DNA of 64,000 nucleotides, taken from positions 19,184,039-19,248,038 of the forward strand of contig JAVTVX010000019.1 in NCBI GenBank assembly GCA_033439265.1, given 5' to 3'. A model generated the notes under the pieces. That model searched no databases. It had not been told where the DNA came from and worked only from the letters and a program-made list of their open reading frames with translations. Both the position numbers and the translations under genes were made by a program. Origin of the DNA: Dillenia suffruticosa. Its lineage: Eukaryota; Streptophyta; Magnoliopsida; Dilleniales; Dilleniaceae. Below are positions 1 through 64,000 of this stretch, one piece after another (within the stretch, counting starts at the first letter, position 1; every line of letters starts with the position of its first letter).

Positions 1-1194
1 GATTTTACATTGGGCTGGATTTAAACCATAATTTGTGCTTCGGAGCTTATGGTATTTGCTTGAGTTGTCTTAAAAAGAAAAGTTGGCATTGCTCTAAAAT
101 TAGTACCAATGAGCACTAAGGAAACCATGGGCATTGAGAGAAATGCATGCACGAAAGTTTTATCTATTTTTAAAACCTTTTTCATTTATAAAATATTTTA
201 ATATATTAAATTAATTAATATCTATATATAAAAGTATTATATTTTTTATATTTACAAATATTTTATCAAATGATCGATCCCAAATTTTAAGAATAAGACT
301 CAGATTTTTGTTGTTGTTGTATATTTACAAATTTTTCTGTCTTTAATGAACTACATGTTTATATAATTATAATATTTAATTTTTATATTATTTATCTTAT
401 AATTAATAATTACACATTTATTATTTTAAAATTTTATTATAAAATATGATTATTTTTAAAATAATTAATATTTATATAAAAATTATTATATTTATATTTT
501 TGCGTTTGCCTGTCATTTCTCCATATTGCCGTATCCATTTTTATTTTTATTTTTTGTACGGTCCAGATCGACACCAAAAAAAAACAAAAAAATAATAGCA
601 TGAGACATGGGCATGACAACTCAGACACATGTTTTCAAGTATTTCAGACCATAAATCTAACAACGTGGGGAGCAAAACCTGCACATTGGACATCTGTCTG
701 TATGGCCCCATATGTGTTTTGCCACAAATTGTTCTTTTTCTCCATAGGCCTTGTGAATAAAATTCAATTGCGTTTTTTAATACACATCTCGTTATAACAT
801 ATTAACCAAATAAAAAAAAAATTATTTCTTCGATTGAAAAAAGAGAAAAAAAATCATAAAAAATTTTCCACAGAAGTAAGGGATCGAGCATAATGCCATG
901 CTTTGAATGCTTGTGAGCTGCTAATGTCACGGGCGGCTTAAGAAGTACGATCATTTTTCCATGGATGGGGTCACTGTTTACCGGAAGAGAATCAACTGGA
1001 ACATCAGCCTTCTGCCCGGACATCAATTGATTGGGGGGGACCAAATTTTCTGGGTCCAATATTATGATATTTTATTTTTTTAATAAGAGATTTCGATTTT
1101 AAACCCTATAAATGGTAAAAAAAGATTTGAAAGAATAAAGCTATAAAATAAATTTTACAGTATTCAAATCAGATTAATCGAGTAAAATTTTTAA

Positions 1195-1231
<37 letters not shown>

Positions 1232-3081
1232 AGAGATGAGAGGGCCTAATATAAAGTAGGCTGAGAAATGATAGTCGATGCCTTAATATTATTGGGTTGT
1301 TGGGCCGAGCTAGCTGGACATCGCTTGTCCGGGCACGGCAAATAACTGGTGTTGATTGAATTTAGTATTTTTACAGCAGACACTTATCCAATAAAATTTG
1401 ATATTAAATTTTTTAATTATAATTTTAAGTTCAATTTATGAATTGAGTATAGAGTAGATTAATTGAGAGGGTAGCTTTTTAAATAAATCATTATAAATTT
1501 CGGATCAAATTAATTAGAATATAATTCTGAATACCGATTGATATAGTAAAAAAATAGAATTTAGTATCTCTTATTTTTTTTTTATTTTAAAAACCAATCA
1601 ATATTTAAAATCATATTTTAACGAATTCAATTTAAATATTATCAGACTCATTTTAAGAAAAGACTTTCACAAATTAATTTTTTTATTTCTAAATTTTGAA
1701 TCCGAAATTTAGTTAAGAGATTTAATATTTTTACCCATTAAACCGACTGTGCATTGGTAATTTGGTATCTCAATGTACTGTAAATTTAGAGATAAAATAC
1801 TAAACTTTTTTAATCAAAATCTGAAATTTTAGTTTTTAAAATAGAAAAATAAGACTCCGAGAGAGTCCATTCCTAAATTGAATTCTACAATATTTGAATC
1901 ACATTGTTTACTACTCTAGACACCGGTGATCAAGTAAAAAAAAAAATAATCATAAAAATTTATATAATTATAGAAATTAAATATATGTGCATATAATTGT
2001 ATACTAATGTAAGAATATTTATTTTTTTTAGAATATGATTGTAGAATACTTTATTTCCATAAGATATGATTATTTTTATTTTAAAAATGATAATTTTATT
2101 TATATATCTGGAGACAGAAGTGATAATTTCCTGTAGCGCAGGTCTCTGCCTGGCCCCAATCGACCGAGATTCCTCTTCTTTCAGAATTGCTTATAATGCT
2201 AGCACCACTACTGAAACAAATACTGACTGGAACGTGAACGTGAATGCCATTTTCAAGTGAAGGTCCAACGCAATTTGCAAGTCTGCTTAACTATATTGGA
2301 GATGAAAGGCTTTAATTTATAAGAAAACCCTGGCTTGATGAGCAACTCAACATTTTGTTTTTCTTCTTATTTTTGGGCAGCGTGGATGAGAATTCGCTTA
2401 GTGCAATAGAATATCCTTGCTTGTGCATAATGTTTGATGACACCATGGCTTCATGGTTGTCTAGTTCTATTTTCTTTGGTATTCAGAATAATAATCCAAT
2501 TAAACCGACTCTAGTCAGACTTTATATAGAGGGAGTTCTCCAAATATAATTTTTCCTATTCACAAGATTCAAAACTGTGTTTTGATTAAGAAATCTAGTT
2601 TTCTTATTACTAAGTCAACTATTCATTGATATATATATAGACGTGTGTGTGTGTGTGTGTGTCTCAACAAGAATGCTTTTGGCTATTACAAAAAGTATCC
2701 TTGTCTCCTAGCTTTTGTCTCTTGTTCATTTGGACACTATGATGCTACATTGAATTTTTTGTACATCAAGTTGATACAGAACAGAACATAATCCAAAGTT
2801 TTGTTCCATGAATGCCAAAGAGGATGGAAAGATCGACCATTTAATTGCAAGCACAATGTTTACATACGCATAGCTAAAGCTATTGACACAAGTTATCATT
2901 ACAGGAAATGACAAAAGTAAGGCTAGGCTACATGACATGACCGCTACGCCACGTCTTCATAAGCAAAAGAGCAAGCAGATATTTGTAGCGGTGGAGTCAA
3001 AAGGCTTACCGAGCAACTGCTAAGCAACGTTTATAAGCTTACAAACAGAACATGTAACTATCATAATGGGAACCTTTCTCC
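1..3081. other. AT-rich intergenic flank, no supported gene
   Basis: I see no credible coding exon here; the open frames are short and have no recognisable motif. The stretch holds a long poly-A tract near 1200-1230, a (GT)n microsatellite near 2644-2662, and two diverged members of a dispersed repeat near 1690-1760 and 2575-2630. Those two share the pattern 'attaagaga/aaatct...acc/tcaactattcattgg' with a third copy near 10470-10530. Family and boundaries are not resolved. Confidence 0.5.
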
Positions 3082-3087
3082 TATAAA
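3082..3087 (+). promoter_or_regulatory. TATA box of the chitinase gene
   Basis: TATAAA lies 97 bp before the chitinase ATG in an otherwise mixed-composition promoter, a normal spacing for a plant gene with a 5' leader of about 60-70 bases. Assignment is by position and motif only. Confidence 0.55.
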
Positions 3088-3178
3088 ATCTACTACCTCT
3101 TCAGCGCTTGAGCATCAGCAACATAGATTGCAAAACACACATTCTCATTAGTTCTGGCATAGAAAATCAGGCGTCTAA

Positions 3179-4075
<897 letters not shown>

Positions 4076-4199
4076 AGAAAGGAATTTGGTGATCATTTCA
4101 TAGAACCATTTATGTGAATGGTGTACTACACATATGTTTGTGGATCTTATGTATATGTTATCTACATAAGTAAAAATGCTTCTTCTATGATTTTATGAA

Positions 4200-5400
4200 T
4201 AATTTGACTGCAGTTGTTATTGAATTTCTCGTCTTTGGCTGTCTTTTGTTCCTTTCTTTTCATTCCCTTGCACCCAAATCAAACACTTCTTAGGTGTTGT
4301 TAGAAACGTTATTTTCATTAGCTTTCATCAACTAGTTTGCCATCATAAAGAACAAACCCATACCTAACTGTGGGTTGTTTGGATAGAGTACAATACTATG
4401 AATCAAAAATCAATTTGTTTTTAGAAAGAAAGTATTCCTCTCTTAATTATTATTATTATTATTTTATGTAAAGGTTTGTTAAAACCGAAAAGGGCTCAAA
4501 TCTCAATGTCATAGGCAAATCACTCCTAAAGCATGATTTTCTTAAATTTAGATTTTATAATTTTTAATTAAATTTTTATTAATCGTTGCTCACATAAATT
4601 ATTGTTGCTGAATAAAAAATGTTACACCAATTAACACTTGTTAATGTAGGTAGAATGGATACGTTCGTCTCTTAATTAGGTCAGTAGTTCGACTCTCCCT
4701 GAGTATGGAAAAAATAATATTGGGAAACCCGTCCTACAAAGTGTGTCCTGTAACGATTGATCCAGATTAATCGAGACAAAACTCTACATATTAAGTGGTG
4801 ATCGAGTCACTATAAAAATAAAATAAGAATCATACACATGGACCTTTAGAAAACTGGGGCCACTTTTGAGCCAGGGGAATAGCATTATTAGTTTAAACTT
4901 TTTTTCCTTTTTTGTCCAATGGGCTCGAAAGCCCTTAACATTGAACCCAAAACAAATACCAATCATTAATCAATAAGGCTCAAACCACCCAAAATCTGAA
5001 AAAACAAAAATAAAACTCAAGTTGGCACACAATTATTATTATTTTTTTTGATTAACCACTTATATCGATAAATATATTAGATCTGACTAAATTTGATTTT
5101 AATTAGATTAGGTCATTAAAAAACAAAAACTCTTCCGACATATATTTTTGTTTTACACAAAACTCAAATATGAGATTTTGTTTAATAGAACCTGTACCCA
5201 ACCATTGAACAATTAGGCATTGCTAGTTGGACACATACTTGTCCCAAATCAGAGAGTTACAATACAAAAAATATCATAATATGACTCCAAATACTTATTA
5301 TAAATATAAAAAAATACAAAAAACAAAACAACGACACTAAGCATGCCCAGCAAACGAAAACGATGCAATTTAATTAGGATTGGGCAAATATGTGGGCCTG
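4200..5400. other. Intergenic, AT-rich, SINE-bearing
   Basis: Apart from the SINE-like repeat, this is simple AT-rich spacer with (TTA)n near 4447-4465. No coding exon is supported. Confidence 0.4.
4640..4815 (+). repeat. SINE-like tRNA-derived repeat
   Basis: A head with 'taggtagaatgg' (box A-like) and 'tagttcgactc' (box B-like RNA polymerase III motif) is followed by a body with 'gggaaacccgtcctac' and 'gattaatcgagac'. A minus-strand relative with the same body lies near 45500-45690 and a related head lies at 37821. Target duplications are not resolved at this copy. Confidence 0.5.
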
Positions 5401-5449
5401 AATTATGGGCCTGTCTTGAACTTCTAGGCCCATCATCTTCAACTACTTC

Positions 5450-7890
5450 GGGACCATCTCTCTCTCTCTCCCCCCGGGTTTCGTTTCAATCAATTTTTTG
5501 AATTACGAATTTTACTTGAACTCAAATTTCTTGCAAACAACAGAAGAATGAAAGTCATTTCCTTTCTAAAAAAAAAATCTTTTAAGTTGTGCAGTGATGA
5601 GGTAAATCTTTAATTTTCTCTCCCTTTTTTGTGTTCTCTTGTTATTCTGTGAAATATATTTCCGAAGTTAATCCCTTTCTGGGTATTTCTAAGTATGAAA
5701 CGTATGAGTTTGGAATTTTGGGTTAAGGCTTCTGGGTATCAATGAACTGTTTGTTTAATGTGCCATGTGAAACATTGGAGAATAGTTTAACGTCTTTAAT
5801 ACATGATGATATGGGTGATAGCATCGTGTGTGTGTGTGAGAGAGATGACCTCAACCCAGTAACAGTGGAATATGTGAAATCAAGGCCCTAATTCTCTTGC
5901 CGAAGAGTTTCATTGAAAGGGTAGTTCCCCAAACAGGCTTCGTGCAAGCAGGAAGTATCAAGCGTATTTCTTTCAAAGCATGGCACGCACCTATGCTGTG
6001 TGGCTAGCAATAGTTTGTCTATGGGGCAGATTCTGACCAAGTTTTCCCACTTAACATCTCGAGTGTGCAGAGACTTTTTATCCATTGAAATCTTTGTCAT
6101 TAATTCATGCCTGCATTGTGATTATCTCTAGCTTATTCCAGCTCTCTCCACACCCATGATAGTTGATTGCAGTCATGTTATCTAGTTTGCAAGAAGGATG
6201 CCGTGAGGCAAAGAAACTCTTGAAAAGAATATCTGCTGAATATAAATATGAAACCGGAAAACGTAGAATGATGTCAAATGCAGAATTAAGTTCATTAGTC
6301 ATGACAAAGGGATAATTAGCGCACTTCTGCGGTTCTGCAGACATGGGTGTATAGAAACTCATGAAACATATATAGGATTTTTTAAAATCCCCTCCCCCCC
6401 CCCCCCCCCCCCGCCAAAAAAAAGCCTCAGTTGGATTAAATGGTTTGCTCTTCCAAGATCAAGAGTTATGATATGACCCTTTGAAATCATTGTATAGAAA
6501 ATAGCCCGTTTAAGTTTCACAGGCTGAACCCTTGAGCTTCTGCAGTTAGCCATTTCTTCTCCCTCAAGGTGTGTTATCACTGTTATTCCTTTGCAACTGC
6601 ATCATGTGCTTCTGACGATTGGCCAGCTCCAAAAGATTCAATGGCCACATCTCTTACCTCGAAATGTGTCTGGTGATTCATCTCTTCTTGTTTGACAGGA
6701 AAACCTTTTCTTGCTAAGCACAAAATAAAGTACAAAAAAAAGGACTCTGACCCACTCTGAAGTGCAATAGGAAAGTCCTCGCATTCTTCCAAAGGTAAAT
6801 CAGTGAACTGCATGTGTGCTTCTTCCTTTTCCTTCTTTAATTTTGTCTAATGGTACGACTTAAGTTCTTCTCTGTACCTTGATGTGATTTTATTTGTCTG
6901 ACCATGTGAATACGTCTTCTCTTCCAAATGAACCATCAATCATCTGGCAAGGTTGTTAGTACCATTTTGGCTTTTCTTGTTCTTGTTATGCAAGAATGCA
7001 GATGACTGCCAAATTGCATTACTGAGTAAAAAGACAGTTAAAATTTTTCTAGCTCCTTTTGGACTGGTGGAAATGCGATTCAGGGCTTCTGTTTTTAACG
7101 TTCATGTGATTATGGTATTTTGATTTGTTCTTTCGAGCTCTCTTTCCAGCTGGGATTCATCTTCTAATATAGTCTGAAGCATGTAATTCTTGTTCTGGAC
7201 CTGTTATTATTATTATAATTATTTTTTAATAAACCACCGGTATCCAGTAACCTCGTTGGACCCGACTATATTGATTCATCTTGGCATTGAGATCATTGAT
7301 TCTAGAAAGTTGTGGCCCATCTTTAGCTTCTGATCAATCTCCACGTTAAAATGTTTCTTTTTCCTACCAATCTGTGATGTCCTGGACCTGTTATTGGACT
7401 ATTATTTGACTGCTGTCAATTAAGACAGATGGAAACAACAAAACTTTTCCTTGGCTTACAAATTCTTTTTTACATTGTCAGGAATCCAACTGTCACCAGT
7501 GAGAAAGGTGGGGAATTACGAAGTTATATCTGTCCTGTTTTTCTTACAGATACACTACTTTGACCAATTTGAGGAAGTGGATGCAACTGTTTCAACTTCA
7601 GTACCTGCTTGATAGTAGGACTTGTAAGTTAAAACTAATTAACTGTGCAAGAAAATTGTGTTTCAAAGTATTTCCTGTGCCATTGTTGATGAAATTACTG
7701 ATGTTTAATGATAGAAGTTGTTTATTCTGCTTAATTTGTAGCATCTTCACATTTAATTGGAGAATCTTATATACATTTTCTTGGTATCATTACAGCAGCC
7801 ATTGATGACTCAAGTGACCTCTTAATCCTAATTTCTTATCATATAAATCCGTTGTTTTTGGTCTAGGGGGCAGAGTGTCGCAAAATGTAA
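5450..7890. other. Transcribed-looking region with unassigned candidate exons
   Basis: A CT-rich stretch near 5458-5470 resembles a plant 5' leader. It is followed by a short open exon at 5549-5602 (ATGAAAGTC..., 18 codons) ending at a good GTAAAT donor. A second open segment at about 7551-7613 follows a strong TTCTTACAG acceptor, reads IHYFDQFEEVDATVSTSVPA and then stops. The two are in compatible phase 0 but no connecting exons are certain. On the minus strand, 6735-6845 reads like an exon (motifs KLKKEKEEAH and LPLEECEDFP) after an AG acceptor. I do not recognise a family for any of these. The region also holds a C-run near 6393-6412. It may be a non-coding transcript, a pseudogene or a small gene. 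Confidence 0.2.
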
Positions 7891-7892
7891 CA

Positions 7893-8378
7893 TCAAGCAT
7901 TAGACATGTAACCGGGCCGGGCCGGGCCCGGTCCGGTCCGGTTCAAGGGCGGTTCCAGGAACCGCGGGCCGGGCTGGCTGCGGTTCCTAGGTCAGTCCGG
8001 GCCGGTTCCAAAATTTTTTTTGCTTGAACCGGCCCGGCCCGCTGGACCGGAACCGGCGGGCCGGTTCACACCGGGCCGGGCCGGTTTGGCCAAGCAAGGA
8101 GGGCGAAAATTTTTAAAAAAATTCAAAAAAAAAAAAAGGGTCAAAGAGCCGTTGGAACCGGCCGGGCCGGGCTGGTTCCGGGCCGGTTCCATATCCGGGC
8201 CGGTTCCGGGCCGGTTCACGGTTCCAAAAACCCTTGAATCGGCCCGGCCGCTACAGTACCCCCGGTCGGTCCGGTTCGGTTACTGTAGCACCGGGCCGGT
8301 TCACGTGCCGGGCTTTTTCCGGGCCGGCCGGGCCGGTTTTCGGGCCCAAACCGGCACGGGCTCTTCTCTATCAAGCAT
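7893..8378. repeat. 8-bp target-site duplication flanking the hAT element
   Basis: The identical octamers TCAAGCAT at 7893-7900 and 8371-8378 abut the element ends exactly, which fixes both boundaries and suggests a fairly recent insertion. Confidence 0.85.
7901..8370. mobile_element. Non-autonomous hAT transposon, 470 bp, GC-rich
   Basis: The element is bounded by perfect 8-bp direct repeats TCAAGCAT at 7893-7900 and 8371-8378, the length made by hAT transposases. The termini are imperfect inverted repeats: left TAGACATG..., right end read inward TAGAGAAG..., about 14 of 20 positions matching. The interior is packed with CCGGGCCGG/CCGGTTC subterminal-type repeats on both sides of a short A-rich core (8108-8138). 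There is no transposase. It stands out sharply in base composition from the AT-rich surroundings and creates long spurious open frames on both strands. It lies about 0.75 kb upstream of the MAKR6-like gene. Confidence 0.85.
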
Positions 8379-9063
8379 CATTGTGCATTAAGCTTGTACG
8401 GCTGTTGCTTACTTTAATATTGTAGCCACCATAAGTTTCCAGTGGATATATGACAATTTCTGATTTTTTTCTAGCCTTCTTGATTGTTAATTCATCTCAG
8501 AAGTGCTAGCAGTTTCTTTTATTTTGTATTTCGTCTAAGGTTTAGGGACCCATTTGCTATTGTAGCTTTCGGGTCTTTTAGGAAAGACCCCCAACTTTTT
8601 ACAAAATTGCTTCTAGAGCAATGATTTAATTATTGTTAAATAGTTTCTAGAACAACGTTGACAATTAGGGTTTTTTTTTTTAAAAGAAAAAAATGTGATC
8701 ACAACATACATACCGGGTGGGATTCTACTTAGGGCTAACCAAGTATTACTAGCATCTTTGGCAGTGGAAATCGAATATTGGAAAAGTTATCCTTTTTTTA
8801 ATCTTTTAGAAACCTTCTTGAAACAAACAAAGCAATATTATGATAATAATGAACTACATGTTTGAGGAGAGAATGACATATGGGAGAATAACATGTTCTC
8901 GTCATACATGTGAAAGTTTTATCACGTCTACTCTGTATTTTGTTACTTGTGTCTGTCCTAGCCCAGAAGAGTAGAGAATAAATGGTGAACTCCTTAAGTA
9001 ATTTCATGCTTACTCATTTTTAAGATTTCTTCACGTGACTCACAAGTCAACCCATTTAGTGAG
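8379..9063. other. Upstream region of the MAKR6-like gene
   Basis: No gene is seen. This AT-rich stretch between the hAT insertion and the TATA box at 9064 should contain the promoter. Poly-T/poly-A tracts near 8670-8690 are the only conspicuous simple sequence. Confidence 0.4.
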
Positions 9064-9069
9064 TATATA
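9064..9069 (+). promoter_or_regulatory. TATA box of the MAKR6-like gene
   Basis: TATATA within 'gagtatatagagc' lies 62 bp upstream of the ATG, giving a predicted start near 9095 and a leader of about 30 bases rich in C and T, typical of plant core promoters. Confidence 0.6.
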
Positions 9070-9125
9070 GAGCTCTTCTTCCTTCATTTGCCTCAGACCT
9101 CAACACTTTACACTTCTTACCTGTC

Positions 9126-9860
9126 ATGGAATCCTCTGAAGCACTTGCAATTGAGAGCTTTTCAAATAGTTGGTTGACTAATGCCAAGCCTTCTTTTGAT
9201 GCTCTGGACCAACCTCTTAGAACATCTTTTGACTGCACTGGATCCTCCTCAAAGAAATTCTTTGAAGAAGCTCAGAATTTCAAGTTTGATGTTCCAACAT
9301 CTCAGTACCACCGAGCTCAGCTTCATGCTGATGAGCTCTTCTCCAATGGCTTCATCGTTCCTTTCTTTGTTGACCCGTCAAGAATAGGGGCATTTAACAC
9401 TGCAAAATCCCTCAGGGCCAAGCCTGCTTCTGCACGATCCTCAAGAACTGCTTTGCCATCTGTTCAAATTAATTGCCACTTCCTAGGAATATGGCGAAGA
9501 TCATCAAAAATATTGCTCAAGTATCTAGGATTTCTTGCTCCTTCATGCCAAAAGCTAGGAGCTCCAGGAAAGCATAACAGAGTAGAAAGTGTTGATTCAA
9601 AAGTATGGGAAGTTAAAAGCTGGGCGGGTTCACCAATAGTAGCTCCACGAAGAAGTATTTCCTATTCTGAAGGTAATGGACACGAAATGGAGAGCTCAAT
9701 CTATGATGCAGTTCTGCACTGCAAAAAATCAAGAGGTATGTTGTTGCTAAATTAATTTATTACAAGTACAGTGCTCATTTTGTACTTAATCTTTGTTCTG
9801 TCTCTGATTTCTCTCTCTCCCCCCCCCCCCTTTCTTCTCTCTCTGCTGGTAGAAAGATAA
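9126..9860 (+). CDS. MAKR6: Probable membrane-associated kinase regulator 6
   Basis: MAKR proteins are small, disordered plasma-membrane-associated regulators of receptor kinases (relatives of BKI1). Exon 1 (9126-9735) encodes 203 residues with the MAKR6 hallmarks: an N-terminal 'IESFSNSWL' block, 'FKFDVPTSQ' and 'HADELFSNGFIVPFFVDPS' near residues 55-85, a basic serine-rich middle, and the C-terminal 'SSIYDAVLHCKKS' block. A GTATGT donor at 9736 and a long pyrimidine tract with acceptor at 9851-9852 define a 117-bp intron. The short second exon then supplies only Glu, Arg and a stop (9858-9860), about 205 residues. A cryptic acceptor at 9856 would give a tail of about 13 residues, and intron retention would end the protein at 209. 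Family from recognition of the conserved blocks; function from the family. Confidence 0.75.
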
Positions 9861-9999
9861 AGACGGAGCTAGATCAGCATTCAGAGGAGAAAGGTGAAAA
9901 GAGGAGCTTTGAAAGTGCACGGTGAATATCAACCAAGCACTGACAAGATCTTGATCTCTCTTCTTCCTACCTCTTGGATGTTGAACTACTGATGTGTTC

Positions 10000-12900
10000 A
10001 GATGCACATTTGTGGTATTTCCTATCTGTAAAAAAGATTTAAAAGAAAAGAAAATTATAGCCTGAAAACGTTGCTTGCTTTGTTATTGCCTTGTATCACA
10101 AAACTGATGATTAATTGTTCATCAGAACATTTAAAATCCTGCCTGAGAGTGGACTACTTGGGAAGTCTATGAGAATTTTCTTTTTCCCTTTTTAGCAAAA
10201 TTAGAATAATTTGTTCCAAAAGTACTAATTGCAAAACCCATTTGGGTATCAATGTTCTAGATTCCATTGTCCCTTTTGCGCTCTTCTCTTTTCTCCTTTC
10301 TTTATTTTTTCTTTTCATATGAAAGTATTTCAAGTCTCATATATTATTTTAATAGAATTTTAACTCTTTTTTTGATTACTACACAGTCATATTTCAAATA
10401 ATACAATTCAAACATTCGTAGAATTTATTTAGGAGAAAGGTTCTCCCAGTGTAAACTTATTTTCAAATTTCAAAGCTGAAACTTGATTAAGAGATATAAT
10501 ACCATATTTCACTAGATTGACTATTCGTCGGATGGGTGGGTGCACTCTAATTATATAGAAAGGGACGGCAAAGGCGAATCCCGTCACAGAAGTGCATAAC
10601 TTTGTTCATTTTACTGCATAATGGTTAGATTGAACGTTATTTGCCCTTTTATCTTTTGTTTTTTTTTCGCAATTTTCTCTCTTTTTTTCCCCTTTGTTTC
10701 TTCTTTTCATCTAAAGATAGCTAAGCCACACTTTCGTATTCATAAATTTCAAAAAAACTGTAACTTAAAAAATTCATGTACCAATTTCATAGAATTTTAC
10801 CAACTGAATTATCAGAATTTCGCCGACCCTTTTTGCTCCTTTTTCTCTCTTGGGTGGGTGCATTCAAATTACAGAGAAAAAGGAAGGGCAAAGGTGAATC
10901 TTGTTGCAAATGTGGAGCAACTTTCTGCATTCTACTGCATAATGGTGAGATCGAACCAGATGTCCCTCACATGGCTTTGTTTCGTCCTCGGTGTTATCTT
11001 GTGACATTCCTGTGCTTTCACGGTCACCAGGTCAACCTTTAATTCATATTGTCCACCATTTGAAAGCAGCAGGAAACATTTTTATTTGAGACTGCGTGAT
11101 CATGACATAACCAATGACGTTGGCGCATGAATATTGTACAAGGAGAAAACCACAAGAACATCAGAACAACCAACTCTGAGTTTCAACTAGTTAGTATTAG
11201 TAGTATGCTGCTACCCTATTCACATTTAATGAAGCCAAAGAGGGATATTGTGACTTGTAGTCTTTTGCTTGTCTTCTAAATTTGTTGATTCTGGACTTTC
11301 CTAGGTCTTCATTTGTAAGCCAAAGAGGGGATAGCTACCCCTCTGAATTTTTTTTTTCTTTAAAATTATATGTATGATTTTAGAAATTACAAACCTAAAT
11401 TTTCCTGTAAAAACTATATCCCCAATTTCCTTGAAATATAACCCCAAGTACATGTGTTTTGCCCTCAATGCAAATTTCTGGTTTTGCATCTCACAGTGGC
11501 CATCTGTAATTTGAACTGAACATTTGATGGTGGGTGAGGGTAGCTACCTAAAAATGAAGAAAATTTTGATGCAAAAAAGAGAAAGGAAATACAAAATACC
11601 TTGGAAAACAAGGAACATAAAGAATTATAATTCAATTACAGTAATGGTCAGTGATGTTGCATATGATTTTAAAATATATTTTTTTTAAAATAATATTTTA
11701 AACATATTTTAATTTTAGTTTTAATTTTAAAAATAAAATAAAATTAAAGAAAATAAAATAAATGATAATTATAGTTTTAATTTTAGAAAATAAAATAAAA
11801 TATTAAAAATATTAATTTAAAAATATTTTTATCATTGGTAAAATTATCAATTATATGATTTTTATTCTGAAATATATACTCACCAAATATTAACAATTGT
11901 AATCATAGCCATTCAAATAGTTGATATCATACTCTGATTCCAATTTCGATTTCTAAGATTTTTTATTTCGATTCTGATTCTGATTTCTGAGTGCGAATCA
12001 AATGCCATCTTAGAATACCAAAACCTCAAAAACCTAGTTAGGATTGGAGTGGATCCATGATGAACATAAATTTAGAAGGCAGGGAATTATATTTTTTTCT
12101 CTTATAATTTGTATCTATTTCTCTTAATAGTATTGGTTCAAAAGAATTAGAATTAGTGAATTGTATTTACCATAATCTCCCACATAATTTTGAAAATATT
12201 TCTATGTATCAAAATCTACAATTTATATATCATTAACTAATTCAGTTAATAAAACTTCTTACGAATGAATTTTTAAAAATTAAAATTTTATCTACACGGT
12301 TAAAATGTTTTCGATAGATAAATCAAAAGGGTGTACAACTCAAACACTTGGAGCAAAAAATATTGCTTCCTACTACTTGATTTTCTACACATATTGGACA
12401 TATTGGACATATTGGACATATTGATCAAGGATTAAAAAATTTAAAAATTAAAAATAATAGACAACAATTAGCTCCTTCCCTTTTTTGGGGTTCTTAAAAA
12501 ATAATTAGTTAAAACATCAATTCATTCTTATCACTTGCCCTCATAATTGGGGGTCCAATGGCTAAAAATCATTCCTTATCTTGATTATTCTATTTGCTAG
12601 CCTGATGGATTTGTGCTCAGCTTGTGTTTAACAATTCACATCACATGACAACATAGTACTAGACGGACAAGAGACATGTACAAAGAAAAACAGCATGCGA
12701 GAGGGGGTGGTTTTGATGAGTTGGTCACGTGAGAATAAGTGAGACAATGTAGGTAACATGGACAAACTTTGCTGGAAGAAGCTGCCAGAGCTACAAGCTC
12801 GGCCTCCGCTACTTCCGCATTCTCTAATTTATGTTACTTTGTATTATTTTGACTTTAATTTTGTTAAAATTAAATACAATAATGACATATTATGATCAAT

Positions 12901-14050
12901 TAAATCTATTATTATAGTCCTTATAGAAACGTTCGAGTGGTAAAGAGTTCTTGTTCAAATATTTTTTTCGAAATTGAGATCTTGTATTTGAATATTCGTG
13001 GATATATGTATTTAAGTGATTTTTGTGACCCCTATATATATAAAATCTATTATTACATGCCCTTTTACATAGTCAGAGTTAATCAAAATAAATCACATCC
13101 AATTTAAAAAAATTATAATTAAAATAATAAATAGTACACTTCAAATTTTTGTTGTGCGGGAGCTACAGTGCATGATAAATTTTAGGAGGCCATATCATAT
13201 GCAAAATGTTGAGGTTGTCCGGTTTGGCTTCTCTTTTGACCAGCAAGGCCATGCACGTTATCTCTAGGGCGTCAAGGCTTGTTGAAACAAGACAAATATC
13301 TTAATGTGTCTTGACATTGATCTAGATAATGAAGCTAGCTTAGGCTTTGTGGTTGTATTTTTTAGCAAAGATTGTCGCCTTGCTTGGTTTTTATTGGGTA
13401 GCTATGTGGGGATGCTTTTGCCTCAGACAAGCTATGTAAATGCTTGATAAAGGAAGACAAGAAGAAAACATCAACTGTATGTGGGTGCTATTCTATTTTT
13501 TTCTTCTCTCTTTTATCGGATCTTTGTCTTTTTTTCCCTGTTCTAACCAAGTTGAATCACTGTAAGAAAGGTACACGGCCAATGAGGGGGTAATCTCATA
13601 GAAAGAAGAAATAAGAATTTAATTTCGTTAATTGGTCTTCTGAATAATCAATGAATGGTAGTAATCGCCATCTGTTTGGCTATTTGACTCAAGAAGCTAG
13701 GCTGCAAGAACTGTTGTGCCGAAGTTTTACCGAGAATCAGGGGCAGTATCAACACAAGGATTCTTATAGCATAGATTCTTGATCTTCAGGGGAGACTGCC
13801 CTCATGCGTATCCATGGCCTGTTCCAGCACCCAATGTTTGGCAGGTTTTCCCCTTCTTAAGCCACGGCGAAGAGGTTGAAGACAAGATTTGCATCTCAAA
13901 TGATTGTTACTCGACTTTTTACCTTTTTAAGAAAATCGATCTGAGATTTGGGATTCGTTTCCTTTTGATGCTGGCTTTTGAAAATGATCTCACGAGCCTG
14001 TAGGTATTGAAGTTTGTCAATAATGTAAAAGTTAACAGGAAAGAAGTTAT
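10000..14050. other. Long intergenic interval with no supported gene
   Basis: Apart from the duplication above I see only AT-rich spacer (notably 11640-12360), a short 10-bp tandem repeat (tattggacat, about 4 copies, 12391-12424) and a SINE-like head near 12925-12990 with weak box motifs. An open frame of 74 codons at 13779-14003 has no recognisable motif. Confidence 0.4.
10470..10970 (+). repeat. Diverged direct duplication (about 320-bp spacing)
   Basis: The segment at 10530-10635 ('gggtgggtgcactctaat', 'ggcaaaggcgaatc', 'actgcataatggttagat') recurs at 10852-10955 with many substitutions. The intervening DNA is pyrimidine-rich. No coding function is supported; the open frames here are incidental. 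Confidence 0.5.
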
Positions 14051-14195
14051 GGCACATTGCTATTGAAGTTTGAAAAATAAGTTGCTCCTTCCATCAAACA
14101 AAGTCAGCTACGGTTTTGGCACATTGCTATTGAAGTTTGAAAAATGAGTTGCTCCTTCTATCAAACAAAGTCAGCTACGGTTTTGGCACATTGCT
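14051..14195 (+). repeat. 67-bp tandem duplication
   Basis: Two 67-bp units starting at 14051 and 14118 differ at only a few bases, and a partial third begins at 14185 (ggcacattgc). Just downstream, 14301-14392 carries a second local duplication of 'gatgtgaagcct...accatgcaaattttacatc'. Confidence 0.85.
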
Positions 14196-14499
14196 TCTTC
14201 ATTGGCATTCACAATATTCAGATCTTCCTTACCAGCTCTCCTAATACTAACTCTGTCTCTCTCTACTGTTGCAAAAGCTTGTTCAGAATCTCACGTGATG
14301 TGATGTGAAGCCTCACCATGCAAATTTTACATCAAAAAACCCTCTACAGAAAATAAGTGATGTGAAGCCTTGCACCATGCAAATTTTACATCCAACGGTC
14401 CAAATTAGTTGCACCGATCCATCTCACAATCTCATGTGACTTATCCCACCCTCTCTGTCCAACCTGCCTTTGTCTCTCCAGAAAAGAGCCCAGTTAATA

Positions 14500-14767
14500 G
14501 TTATCTACACTTTTATTTAATTGATTTTTATCTATCATAATATTTAGGGATTAGTGTAGTAATTGAGTTATGCAAAAAGTTAGTGAGATTGTTGATTTAT
14601 GCAGAGATTATGAGTGGTTACTGAAATTTATGTTATATATTTGCTTATATAAAGGTTTCAGAAGTTCTATATAAAAATAGAGAAGAGAGAGAGAGAGAGA
14701 GGAAAAAAGGCCTTTTCTGACACTATATCTCTTCTACTTTATATTATTATTTTGTTCTGTCCTTACA
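14500..14767 (+). repeat. Probable 5' LTR of a copia element
   Basis: It ends in '...ctgtccttaca', immediately before a tRNA-Met type primer binding site at 14769-14780 (TGTTATCAGAG, compared with the usual TGGTATCAGAGC). It contains a TATATAAAG box near 14650. A related solo LTR sits at 38747-38965, sharing 'tatcataatattta' near the start and 'tttgttctgtcc.taca' at the end. The left edge is approximate. Confidence 0.55.
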
Positions 14768-16264
14768 ATGTTATCAGAGTTTTGCATATTATTGAAAATA
14801 CATGAGGCAACAACAAATTTCTTTTATCCATTTAATTTACCCAATGACTACAGATTCTAATTTTGTTCAAGCAACCATCGCTTTGATGGTCACTATGATC
14901 ATTGGGCATGCTAATCGAAAACATCTTGAGGTCTAGGGAGTATTGGCAAGTTGTCGAATCCGAAGTAGTAGAGTCAGCAGACGGAGTAACATTGTCAGAG
15001 ATGCAAAAAGCAGAACTATTATATATATATATATATATGTGTGTGTGTATATATATATATGTATATATATATCTTTTTCAGGCTCTTGATCGTCCCATCT
15101 TGGAAACTATTCTTTGCAAAGAAACTTTCAAGGATATTTGGGGTTCTTTTAGGAAAAAGTATCAAGACTGGTGAAGCGAGTACAACTTCAAGCATTGAGA
15201 AAGAATTTTTTAGACATTAGCAATGAAATATGATGAATCTGTCACTAGCTATTGTGCAAGAACAACAGAGATCAGCAACAAGTTACGGTTCCATGGTGAG
15301 AAGATGGACGACGTCACCATTGTGGAGAAGATTTTGTGTTCCCTAATACCAAAATAATTATGTTGTATGCGCAATTACAGAGTCAAAAAACATAGATACA
15401 CTCCCTCTTAATGAATTACAAAGCTCCTTATTGGTCCATAAACAAACAATGAACTGTGGTTCAACCATGGAGGAGCAAGCTTTGAAGGCCGCTAATACTT
15501 ACTCCTCAAATTCGAGTGAGAAAAAGGAACATGAAGAGGTAGCGAAGCTATAGAGAGAGTAGCAGACAATTCAGAATTGAAGACAGCGAATTTCAAAGCC
15601 ATGGCAGGGGACGAGATCAACAATTTGACAAATTTATAGTAGAATCCTTGGGATGTTATAAATTTGGTTATTATTGAACTGACTGTTATACAAAGTTTCC
15701 TAACAACAAAGAAAAGGGAGAGAAATCAAACTTTGTAGAAAAGTAGGAAGTAGAAACTTCGTTGATGGGGCTTCAAGTTATTTAGGAACCTCATGAGTCA
15801 AATATTTGGTATGTAGATACAATATGCAGCGACCACGTGCGCAGAAGTTAGTCTTCTTTTTCTTATCTAAATGAGGATTTTCATTCCAAAGTTTTGGAGA
15901 ATGCTCTACTATCAATGTGGCAGGAAAGGGAGATATTAAGATAAAAACCAAGAATGGTTTTACAAGAAACAATTTCTGATATTTTTTTCATGTTTTTGAC
16001 TTAAAAAATAATCTGCTGAGCGCTGCTCAGTTGCAAGGGAAGGATTATGTAATTACCATTTATAAGGGTGTTTGTGAAATATATGATGGTAGAGACTCAT
16101 CATGTGCAACTCCTTGTTTGATAGCTGAAGTGAGAGACTCATCATGACTTTGGCATTATAGATACGGGTCAAACTCTCGAAGACTTGTGTTTAGTGGTAG
16201 AAGCAAGCACATTCATGTGAAATTTTATTTCTCAAGAGATCTTAACAATGATGGAATAATTGAT

Positions 16265-16640
16265 CTAATCTACCACAGGAGTGGCCTGTCATCGGTGGTT
16301 TGCTAAAATTTCTACTGTCATACTTCAATTTGGCTTTAACCGGTCAAAGACAGACACAACCTTCTCCATCTATCGCAAGAGCACTTTGTTCACTGCATTA
16401 TTTGTGTGCGTGGATGATATTATCATTTCTAACAACAGCAGCATCCATACTCAAACTCTTAAGAAATACTTGGATGACCATTTTCATATCAAGGACCTAG
16501 GTCCTCTCAAATATTTTCTTGGATTGGAGGTGGCTCGCTCTCTTGAGGGTATTTTATTATCTTAACTCAAGTACGCATTAGATATTTTATAGGAGGCAGA
16601 TTTACTAAGTACCAAACCTTTGCCCTTTCTCTTGGAGGTA
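16265..16640 (+). pseudogene. Copia reverse transcriptase fragment
   Basis: A frame from about 16265 to a stop at 16563 shows the C-terminal half of a copia reverse transcriptase: a WFAKIS block, the catalytic-site relative VCVDDIIIS (usually YVDDIII) near 16408-16434, and the downstream HIKDLGPLKYFLGLEVA block. Translation continues past the stop into ADLLSTKPLPF, so this is a dead fragment. Confidence 0.85.
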
Positions 16641-16649
16641 GATTTGGCT

Positions 16650-17425
16650 CCGCAGATAATGGCTCTACTAACTCAAATAGGATGACTTAGTCGTCTGGTG
16701 ATTTTGAACGGTGGGACTTGCAAAAAGATTGCTGAATAGTGCTTAGGCAAAGGAAGTTTCGACGCTCAAATTAAAGAGCGATTTTTGGGAGAGAAGTAAC
16801 CGACTAAAACAAAGCTTCCTATTGTGTAGAACGTAAGAGGGTGCATAAGCGTAAGCGTAAGAGTTTGTGTAACTCAATGATTGACCTAATGGGATATATA
16901 TATAACTTTCTGGTGCAAGAGATGTATGCATACGGGGTATCAAAACCCTAGTTTGCTTATAGAAGATTCCCGAGATTACTAAGATTATGATGAAAGGATT
17001 TCAAAAGATCTTAAATGCTATCGATTAGGAAAGCTTTGAAGGTTGTAGAGATTTCTTTCTACAATTTGAATTCTTCTTTCCGTTTACGGAATATTCTATT
17101 CGTATTTTTATGAGAAATGAATATTTACCTCATAGGGCCAAATAATGACTACCGAACACCAAGGAGGTGCTGTGACTGAGCAACCGTCCACAGATCAGAA
17201 CATGGTTAATGAATATCGAGTGGGTATGGGTCATATCTACCCATTTGGGAGATAAATTCCGTGTTGACGACACGTTTCAGTCGATGTGCCATTTAGGCTT
17301 AGGGGTTCAGAGGGTCTCAAGTCTTGTAATAACGACAAGTCTAGGTGGCTACCTATTGAGTAGGCAACAAGAATATTGGGAGTTGCTCTAGGCCTATTTT
17401 GAGCCCAATGGGGTTTGGACTGTTT
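16650..17425. other. Unidentified insertion splitting the copia coding region
   Basis: The copia reading breaks after the KPLPF block and resumes near 17430 with FPIKQNHKLALD. The roughly 0.77 kb between has no match I recognise and no long frame. It contains a short (gcgtaa) triplication at 16848-16862 and a (TA)n run. Ends and target duplications could not be set. Confidence 0.45.
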
Positions 17426-17429
17426 CGAC

Positions 17430-18150
17430 CATGCATCATCACTTTCCTATCAAGCAAAATCACAAATTAGCTTTGGATAAAAGTACTATTCTTGATAATT
17501 CCACTGCATATCGTTGCCTTGTCGGGAGACTCATTTGCTTAACAATCACTCGACCAGAGATTTGCGACTCAGTTCACATCCTCTCTCAATTCATGCATCA
17601 ACCCCGACACGGACATTAGTTGGTAGCTCTCCATCTCCTTTGATATCTCAAACCTAGTCCTGGCCAAGACATTTTCCTTTCATTCATATTTGATTTTCAA
17701 CTTCATGCTTACTATGATTCTGATTGGGTTGGTTGTCCTCTTACCTGACATTCTCTCGCTGGTTATTTCATTACTCTCGATTGCTCTCCTATCTCTTGGA
17801 AAACCAAGAAGCAAATTGTTATATCTCGCTTATTGGCTGAAACTGAATATTGCTCCATGGCTAGTATTGCTTGTGAACTCATTTGGTTTCGCACATTGTT
17901 TCATGATTTAATGTTTCCCATTTCTTTACTACTCAATTGTATTGTGACTACCACACTTGCATCCATATTGTTACCAAGCTTGTATATCCTGAATGCGTAA
18001 AATATATCAAAATTGATTGTCATTTTATTGGGAACTGTATCCAATCCAGCTCTACTGTGACATCGGATGTTTCTTCTCACCTTTAGATTGCTGGCATCTT
18101 CACAAAAACATTTAGTTTTAATCAATTTTCTTTTCTAGTCATCCGTAACT
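17430..18150 (+). pseudogene. Copia RNase H fragment
   Basis: Successive frames read AYRCLVGRLICLTITRPEI, SQFMHQPR, YDSDWVGCP, SWKTKKQIVISRLLAETEYCSMA, KIDCHFI and AGIFTKTF. These are the ordered blocks of a copia RNase H and C terminus, interrupted by frameshifts and stops. Confidence 0.85.
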
Positions 18151-18349
18151 TCCATGCTCCAACTTGAGGGGGACATATTAGGAGTAATTAGTAAGAATAT
18201 TCATTTTCTATCTTTATATCGATTACCTTTGACTTGTATTCTTGATTGATTTATAAGATCGATAATATAAGAGTTGATTGAAATCACTTCTTGTATTTAA
18301 ATTCATACATCTATAATAAAATATGAGATGGGAATTCCCTTTCTTTTAT

Positions 18350-18968
18350 CAATTACTGAAAGCTCAAAAGTTATTATATTCAGTGACATAGTGTGACATC
18401 TTTACATGTTTGCAAAATAAAATTTCAGAACAGGAATTGTAGAAAGCTCAAATCTTATTCAACTCCCAAGTAAATGTGCTTATCTGTTACATCCGTGTGT
18501 AACTTTGTTAAGCTTGATTATACTTCTTATGCAAATGAACATGCGAAGCAATCCCCATGTTTTGCCTAAAATTTATAATTTGTGCATATTAAGTATCTTC
18601 TTAAAATCAATGAAAAACACATGTCTCTTAAGAAATTTTTATCGATTTGAATAAAATTTCATCATGCGAATCAAATATATAGATAGAAATCTCAACTATT
18701 AAAACATACCAAATAAACAAACACATAATCCATTCTTTTGATAAATTATTGATTAATTGGAAAATTTTTCTATTCACACATGGATATCTCATTTTTTGAT
18801 CTTTTAGTTCAATTAATTTAAGTGAAATTTTAATTTTAATTTAGACTTTATATGCGGGTACTTATTTATTTTCGATTATATCTCCGTTATATTTAGAATG
18901 AAATAGAATCCTATTCATATTTATTTTAGGTTATCTATGCTATATTCGGAATAGTATATTATTTATAA
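18350..18968. other. AT-rich spacer
   Basis: Between the copia remnant and the candidate Pack-MULE I see no gene or recognisable element. Confidence 0.35.
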
Positions 18969-19195
18969 GAGAATTATTTTTTTAGTTTCTGAATTTTATT
19001 TTTAATTTATAAATTAGTTATTGAATTTCAAGATTTTTAAAAATATAACTGATTAGTTTTTTAATTAGTGACAGAGTCGGACTAATGAATTATATATATG
19101 GATATCGATGTAACACTGCCAAGTCAATGTCCCAAAACATATATCAATACCACAGCAGTAATATGCTGAGTGACATCGTCAGGTCACCGATTTAC
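18969..19195 (+). repeat. Left inverted repeat around the AP2 fragment
   Basis: Pairs with 20720-20870. The outer part is AT-rich and contains 'aatttataaattagtt'; the inner part contains 'gtcaggtcaccgattt'. Confidence 0.5.
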
Positions 19196-19448
19196 TAATA
19201 TGGCACTACCACCTCGTCAATCTCTTCCCCAAATCAGTAAAAAATAATAATAATAATAATAAAAATAAAAATTTCCACCTCCCCTCTGTCTCAACTCGTT
19301 GGTTTGTTTTTTGAGAAATGATCACAACAAATCAAACTCCTCTCCACTCCAAAATTCAAACCCAATTCACCAATTCCGTCTAAAATTTCAATCTTTTCAA
19401 AGCGATCAAAAACAAGAGAAAGAGAGATAGAGGGGGGAGGAAGAAAAA

Positions 19449-20546
19449 ATGTGGGATCTGAATGACTCGCCTGATCAGAGAAGGAACGAGGAAGAATCCG
19501 AAGAAGACAATTCATCTTCCCAAAAAGCAGCATCAATCGACAAGGACGATGATAAAGGCAAAGCCTTTTAGAAAGAGAATTTCAGCTTTTCCATGTTCCT
19601 AATCGAAGACAATGCATCGGAAGAAGATAAACAAAAAGCAGCAGAAAATGGAGAGAGAGACGTATGATTACAAATCCAGCAAACAAAAAATGAAGCAGCA
19701 AAATTTTCGGGTTTTCAGTGACCAACCCGCCCGCGACCCGGCAGTTTTTTCCTGTCGAGGAGGTGGAGAATGCGGCGGTTAGCGGTGGAGGAGTTAGTTC
19801 CATTCTTCCGAGGGCCCACTGGGTGGCTGTCAGATTTTGTCAGTCTTCGGAGCCTGTTATTGGTGGTGGTGGTGGTGGTGGCGGAGGTGGCGCAGCCGAT
19901 GAAGAACTGGTCGATGGGAGTCTCATATTTGGTTAGAATTAATCAATTATTTTTTTTTTTTTTGAATTTCGATGAATTTGTTGTGACTGGCCGAGTGTGA
20001 TCAAGTCTGATCGTGAAAAATTTTTAACTTGTTTTGATCACATATGCCTCTCCTGTTAGACCAATTTAGCGTTCATCTGATGATTGTGTTTTTCAATTTT
20101 TTTTTTTTTTTTTTTGTGCAGGGATTGTGTAAAACAAGTTTATCTGGGTTTTTTAAACCTTTTTTTACGAATTTATCAAGTTTAGGTTAATGGGTTTGAT
20201 TTCTCTTGTATTGCTGTTGATGGGGTTTTGTCCATTTGCTTGACGATAAGGTTGAGGTTAAGTTTTTGTCGTTGTTTTGTGGGCATATATATGTGTGCTG
20301 GTGGACTTGATACTGCTCATGCGGCTGCTCGGTGAGTTCTTTCTCTCTCTCCTTTTGCTTTGTTTTGATCTTATGAGAAATGGATGCTAGATTGTTGGAA
20401 ATGAAAAGGCAGAACTTCGTAAATAATGATATTAATTTGAAATTTATGAATGTTGTAGTGCGCATGACAGAGCTGCGATCAAGCTTCGGGGAGTGGAAGC
20501 CGACATAAATTTCATTCTTGATGATTACCCTGAAGACTTGAAACAG
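19449..20546 (+). pseudogene. APETALA2/TOE-like transcription factor pseudogene (exons 1-4)
   Basis: Ancestral euAP2 structure is recognisable. Exon 1 (19449-19931) starts MWDLNDSPDQ, shows DKDDDKGK, MFLIEDNASEED, RQFFPVEEVE and PRAHWV.VRFCQS in shifting frames, then AQPMK joined directly to TGRWESHIW. Exon 2 is 26 bp (20122-20147, DCVKQVYL). Exon 3 is 31 bp (20301-20331, GGLDTAHAAAR). Exon 4 is 20459-20546 ([18 protein letters not shown] and then [10 protein letters not shown]). Exon phases match across all three introns. Lesions: a stop after DDDKGKAF, frameshifts around a (GGT)n run, about 20 residues of the first AP2 domain deleted, the intron 2 acceptor changed from AG to TG, and the donor after exon 4 lost. 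The second AP2 domain and miR172 site are absent. It cannot make a DNA-binding AP2 protein. Confidence 0.9.
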
Positions 20547-20719
20547 ATAATTTCATTCTGTATGAAGAGAGAGAGGGAAGATTTTTTTTTTCTTTTTTTC
20601 TTTGTTTTAGTGAGAGGAGAGAGAAGAGAGAAAATGGGAGTGGAGGAGAGAGATAGAGAGAGGATTCTTATTATTTTTTTTTTTATAACTGATTTGGGGA
20701 AATGGTTGATGACGCCAGT

Positions 20720-20870
20720 CAGCAAATGGGTGACCTGACATCATTCGTCACGTCAATACTTAGACCAATCAGTTATATGCTTGAAAGCATCTTATTATAG
20801 TAATTTTGGATTTTAAGAACTAATTTATAAGTTGCGGGTAAAGTTGTAATTTTATTTTAAAAATAATGAC
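20720..20870 (-). repeat. Right inverted repeat around the AP2 fragment
   Basis: On the minus strand it contains 'cttataaattagtt', 'atataactgattgg' and 'gtcaggtcacccattt', matching the left arm at 18969-19195 in order. Confidence 0.5.
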
Positions 20871-21131
20871 TTAATTTTTTAGCATAGATAAAATCACTCG
20901 GTCGATCATGATGGGACATGACCATTAATAATCTACCCCCACCGCCACCACCACAACCACTACCATACTTCTTGACCTGAGAAGTCGATCCTTATCTTCA
21001 TTCACAAATTATCCGTATCATTTTCATTCTCAAAACCCCTACAATGTGCAAAACAAAGTCCAACTGTTTACTTCTTGACCTGAGAAGTCAATCCTTGTCT
21101 CCATGAGGATTGGTATTTAAAATCATCATCT

Positions 21132-24100
21132 ATGAATAACGAGAAGGTAGAGCCAACAGCTTTCTTGATACATTCAAAGATGACCTGCTTTAATGTGCTC
21201 TGCGTAGCTAATAAGATGCAAATTCTTTTACTCTTGTTATGCTTTCTCAACACCTCCATAATTCTCCACAAAACTAAGACAAAGCCATTAGCCGTGGCCA
21301 CGCAGCACACAAACAACAGTGATCGCGACGCATTGCTGGCCTTTAAAAAGAGCATTGTTTATGATCCTCTAGGGGTGATGAGATCTTGGAATAATTCTAT
21401 GCACTTCTGCAAGTGGGAGGGTGTGACATGCTCTCGCCGACATGTAAGGGCCACTGTTTTGAATTTGACTTCTCGTGGTTTGGGTGGTTTGTTGCCTCCT
21501 CATGTAGGGAACTTAAGCTTCCTTAAGATACTCTCCCTACTCAACAATAGTTTCCACGGCCAAATCCCTCCTGAACTTGGTCATTTGCGTAGGCTAAACA
21601 ATTTGGTTCTACGTAACAATTCCTTTGAAGGGAATATTCCTGGTACTCTATCTCATTGCACCAACCTAATAAGGCTACGATTGTCCTATAACAAGTTAAT
21701 AGGCAAAATTCCGAAGGAGCTTGGCCAGTTGCGAAAACTCACATTCCTCGATTTCTATGCAAACAATTTAACAGGAGGCATAAGTCCCTTTCTGGGAAAC
21801 CTCACATCACTTGAAACCCTATCTCTAGGAGTAAACAAATTGGAAGGGACAATTCCAGAGGCTTTGGGTCGTCTGCGAAATTTAAAAGCTCTTGGACTCG
21901 GTTCCAACGGGCTTCATGGTATGATCCCTACATCTATATATAACTTATCTTCCATTACTATATTTTCCATTGACCGAAATCATTTTCACGGCACACTTCC
22001 CTCCAACATTGGCCTTACACTTCCTAATCTTGAATGGTTTCAAATCCAACAGAACCACTTCAGTGGTCCCCTTCCAATCTCATTATCCAATGCAACTCAT
22101 CTTGAGCTTCTTGAATTGGGATACAGCAATTTTACCGGTGAAATTCTGGTTGATTTTGGAGGCCTACAAAATTTGAGAAAAGTTGTTATTGACAATACTG
22201 GCTTAGGAGGAGATCCTGGTGGTATGAACTTCATCAAATCTCTTTCAAATTGTACTAAGTTGGAAATTTTAGAGGTACAAACCAACCAACTAGCTGGGAT
22301 ATTGCCAAAAGAAATCGGCAATCTCTCTTCCACATTGACTTATTTAGACCTTGGAGAAAATGAAATATCCGAATTTATCCCTCCAGAGATAGGTAACCTT
22401 GTCAAACTTGGTGTGTTGTCTTTGGAAATTAATCATATGGTTGGCCCAATACCGAAAGAGATTGGTTTGCTTCAGAGTTTACAAATTTTGTCTCTCGTGT
22501 CCAACAAACTTTCTGGGAACATTCCAACTTCTTTAGGAAACTTGTCATTACTCAACAAACTCTCTTTATGGGACAATGCATTACAAGGAAACATACCATC
22601 AGAGTTGGGTGACTGTGGAGCTTTGATGCTAATGGATCTTTCGTTGAATAATCTTAGCGGGTCCATACCAAAACAAATATTTGGTATTCTAGCACTATCA
22701 ATTCTTTTAGATTTGTCTGGAAATCAACTTGTTGGCACCCTACCCTTTGAGATTGGTAATCTGGGTCACTTGGCTGGGTTGGATTTATCGAAGAATCATT
22801 TATCAGGTGAGCTTCCAAGCACCTTGGGTAGTTGCACCAGCCTTGTAGATTTACAATTATCAGAGAACTTATTCAGTGGAGCTATTCCTGAGTCATTAAG
22901 TTCTTTGAGAGGCATACAGAACCTTGACCTTTCTCGTAACAATCTATCTGGTCACATTCCAAAATTTCTGGAGTCATTTCTCCTAGACAGTCTAAATTTA
23001 TCTTTCAATAACTTTGAAGGCGAGGTTCCACTGAAGGGTGTTTTCCTAAACCCAAGTGCAGTATCTTTGGTTGGAAATTATAGGCTCTGCGGTGGAATAA
23101 GCAAACTGCATCTGCCTAAATGTAATTCTACCAGTGGCTCAAAAAAAAGAAAGGTGTTGCATGGTCACATGGTGCTAATATTGATTGGAGGTGTAATATT
23201 CATTGCATTTGTGGTGTCATCTTTCCTGCTTTGTCAATATAGAAGACGAGCAAAGCTAAAAAAGCAACCATCATCTATGGCACTTTTAGGCGAAAGTCTT
23301 TTGCAAGTGTCATATAGAAGTCTCCTAAAGGCAACAAATGGCTTCTCCTTGGAAAATATGGTTGGCAGGGGAAGTTTTGGCACTGTATACAGAGGAATAC
23401 TCGGGGAATCTAATACTTCTGTTGCAATCAAAGTCTTCAACCTTCAATGCCACGGAGCTTTCAAAAGTTTCCTAGCTGAGTGTGAAGCCATGAGAAACAT
23501 TAGGCATCGAAATCTTGTAAAGATCATAACTGCTTGCTCGAGCATTGATTTGCAGGGCAATGATTTCAAGGCTCTGGTTTTTGAGTTTGTGACCAATGGA
23601 AGTTTAGAGAATTGGCTGCATCCTTCTCCACAAACAGATGGCAGTCATATTGAGATTCGGCATCTAAACATTCTGCAAAGAGTCAATGTTGCAATTGATA
23701 TAGCTTGTGCGCTCAGTTATCTTCATCATCAAAGTGAGAGTCCGATTGTCCATTGTGATCTAAAGCCAAGCAACATTCTTTTGGACGATGACATGACTGC
23801 ACGTGTTGCGGATTTTGGATTGGCAAGGTTTCTACTTCCAAAAGGAAATGATGGCCAAAGTAGCTCGATTGGATTAAGGGGGACAATCGGTTATGCTCCT
23901 CCAGGTAAGTGTACCTCTCAATCCTTAAGTTTGGTTTTTTAAAGTTTGCTTTCTTTTGAATCATTCTGAGAAATTAAAGGGTAATCTACATGCTGTCCAG
24001 GAAAAGGGTACCCACATAGATATATAAACGAAATCATTTCATTCATTGAACCATTGCGCTATATAATTAGTCTCATGCACCGCAACATGTACAAGTACAC

Positions 24101-24551
24101 CAAAATCATTGCTCTATCACTTATTTTGGTTTGGAGAAGTACTTTTTTTTTTCTTTAGATATATTATATTTCTAGTGAAAATTGTCAAACAGAGTACGGT
24201 CTAGGAAGTGAGATCACAATAGCGGGGGACATTTACAGCTATGGGATCTTACTGTTGGAGATGATCACAGCCAAACGACCCACTGACACCATGTTTTCTG
24301 ATGGATTTAATCTTCACAAATTCGCCATGATGGCATTGCCAAACAGGATCATAGATGTTGTGGATCCTATCCTTGTGCATAGCACTAGCAATAGCTGCAA
24401 AATGGAGTGCGTGGTCTCCTTAATCAAGATTGGAATCGGTTGCTCTATGGACTCCCCTCAAGAGAGAATGACAATCAGCAATGTTCTAAAAGAGTTGCAT
24501 TTTGTCCGGGACATGCTTCTTCGAGATGCAAAGTTCACACATCTAAAATGA
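21132..24551 (+). CDS. LRR-XII receptor-like kinase (EFR/Xa21/At3g47570 type), non-RD
   Basis: Plasma-membrane receptor kinase, about 1043 residues from two exons (21132-23904 and 24193-24551, GT-AG intron, phase 1, frame preserved). An internal Met at residue 29 (21216) precedes a strong hydrophobic signal and may be the true start. Order: LRRNT with FCKWEGVTC, about 20 extracellular LRRs (roughly 100-650), a CysCys cap (LCGG...PKC), TM at about 680-702, then the kinase. Kinase features are the glycine loop GRGSFGTVYRG from 745, VAIK lysine 767, HCDLKPSN at 874-881 (Cys before Asp, hence non-RD), DFG at 894-896 and GTIGYAPPEYG created by splicing. Non-RD kinases of this subfamily usually sense microbial patterns. 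The ligand is unknown. The conserved intron in the activation-segment region fits the family. No lesion is seen. Confidence 0.95.
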
Positions 24552-24927
24552 GGTAAAAAAGAATGATAAATGTCTCTTTACTTTTTTCAAATTCAAGTAA
24601 CTATTTTCAGTTGCTTACAATTTGTCGCCTACTTACCTAATTAGGTCCTCCCTTTTGGAGGAGTTCATGTGGTTGGATCACTGCTCCCTCTGAGAACTTT
24701 AGTATGGCTGCGGGTGCTCTTTAGGTTGGATCACTGCTTCCCTTTGAGAACTTTAGTACGGCGACTGGTGTTCTTTAGGTTGGCTCTAGTTTTCTCTAGA
24801 CTGATCTGTCGCGGTTGCTTCATATTATTGGTTTTCCTAGGCAAAATCAAAGGTTGGCGTCCCCTGTTTTTGATGTATAATTTTGTATTGGTTGCTTTGC
24901 CCTGTTTTTTAGCACATGTATTAAATA
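24552..24927 (+). other. 3' flank of the receptor kinase
   Basis: Contains a short tandem repeat of about 53 bp starting at 24671 and 24724 ('ggttggatcactgct...gaactttagta'), with a partial third near 24779. No gene is supported. It ends at the Helitron-type terminus at 24928. Confidence 0.5.
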
Positions 24928-24958
24928 CTAGGAGGTGTACACCGCACGATGCGCGGTG
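24928..24958 (-). other. Helitron 3'-terminus signature (hairpin plus CTAG)
   Basis: On the minus strand, a 19-base hairpin (CACCGC...GCGGTG arms, complement of 24940-24958, one internal mismatch) is followed 8 bases later by CTAG and then a T in flanking DNA. Hairpin, short spacer, CTRR and a flanking T is the defining 3' end of plant Helitrons. Confidence 0.65.
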
Positions 24959-25593
24959 TAGAGTGTTGATTTTGGTTATAAAATTAGGGGAGTTGTCCAG
25001 TATGGTTTAGTGAAATTTGTATTAATTTTACTTTTGTGATATATATAATTTTTTTTATAATACCAAAAAAATAAAAACAAAAAAAGACTGAGAGAAATAT
25101 ATTTTAAATATATTCATTTAACATTAAATATATTATATTAAAATAAAAAAATACATTAGAATGAAAATAAAAGTATATTATATTTAAACATATTTAGATT
25201 TAAGTTGTATATTTAAATACGTTTGGATTTAAATGTATATATTAAAAATATAGTGTGCGTGGTGTGTGTGCTACATATTAAAAGTTATATGTTAACTCAA
25301 AAAAAATGTTTAAAACAAAATTAAATATGTTTTTTTTTATTTTTTTCCTATTTTTTTATCGGTTTTAATTTTTTAAAATAGTTCTATACTATACAAGACG
25401 ATAACGAAATTCTGCGCTTCGCTGACCCACAATGTGATTCTGCATTTTGGAGAGCCAGAAGATGATCTACGTTTGGCAGAACCACATGTGATATATTTGA
25501 ATATGTATATTTAGATATTTGAGATTGGATTGAAATATTAAATTGAAATAGAATGTGATAATATCAAATAATAAACCAAAACTAAATTATTAT

Positions 25594-28500
25594 TTAACTA
25601 TAGAGTTTTTAAATTAGAGTTTTAATTTTTAAAGAATCTTTATCTATCTAAAACTTTTACTTTAGTAGTTTTAATTTTTGTCTGTATCTAACTAAAAGTT
25701 TTAAAAATTAGAGTTTCAAATAACATGTTAATCGTAGAATAAAATATAAAAATATTAAAAATAAACCAAAACTAAAACCTATAAATACGAATATGCAATT
25801 TAAAATTTTATAAGAATAAAAATATCTAAATATTTAATTTAAATCTATAGATATTTATTTAAAATTAAATAAATTAGATATTAAAAAAATCATATCCGGA
25901 AAAAAATTATCTGTGTAATGTTATGTTTAAACGATATAATTGTTTTTTAGTGTTTGTATATTCCTTGTTTTTTTTATTTTTTTGGTCTTTTTTTTCTATA
26001 TAGAGAGAGGCGTGACAAAAGGTAGCTTGTAGTGTACGTGGTGTGCGTGCTATATATTAAAAATTATATATTTAATCTGTTAATTTTTATTCTTATACAG
26101 TTTCAAATGATAAAAATATTTATAAGTCTATTTAAATAAAAATATCAATAATATTGTTTTGGTTTATCATTTAATATTTTCACATTTCATGTTATAATTT
26201 CATATTTTATTTAAATAAATATCAAATATCCAAATAAATTATTTTTAATATTATAAAAAATTGAATATTGGAATAATAAGGTGGTATGCAGAACCACAAG
26301 GTTCTGGTACGCAGAACGATATGGTTATGCTATTATTCCCAACCAAAAAGCAAAACCTTTTTAATCTTCCAAAATATTATTATTATTTTTAAAATACCAG
26401 AAAACATTTTTTTTTATTTTGTTTATGATTGTGATGGTGTAAATTTTTGAGAAATCACATCTAAATGATCTAAAAAAGTTTAAATTCGATTTGTTGCTAT
26501 AAAATAAATATAGTTTATCTTTTTTATAAATATTAAATCTTTTCAAAAAAAGTGAAATATTATTAAAAACCATAATATGGTAGATATTTTTATAATTATA
26601 ATTTTTATAGATTGCATTTTTAGGTTAGCTAATATTTAAATATTTATCTAATATTAAACATTCTAAATTAAAATGAAAAAGACATGGACATAACATGTAT
26701 AATATTAATATTGGTGTGAAATAAAAAATACATAAATATTAATCTGAAATCATAATATTTAATAATTTAAGTCTAAAACATGCATAAATATTAATATTTA
26801 ATTTAAGGTTTGTAAAATATAAAAATACAAAAAATAATTTAGTTATTTAAAGATTTCATATAATAAATCAAATATTCTTTTGGTAGGCATTACATATGAA
26901 TTCGTTTCAATCAATTTATATATAAGTTATCTAATTTTATAAATTTTACCTATAGTTAACTATGGAGTTTTTAAATTATAGTTTTGATCTTTTAAAGAAT
27001 TATTGTCTATCTAAAATTTTTACTCTAATAGTTTTAATTTTTGTCTAACTAAAAGTTTTTAAAATTGGAATTTCAAATAAAATGTTAATCGTAATATAAA
27101 ATATAAAAATATTAATAAATAAAACAAAACTAAAACTTATAAATATAAATATGCAATTTAAAATTTTATAAGAATAAAAATATTTAAATATTTAATTTAA
27201 ATATGTAGATATTTATTTAAAATTAAATAAATTAGATATTAAATAAATTATATCTGAAAAAAAAATTATCTATGTAATGTTATGCAATGTTATGTCTAAA
27301 CGACATAATTGTTTTTGGGTGCTTATATATTCATTTTTTTTTATTTTTCGGGTCTTTCTTTCTATATAGAGGGAGGCGTGACAAAATGTAGCTTGTAGTG
27401 TGCATGGCGTGCATGCTCTATATTAAAAATTATATATTTAATTTGTTAATTTTTATTCTTATAAATTTTAAATGATAAAAATATTTATACGTTTATTTAA
27501 ATAAAAATATTAATAATGTTGGTTTTGTTCATCATTTAATATTTTCATATTTCATATTATAATTTTATATTTTATTTAAATAAATATCAAATATCTAAAT
27601 AAATTATTTTTAATATTAAAAAAATAGAATATTTGAATAACAAGGTGGTACGCAGAACGACATTGTTCAGCTATGCAGAGCCACATGAGTCTGCTATGTA
27701 GAGTCTCATGGTTCTGCTATGCAGAACGATATGGTTCTGCTATACAGAATTTCATGATTCTGCTATTTTTTAATCTCTCAAAATATTATTATTATTTTTA
27801 AAACACCCGAAAATATTTTTCTTTATTTTGTTTAGAGTTGTGATAATGTAATTTTTTTAGAAACCACATTTAAATGATTTAAAAAAATTTAAATTTGATT
27901 TGTTTCTATAAAATAAATATAGTTTTTCTTTTGTATATATATTAAATCTTTTCATAAAGAGTGAAATATTATTAAAAACCATAATTTGGTAGATATTTTT
28001 ATAATTATAATATTTATAGATTGTATTTTTAGGTTAGATAATATTTAAATATTTATCTAACATTAAACATCCTAAATTTAAATGAAAAAAATATGGACAT
28101 AACATGTGTAACATTAATATCGGTATGAAATAAAAAATACATAAATATTAATTTGAAATTATAATATTTAATAATTTAAATCAAAAAATCAATAAATATT
28201 AATATTTAATTTAAGGTTTGTAAAATATAAAAAATATAAAAAATAATTTAGTTATTTAAAGATTTCATACAATAAATCAAATATTCTTTTGGTAGGCATT
28301 AAATATGAGTTTATACGGATCAATTTATATATAAATTATGTAATTTTATAAGTTTTGTCTATAGTTAACTATAGAGTTTTTAAATTAGAATTTTGATCTT
28401 TTAAAGAATTATTGTCGATTTAAAATGTTTACTCTAATAGTTTTTAATTTTTGTCTAACTAAAATTTTTAAAAATTGGAGTTTCAAATAAAATGTTAAAT

Positions 28501-28600
28501 ATAATATAAAATATAAAATTATTAATAAATAAAATAAAACTAAAGCTTATAAATATGAATATGCAATTTAAAATTTTATAAGAATAAAATATTAAATTAT
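25594..28600. repeat. Tandem repeat, about 1.4-kb units (two plus partial third)
   Basis: The marker 'ttaacta.rgagtttttaaatta' occurs at 25594, 26956 and 28365, so periods are 1362 and 1409 bp. Matching order continues through 'atgcaatttaaaattttataagaataaaa', 'aggcgtgacaaaa.gtagcttgtagtgt' and the GTTCTGC/GCAGAAC-bearing segments. Units are diverged mainly by small indels. No coding frame is conserved between copies. Confidence 0.85.
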
Positions 28601-28613
28601 CTGAGTAGTTTTG

Positions 28614-30120
28614 CAATTCGCACGTAGTTCTATCAATTTTAGTGCCTATCTGTATTTTTTTAATTTAAAAATATCTGTAAAATATTTTTTACTTAATATA
28701 TTTAAAATTATAATTTTTCTAATATCATAACATTAAATCAAAACATTTTTATATGTGTACTAAAAATTTTGCATAACATTAAATGAAAATATCAATCGTC
28801 ACCATATTTGGAATTTTTTGAAAATTTAAAAAAAATCATTATTAATATATTTATAATTATCATCTTGAAATTGAATTTGTATTTTTTCATAATAATATGT
28901 TTTAGTTAATAAAAAATAAGAAAATCTATTTTCTAGTTATGTTACATGGCAGAACTACATTGTTCTTCTACATGGCATAACTATATTGTTCTGCTACTAA
29001 ACTTCTGCTATGCAGCCTCACCTTGTAGTTCTGCTACATAGCAGAACTTTGTAGTTCTGCTATATAGCTACACGCCTTGGTTGACGAAAATTAAATAATT
29101 GAGAGAAATAGTAAATTTGTATTAAAAGCAGTAAACTTACCAATATTAATAATTTTTAAAATTATAATATTTTAATTTGGATACTAAATAAAAGTTTTAT
29201 AATTTTTTCCATCTTTTAATAATTTTTCAAATTTACTTTTTTTTTATATATTTTTGCTTTGTTTCTTTTTTTATTTTTTTGCTAATTGTAAAACTTTTTA
29301 ATATATAAATTTTAGTATTAACATTTTAATATATTAAATATTAATATTTCAGGTGTTAGAATAAATTAAAATTTATAAAATTTTAAATTGAATATTAAAT
29401 TACATTGTTAGTTCTACACTTCACACATAATTCTGTTAATTTTAGTGTCTATCTGTATTTTTTTAATATAAAAATATCTGTTAAATATTTTTTGCTTAGT
29501 ATTTTTAAAATTATAATTTTTCTAATATCATAACATTAAATCAAAGTATTTTTATATATACACTACAAATTTTATATAATATTAAAATAAAAATATCGAC
29601 CACCACCATAGTTGGAATTTTTTGAAAATTTAAAAAAAATCATGATTAATATATTTATAATTACTATCTTGAAATTGAATTTATATTTCTTCATAACAAT
29701 TTGTTTTAGTTAAAAAAAAAAAGAAAATTTATTTTCTAGTTCTGCTACATAGCAGAACTTCATAGTTCTGCTACATAGCAGAACTTCATAGTTTTGCTAT
29801 ATAGCACTGCACGCCTTGGTTGACGAAAATTAAATAATTGAGAGAGATAGTAAATTTGCATAAAAGCAGTCAACTTACCAATATTAATAATTTTTAAAAT
29901 CATAATATTTTAATTTGGATACCAAATAAAAGTTTTATAATTTTTGCCGTCTTTTAATAATTTTTCAAATTTACCTTTTTTTATATATTTTTGCTTTCTT
30001 TTTTTTTTTTTTGCTAATTGTAAAACTTTTTAATATATAAATTTTAGTATTAACATTTTAATATATTAAATATTAATATTTCATATTTTTGAATAAAATA
30101 TTTCATGTTTTAAATATTTA
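28614..30120. repeat. Tandem duplication, about 0.8-kb units (two copies)
   Basis: The marker 'ctatctgtatttttttaat' lies at 28646 and 29449 (period 803). The copies agree through 'ggaattttttgaaaatttaaaaaaaatcat', the palindromic GTTCTGC segment and 'acgccttggttgacgaaaat' to the poly-T tail. Confidence 0.85.
29028..29784. repeat. Perfect 20-bp palindromes GTTCTGCTACATAGCAGAAC
   Basis: Three exact copies at 29028-29047, 29739-29758 and 29765-29784. Each has 9-bp arms that are perfect reverse complements around a CA centre. They sit in the word-rich part of each 0.8-kb unit and look like the founder form of the minisatellite at 31297. Confidence 0.9.
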
Positions 30121-31296
30121 ATTTTTACAATATTAATATTTATGCAGAACCGCCAAACAGTTCTGTATTATACAGAACTTGGTAGTTCTATATAGAGTAA
30201 AACTATGTAGTTCTGTACTATACACAACCACCAAGCAGCTCTGCATTATACAGAACCACCAAAGTTTGAACCACATGGAATGAGAAAAGAAAAATGTAAA
30301 AATACTAAATAATAAACCAAAACCACATTATTTAATTTATTAAAATATTTTTATAATTTCAAATATTTTTAATTTAATATTTCAATAATTTTAATTGTTA
30401 CGTTATTATAATATTATAGCAAATTTATTATGTATCATCCATTTCGAATACTCTTAATATTTTTAGCATATTCATTATTTTTAATAAAAGTATTAGGAGT
30501 TCCGTGCTATACAGATCCACCAAATATTTCTGCTCTAAGCAAAACCACCAAGTACTGCGCTTTGAAGGCCTATGGTAATCCTGTATTACGCAGAACTTCC
30601 AAGTAGCTATGCACTATGTAGAACCATCAAACTTCAAATCACAAGGAATGAGATATATCATTTATTTCGAATATTTTTTATATTTTTTTGTAATTATATA
30701 TTTTTTTAATAAAAGTATTAGTAGTTCTATACTATGCAAAATCACAAAATAGTTCTGTATTATGTAAAATCACCAAACTTTGAATCACATGGAATGAACA
30801 AAAGCAAAATGTAAAAATATTAAATAATAAAGCAAGGTATGCTATTCAATTCGTTAAAATAGTTTCAATAGTAGAATATCTAAGTATTAATATTTAGAAA
30901 TTTTTGAATCTTAAATTTCAAAATATTATATTTTAGTATTATAAAATTATAATTTTATTCGTATTATAATACTATAGTATTTTTGCTATATGCAAAAATA
31001 TTTTGTATATAATAAAAGAATCTATATAATATCTTTTCGTATCTTTATTATAATTGGTTTTGTTTTAAAAATATCTTAAAATATTTTTCATTTAATATTT
31101 TCATAATTATAATTTTTGCATTAATATAATATTATAGTAAACTTATTATACGTCATTAATTTCAAATATTTTTTATATTAAGCGTAATCATTTATTTTTA
31201 ATAAAAATATCGATAGTTCTGTTTTATGTAAAATCACCAAGTAGTTCCGCGTTTTGTAGAACTACGGTATTTCTATGCCATGCAAAACAACGAAAT

Positions 31297-31838
31297 CCTG
31301 CTACATAGCGGAACTATATAGTTCTGCTACATAACGGAACTAATTATATAGTTCTGCTACATAGCGGAACTATGTAGGTAGTTCTGCTACATAGCGGAAC
31401 TAACTATGTAGTTCTGCTACATAGCGGAACTAACTATGTAGTTCTGCTACATAGTGGAACTATGTAGGTAGCCTTACTACATAGCGGAACTATATAGTTC
31501 TGCTACATAGCGGAACTATGTAGGTAGTTCTGCTACATAGCGAAACTAACTATTTAGTTCTACTACATAGCGAAACTATGTAGGTAGTTCTGCTACATAG
31601 CGGAACTAACTATGTAGTTCTATTACATAGCGGAACTATGTAGTTCTGCTACTACATAACGGAACTATGTAGGTAGTTCTGCTACATAGCGGAACTAACC
31701 ATGTAGTTCTGCTACATAGCGGAACTAACCATGTAGTTCTGCTGCATAGCGGAACTATGTAGGTAGTTCTGCTACATAGCGGAACTAACTATGTAGTTCT
31801 GCTACATAGCGGAACTATATAGTTCTGCTACATAGCGG
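31297..31838. repeat. Minisatellite of about 19 self-complementary 26-30 bp units
   Basis: The core GTTCTGCTACATAGCGGAAC (20 bp, palindromic except for one T:C pair) alternates with spacers taactatgta, tatgtaggta (30-bp period) or tatata (26-bp period). Cores begin near 31321, 31351, 31381, 31411, 31441, 31497, 31527, 31587, 31676, 31706, 31766 and 31796, with variant units between. The spacers complement the core centre (ctatgtag/ctacatag), so alternative hairpins centred on the spacer are also possible. Confidence 0.95.
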
Positions 31839-32189
31839 TATTTGATAAATTTTTTTTAGGGGCTAAATTTTGTGAAAATTTAGGATGACAACCCAGTCGG
31901 CTCATATAATAAGAATTTTTTTAATTTTTTGTGATCTTAATTTTGCCTTTATTTTTTATTTTTCAATTTAAGTTTGTATATGAATAGAAATAAATTTTTA
32001 ATCATATGAAATTTTAATTGGTTTTTTAAATTTTCTCAAATGTCATTTGTAAAAAATCTGAAAGTTTGTCAAAAAAAATTTTTCTTTTATTTTAAATATC
32101 ATTTATTTCAAATATTTTTGATATTTTTAATATAATTATAAAATTTTTTATTCTAAAAATAAAAAGAAAGATTTGAAAAAAATGATATA

Positions 32190-32430
32190 AATCCTGCGTA
32201 GCGCAGAACCATATCATTCTGCATTGGGCAGAACCATGGTTCTGCACTGTTGTAGAACCACATGGTTTTGTCTAATGCAGAGCGATACGGTTCTGTACTG
32301 CGCAGAACCACATGGTTATGCATTTTGTGGTTCTGCGCTATATCAAGTCCAATTTTGATAGTTTTGCATAATTGCATGTGCACTTGTAGTTTTGCATCAA
32401 TAGTTCTGCACTTGTAGTCCTGCATTTATA
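32190..32430. repeat. Cluster of GTTCTGC/GCAGAAC words in both orientations
   Basis: At least eight words or one-base variants occur within 240 bp, including the perfect 18-bp palindrome GCAGAACCATGGTTCTGC at 32228-32245. Spacing is irregular, unlike the array at 31297. Confidence 0.8.
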
Positions 32431-33059
32431 TTAACAACACATAACCTAACACTTGAAAAAAATATTTTTTTAATATAAAGATACTTTCCGATATTTTTTT
32501 ATTTAATATTTTATAATTATAATTTTTATAGTATTGTAATATTATAGCATTTTTACTGTACATGTGATTCAAAACATAAGATAATAAACATAAATATTAA
32601 ACCCTAAACTAAATATTATTTATCTCCAAAAAAACAGAGTAGCTCTGTAATTTACAGAACCACCTTTACTCTTCTAAATAAAACATATATTTAAATATAA
32701 TATTATACAAATATTTTTTTCCATTTTAATATAATATATTTAATACATAACAAATTTAATAACCATCAGTGGAGCATCAAATTGAATCAACCAAATAATA
32801 TGACCTTGTATCAAAAGGGTGAGAGTAAAAAGAAAAGATTATAAACTAACATGCAGGGAGAAACTGATTCTATACAAGAACAATGTACAAAATACTATTA
32901 TATAAACTATATGAACATAAGATATGGAACAAATTCAATATAAATCTCTGTAACTATCTAGAATCCCACAACCATGTTTCAAATACCACACATTTACAAT
33001 AACCTAAAACTCATACAGTGGTGGGAATTGGGCTGTACAATGGCTATATAATTTTCTTG

Positions 33060-35250
33060 TCTCCCAAGCATGACACATGAACATATTTAACTACAAAACC
33101 ACAGAACTACACTTTTTTTTAACATACCTAATTACAGAACTATAGAACTACTTTTTTTTAACATAACTATTTTTTTTTGAAAACATAGCCGACAGCATAT
33201 CCAACAATAGAATTACAAAAGTATTTTTTTTTTAACATACCAAACTATATAACTATTATTTTTTAACAGGACAACTTTTTTTTTAAAGGCGGTACAAAAC
33301 TCATTTTTTTTTAACATACATAGCTGCAGAACTTATTTTTTCTTGTAGAACTACTTTTGAACTATTTTTTTTAGTAGAACTATTTTTTTAATGGGATTAT
33401 AGAACTATTTTTTTTGGTAGCAGAACTCCTTTTTTTTTTTAACATACTTAACTATAGAACTATTTTTTTTAGTAGACTACTTTTTTTTAATGGCATAACA
33501 GAACAATTTTTTTAACAGAACTACTTTAATTTTTTTTAACATACCTAATAACAGAACTTTTTTTTTAACATACCTAATGGAAGAACTATTTTTTTTTAGC
33601 AAAACTACTTTCTTTTAACAGAACAATGTAGTTCTGCACGGTGCAAAATCACATGATTCTTTTAACAGAACTATTCTGAATTACTTTTTTTAGCAGAACA
33701 ATGCAGTTCTGTGGGACGCAGAACCATGTTGATCTGCACCGGGCAGAACCACATGGTTTTTTTAGCAAAAGTACTTTTGAATAATTTTTTTTAGCAGAAC
33801 TATTTTCTTTTTTTTAATGGCATTACATAACTACTTTTTTTTTTGTAAAACTACATTTTTTTTAACGTACCTAATTACAGAACAACTTTTTTTTAGTAGA
33901 TAATTTTTTTAACAGTATCACAGAATCCCTTTTTTTTCGTATTAGTCTTACTTTTTTTTTTGAATATATCTAATCACAAAACCACAGAACAACATTTTTT
34001 TTTAACATATCTAACTACAGAACAATAGAACTACTTTTTTTTAACAGAACTATTTTTTTTGAAAATATAGCCGACAGCATATCCAACAACAGAACTATAA
34101 AAGTATTTTTTTAATATACCAAACTACATAACTATTCTTTTTTAACAGAACAACTTTTTTTAAAGGCGGTACAAAACTCCTTTTTATTAATATACCTAGC
34201 TACAGAACTTATTTTTTCTTGCAAAACTACTTTTGAACTATTTTTTTAGTAGAACTATTTTTTTTAATGGGATTACAGAACTATTTTTTTTTTGTAGCAG
34301 GACTCTTTTTTTTTTCGAACGTACTTAACTACAGAACTATTTTTTTTTAGTAGACTACTTTTTTTTTAATGGCATAACAGAACCATTTTTTTAGCAGAAC
34401 TACTTTAATTTTTTTTTAACATACCTAACCACATAACTTTTTTTTTTGAACATACCTAATGGAAGAACTATTTTTTTTTAGCAAAACTACTTTTTTTTAG
34501 CAGAACAATGTAGTTCTGCACGATGCAAAACCATGTCGTTTTGTGCACTACAGAACCACATGGTTCTTTTAGTATAACTATTTTGAACTTTTTTTTAGCA
34601 GAACAATTTTTTTTTAGTAGCATTACAGAACTATTTTTTTTTTTGTAGAATTACCCTTGTTTTTAAACATACCAAACTACAGAACTATTTTTTTTTAGTA
34701 AATTACTTTTTTTTTTTAACGGCATTATAGAACTACTTTTTTTTCATATCAGACCTACTTTTTTTGCAACATATCTAACTACAAAACTACAAAACTACTC
34801 CTTTTTTTGAACATTCAAAACTACAGAGCCACAGAACTATATTTTTTAAGAGAACTATTTTTTTTTTGAAAATATAGCCGACAATATATCTAACTACAGA
34901 ACTATAGAAGCATTTTTTTTAACGTACCAAACTACATAACTATTCTTTTTTAACAGAACCACCTTTTTTTTAATGGCGTTACAAAACTATTTTTCTTGAA
35001 CATACCTAACTATAGAACTTATTTTTTCTTACAGAACTACTTTTGAACAATTTTTTTTGTAGATCTAATTTTTTTAGTAGCATTATAGAACTACATTTTT
35101 TTGTAGCAGAACTACTTTTTTTTTTTGGAACATTCCTAACTAAAGATCTTTTTTTTTTTTTTAGCAAATCTACTTTTTTTAGCAGAACCATGTAGTTTTG
35201 TGTGGCGCAGAACCATGTCGTTCTACGCCAGGCAGAACCAAATCCATCAA
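33060..35250. repeat. Poly-T/'acagaacta' array with about 0.85-kb higher-order period
   Basis: Short units of 'aacagaacta' plus a run of 6-10 T repeat for over 2 kb. A higher-order unit is marked by 'atagccgaca.atat' at 33188, 34070 and 34877 (periods 882 and 807), each followed in the same order by 'taccaaactayataactatt' and 'gcggtacaaaact' or 'ggcgttacaaaact'. On the minus strand it reads as TAGTTCTGT/C words separated by A-runs. No coding frame survives. Confidence 0.9.
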
Positions 35251-35499
35251 TACAAAATTCCAGACTTTAGACGCTATTATTAAAAAAAAAATGTACTTCT
35301 GCAACTTCTTATAGTTGTTCTGTAAAATCAATAGCTTTGAAACATCAATTGTAAATCCACTTATATATTATAACACACAAAAATCCACGACATATGTAGA
35401 AACTAAACGATAACGGTGGCCTGTATAAAAAACAATATAAAGAAAAACAATACAAAGAGCAGCCAAACAAGCTTTTAACAAAGCAACCAAACAAACTAT

Positions 35500-35870
35500 G
35501 GAGTTCTGCAGACCTAAGACTCACAATTGCAGAACAACCGAGTGAAGTTATTACAGAATTGAAAGTGCTATTGCAGAACTACCCTAAACCCAGAACTACG
35601 AAGCAGAGTTATTGCAGAAATGAGTTTTTACAGAACTATTGCAGAATCATTAAAGTGCTATTACAGAAAGAACCACCAGCAGAACTACAGAACTGGGCTA
35701 TTACAGAACCAACAAAGTGCAATTGCAGAACCACGGAGCGGAGCTATCGCAGAACTGAGCCATTGCGGAAAGAACGATCAGCAAAATCACCAAAGTGCTA
35801 TTATAGAACTACCAAATACAGAACTACCTACCAAGTGCAAAAAAATCAAGACATAGTTAGTTGTAGTCCA
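35500..35870. repeat. Degenerate 'ctatt.cagaac' repeat
   Basis: The motifs 'gctattacagaac', 'tattgcagaact' and 'ccaaagtgctatta' recur about every 30-40 bp. The 184-codon open frame that starts at 35559 is a translation of this repeat followed by poly-A-rich sequence, and I do not treat it as a gene. Confidence 0.7.
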
Positions 35871-36329
35871 ATAAAAGTAGGAGCAGAAGCCAAACGCAAA
35901 AAAAAAAAAAAAAAAAATCACAAAACAAATGAAAAACAAACAATAAAAATCAAAACCAAAGAAATACCAAAACCCAACCAAGCAAGCGAATCAAAATCTC
36001 ACAGTAAATCCTCACACACCACTCTCCAGAAGCTGAAAAAAAAATCAGCAATAAACATGAAGAGTAGCAAAACAATACAAACCCAAACAAAACTTTACAA
36101 ATACAAACGCTAAGAACAGAGAAAATCGCCTCCATACCTCATCACCATTAGGCACACCACTCTTCTCAACAGAAACTAAAAAAACAACATTTTTGAATTA
36201 AAAACAAATACAAAAAACAACAAGTAAAATAACCGTCGAACAAACTAAATGTTTAGAAGCAAAGACAAAGACAAACCCTCACAAGAGAGAGGAATCACTC
36301 TCATAATCAGTATCTGAACCTAAACGTCT

Positions 36330-36400
36330 CCATTTGCCCACTTAGAGAGTGAGAGAGAGAGAGAGCAAGCGCATGTGTCCAACTTTTATAGAGAGATAAA
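36330..36400 (-). promoter_or_regulatory. Possible minus-strand core promoter inside the island
   Basis: On the minus strand, 'tctctctataaaagttgg' (36380-36397) supplies a TATA box, followed by a CT-repeat leader and an open segment through 36330-36300 that reads KWRRLGSDTDYESDSS before a GTGAGG donor-like site. A further open minus-strand segment with a GTATGG donor lies at about 36134-36176. No coding gene could be assembled. It may be the remains of a captured or ancestral element gene. Confidence 0.25.
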
Positions 36401-36992
36401 GAGAGAGACAGAGAGAGAGAGCGGAAAGCACAGAGGAATGGCTTGCATACACTATAATCATTAAGATCATGGCACACTTCCCTCTATCTAAATCGTCAAT
36501 AAAAAAGGAGAACATCTAATCGTGCAGAATGCAATGAGTACTCAAGGGATGGCCTCCATTGACCTCTTTTTTTTCAAAAGTACAAAGAGAAGGTAATTTT
36601 ACAAAAATCTCCAAATCCCCTAATCGTTACACAAGAACAAAAAAAATGAAACCATTCTGAAATATAAAACAGGGACAAAAAGGTAAATCATGACAAAGTC
36701 CTCCCAACCACCCCAGATATGTTTTCAGTGAAATCAGTCACAAAATCTACTCCATTAATGTTTCTGAAATGACAAGAGAGAAAGAAAGAAAAAGAAAGAA
36801 AAAAATACGTTAATATTTCTGAAATGAAATGAAATGAAAAGAAAAGAAAAAAAAAAGAGAGGAAAAAAAAAAAGAAAACAACGGGCCACATCAGCTCCAC
36901 CTCACCAACGACCAATCACCTTGCACCAATTGGAGGACGACGAAACCCAGATGGCAAGGGGTCTTTCACGCTTATATCTATATTGTTAATGA

Positions 36993-38746
36993 ATCACAAA
37001 TCCTTTTTTTTTTTTCTTTAACTATTTTACCATTGAATTAACGGAACAGGAGAGCAACCCCAACCTGCTATAATATGTTCATTTTGATTCACAATTTAAA
37101 ATGCGTATTCTGAATTTTATGTACAAACATATGCATACAAATATAGATGTACGCACCTGTGTTAATAGTGACCAGGTGGGAACTCTGCCTTGCCAAGAAA
37201 TTTACCTTAACCTTAATATTAGCAGAATTTTGATGCTGTGGACACAAAAATTTGGACAGTCAGGTATTAATTCAGAATTGACCATTAGGAGAAGTTTTAG
37301 TTCAGGTCGAATTTTGGCTTGTCAGCACGTGGGAGAAAATAGAGTAAATAAAGATTAGGGGGTGCTGTTGGGAGGCTCTTGATTGATTGTTTTTTTTTTA
37401 AGGGATGTCTCGCGATTGGTTGACAACTGATAAAATTCCAACAGATAATCTAAAAATTAAAAAAAATATTGCAAAGTAATTTTTTATTTTTAAAATTATG
37501 ATATCAATATCATTTTTAATCTTAAATATAATATTAAGATAAATAACATTAACATCCGTGCTATGGACCTAAATTTTAATTGAGCTTCTTAGAGAATTAC
37601 TGATTCTCAACTAAGGTTGGAACCAAGAACTTTCTAAATCAGACTTTACACATTTCAGGTTCGGCCTATGTAAAATTTTATAGGCTCAAGGCCGAGCCCG
37701 GGTAAGGAAAGTTCGATGAATCAAAGGTCAAGATGGATCCAAAAAATTAAAAAGGGATCGGGCCCAGCTCAAACTTGATTTAAACCCAAAAAACCCCATA
37801 GAGATAGGAGCTGATACAAAGTCAATGGGCGCGTTAGGAAGAGCTCTGTATCTCTTAATTAAGTGTTTCAAGTTCGAGCCTCTTCAAAAACATAAAAAAC
37901 TATTTTGGGAGACAACTCCTCCTATGGAAGCGCGACAGTCAGAGAGTAAAGTTCTGGACAATCCGGGCCAGGGACCCCAAAAAAAAAAAAGATAGGAGAC
38001 TGATTCAGTTCTCCGGTGAAAGATGATGATCTCAAGAGGGCTCTTCGGGTGGTCACCGCCACATATACAACCCTAACTCCAGTATCCGAAGAGAGCCACC
38101 GGAGAGTTCATCTCCGTACTTAAATCCAACGCCAATGGAGCAGCGGCGCCAATGGAGATGGAGGATGAGATGGAGGAGCGAGAGGAGATCGAGCTGCTAC
38201 TAGCCGTCGTACTGTTCTTGAGGTTGTTTACTTGCGCCGATCGAAGAAGAACAGTGGTTTTAATATCTGTAGGGTAACATCCGATCAAAAAAGAATGCGC
38301 CCTCTCTCTCTCTCTCTGATGAAGAAGGGAACGCATGGATTAATAATATCGATTTTCTTGAAATTGTGCATTTTCGGAATCGATTCGTGAACAGACTATA
38401 AGGTTTGGTTTGGTTGTAAAGCAGAAGAAGAAAGTTGATGTAAAGGACGAGAGTCTCTCTCTCTCTCTCTCTCTGTGGAAATGTACATACAACATGGGGA
38501 TGGGAATGGGGATAAAAATGGAAAAAGGAAAAAGGAAAAAGGCAAAAGGTTGGGTATCCATCTGCCAATCCATCCACTCACAAAATGGTGTGAAAATGAT
38601 GAAAAAAAAAAAAAAAAAAAAAAGCTCTCTCTCCCCCCTCTCTGTCTGTCTCAAGGATCAGGGCTTTGGGAAGATTCTGCGTCCAATTCAGCTTCTTGTT
38701 AAACAATTTAAACCGAATATTAGTAAATATTAGTTTAGGGATGGAT
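36993..38746. other. Intergenic, SINE and purine/pyrimidine tracts
   Basis: Outside the SINE I see no supported gene. 38070-38330 is GC-richer with a serine-rich minus-strand frame, and 38450-38640 contains (CT)n/(GA)n, an A-run and 'ggaaaaa' repeats that generate overlapping spurious frames on both strands. Confidence 0.4.
37802..38004 (+). repeat. SINE with target-site duplications
   Basis: The body (about 37816-37989) has a tRNA-like head 'ggcgcgttaggaagagctc', a box B 'aagttcgagcctc', and a terminal poly-A. It is flanked by AGATAGGAGCTGAT (37802-37815) and AGATAGGAGACTGAT (37990-38004), target duplications differing by one inserted base. Related in layout to the SINE-like repeat at 4640. 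Confidence 0.75.
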
Positions 38747-38878
38747 TGTGCACGTTTATTTAGTTGATTTATTTATCATAATATTTAAAAATCAGCAGAG
38801 TAATGTTAGGAGTTAGGTCACTCATGTTTGAATATGTTATGTATTCGGCTCTAGAAAGTTTTCAAGAGTTCTATAACT

Positions 38879-38915
<37 letters not shown>

Positions 38916-38965
38916 CTCTCTCTCTCTGGTACTCTCTCTCTCGTCTGCTTTGTTCTGTCCCTACA
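38747..38965 (+). repeat. Solo copia-type LTR
   Basis: Starts TGTGCACG and ends CTGTCCCTACA. It shares the 'tatcataatattta' block and the 'tttgttctgtcc.taca' end with the 5' LTR at 14500-14767. A long A-run (38884-38912) has expanded inside it. No primer binding site follows and no target duplication was identified. Confidence 0.5.
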
Positions 38966-39323
38966 AAAAGCTCGTTCTTGTTTCTCCGCGAAGGCAAGAC
39001 CCGAAAGCTCACTTAGGGTTTTACACACACACTCTCTCTTTGCCGAACAAGCACGACGAGTAAGTTTTTCTCAGTCCTTCGCCTTCTTAATGTCTGTTTA
39101 TTACTCATCGAACATAATCGACGGAATTGAAAACGGAATATTAGCATTTTGATATTTTTTGTTTTTGATCGCATTGCCTTTATGGGTTCTATTAATTGTG
39201 GAATTTCAGTGATAGAGAATTTTGCATTGTGTTTTCGATTTCAAATTTAGTGTTGTGTATACCATGCATGCAACTTGTCTGATGAAATTCCTGTAATGAA
39301 ATTTTGTTGATTTTGCCCTACAG

Positions 39324-39995
39324 GTTAGAAGAACGTGGGATGCTTACATAAGACCAGGTGGAAGGTGAGAACAGCCCATTCAAATCATATTTAATTTCTG
39401 TTGACCTTTCTTATTTCATGCTTAAGGAAAAGTAGAATTAGGTGAAAAATGCAAGGTATCAAGATTGATTTCAATCTATATTTCATTTAGTTGGAACACA
39501 CATTTTGCATCCTTTCTCCCACCTGTGTTACAACAGGATTGTTTTCAACATGAGCTTTTCAAAACAACTTCCTTAAGTAGCATCTCACCTTAATAATTAA
39601 TACTTGGAGCAGTAATCCGGAATGGCACTGCAATATTGTGTATGTTGACATTAATTTACTGAGAGGTCTTTTACAGTTATGTTGATATGATCTTGTGTAA
39701 TTCTTCAACTGGTCCACTCAAGTTTCGTGGCTTGTCTGCCTGGCACCAGAAAAAGTCCCCTTGCACCTTTCTAATGCAGAAAAGATCAAAGTGGGATCAC
39801 AACTATCGAAGACTGGGTGAGCATGACATTGGTTGCCTTTTGTTGCATACTAGGAGTAATCTGCACTCGCAAATTTTTTGTTGTAAAATTTTTTCAGGTC
39901 CACCTTCTGCATATGTTTGCTTTATCGATTGCCGTGAAACTTGCATTGGTACAAATTCAAGTCCAACAGAGCTACTTAGCCACTCACTATATTAA
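39324..39995 (+). CDS. Unrecognised small multi-exon gene
   Basis: A CT-rich leader (about 38966-39058) ends at an exact GTAAGT donor (39059). Candidate exons then run 39324-39364, 39677-39816 and 39898-39995, all with canonical GT-AG borders and consistent phases, giving one open frame: VRRTWDAYIRPGGS, YVDMILCNSSTGPLKF, RGLSAWHQKKSPCTFLMQKR and so on, ending ELLSHSLY at 39995. The first in-frame Met is at 39687. The third intron (81 bp) is itself open, so a retained form would encode 102 residues from 39687; the spliced form encodes 75. No in-frame ATG precedes the first exon. I do not recognise the family. It could be a captured gene fragment or a transcript starting at the adjacent LTR. 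Confidence 0.35.
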
Positions 39996-40427
39996 ACAGG
40001 TTACTTTAAAGAGATTATTCAGAAAGTGTAAGATAATTTAGAAAGTGTTTTTTCAATTAGAAGGTTTTAATATCATGGATGTGCTTTCTTGTCGGAGTCT
40101 TTGGTAAGTCGTTATCCTGTACACAAGTTATATGAAATGACTAAATCAGAGGTTAATTTTTGATGGCTTAATCCTGCATCTATTTAAATCTCTCTCACAC
40201 TATTATATAATTTGGGTGCAGTTGTATACCTGGGCTGCGAAATTTGGTGAGGCCTAAATGACATACTCACCGGGCTGCAAAATTTGCCACAGGTAAATTG
40301 CCAGGGAGAGGGAAAGAGAGTGCTGCACTCCTAATTGCAGATAGCATCTAGTAGCTTTGGATTTCTTTCCGCAGTTTGCTGGCGTCACTTGAATTGGATG
40401 CATGGATTAATACACCACACTTCCTGT

Positions 40428-40520
40428 CCTTGGAAGAACTTAGATTAGAAGCCTCTTTCTGCTTCTTTTCTATCCTTGGAAGAACTTAGATTAGAAGCCT
40501 CTTTCTGCTTCTTTTCTAAC
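40428..40520 (+). repeat. 46-bp tandem duplication
   Basis: Two nearly identical 46-bp units begin at 40428 and 40474 (ccttggaagaacttagatta...). Confidence 0.9.
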
Positions 40521-41477
40521 TGACCATTGTTAGCATTGGCCTTGAGAAACAATTATCTTGGAGATAAAAGATATATTTCACAATGTATATTACATTCCTG
40601 GAATTAGCATTAGTCTCATGCCTGCTTAATATGCTAACTACATAGAATCTTGTCTGCTTCTTTTCCTTCTTCCCCCCTTTTTCTAGTATTTGAAAGATGC
40701 CCTTTAGATTATATCTCACCGATAATGTGCTGATGCTAACTGGAGAAGTAATGTTTATGAAGACCTTTTGAATTTCAGATTAACGCGGTTAGTTAACTTC
40801 ACCACATTTGTTCATTCTCATAAGATTTTCTGCTTCTTAATCATCATGTTCAATTATGTTGTGCTACCATAGTTGCATTAAGGTTTGCAGCAATTTATCA
40901 CTCCAAAATGCTCAGGATTTCTCAGCTGCTGCAATAAGGGAAACGGAAACCTAATTCAAGCATATAATCTTGGCAGGGAATTCTCTTGGCATCGGAAGCT
41001 GGAGATGCCAGCGGGTTGAACCTAACACTAGGATGCAGGAGTAGAGATGCTATCAGAGATGTTTCTAGTCATGTTCCCTGCAGCAGCAAATTATTCAGAA
41101 CCAGATGAAGAAAGTATACCTTGATTACTCTTCGCATTTTTCAACCGAGCACATTACTTACAATCGGGCTTTCTTTCAGGGTCTATTCTTTTATCCATGA
41201 AGATCATGTTTCATTTAAGATAGCAAGAGCAGAAAAGGAATGTCCTCTGGGTCATATATTGTCATAAGTCTAAGGCCGTTCTGATGGAAAAATTTGCTTG
41301 TCATATGCGTTCAAGCTTGAAACATCCTATGATTACAATTCTGATTAAGCAGGAAATTGGATTTTTTTTCTTTCTCCGGAGTATATCGTACCTTAGAAGC
41401 ACTCAATTCTGGGCAACTAAAATGATATTAGCAATAATTATACAAGTCATTGCTTTAATCTTTCTTATCGACTATGT

Positions 41478-41620
41478 TTAAGCGGATAGTCTAATGATCA
41501 CAATTCCCTCTTAATCCCGTAATCTCGGATTCAAATTTGCATAATCTTTCCTATCATCTCTTAGTTATTGAAATCCGGATCCTGGTTCTCATCTTCTTAC
41601 GGATTTGTGTAAAATAACTT
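41478..41620 (+). repeat. SINE-like head
   Basis: 'gcggatagtctaatgatcac' and 'ctcggattcaaatt' resemble box A and box B of the SINE family seen at 4640 and 37821. The tail is not resolved. Confidence 0.3.
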
Positions 41621-42440
41621 AAATCCGTATTTATGGTAGAAATCTTAAACCAATCACACAATTCTATTTCTCATTTGATTAGGTTTATCTCCACTTTAAC
41701 AATTACCATGCTTTTGTGGCCTTTTCTGAGTATTCAATTTTTAGACTCCAATTTTATGATATTATCAAAAATATACATTTATTTTCTTGGCCAGATCCAA
41801 ATCTGATTTAAAAAAATATAATAAATCCTTAAAAAAAAATTAAATATTAAAACTAATTTCGATAAATCTCCAACTATTTTCTGTCAAATAGCTATGCGAC
41901 CGACTACAATGTCCTAGTTTATGCACTTTAACCGTCCAAAATGTGCTAGGTCAAGGTCCAATTTAGTATCATCACAAATTAAGAATTAATTTTATTTCTG
42001 ACCTAAAGAAGAATTTTGCCCATTTCCTGAAAAGGGTTTGTCTCTCAATCATCAAATAGCAATGGAAGATGAAGAAAATGAAATTATGTAGCCAAGGGTT
42101 CCAGACAGCAACAAAATGAAAACTTTTGAAGCATCCTACGATTCGGCCGATGTGAATCTACGAAGGCAATATGAATATAGTGTTAGAGAGATATCATAAA
42201 AATCAAAACCTCTCTGCTGGGTCCTTCGCATTAATCGAAACAACAATACTAATATCGAAAAATATGAACATGTGTAAATTAATGTGCGAATTTCGGATCC
42301 CCGAATGGGAGGAGAGTTTCCGATTCGGGGATCTGTATTCATTTTCTTATGAGAATAAATCCATGTTCGAAGGCAAACTTGGTAAAAAGCGCATTGTTTA
42401 ATCGCACTTCCACCATAGGTCCTTCGGTATCTTCTGTATG

Positions 42441-42469
42441 AGAAGAGAGAGAGAGAGAGAGAGAGAGAG
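42441..42469. repeat. (GA)n microsatellite
   Basis: An almost uninterrupted AG dinucleotide run. Confidence 0.95.
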
Positions 42470-42589
42470 GATGCTCAGTGAATACGAACCAAAAAAATGA
42501 AATTCATCTTGCTAGATGCAATCGATGATATAACATCAAAGTTGTTGTCGTCATCGCATCAAATACAAAAACAAGGGAAGACCTGTAGA

Positions 42590-42770
42590 ATCTAAATAGA
42601 GAAAGAGGGGGGAGAGAGAGACAGAGGCAGAAACCCTAAAGGCGGAACGAACATGAAGCAGTGAGGATGATCAGACCTTTGCAATAAATAGAGGACCGTC
42701 GCTGCTAGAGTTTACTTCGGGCGCGGCCCATCCATTTTGTCATGAGCCTACCGCACCGACTAACGGGCTC
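42590..42770 (-). promoter_or_regulatory. Housekeeping-type promoter on the minus strand
   Basis: Read on the minus strand the order is ATGGGCC (site II-like element), a GC-rich GCGCCC block, CTATTTATT (TATA-like, about 42684-42692), then a leader with TTTAGGGTTT (telo-box) and a CT-rich tract. Site II, TATA and telo-box in this order are common in promoters of plant ribosomal and housekeeping genes. No coding sequence downstream could be assembled, so it may be orphaned or drive a non-coding RNA. Confidence 0.3.
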
Positions 42771-42898
42771 CCGGACAAGACGTAGTGGACTGGGGCCTCC
42801 CACATCACAAAAATATGTATGACGTCAGCCAAAGCATCTCAGCCAACAAAGAAAACAAAGACAAGGTGCATATTCTCACTTTTTACCGTTCCATTCCA

Positions 42899-42899
<1 letters not shown>

Positions 42900-42940
<41 letters not shown>
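42900..42940. repeat. (CA)n(TA)n microsatellite at the LINE tail
   Basis: About 14 CA units followed by 6 TA units, adjoining the LINE 3' end on the minus strand. Confidence 0.95.
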
Positions 42941-42945
42941 TTTTG

Positions 42946-43925
42946 TACCGGGAAAGAAGGAAAGCACACAAAACACCAGAGCGGAGAAACCTTAGGTGGA
43001 GAGAGAGATTACACCCCTAGTCCTCTCCAAACCCATACAGTCTTCCCACATGAGGCGACGCAGAGACGGAGGAGGGTCGCTTAGCTCATTCAGGCCATCT
43101 GCACTTTGCTGACCCAGCTGAGCCAAATGGTCAGCACACGCATTGGCTTCCCTAAGGACATGCTTGACGACGCTTATGTTCAGAGAATACAGTAACTTTT
43201 TACATTCTTGGAGAATGAAGGAGAGAGGATGATCATGATCCGTTTGCTTGAGAAGAAGGCCAAACAGGACTGCAGAGTCCAACTCTACCTCCAGAGGATT
43301 GAGGCCGTGCCGTTTGGCAAGATGAAGGCCTTCTCTCAGACCCCAGAGCTCAATGAGAAGAACCTCAGACCTACCAATATTGAGAGAGAAACCTGTAATC
43401 CAATCACCATTGCTGTTTCTGATGATGCCTCCTGCACTAGCTTTCCCAGAGGATTGAGTTACTGCACCGTCTGTATTAAGCTTGAAAGGAGCCTGTGTGA
43501 GGAGGATCCCACTGAATCCTTTTAATAGCTGGCCTCTCTCCTACACTGGAAGCCCTCCAAGATCTCAAAGCTTCTTTCGATAAATTGGCTGCATAGAGAG
43601 CCAGCTCCTGTGGGGACTTGCTGTTCTTTTGAAAGACTTGTAAGCATCTTTCCTTCCAAAGAGACCAGGCTGTATGGATGAAGAGGGAATTTGAGTGATT
43701 CTGCTGACAATTCGCTCCCAAATAAAGCCACTTGCACAAGCTACCTGTCCAAAAATCTGCATTCATGGTTCGGCTAGGGAGCACAATCTCCCAAGTCAAT
43801 CTAGCCTTAGTGCAGTCCACATGGAGAACTGATTCAGCCGCAAGTATACAGAGGGGGCAGGAGGCATTGTCAGAGAACTTGCGCCTACATCTTTTCAAAT
43901 TTGTCATGAGCTTTTCGTGACGGGA
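42946..43925 (-). pseudogene. 5'-truncated LINE: zf-RVT and RNase H end
   Basis: The minus strand from 43925 reads a zinc-binding reverse-transcriptase C-terminal domain (SDNASCPLC, AAESVLHV, then a WSLWKERC block). After the linker IQWDPPHTGSF and a one-base frameshift near 43464-43470, it reads an RNase H domain: KLNTDGAV, GGIIRNSNGDW, LIELWGLREGL, EVELDSAV, REANACADHLAQLG. All four RNase H acidic positions are present. The frame stops near 42995 and is followed by 'ttcccggtacaaaaa' and a (TA)n/(TG)n tail, the usual LINE 3' end. Reverse transcriptase core and ORF1 are missing. Confidence 0.8.
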
Positions 43926-46075
43926 TAACTAAAGGAAAACTTTGATTTTTTCAGAACATTTAGCCTTCCAGATCTAATTCCAGTTCTCCTCTTTTTGCCT
44001 GTACTGTTGGTCATGATGGACATCACACATATATATTTACACGAGAGAGTATCGATTTTAACTTACGTCACCACACTTTTTGTGAAAAAAAAAAAAAGAA
44101 AGAAAGAAAAAAGAAGGGGTGCTTACGTGTCTTTTTCAGGTGTTGTCCGCGCTATTAAGAGATCAGAATTCCTTAACAAACCAACATCACCTTAGTTTTC
44201 TCTAAATCATGTAAACAAGTTAGGGGTATTTAACTCAAATCTATTTGGTTTATTTGGATTAATAAAATAAAAATATAGATTTAAGAATAAAAATCTCAAA
44301 ATCAGGGTTTATAAAACTCGAGTAAAAATATAAATTTTATGAAATTCATATTAAAGTTTTTTATTTCGAATCCAATTTTGATTCTCAAATACGAATCAAA
44401 CATCTCCTCAATCTTTATAAGGTTTCTTAACTCCACGAAATATAATGTTTTTGTTACACAAAGCAGAATTTGTTCAACCTAAGATGAGTAATTTATACAA
44501 TTTTTTTTTTTCAAGTTCTTTAGCCATATTTAAACAGCACTATGAGTTTATTTTAATAGCACTCTATGTAATATTGTGCCATTTTGAATAGCATTTTGTA
44601 TGATACAATGCCATTCACCAATAGGATGAAATGCGATTACTATAAAACAAAGTGTAGGCATAATCCTGTATGATACTAGATATGCCAAAGATTTTGATTT
44701 CGAATCGAAATCGAACAAAAACCAGTTCCTTGTAAAAGTAAATTGAGATTGTGAAATTAATTTTGAGATGTTTTTAGAATTGAGATTTTTTTAATCCATT
44801 CATTTGATTCTAATTTCTAATTTTTAGAATCAAAAGCAAAATTGAAATATTAGAAAACCATAGAATCAAAATACCCGACCATGAAAAGCTATGAAAACAT
44901 AAATACTGAAATATATATATATTGCATATAAAATAACAAAAAAAAAATATAAAAAATCAAAACCAAATTAAATTAAAACCAAAACTATTAATTTTAGAAC
45001 TAGAACTTAAACCGTCGTCTTTTGCCTACCGGACTAAAACCGTCTAATTTGACCGGACTAAAACCGTCTAATTTGGATGATTGAATTCAAAATCTTGAAT
45101 ATGTATAAATAGTATCAATTGTTGTAATTGTCAACTATGAATATTGCGATCAATAATTTCAATAAGTAAATTTACTATAACTATAATAAAAACTAAAATT
45201 TTTACTCTCTGTTTAAAACAAAAGAAAAACAAATTTAATTCATTTAAAATTGGGAAGTTTGATTTGATGATCATTAAATTGAGTCTGGATTTGATGGGGT
45301 TCAGCCTCATCAAAACCGATGCCAATCAAAATTAGGGATTTGGCATTGGGATGTTAATCAAATGCATCCTCAATCACGTATGAGGTTGCAGCTTTGGGAT
45401 GATGTTGCCAATGGAGATGGGGATCGGGTTCGTTCAGGGGTGTTGGATTGAAAGGGAAAGAATGACTCCACAATACACAACAATCGGCTTATTTTTTATT
45501 TTTTTGGTATCTTGGATCGGTTACTATCTAATATTTAGAGTTTTATTCTGATTAATTTATATCGATAATTGTAGGGTTTATTTTTAAGGTGGGTCTCCCA
45601 ATATCATTTTTTTCGTATCTTTTTTTATATCCAGAAAAAATCAAACTCCTAATCTGATTAAAAAATGAAAATATCCATTCTACTTATGTCAATTATACGC
45701 ACGTGTATCTTTACATCTCCACCGGTATTGAAGTCCTTTAAAATATTTTCCATATGAATATAAAGAAAAGGAAAAATAATATTAAATAAAAGATGCCCCA
45801 TAAAAAAATAAATATTTTTTTCAACCCTAATAAAAATTATAGTTATTAATTTCTTGTAGTTGCCAGTGGTTTAGGGAGTAAGCTTCTAGTCCAAGCCAAA
45901 CCTGAGTTCACCGAACGACCAAATGCCTAAAATTACGTTTCCTCCCGAATGCCAAAAATTACCTTTCTTTCTCATCGGTCGCACTCGTCGTTATTGCTAC
46001 GCCTTTTCGAAAATCCCAGATCTACCATTAATTCGCAAGGAAACCATTCTCTCTCTCTCTCTCTAAATCTCTGCG
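43926..46075. other. AT-rich upstream region of the golgin gene
   Basis: No gene is supported. 44216-44412 has MITE-like composition ending in '...tacgaatcaaacatctcc', a pattern also seen near 11940-12010 and 45345-45375, but clear terminal repeats were not found. Confidence 0.35.
45500..45690 (-). repeat. SINE-like repeat, minus strand
   Basis: Reverse complement of the body found at 4640-4815: 'tattgggagacccacct', 'gattaatcagaataaaactcta' in the same order. Confidence 0.45.
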
Positions 46076-46076
46076 T

Positions 46077-46090
46077 AATTTATAAAAGAC
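46077..46090 (+). promoter_or_regulatory. TATA-like box before the golgin ATG
   Basis: 'atttataaaagac' lies about 60 bp upstream of the ATG, after a (CT)n tract. It would give a very short leader containing the (GTC/ATC)n trinucleotide run at 46111-46148. Transcription might instead start further upstream in the CT tract. Confidence 0.35.
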
Positions 46091-46148
46091 AAAACCTAAC
46101 GACAATTTCGTCGTCGGCGTCGTCGGCGTCGTCATCATCATCGTCATC

Positions 46149-49100
46149 ATGATGTGGAGTTCAATTGCGAATTTGAAAGAGAACCTCAACCGAATCGCTC
46201 TTGATGTTCACGACGAAGATGATGACGAGCTTGAGATCTACAATTTGACGCCTCCTCCATCGAAAGACGACTCTCCTTCCATCTCTGATCGTCGTTCTTC
46301 TCACCGCTTCGCTCACTCCAAGTCCTCTTCCTTCTCCCAATCTCCCAGAACCAACGGAGTTGATTCTCCCTATGATCGTGAGGTTGGCTCTCTCTCTCAC
46401 TCTCACTTCTCTTTGCATTTTAATTCATGTTGAAGGGAATGGGTTAGGGTATGGATTGATTTTAGGGTTTTGGAGTGGATAGAGTTTTGGTTTTTCTGTG
46501 TTTAGAAGTGTTTGTATCAGAGAATGTTTCTGCACTATGATTAGGCTTTGGCAACTGCATAGTATGCTGATTTATGATGTTTATTGATTGGAAATATGGT
46601 TTTGGGGTAAACATGAGAGAGTAAACCTTGTGGATTCATAAGCTATGAAATTGTAGATTACAAACTTTAGGTATAGGGGTCTGGATGAGTGGTTATTTTT
46701 GTACTTGTATTCATAATTATCTTGATGTTATTCAGAGGTTTATATGGATCATGCTCAGTGTTTCAGAATGCAACGTTGTTATGGTAGTCTTATGTTACAT
46801 GGACCTGACACAGCATGCTATGTGCATGATTGTATATGGCTTAATTTCAGTGGAAATTTAGTCATACTGAGTCTGATGGTATTTTCCAGAGAGTCGTTTC
46901 AGATCTATTCAGAAAGGTTGTTTGTTCCTAAATCAGAATGTTCAACATCTAGTCTTAACTAACATCTTTGAAAAAGTTTCTGCTTCTATGGTGAATGTCT
47001 TAGCCGAAAATATTACTTCCAAATATTGTTGTTTATCATTTTAGTTAAGCAAAATACATGCCAATTTAGAATGGAACAAAAGCATAAAAGGTCAGTTGGA
47101 ATGTTCTACTAATTCATGTAGTTATCCACCTAGTTGTCTATTGATTTGGTTTCGTTGAGATTGAAATCAGAATGTGGAAAGGCTTCTAGTTTTGCAAATT
47201 GTGCCATTTCAAAGTTTGAATTTCGAGTGGATTGGATCATGGGAAATTATGGCTAGATAGGTTTAGCTTATTTTTGGTGGGAGAGAGTGAAAGTAAAACC
47301 AGAGTTATTATAGTTGTTAGGGTTTGAGGAAGGGATTATGCAATGAGATAAGAAAATGTTATTCCCTTGAGAGTGCAGAGTCATCAAAATGGTTGTCTGA
47401 TACGGCAGGATTAAGATGGTGCCTCTTAGCAAGGAGCTAGCAAATGTTGTATGCAAGTTAGGGATTGATATCCCTATTATCACTGCTCTAAAGGTATTTC
47501 ATTACTTTCCTATGCAAATTAGATGCTACAGAGGTATATTAGCATGCTCATTGGGTTTGCTTCTTGCATGATAAACAGCACACTTGGATGAAATCAGAAG
47601 CACTAATAGAAGTGTATTAGAAGGTGCATACAATTGTGTAATTATTTTAAGAAACTCTCAAGTCGTGTTCTGATCTTGTTTATAGCTGTTGTCAAGGTTG
47701 ATTATGGTGTTTTCTTTCCAGAGTTCTTTAAGGGTTTGGTTTCCAAGCCAAAAGCACCAAAATGACTAACAATCAAACTCCTGAACAACTAAGAAGGGGG
47801 AAGAGAAAAACAGAAAATCTGAGTATCCAGTAGTAGGCTTTTGCAAAATTCGCAGTTAAGTTCATGAGTAGGGTGAGCCCAGTTCGGAAAATGGCTAAGC
47901 ATCACTCCTTGGGCTTAGTTACATTATTTTCTCATTTTGAGGCCTACAAAAATGTGAAACTTAATGGATATGGCAATGAAATTGACGCAGCGAAAGGGTT
48001 TAAGGCAGTTAAATCTCAATAATTAGGGTTAAATAAGGTGATTGTGGTTGGAACAATACTAAAGAATTTGGTTTAAGAAACCAAATAAAATTCTGTGTTA
48101 AGAGAGAAAATGATACCTCATAAAGTGACTATTATTGTTCTATTTATACTAGTTAGGAGAAACCTTAATTTTAGGCCGAAACTTTCTAATTATTTAGAAC
48201 TTTCTAATTAGTTAAATAAAAAAATAGAAACTTCCTAAATAGAAATTTAAATGAAGAAGGAAAACTTATAAAAAAAAAAATTGAAAACTTTTGAATTCTT
48301 TGGATGCTCGTGCATCTTCTCCCCTGGTTGGAGAAAACTTATCCTTGAGGTGGGACTCAACTTCATCTTCAAGGTATGGTGGGAACCAGAGTCAATTTCT
48401 TTGATTTGTTCCTTTGTCTCATTGGCATGCCCTAAACACTCGCTTTGAAGATTGGCAATTTCAAAAGCCAAACCCATTTTCAAGAAACTTGTTTCTTCAT
48501 TAATAAAAGACTGGCTGCCATGATTCCTAAAAAGACATGGAATCAACAAGTAAGTCACCAAGTTTGATGACTTGTATCCATTATGTTTGATGTGGTCAGA
48601 AATTTTCATAAACCTTTTAGATCCACCTTCAACCAAAGGGACTCCAAACACATGTTTTGGCCAAACCTATATCATGTTCATTGGATGCAGAATTCAAAAT
48701 ATGATAAGCAACAAGAGCCTTGGCTTGATCACACTGTGGGACCTTTTCCAGCCCACCTTTGTCCTCATCATGGATGTAGTCAAACAGATCATAGATGTAG
48801 GAGTAGAACACCAGTTGATTCACAATTTCTCCTACAAGAAAGAAGAAAGGAGATGATTTTCAAAAGTGATTTCAGCTTAATGCTCTCCCTCGTACTCATC
48901 ATATTTATAAAAAACTGGATCTAACTCTCCATAAAAACTCCACCATTTAGCATGTAGTAACTGCTCTTTCGATCCACATTGTGCCACTCAATTTGCAGGT
49001 TCATGTTCTCAGTTCCCTCGTTAGTCTCAAGATCTTGAATCTTAAGTCGTTTGTAGTTGCCTTCCAACCATTTGGGCCTTCAGGGTTAACGCTTCTACTA

Positions 49101-52100
49101 TCTGGGTCAAGTCCTCAATCATTTTTCACATCTTGGTTAACTCTATTTGTTGGGGTTGATTACCTCTATCTCGACTAACTATAGTTCTGAAAACAGGAAA
49201 AACCAATTTTTGTATTCAGAAAGAAGTCCAGAAAAATTTTTTTGAATTCTGGAACAAAAATGTATGAATGGCAAGAAAGAATTTTGCATGCTCTCACACC
49301 ACTTGATGTTGCAAAAGAGTTTAGGACAATTCGAACTCAACAATTAGATTTGGAATATGGTGATTATGTGATGGCTCATCAGTAGTGTGGATGGACAACA
49401 AGAATTACCATCTTTGGAAGCCAAGGGCTAAAGAGACACTACGCAAGCCTTTTTCGTCCAAGGGTCGGTGTCCTTGGTAGTTATTAGGCATTTAATTGAG
49501 TTATTTTAGTATAGGGGTATTTAGTAATTTTATGTTCTATTGGACTGGGCCTATATTTTCTGTCCGGTTAGTCTTTTGGATTTTTATTAGGGATTATTTA
49601 TGTCTTTTTTGAAGTCTTTTATCAGGTCTTTGTAGTCATTTGAGTCACTGTTGGACTACCTATTGGGATAGGTTTTCTAGTAAGCTTATAAATAGGCAAA
49701 TATAATTGGTGAATAAGAGTTTATTTTGGGTATGGAATCCTAGAGATCTAGCTGTGTGTTTCTTACCTAATTGTCTCTTTCTTGTATGCTGTGCTACGGT
49801 ACTTCGAGTTACTGTTCACAGCAACATTAACTCAATTTCCTTCTATTCTTAATTTTGTTCACAACCAATGGCCCTACTGCCACTAATTGAATCCTATTTC
49901 CCTTCTTCGGACATCTAAAACACAAAAATGTCCAAATATTTTAACCCTAATTTCACCACAAAATCTAGTAGGCAGCTTTCTCCTCGGCTGTCTTATGTCA
50001 TTATGGTTGGAACAATAGTAAATAATTAGATTTAAAGAAATCAAATAAAATTCTGCATTAAGAGGGAAAACAAAACCTCATAAGGTGACTATTATTGTCC
50101 CATCTATACTAGTTTGGATAAATCTTAATTCTAAACTTCAATTTTCTAATTATTAAAAATTTCATAATTTATTAAATAGAATAGAAACAACAATAAAAAA
50201 AGATAAACTTTCTATATAGAAACCTAAATAAAGGAGAAAACTCATAAAAAGGCTAAAAAGTGAAAACTTTCTAATTCTTTGGATGCTTCTGCTTTAGAAG
50301 TACTTTTTGGGTTAGTGGATAGAAATGGTAAATAGGGGTGTTGGAGAGAGTGAAAAAGGGGGAAGGGAGGAAGAAAGTAACTGTGTTCTGTAGACAACAC
50401 CTTCCTTATCAATCACTTTTCAATACTGTGCTTGCAGTTCCAGGCCTGATATGTGTACTTCTTTGTTGTCATTGTATGTTGAAGCAATTAAATTACAGAA
50501 AATATGCTTTTTTAAAACTAAGTTGTGAACTGATCATGGTTTTGCATTTGCTTACAACCAAATTGTGCACTTGTTCGATTTGTTTTAGGTTCTCTGACTA
50601 GTTTTAGAGCTGCATATTTGGCTTCATTCTTCTTGGTGTGTTGTGCCAACTCAACTTTGGAGTTATGTGGCATGACAATGTGTTCTATTGTGGCTGAGTG
50701 CTTCCTTTTTCATCTCGATGTTCTGCCAACTTGTGGTGTCCTGTGTTTGTTTGGGTGAAAGCCCTAGTTCAAGAAAGAAATTATTGACGATTTTTTTTTC
50801 TCTATACGGCTGTTTGTGGTTGGTGCATTCATACTGCAATTAGGGTGAGTATGAATGATGGGATAACTGTTTTGATTTTGGTGCACATTCAGATTGGAGA
50901 TATTCCTTTAAAAAATTCTTCTGTGACTATTTTAAATTTGACATAAGAAGTAGAAGATGGGAGTTCTGGTCATCTTGAGGAACAATTTTCTGAGGAAAAG
51001 AACTGATTTTCCTAAAGGGGTAGTAAAACATATTTGGATTCCATATCCTTACACTTAAGGATGGACTTAGGACTTGAGAATAGACTTGGGAAAATGTTTT
51101 GAGAATTGCTCGACTGGTTAGCACTCAGCACTTTGCTATTTACATACAACAAATAATAAATACTACTGATATTTACAACAAGAATTTAACAATTTCGTCC
51201 CAATGAGCAGTATATGGAGACTTCATGAGTTGACTAACTACACTCGTAACTAAAGAAATGTCTGGTCTAAAAAATAGTGGGGTAGTTAAGCTTTCCTACT
51301 GGTCTTCAATATCTTTCAGATCAGAATATGGTTCCCCATCCGACCTTGGTGGCAAGAAAGCATTTTTGCTGACCCAAATCCTTGTTCTCAAAATGACTGA
51401 ATAGATGTTTCTTTTAGTGGGTGACTTTTTCAAGGTCATTACCTATAGTAACTTTGTTATCAACATATGCCACCAGGAAAACACTTTGAACATGTGAGCT
51501 GTGACAATAGTAACTGGATGATTTGCTTCACTATGATTCATGCCAAAATTTTGAATACTTGTACTCAGCTTGTCAAACCAAGCTCGTGGAGACCATTTTA
51601 TACCATAAATAGAATGTTGCAGTTTCCTAATAAGTTCAGACTCCACTAAGCAACAGAGCAAGGCATTCATATAGTTTTGCTTTGTCAAGATCACCATGGA
51701 GAAAGGCATTTTTAATATCCAGTTGATATAAGTTCGCTGCCATAGGTAGAAGGAGATAAGCAATTTTGGACACATGAGAAAAGTTGTCATCATAGGAAAG
51801 GCCATAAATCTGTGTGTAATGTTTAACAACAAAGCGTGCTTTGAGATGATCAACTTGTCCATCCGGTCACATTTTACTGGCACACACGCAACACAAACCA
51901 ACAAGTGTTTTTCTTGGAGGAAGGGGAACCAACTCCTAGTCTCGTGGGGGGGGGGTTCAAGACAGTTTTTTGTTGAAGCAGATGACCACCAAATGGCGAG
52001 AGGAGAGTCCTGTTTTTTGAAGATCTGATGTTGGGAAAGGGGTGCGAACAACATGCACCAACATGAGAAGATGCACATGACGAGCAAGGAAGATTATGGT

Positions 52101-55100
52101 GATGGAACTTGGTAGGTAGGCCGGCTGCTGGTCCTCAAGATGGTTGATCTTCTCTTGTTGATTCGATGAGACGAAGATGTTGACCAAAGATGACAGTTGT
52201 GATTGGACAAAGTAAGAAGATGAAGATGCTGACAGAGGAATGTGATGACAATGCTGCAAAAATGACGAATAATTTTAAGAAAGATTAGGATACTGCTAAC
52301 CCAAGTGAGGGATCTATGAGACTGGCAGGTGCTAGATAGAATTTGCTCTGATACCAACTTAATATTGGACTTGGGACTTGAGAATTGATTCAGGAAGAGG
52401 TTTTGAGAATTGTTTGATGATTAGCACGCCGCACCTAACTATTTATATACAACAAACAATAAATACAACTGATATTTACAATATGAATTTAACAATTTCC
52501 TATAAACCTTGCCTATGATACATTAATTACTAACAGTTCAATTGGGGTATTATTTCTAACACTTACCTTGCACTGCACCCCCAAGAAAAAAAAATTAAAG
52601 AAAACCAAAGAAAAGGGGAAACAGATAAATAGCCCTTTGCATAATGCTGTAACTTTCTTGATTTGATCTTGTCACTCTTTTTGCTATTCTTTTCTTTCTA
52701 GTAAAGTTCTCAGTTGAGTTTCCTTATTTTCTATTTCACTGGTACATGTAGATTGAGCATTACAAAGCGGAGATAAAGAGACTTCAGGAATCTGAGGCCG
52801 GAAGCAAGGCATTGTCTGTTAATTATGCAGCTTTGTTAAAGGAAAAAGAGGTATTATGTTTACTATTTAATTGGTTTCTTTTCTCACAAGGAATCATTCT
52901 TTTCTTTCGGGGGTTTTCTTTTAATTTTAGCTTTTTACAACTTATTATGATCTTTTGATGCCAACACTGTGAGCTTCTCATAAATTATATTTAAGAAATT
53001 GTGATGATCTTTGATACCAGCATCATTGAGGACATACATTAAGGTTACACTTGCATCTCATGTCCTGTAACTGCTCTGAGTTGTTATTGGATTCTTGGGT
53101 TTCATCATTTCCCAAAGTCATTTTTTTCTGGTTCCATCTTAAGAATTTAAGGGAAGTGGTGTGCAATTGCAATTTTAGAATGTTAATTTGCCATGATTTG
53201 GTTAAAATTAATTTTTCGAGTTTGAAGTTGTAAAGGAGCTGGAGGAAAGGATTTTGCTGTTCTGGAAATAAAAGCACCTTTCCATGTAGGTTATCTTTCC
53301 TGAAAGTATGGATCTATGTGAACAGGAGGTTTTATGGTTCTGAGGCTCAGCTTGAGATTAATATTTGACATGTTTCAGCTTCGACTATCTTTTTATGAGT
53401 TCTATCAGTTCAGGTCAAGGACAGCTCATAAAATATGCTATTTATTAGGATATGTAGACCTTTCATCAACCAACATAGTGGCGGGGCTAAATTCTTTTCA
53501 CTGTGAGCAATTTATATAGACTCGTACACTGTCATGCATATGCACTCTAATGCATGCATCTTTATATTCATGCTAGTACCTAAGATAATACTTCAAAAAT
53601 TGAGCTTTTTTGCCATGTTGATTGGAGTTTTGAGGGGAGAGAGTTGTGTTCATAACAAACTTGTGAGTGTCAGAAAATTGAATGTTTATTTGCTATAAAT
53701 GCCTTATAAAACTTTTAGAAAGATTTTATTGGGACATTAACATAAACAATTCATTTTTATTAAATACTATGTTGGTACTTCGAGAAAATGAGGGGGGCAA
53801 GAATAAAAGTCATTTAGTGCTCAAAGAGTTAAAAAATTGAGTGGTGGCAATTGCCTCCACAAGGTTGTAGCTAGATCTCTCACCGGTGGATCCAAAAATT
53901 CTGACTGGAGTAAACTATAATATGAAGGTAACTAAATTTAATTGTTATTTTTGTTTTTAGCATTTTCAAATTGCTCCATGAGCCAAAAGGTCATTTTTAG
54001 ATATTTCAAAGTCACATGCGTTGGAGATAGGTGTCTTTTGCAGATCTTTTGGGAGTATCATATGTTGCTTGGCTGTTGGTGCTTATTTTAATATATTCTC
54101 TCTTTGGCTTTTCCTACAATATTTCAAATGTACAGATTTAGTATTTCACTTTTACCCATAATATCAGACTTGCATAAAATTGGCCACACAAAGTTTTAGT
54201 TCAATAACAATTACACTTCAATTATCTTTGGTGCCATTTGGAAACAAGCTCTTTTGTTGTAGAGGTTGTCTTCAACAGCTAAAAGTTACTAGCCTATTGG
54301 CCATTTTATAGCCATTTCTTGAGAAATGTTTATGTCCACTTGAAAAATGCTATGTTTCTAGCTAAACATTTTAGTTGGAAAATATTACAAACAAGATTGG
54401 GGGACATAAAGGAATTAAGTCCAAATGGGCCTTCGTTGGTGTATTTATTTAAAAACGTGTTTTTTTTTTTATTTAGCATTTTTAATTATTAAGCGAAGAG
54501 AACGTCAAATAGTTCTAATTAAATACACCTTTGAAATTCACTAAATAATAGTCCTCTCCTAATTAAAATTGGATACCACTTACGAGTTAATCAATGTGCA
54601 AATCTTACTTGTACATACAAGTGCTTTTATGTGCAAAACATATGCATAAAAGCTATTGTATACCTATGAAGCACAAACGAATGCTAGATATGATGCGACA
54701 TGACAAAAGATATAAAAATTTTATATTGTTTTGTGACAACTGTGTGCATAGGATGTGTTCAAAACATTGACACACTCATTAGTAGAAGTGAGCATGTAAC
54801 ATATCTAATCTGTACATGGTCAAATATTTGTTTCTAATGTGCGCACAATGTATGTCCATATGAAAGAAAATGAACATAGTCATTTAACTGTTCACCTATT
54901 TTATATTTCTTTGTGTACATTATCTATAAGTGCCACCACAAAAGTTTTTAGAAATTTCCGAGTGTTGCACAAATAATTTTTTTTTTCAATTTGAAAGTTT
55001 ATGGACGCAAGTCCCAATTAATTAATAAATGAGTGCAAATTTATAATTTCAAAAGGTAATTTAATATCTTTCTGAAAATTGAGTTCAGTCAATTTGCTGC

Positions 55101-58100
55101 CACATGACCCTATGTGCATCTGTCTTTGATATAAGGCCAATTCGGGTATCACCTTTTCTTAGAAAATGGGGCTTTTAGTTTAAAGGTGAGGTTGATAATT
55201 GCTATAATGGGGGGGGGGGGGGGCTCACCCAGTGCACAAAGTGCTCCCCAGCTTAGTGTGGGGGTAGGGGGAGGGTGGGCGTATATGTACGCAGCCTTCC
55301 CCTTGCATTTATTGCTATATATATAATTCTTGAGATCCCACGTGAATTAAATGGAGAATAGCTTCTTTAGAAGCATGCACTTTTGATTTCTTGGTCTCAG
55401 ACTTGCATTATTAGTTTTGGAAGATTACTTTGATCCGGATATGGAAAACGTTCTTTTGTTTTCTATGCATGCTAAGTTTTTGTTTGAAGAACTTGCAATA
55501 GTTTTGTTTTTGTGTTTGAATGCAAAATTAGATATATGGCCATATCGTATGTTTTTTATGATGGAAATTTTGTCAGAGATATGCTGTGGCCTTGCCACTC
55601 AGAATTTCCCGTTCTCTATTTTTATGTTTTGATGAGTGTGTTGAGCACATTTTATGTAATACTCGTATCCTGTCTGTGCTCCTGACATCCTGCTAATATA
55701 GTTCCTTTACCATCGACAGGGCAAGGTGAATTATTTTGTGAACTGGTATTGGAGATTCTCATTTATTTCTGGATTTTGATGTTTTCTTTTATCCTTCAAG
55801 GTTTTCTCTTCTTTATATATAGTGATTTTGTATGCTTAATTGTGTGAACCACATCCACTAGCCCTCCCCCCCCCCCCCCCCCCAAAAAAAAAAAGAATTT
55901 TAGTTTAATAGATATAGGTGATGCCATTCTCTAGATGTTTGCTAATTTAATACCTCTTGTTTTCCATTCGACAGGATCAGCTCTCAAGATTATTCCTAGA
56001 AAATAGCTCATTGAAACAGAATCTGAATGCAGCAAATGCCATGCTGAGCACAACCAAGAATGAAAGTCCCAGAACATCAACATCTGGGCCCAATGTCCCA
56101 AAGGTACCACATAAGTTTTTAGTTGATTTCATGTTGCTGACGCTAAATCTATACTATTATATTAGGAGAACTTGGGATCCTCGTGTGGTGAGGTCCAGTC
56201 ACATTTTTAACTTGAAACCTCTCCTTAAAATTTGTTTTTTGTGGAGTTTAAATTTACATTTAATCATTATCAAAGGCAATAAGACATTTATGCAATTTAA
56301 TTTAGTGAATGCAACATTGAAGGCTATCTATTTTTCTTCTTTTAGTTTCTCAAACTCTCATTAGCATCTTTGAGTCTTAAACCTGTCTCAAAGCCATATA
56401 ATATTATGTTTTGACAACTAACTTTGTGCCATAGCTTTCTCCATATACCATAAATGTGAGAAATTTCAAACATGTTAGCCACCTGAATGCTCAATCAGCT
56501 AGAAGGGACTTTGGGGGAAGGGAAAGGCTGAGGTTGACAAATTTGTTATCATTTTTTCTGGGATTGACAGTTGCAATGTGGTTGCAAATGTAATACCGTC
56601 CTTGTTAGCCATGATGCAACCAAAGTGTCCTTGTGATTGAACAATTGTTTTTGACTGAAACCACTTAAAAAAAAATTATTGATACATGTGATTCAAGATT
56701 ATGGAAGTGTTAATACATTTCAGGAGCTTTATCAATTCCATCCAGACATATACAATTCATATGCTTTAGAATGTGTTGCTGATTTTAATTGGATTTATTC
56801 ATTTTTGTTAAGTTAAATGGTTCTAAAGTTTTTATCCCCAATAAATTATCATTTTGCTTGGCTGGCACAAAAAGATTTTAGTATATTGATAATCATACAA
56901 AAAATTAAAGTTTTATGTTATATAAGTTTTAGGACAATGCAGATTTTTTGTATTAAATATGTTTCAGGATGAAAAGAAGGGGGTTGGGGCCTAAAAAAGT
57001 TAGGAGGATCCCTTTTTCATTCTTAAATAGCTTTTGACAGAGAGAGATAAACTGAAACCTGCTGGGGGGGGGCGCGGGGTGTTTGGTTTCTAAAAGTTAA
57101 ATTAGGCAATTGGGCGTTAAATATACAAAATCTGGTTTTCTATTCTTGTTTATGTGCAGGGGAGTGGTGAGCTATCACATAGTCGCAATTATAAAGTTAC
57201 AAATCAGGGAAAGATCCGTTCAACTGGAAACCAAATACACAATGGTGTTGTCTCTAAACAGGATGGACTTAGCAATGGGATAGCACATGTGAATCAATCT
57301 GATGTTGCACAGGGTGGAATACAAGTAAATTATGAAAAGGTATTGGATTTGTATTCTATTAATGAGCTTTGTTGACTAATGTGAACCACTTCTTCTGTAG
57401 CTTATGTCTTTTGATTATTTCTTTCATTATCTTGAACTCTTTTTTTGAGTAGTTTTCATATTAGTAGTATACTAAATGATTTTTGACTTGGAAACTACAT
57501 CTATATGTGGGAGAAAGCACCTAATCTATGTTCTCTTGTATTCCTGTACCTTCTTGAATAATTTTATGTTTATGAACTCTTTTATTTGTTTAGCCGTGGT
57601 AATCTTGATAGCATATCTATTGTTGGTGGCATATGTAACTGGTTTTTGAGTTGAGCTGTGCCTGTAACTGTTTATATGACAAACCCGTTCCATCATCTCA
57701 TGTGATAATCCAAATACCTTCGTGAACAATTCTATATCTATGTACTCTTTGTTTTTTTGGTTTAGCCATTGTAAGCTTGAGACCAGATCTATGAATTCCT
57801 TCTAGGAGCTTGCTGCTTTGTCAGAAGAAAATGGTAGGTCCAAGGCTGCTTTACAAGCTACTCATGAGGCACAGCTAAAGGAGTTAAGGATGGAACTTAA
57901 TAAGGAACGTGAGCAATTGGCAACTGTGCAATTGAAACTACAAGGTATCTTTTTGCAAATTGAAGGTCCAAATGTCATGGTCTTCTTTTTCATATTTGAT
58001 CATGTCAAGCTAATTCTTTCTTCTTTTCACAGAGGAATATAAGTTCAAAGGAGTTCTTCAAGAGGAGCTGAATTCATTAAAAATGGACAGGGACAAAGTA

Positions 58101-61100
58101 AGCAATAAATCATGGTTATGGGATTGTGCAATATTTATACTGTGAACATTTTTCTAGCTATGCAGATCAGATGATATGGCCTTTTAGTTTGTTTTGATCT
58201 TGGTAGGTTTGTAATAAGTGGTGCTGGTAAGGAAGCAGCATTTGCATTATTTGCTCTATTATAATCATTAGAGATGCAAGAATATCAGAGTTGCTCCCGC
58301 TAGTAGCTTCTCGTGACACTTGATTCCTTGTGTAATTATTCCTGTTTGGAGATGTAAGATGAACCTAAACATTGAAAAGCTTCAAATTTGGAAGGTAATG
58401 ATGACAAAATGTCTAGCTGCCTAAGTAGAAGATCATTATGAAACTGAACATTCCTTGTCTTTTAGGATGCCTTATTTTCCCTGTTGAGTATTCACTATTT
58501 TCTAATCCAGTGAAGTCATAAAAGAAAAGAAAAGAAAAACTTGACTCTCCTTGATGTTTGACTTGGGTACCCCCTGTGGCATGCTGGGGGTTTTGGGGGG
58601 GGGGTGGAACTGATTCCTTAAAAGTGCTTGCTAATTTTTGCAAGATATGAGCTCTTTTATATCCTTCATTTTTTTTGCATTATTTTTATTTGAATTAAAC
58701 ATATGTTGATGTGAAAGTGTATGCACCCTAGGAACCTGATTGCATGTCGCAATATCATCTTTTGCGCATAACTTCATGTGTCAGGTTCTATAGTTTTGCT
58801 ATTTGCACGCAAATTTATAGTCTCTTGTTTTCTCTTATGTTCTGCTGCCAGTAACTGGGCTGAGCATGATACCTGTGTTTCTAATCTCTCGGGTGTGACA
58901 TTTCTTTCTTTGTGGGCAGACCTCCACAGAAGTGAAGAAACTATATGGTGAACTGGATGAGAAAAAATCAGAAGTTAGAAGATTGCAGATGGAATTGAGA
59001 AGAAGGGAGGATGAAGATGCTGCTGATACAGAAAAGAATCTAAAGCTAGTAATTGAAACTTTAGAGAAGGAGAATTCTGGTCTTAAGGTTGAATTTTTGC
59101 GGATTTGTGCATATTTTTATTGACTGAGAATGTGCAGATCAGATATTGCTCAATATTTATCAATGCATCTTCAGAGATATTGTATGTCTTTTTTGTAGAT
59201 GAAGATGGAGGAACTTGATGCTTCCTTGGGAAGAGGCAAGGCTTTAACCAAGGGGTCTTCTCTAGATGCATCAGGAGTCTTAGATGTGCGTACAAGTAGC
59301 CTCTGTGAGGTTGCCCTCCTTTAGCTTCAAATTCATGAGAATGTTCGTTTGCTGTCTCTATCTCTGTCTTTCCACATGCATTTACATTAAAGATGCCAAA
59401 GGATGCCCCCCAGGCATAACAAAGATCTGTAAAAAGGGAAAACTTTATAGAAACTAAGATATCAGTAACCAAGCACTTGAAAACTCATGATGCGGACTTT
59501 GAAAGCCCGTCTTTTCTTCTCTATCTTGTTGCCCTTTTCTTCCCTACTTTCAGAGGACTAGAAGGCCCAGCTATATGATTGTTATTACCCTCCTGCACGT
59601 CATCTAAATGATAGTTGGTGACATTTATGTGCCTTCTTGGTGCTTTACCACTTTTCTCCCAGTCATTTGATGTCTATCTTTATGCAGAAGGAAGATGCAC
59701 CAAGATCATTTCCTGAGAAGGAAGAAACGGAGCTACGCCTGCAAAAATTGGAAAAAGATATGAAGGAAGCATGCAGACAGAGAGACAAAGCATTGCAAGA
59801 ACTGAACCGTCTGAAGCAGCATCTGCTAGAAAAGGTTTGGCACCCATAGACTCTGCGTGACATGAATGGAATCAAGGGTGGTTGAGAAACTCCCTTTTCT
59901 TTACAGGTCCTCAAACCACTCAAAGCAGCCCTTATTTTTATATTTATATAAATATATCTCTGTGTGCGTCTTTTTTTTGGGGGTGGGTTTTGGAGAGCAC
60001 AGCCTCTGTCTCAAGACTGCTGGAGTTATTACCAAACTGTGGTCATCTACTTTGCAATTTCTTTTTTTCCTTCTTCTTCTCCCTCTTCTCCTATATATAT
60101 ATACACATGAGAGGGGGGGGGGGGGGGAGGGAGTTGGGGGAAAAAAATAAAATAAAAGAACGGTCCTATCTCTGTTAATGTCTTTAAGAGTAAGCTGTTT
60201 TAAAGCCGCTGTTGCCACACTGCAAGAGTTATTTGAGGGGAAAGAAAGAAGTGTGGTGGCTCCTATATATATTTAGGTGATATAGAATTTGCAGGGCATG
60301 TGAAAGCCTGTCTAAATGTTTGAATCTTTTTGCACAGGCCAAAAGTTGGGGGGGGGGGGGAGGAACATTACTGTGGCATGAGTTAATTGGTCATATCTAG
60401 GTTGTTTGCTCACACCTTCTCAGTCCTTTTCTATCGAATTGCTTTTCCTATATTAAGGAAAAAAAAAATAATCGGTTATGCTTTGGTGTGGGTCCTCTTT
60501 TGGCACAACTGATACCTTGTTTGCCCAAAACAACGGTTTTGTACCAACATCCTTAGTCCAAAATAAAGGGGCTTGTTTTGTGCCGTTGAAACAAAAGGGT
60601 TGTGCTCTGTTCTAAAGAAGACTTGTTTCGTACAATTTTTGTACCCTTTCTTTTGGACCGTGGTCCAAAATCTGATCTAGACTTTGTGCCAAAATGCTGC
60701 TGCTCTTTTTTCCCCCCATATCTGTGCTGTTAGTGTCCCACCTACATAGAAGTTTCCTAAGTTTGGGTGGTTGAGTATATGAGTCCTGTGCTGATAATCT
60801 TTCCTTACTTCACATCTTCTTGTTTCTTTAATTGAGTTCACATTCCCTTTAGTAGAAAAGGAAGCAGATAGAAACAGATTCCATGTTTTTCTTCTTTTTA
60901 AATTTCTTTTCTTCTTTGGTGTATTTCACTCAAAGATGACAAAGTGAGCTTTAGACCACTTGAATATTTTTAATTCTGTCACAAACAATTAAAACTGGAG
61001 ACGGAGTTAATTTGTACTTATTTAGTGAGAAACCAAATGACTTGGTTTATTTTTGTCAAAATCAATTATTAACATTCAAAGGATCCTAATGCCTTATCTA

Positions 61101-61733
61101 AGTTTTCTTCCTTAGCATCCTCACTATGCGCAATCTGTTTTTGCTGGTTGATGATGAATCTTTTGGTTACAGAAGCATTGCAGTTATTTGTAAAGAAGAA
61201 ATAGTTTATGTTATGCTTTATGTTGAAAATTTCCAGGGTCCAAATTGAAGATAATTGGTTTTATGACATCGTGTTCAGGAATCTGAAGAGGCAGAGAAAA
61301 TGGATGAGGACGGTAGAGTTATTGAGGAATTGCAAAAGACCACAGAATATCAAAAAGCAAAAATAGTGGAGCTGGAGTTGGCTCTTAACCTGGCAATTGC
61401 AACTCGAAAGGAGGTTGAGATGAACAACAACAGCGAAATTCATAAATCCAGGGAAATCATTAATGATCTAAATAAAAAACTTTCTGATTGCATCAGCACC
61501 ATTGATGCAAAAAATGTTGAACTTCTAAATCTTCAAACTGCTCTTGGGCAGTACTATGCTGAATTTGAAGCTAAGGTAAATTTTGCAAACAAGTAAAAAT
61601 TCATGATCTTGAAATTTTTGGTCTTCACTCTAGGGTGCTTACACCAGTTTGGCCTATGATTGCATAGGAACGTTTAGAAGGTGATTTGGCTCAGGCAAGA
61701 GAAGAATCAACTAAACTTTCTGGCCTTCTGAAG
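46149..61733 (+). CDS. Golgin candidate 3/4 (GRIP-related ARF-binding golgin), 3' end outside window
   Basis: A coiled-coil Golgi tether. Eleven coding exons are visible: 46149-46382, 52752-52850, 55975-56103, 57160-57339, 57806-57944, 58033-58097, 58920-59087, 59199-59285, 59688-59834, 61279-61575 and 61668-61733. All have GT-AG borders, phase 0 except exons 5/6 (phase 1), totalling about 537 residues. The start MMWSSIANLKENLNRIALDVHD and the following acidic, serine-rich segment match Arabidopsis GC3/GC4 (either of the first two Mets may be used). Exon 2, HYKAEIKRLQESE...VNYAALLKEKE, is especially diagnostic. From exon 5 on the protein is heptad-rich coiled coil. The C-terminal GRAB domain that binds ARF GTPase, roughly 190 residues in relatives, is not found before 64000, so the gene continues rightward. 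Intron 1 (6.4 kb) and intron 2 (3.1 kb) are enlarged, intron 1 by retroelements. Confidence 0.9.
47983..50292 (-). mobile_element. Small LTR retroelement in golgin intron 1 (TRIM/LARD-like)
   Basis: Direct repeats at 47983-48314 (332 bp) and 49308-50292 (about 348 bp after removing a nested insertion) are aligned end to end. On the minus strand both carry a TATAAATAG-type or related box. The right copy is followed by TGGTGTGAGAGC (about 49287-49298), resembling a tRNA-Met primer site, and the left copy is preceded by a polypurine tract AGGGGAGAAGA. The interior (about 990 bp) has no recognisable gag-pol, so the element is non-autonomous. Confidence 0.7.
49369..50000 (+). mobile_element. Nested solo LTR, 632 bp, target duplication TTATG
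   Basis: Starts TGATGGCTCATC and ends CTTATGTCA (TG...CA). It is flanked by TTATG at 49364-49368 and 50001-50005. It interrupts the right LTR of the older element at a site that is continuous in the left LTR. A TTATAAATAG box lies near 49686. No internal region accompanies it, which indicates LTR-LTR recombination. The orientation is taken from the TATA box. Confidence 0.8.
51062..52494 (-). mobile_element. Copia deletion derivative in golgin intron 1
   Basis: LTRs of about 130 bp (51062-51191 and 52366-52494) flank 1.17 kb of interior. On the minus strand the 5' LTR (right) is followed by an exact primer site TGGTATCAGAGC (52345-52356). The interior keeps only part of a copia reverse transcriptase. 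The LTRs are diverged by scattered substitutions. No convincing target duplication was found. Confidence 0.8.
51230..52090 (-). pseudogene. Copia reverse transcriptase remnant
   Basis: Minus-strand reading across frames gives YQLDIKNAFLHGDLD, YGIKWSPRAWFDKLS, VFLVAYVDN (a degenerate relative of the YVDD site) and FENKDLGQQKCFLA, the ordered blocks of copia reverse transcriptase. Stops and frameshifts are frequent and the 214-codon open frame at 51443-52087 is mostly off-frame. Confidence 0.75.
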
Positions 61734-62538
61734 GTACAATTTTCAAATCCTGCGCCTGCATATTCTTGCTGCTTTATCTTTCACTTTCTAGAATACCCCT
61801 TTTACCAACTGCATGCAGTCATGAATGGAATGTGCATGCCTTCATGGCATGTAAATTTATTCAAAATATGGTTTTAGAGATAGAAACGAGATGTGGCCGT
61901 TTCATGGTTATGGTTGTGAAAGCCCTATTGCCTTTCTTGCTTCTTGCTTGCAGTCTAGGTAATGAAGGTGCTATGCTAGTACTAACCCCTTGTCAGAATA
62001 ATCTGTGTAGAATGGTATCACACTGGTTTCCCTTGCACCTGAACCAGTTCAGAAGCAATTCAAAATGCTTGATCTGATCATTTGATATCTTATATTGCTA
62101 TTATAGATCAATGTTAATCAAACACCAGTTGGTAGGGGTCAGAGGTGCTAGCCTAGACAAAGTAGTCTTGCTTGATGTCCAAAGCATTTTGCTTTTCCTT
62201 GATTTCCCAAGGTTCCGGGCATCTAGAATATGTTTTGACAGTGCTAGGCCATAGTTTCAGTTTATAGTTTTTACTTTTTCCCCCCTTCAATGTGGGTGAC
62301 TATTGCATCACTAAATATTCATCTCATCTTTAATATGATCTTCCCTTTTCTACCCTTGAGCAATTCACTTTCAGTTGAAGGTTCATTGATGGATCTGTAA
62401 CCAGCTTTAAATAAGTATTTCAGGCCTCTTTGGCCCCTGCTGTAGGAGAGGAATAATCTTTTACTTTCTCTTTATGCTATTTATGTAGATTCAGGTACTT
62501 CTCGGTTATGTTTGTATATTATACCATGGTTGGTATTG

Positions 62539-63004
62539 CCCATGGTGCTTCTTTTTATTTTGGAATAACACTAAGGTCCTGTATTTTGCTGTTTTACATT
62601 TGAGTACCTATAGTAATCTTTCTGTAATGTAGGACCACAGCCTTTTTTTTTTTTAATAATCAATGGACTTTGTCAATGGGACTAATGGAAAGTGTGACTA
62701 TGTGTTCCCTTTTTCCCCACAACATGGAGTTGAGCTATTGCTGATGTAGCAGTTTTAACCTCATATAACCCATGGTGCTTCTTTTTATTTTGGGATAACA
62801 CTGAGGACCTGTATTTTGCTGTTTTACATTTGAGTACCTATAGTAATCTTTCTGTAATGTAGGACCACAGCCTCTGTTTTTTTTCTTTTAATAAATCAGT
62901 GGACTCTGTCAATGGGACTAATGGAAAGTTTGCCTGTGTTCCCTTTTTCCCCACAACATGGAGTTGAGCTATTTCTGATGTAGCAGTTTTAACCTCATAT
63001 AACC
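62539..63004 (+). repeat. 230-bp tandem duplication
   Basis: The units starting 62539 and 62769 ('cccatggtgcttctttttattttgg...') are closely similar to their ends ('taacctcatataaccc'), differing mainly by short indels in the poly-T segment. Confidence 0.9.
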
Positions 63005-63093
63005 CAATGAAGATTCTCTGTCAATGTGACATTATTTTATCGAGCCGAGACTATTCCTACAGAGTCTAAGCACTTTGTAGAGCCCATGCATCA

Positions 63094-63480
63094 TCTTCAA
63101 CCTCTAGCAGGAACCTCAACCATAGTCCATTGTCAGCAAAAGTCGAGCTTTCAAAAGGAAATTTGCAAAAGATTACTCTCAGAGCTTCAGGGACTATGCT
63201 TCGATGGATTAATGGAAAAGGTGGCAATGGCAGATGATGGCAGCAGTGGGTGCTAAAATAATGCTGTCTGGATGAGGTTCAAGATATCTGAAGAGGATGC
63301 ATGAGGTTTACAGTGTGCTTCTTTGTCGTCTTCAACCTCTTGCAGGAATCTCAGCCATCATTGCCACCCCAAGTTTAACTTTCAAAAGGAAACTTTTGAA
63401 AGGTAACTCAGAGTGTCTGGAATTATGCTCCAATGGATCAAAGGAAAGGGCAGCAGGATGATGGCGGCAGTGGGTTGAGA
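63094..63480 (+). repeat. Diverged 235-bp direct duplication
   Basis: 'tcttcaacctct.gcaggaa.ctca' at 63094 and 63329 begins two related segments that both continue to 'gatgatggc.gcagtggg'. Clearly older than the neighbouring 230-bp duplication. Confidence 0.75.
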
Positions 63481-64000
63481 TGAAATTCGTGGCGAGTGTT
63501 GAAATGTTCCAGAATATGCCACTCTCATTTTCACCCTTTTTTCGTTCTCCCCTATTTCTCTTCTTTTATTGAAGTGAATGATGGTGGTTGAGATGGATGG
63601 AAATGCTGTTGTTGGCTGCAAGGGTGAGGACTTTGTTGCAAGTGACAATCTCTGCAATGGCTTTGATGGTGGTTGGTAAGGTTGCTTGCTGGAGATTACG
63701 ATGAAAGAAGTCTTAGTTCTGAGGTTGAAAACAATGCAGTTGTGCTAGAGACTGATGATGCTGGATGAGATTTGTGATGACATGAGGATGATAAATGTCC
63801 AATGGGTATTCAAATAGCTGAAGTCTCTTTCCATCTAGCTTCTTCCTCTTTGCTGCTCTCAACAACTTCAAGCTCCAAAAACTTTGAAATTGATGGCTTG
63901 TTTGGCTTTGGATTTGGACCGATTTGAAGGGAATTAGGGTTTCTTGATTAAATAATCTTGTTCTTTTATATGTAGGTCATTTGTTTGCATGATGTTCGAG

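What the first reader, a model, noticed from the sequence alone, without database searches (positions are those of the whole stretch)
24928..36992. A 12-kb gene-free island organised around one palindromic word
Seen: from about 27.6 to 35.9 kb the only recurring GC-containing sequence in very AT-rich DNA is GTTCTGC/GCAGAAC and one-base variants. It appears in four different repeat architectures: 1.4-kb units, 0.8-kb units, a 26-30 bp minisatellite and a poly-T higher-order repeat. Inference: either the word was spread by repeated local amplification inside one mobile element, or it is selected as a protein-binding or hairpin-forming site. I know of no named repeat family with this organisation.
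Basis: partly seen in the sequence, partly recalled or inferred. Interest (0 to 1): 0.87.

Follow-up and report, generated by a model that had tools for sequence, protein, structure and literature searches.

The report
Giant gene-free Helitron of motif arrays
The gene-free stretch is one 12-kb rolling-circle transposon (a Helitron) in what looks like a plant genome; it carries no recognisable genes and is packed with copies of a short DNA word that also fills non-coding DNA of its roughly 30-kb gene-carrying relatives, which suggests, but does not prove, that the word is a recognition site by which the family controls its own copies.

Summary
In detail: GTTCTGC/GCAGAAC occurs 60 times in the island (0.4 expected), 45 times outside the 31.3-kb array (0.6 expected). 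The island is one transposon. Paralogous empty sites show that window 24928-36989 (12,062 bp, minus strand) was inserted at A|T without duplication. The 3' end is a Helitron end (hairpin, CTAG|T). The genome has 214 matches to the 5' end and 123 to the 3' end. Of 71 paired copies, 50 lack a listed RepHel hit (median 14.2 kb) and 21 hold one (median 31.9 kb). The word is the top 7-mer in the four elements tested, one of them RepHel-bearing (145 against about 4 expected).

The RepHel lineage also carries a B3-like ORF with signs of purifying selection. I read the word as a family-specific protein-binding site amplified by tandem duplication, as in Arabidopsis VANDAL/VANC. Binding was not tested. 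A within-array conservation test supports constraint on the word; a between-copy test does not. Low-GC repeat-bloc Helitrons are known (rice Mothra), so this is a new variant of a known kind.

The parts
24928..36989 (-). Whole element: Helitron without recognisable genes, 12,062 bp
   Evidence: Paralogous empty sites on contig C16, gap-free at the junction; both ends match dispersed terminus families
24928..24960 (-). 3' terminus: hairpin with 9-bp stem (24938-24960), then the 10-nt tail CACCTCCTAG, followed by host T
   Evidence: DNA fold -9.2 kcal/mol, z -4.84; 123 genome matches within 3 mismatches, control 0
36850..36989 (-). 5' terminus, starting TTAACAATATAGATATAAGCGTGAAAGACCCC
   Evidence: 42 scored matches: the window itself, 40 at 87-96% and one at 80%; 214 genome matches to a 30-mer of it within 3 mismatches, control 0; host A on its 5' side
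25591..28600 (.). 1.36-kb repeat units (about 16-19% G+C) with word clusters near 26288-26311 and 27652-27766; a further word at 25476 lies just outside
   Evidence: Self-BLAST 86%; composition; word positions
28569..30100 (.). Two 0.81-kb units, each with a cluster of inverted words (28936-29068, 29737-29806)
   Evidence: Self-BLAST 82%; tandem repeats; fold of 29735-29786 -18.9 kcal/mol, z -9.25
31298..31838 (.). 30-bp minisatellite, 18.5 copies, 15 exact words, all in one orientation, with GCGGAAC (13 copies) as the other half
32201..32425 (.). Cluster of words in both orientations, period about 25-28 bp
33078..35243 (.). Poly-T higher-order repeat (0.88-kb unit, about 2.4 copies), CAGAACTA-T(n) half-sites mostly in one orientation; homologous block in RepHel-bearing relatives A2 and M2
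35503..35826 (.). Word cluster in A-rich DNA near the 5' end

Best explanation
SHOWN: the island is one Helitron insertion of 12,062 bp without recognisable genes (window 24928-36989, minus strand). It belongs to a family of mostly about 14-kb copies without a RepHel hit and 21-44-kb RepHel-bearing copies that share its ends; in the copies I read in full, both kinds share its word. SHOWN: their non-coding DNA is built of tandem repeats of different periods that have one site in common, RCAGAACYA (GTTCTGC on the other strand). INFERRED (likely): the site is a cis-acting recognition site kept because a protein binds it in clusters; tandem duplication raises site number cheaply, so the arrays are amplified and selected at once. 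INFERRED (weaker): the binder is encoded by the family, perhaps the B3-like protein downstream of RepHel, and binding keeps the copies accessible (anti-silencing, as VANC does on VANDAL elements) or helps the RepHel/RPA machinery act on them in trans. My own estimates: Helitron identity about 0.97; word is a functional site of the family about 0.6; binder is element-encoded about 0.45; B3-like protein is the binder about 0.3; anti-silencing as the effect about 0.3. That gene-free copies are mobilised by the RepHel-bearing ones is inferred from shared ends.
For: Empty site: the joined flanks match paralogous loci on C16; 9 places align over query 1-2 to 359-360 of 361 nt; the two aligned at base level read through CATGTATTAAATA|T with no gap at the junction. 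Termini: 3' hairpin + CTAG|T (T follows CTAG in 8 of 8 loci); 214 and 123 genome matches, controls 0. RepHel-bearing partner: 1,254-aa ORF with Helitron_like_N and PIF1, best solved relative Helraiser 7lcc, E 1.7e-217. Shared word: W 60, N1 78, N2 88, N3b 58, M2 86, A2 145 against 0.4-3.8 expected; top 7-mer in the 4 tested. Genome: 1458 inverted word pairs against 3 for the reversed control. The 50 sites listed (contig C1 only) form 5 clusters: 3 lie inside paired elements as far as listed, 1 lies 12.7-17.9 kb downstream of a scored 5' end, 1 lies 4.5 kb from a RepHel hit. All 11 tandem arrays that pass the filter (at least 5 copies, period 15 or more, score 150 or more) in the six elements contain the word; word columns are better conserved than other columns in 11 of 11, cyclic-shift p 0.005. 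B3-like ORF: 66 of the first 73 copies (59% identity or more) have a RepHel hit upstream on the same strand within 30 kb (chance about 0.3% each), and 55 of the 60 best RepHel hits have it downstream. Median dN/dS falls to 0.47, 0.39 and 0.21 at dS 0.15-0.3, 0.3-0.6 and above 0.6. Of 50 paired copies without a RepHel hit, 31 span 13-15 kb: they have not shrunk to small size.
Against: No binding, methylation or small-RNA data. With words chosen in a third element to avoid ascertainment bias, word positions differ about as often as others (0.077; flanks 0.084-0.092; other 0.066-0.073; word below flank in 14 of 21 comparisons, which are not independent). Within-array ranks are individually weak (0.12-0.60), and the arrays are partly homologous. 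B3 assignment is below Pfam's cut-off (21.2 bits against 30.1 for A1; 11 of 19 copies match at E<=0.1), and the PDB hit fell from E 1e-4 to 0.16 once the host gene was left out of the profile. The structure model is poor (pLDDT 47.7). In about 6 kb beside each of three divergent B3 copies I found 0, 3 and 1 words (0.35, 0.30, 0.45 expected). 1408 of 1458 inverted pairs were not placed.
Confidence: 0.55

Rival explanations
1. Passive amplification only: one ancestral micro-array inside a Helitron was duplicated, converted and rearranged; the word is simply what survived and has no function.
For: Several architectures share short homologous segments; arrays of the window element and of A1/M2 are about 65-73% alike; the between-copy test shows no constraint on the word; low-GC repeat blocs are known in another Helitron (Mothra).
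Against: The same 7-mer leads in AT-rich gene-free copies and in A2, whose arrays are G+C-rich; each of the 11 arrays that pass the filter contains it and its columns are the better conserved ones; flanks beyond the 9-mer differ among 10 sub-regions.
Confidence: 0.28
2. Hairpin model: in the single-stranded rolling-circle intermediate the inverted pairs fold into hairpins that pause, protect or terminate replication.
For: Inverted pairs fold well (29735-29786, -18.9 kcal/mol, z -9.25); 1458 inverted pairs in the genome against 3 for the control; the element has a 3' hairpin.
Against: Only 9 close inverted pairs for 60 words in this element and 14 for 145 in A2; the poly-T block is 37:3 one-stranded; the 30-bp array pairs GTTCTGC with GCGGAAC, which breaks a Watson-Crick pair.
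Confidence: 0.12
3. The word is a host transcription-factor site captured and multiplied by the Helitron, giving host-controlled expression, as reported for PHE1 sites spread by Arabidopsis Helitrons.
For: Precedent seen in a passage of PMC13317346; in A2 and M2 the word clusters outside the RepHel and B3-like ORFs.
Against: The word is not clearly enriched in the window outside the element (7 against 4.7 expected); no host factor was identified or searched for; about 60 sites in a gene-free copy is more than a promoter needs.
Confidence: 0.15
4. An ordinary satellite or minisatellite that has nothing to do with a transposon.
For: The island is made of tandem repeats.
Against: Exact insertion boundaries and empty sites, dispersed full-length relatives and a Helitron end.
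Confidence: 0.01

Closest known systems
DHH_Mothra, non-autonomous Helitron of rice (PMC4683698; passages and sections 6 and 14 read)
   Same: Low-GC, gene-free Helitron made of tandem-repeat blocs that vary in number and order between copies; related gene-bearing elements share its termini; its authors propose that the repeat blocs improved transposition.
   Different: Mothra sub-types are 1.25-2.7 kb; here copies without a RepHel hit have a median of 14.2 kb. The passages and sections I read mention no short word shared across blocs and no B3 domain. Sequence relatedness was not tested.
VANDAL/VANC anti-silencing system of Arabidopsis (PMC5735166 passages read; PMC10398659 abstract and outline read)
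   Same: [quoted passage not shown] an element-encoded protein binds it; repeats change fast between copies.
   Different: VANDALs are Mutator-like DNA transposons (passage of PMC13317346). Here the element is a Helitron, the motif is RCAGAACYA, and binding and loss of methylation are untested.
Helitrons and Helentrons with satellite repeats (DINE-1, PMC4067079; oyster Helentrons, PMC7492417; search listing and start of abstract only)
   Same: Rolling-circle elements reported with repeats inside, as far as the listing shows.
   Different: Animal elements; I compared neither sequence nor size nor repeat content.
Helraiser (bat Helitron; PDB 7lcc; PMC4778049, search listing and start of abstract only)
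   Same: The RepHel of A1 aligns with Helraiser over residues 391-1229, E 1.7e-217.
   Different: Element of about 30 kb or more with extra ORFs and word arrays.

Membership tests
Helitron superfamily | 3' end CTRR preceded by a hairpin | tested here: met
   CTAG; 9-bp stem ending 10 nt before the terminus, z -4.84
Helitron superfamily | Insertion between A and T, no target-site duplication | tested here: met
   Empty sites A|T with no gap at the junction; T after CTAG in 8 of 8 loci
Helitron superfamily | No terminal inverted repeats | tested here: met
   By reading: the two 30-nt ends (CTAGGAGGTGTACACC... and TTAACAATATAG...) are not alike; no program was run for this
Helitron superfamily | Relatives with the same ends encode RepHel (Rep + PIF1 helicase) | tested here: met
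   14 of 40 scored 3' ends have a RepHel hit upstream within 20 kb; 21 of 71 paired copies contain one; domains
Helitron superfamily | 5' TC in a RepHel-bearing partner | tested here: met
   A2 starts TCAACAATATAG after A; another RepHel-bearing copy, M2, starts TT
Helitron superfamily | 5' TC in this copy | tested here: not met
   This copy starts TT, as do 12 of the 14 copies I read; 1 reads TC, 1 GC. Dispersed TT copies suggest that this variant end moves within the family, so I keep the assignment on the other features and call it a variant 5' end
Mothra-like repeat-bloc Helitrons | Sequence homology to Mothra | not tested
VANC-type anti-silencing system | Short motif enriched in one family's non-coding DNA and amplified by tandem repeats | tested here: met
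   family-specificity genome-wide only sampled (50 of 1458 inverted pairs placed)
VANC-type anti-silencing system | Element-encoded protein binds the motif and removes methylation | not testable with these tools
   Needs DAP-seq/EMSA and methylomes
VANC-type anti-silencing system | Divergent sub-lineages carry diverged motifs | tested here: inconclusive
   Three divergent B3 loci: L068 3 words, L069 1, L067 none; the ACTTAYC array of L067 looks like a separate dispersed repeat
B3 DNA-binding domain (accessory ORF) | Score above Pfam's cut-off for PF02362 | tested here: not met
   21.2 bits for A1 against 30.1; 11 of 19 copies match at E<=0.1. Hence 'B3-like', on 33% identity to a host locus with PF02362 at 1.2e-13 and hhalign probability 96.7

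The most novel reading that the evidence does not exclude
A plant Helitron lineage has evolved its own sequence-specific control system, convergent with VANDAL/VANC: a B3-like protein kept under purifying selection reads a 9-bp word (RCAGAACYA) that the family multiplies in its non-coding DNA, and roughly 14-kb gene-free copies, such as the one in the window, persist as large arrays of that site which borrow the protein in trans.
Probability: 0.28. Interest if true: 0.85.

Novelty: new variant of a known kind. Interest (0 to 1): 0.6.

Why it matters
I know of no settled explanation for why a gene-free Helitron should keep kilobases of repeat-filled DNA instead of shrinking; the Mothra authors proposed that repeat blocs improved transposition. 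Here one word can be followed through copies of one family, with and without genes, next to a conserved candidate DNA-binding gene in the same element. That turns the question into a simple binding and methylation experiment and, if borne out, would extend the VANC type of selfish anti-silencing to rolling-circle transposons.

Tried and rejected
Pairwise conservation of words against 8-bp flanks looked strong (0.079 against 0.134 pooled, word below flank in 9 of 9 pairs), but choosing exact words in one of the two compared sequences hides part of the change. With words chosen in a third sequence the effect largely vanished. I rest nothing.

Lineage-specific words: the ACTTAYC array beside the divergent B3-like copy L067 looked like a different word for a different lineage. 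A genome scan found 202 such sites (control 6), 100 of them listed; of 73 listed places entered (near-duplicates and a few others left out), none lies within 30 kb of the 64 RepHel and 77 B3 marks entered. I dropped the idea.

A structure model of the B3-like exon (pLDDT 47.7) was too poor for a fold search, which I did not run. The PDB profile hit at 1e-4 came from a profile that included the host B3 locus; without it E = 0.16.

The empty sites and the start of homology in other copies favour 36989. The first alignments across the junction used loci in the wrong orientation and were redone. A1's 5' end was first misplaced because the fetched stretch began inside the element; one search places it at C11:17509670, and A2 was redrawn to its full length.

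Paper searches that added nothing used here: beyond Mothra and the giant-transposon review; beyond Helraiser.
Full report
OBSERVATION. The island 24928-36989 is very AT-rich (16-26% G+C in 9 of the 10 1-kb windows from 25 to 35 kb) and carries the word GTTCTGC/GCAGAAC 60 times against 0.36 expected by dinucleotide shuffling; without the 30-bp array it is 45 against 0.60. Outside the island the count is near chance (5 + 2 against 2.15 + 2.57). The four repeat architectures exist at the stated places. The core is better written RCAGAACYA: 67 copies in the island, 2 in the remaining 51.9 kb (69 against 1.9 expected for the whole window).

WHAT IT IS. The left edge reads, on the minus strand, a hairpin with a 9-bp stem followed by CACCTCCTAG, with T next (fold z -4.84). 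A search of the window's own genome (596 Mb, 37 contigs) gave dispersed copies of both ends: 40 scored left ends (86-93% apart from the window itself, 178 candidates) and 42 scored right ends (332 candidates). Pattern counts with up to 3 mismatches gave 214 matches to the 5' end and 123 to the 3' end, with none for the reversed patterns. The two host flanks, joined, match paralogous loci on contig C16; 9 places align over query 1-2 to 359-360 of 361 nt. The two aligned at base resolution, L065 and L066, read CATGTATTAAATA|TAAATCACAAA where the window reads CATGTATTAAATA-[12,062 bp]-TGAATCACAAA. There is no gap at the junction; the nearest indels are 21 bp of host sequence 13 bp to the left and a 4-bp one about 14 bp to the right. 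There is no duplication, and the target is A|T. This is a Helitron insertion, about 380 bp downstream of the last ORF of a receptor-kinase-like gene (21084-24551; only the first of the two ORFs was scanned).

THE FAMILY. 100 of 214 5' ends and 100 of 123 3' ends were listed to me; I paired them by strand and distance. Of 71 pairs, 21 contain one of the 64 RepHel hits entered and span 21-44 kb (median 31.9 kb); 50 contain none and span 5.4-49.8 kb (median 14.2 kb; 31 of 50 between 13 and 15 kb). Copies whose RepHel hit was not among those 64 would be miscounted as gene-free, and a 5' end whose own 3' end was not listed may be paired with a neighbour's. The window copy is 12.06 kb. In the RepHel-bearing copy A1 one open frame of 1,254 aa holds Helitron_like_N and PIF1, and its best solved relative is Helraiser. 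I call such copies autonomous by content only; activity was not tested. None of the 10 ORFs of the window copy that I scanned (of 19 listed) has a Pfam match. On contig C24 a 5' end directly follows a 3' end: the 3' pattern, T included, ends at 10174506 and AACAATATAG starts at 10174508, leaving one base for the first two bases of the new element. That fits an exact head-to-tail junction of a 13.6-kb and a 32.3-kb RepHel-bearing copy; the letters were not printed and the 3' match has one mismatch.

THE WORD IN THE FAMILY. In six full elements the word counts are 60, 78, 88, 58, 86 and 145, against 0.40, 0.78, 0.85, 0.62, 2.05 and 3.83 expected (W, N1, N2, N3b, M2, A2). GCAGAAC ranks first among over-represented 7-mers in each of the four so tested (window element without its array; A2, N2, N1). 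In A2 (32.6 kb, RepHel-bearing) the largest cluster, 38 words, includes a G+C-rich 51-bp array upstream of RepHel; 17 lie about 0.5 kb downstream of the B3-like ORF, others near both ends. Genome-wide there are 1458 inverted word pairs at 3-8 bp spacing, against 3 for the reversed pattern. The tool listed only the first 50 sites, all on C1, in 5 clusters. Three clusters lie, as far as listed, within paired Helitrons (5' ends at 945782, 10382849 and 11195687). One lies 12.7-17.9 kb downstream of the 5' end at 3526882, whose 3' end I did not find. One site lies 4.5 kb from a RepHel hit. The other 1408 pairs were not examined.

IS THE WORD SELECTED? For: across ten sub-regions with different periods and flanks the shared core is CAGAAC with R before and mostly YA after (anchored on GAAC, so those four letters are chosen, not found). 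All 11 tandem arrays that pass the filter (at least 5 copies, period 15 or more, score 150 or more; five of the six elements have such arrays, N2 has none) contain the word; word columns are more conserved than other columns in 11 of 11; shifting the word mask around each unit gives a combined p of 0.005 (0.0045 for the six arrays of N1 and A2). Several of these arrays are homologous, so the first p is too small. Against: a between-copy test with words chosen in a third element shows no clear constraint (0.077 in words; 0.084-0.092 in flanks; 0.066-0.073 elsewhere; word below flank in 14 of 21). Gene-free copies should decay neutrally after insertion, which weakens that test, but the result stands against the reading.

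A CANDIDATE BINDER. Downstream of RepHel the RepHel-bearing lineage has an ORF whose last part is B3-like: below Pfam's cut-off (21.2 bits against 30.1 for A1; 11 of 19 copies match at E<=0.1) but 33% identical to a host locus that scores 1.2e-13 for PF02362. Of 110 hits in the genome I used 92; among the first 73 (59% identity or more), 66 have a RepHel hit upstream on the same strand within 30 kb, where chance would give about 0.3% each; among all 92 it is 74. Of the 60 best RepHel hits, 55 have it downstream; of all 124 entered, 76. Median dN/dS is 0.90, 0.74, 0.47, 0.39 and 0.21 in rising dS bins (5, 39, 44, 99 and 23 pairs of 21 sequences, not independent; my own Nei-Gojobori script). That is what an element gene under selection, with neutral decay after insertion, should show. 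I take it for a resident gene of the lineage rather than a chance capture. An antisense ORF is also widespread in these copies, so B3 is not the only extra gene. The exons of the B3-like gene are not established, and a structure model was too poor to use.

HOW IT MOST LIKELY WORKS. The nearest worked-out parallel I found is VANDAL/VANC of Arabidopsis: a 9-bp motif multiplied by tandem repeats in non-coding DNA of one transposon family, bound by a protein that the element encodes and that lifts silencing (PMC5735166, passages; PMC10398659, abstract). Here the anatomy fits; binding and methylation are untested. Passive amplification is the main rival. Hairpins alone explain little, since most words have no close inverted partner and the poly-T block is almost one-stranded.

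KNOWN OR NEW. A gene-free low-GC Helitron with repeat blocs is known from rice (Mothra, 1.25-2.7 kb; PMC4683698). Helitrons up to 39 kb with captured fragments are reported from maize (PMC6431247, passages). New here, as far as my searches go, are the size of the gene-free class, one word running through the arrays of gene-free and RepHel-bearing members, and the B3-like resident gene. A full-text search for Helitron + 'B3 domain' + transpos counted 6 papers and listed 5; from titles and abstract starts none concerns a Helitron-encoded B3 protein. A search for VANC + transposon + anti-silencing + Helitron listed four papers that I judge by title and abstract start to be reviews; I read passages of one. 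Searches for Helitron with tandem repeats, minisatellite or internal repeats showed in their listings nothing with this organisation, but I did not open most of those papers. Absence from this library does not show that it is unpublished.

That the genome is a plant's is inferred from the receptor kinase, the B3 locus and the snoR145 match; the record is unnamed.

Noticed in passing
G000 C24:10174475-10174537 (places): The 3' end of a 13.6-kb copy directly precedes the 5' end of a 32.3-kb RepHel-bearing copy, which fits an exact head-to-tail junction; letters not printed, one mismatch in the 3' match.
   Followed up: partly
L004:1461-1640: A 3' end (CTAG) joined directly to a truncated 5' end of the same family (TATAGATATAAG...), another end-to-end junction.
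   Followed up: no
G000 C17:16753694-16754300 and C31:10995195-10997238: Repeated 5' ends in tandem (three within about 600 bp on C17; two about 1.9 kb apart on C31), as if the 5' end itself is duplicated.
   Followed up: partly
G000 C1:14254709, 14259250, 14263705: Three RepHel N-domain hits about 4.5 kb apart within one paired element of 34.6 kb.
   Followed up: no
L027/L028 (A1 element coordinates 21741-23144, minus strand): An antisense 468-aa ORF without Pfam match is carried by RepHel-bearing copies and belongs to a very large family (1050 first-look candidates); it may be an older transposon gene living in the Helitron.
   Followed up: partly
L067:3425-3766: ACTTAYC tandem arrays, apparently of an unrelated dispersed repeat, 202 pattern matches in the genome against 6 for the control.
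   Followed up: partly
window 42992-43928 and 51443-52093: Remnants of reverse-transcriptase genes (RVT_3 at 42992-43540, 6.7e-25; weak RVT_2 at 51443-52093, 7.9e-4, below cut-off), i.e. other transposons in the window.
   Followed up: no
window 42082-42231: H/ACA snoRNA snoR145 (Rfam RF02413, 84.2 bits), minus strand.
   Followed up: no
window 3179-4075: Uninterrupted 298-aa ORF of a glycosyl hydrolase family 18 (chitinase-like) protein.
   Followed up: no
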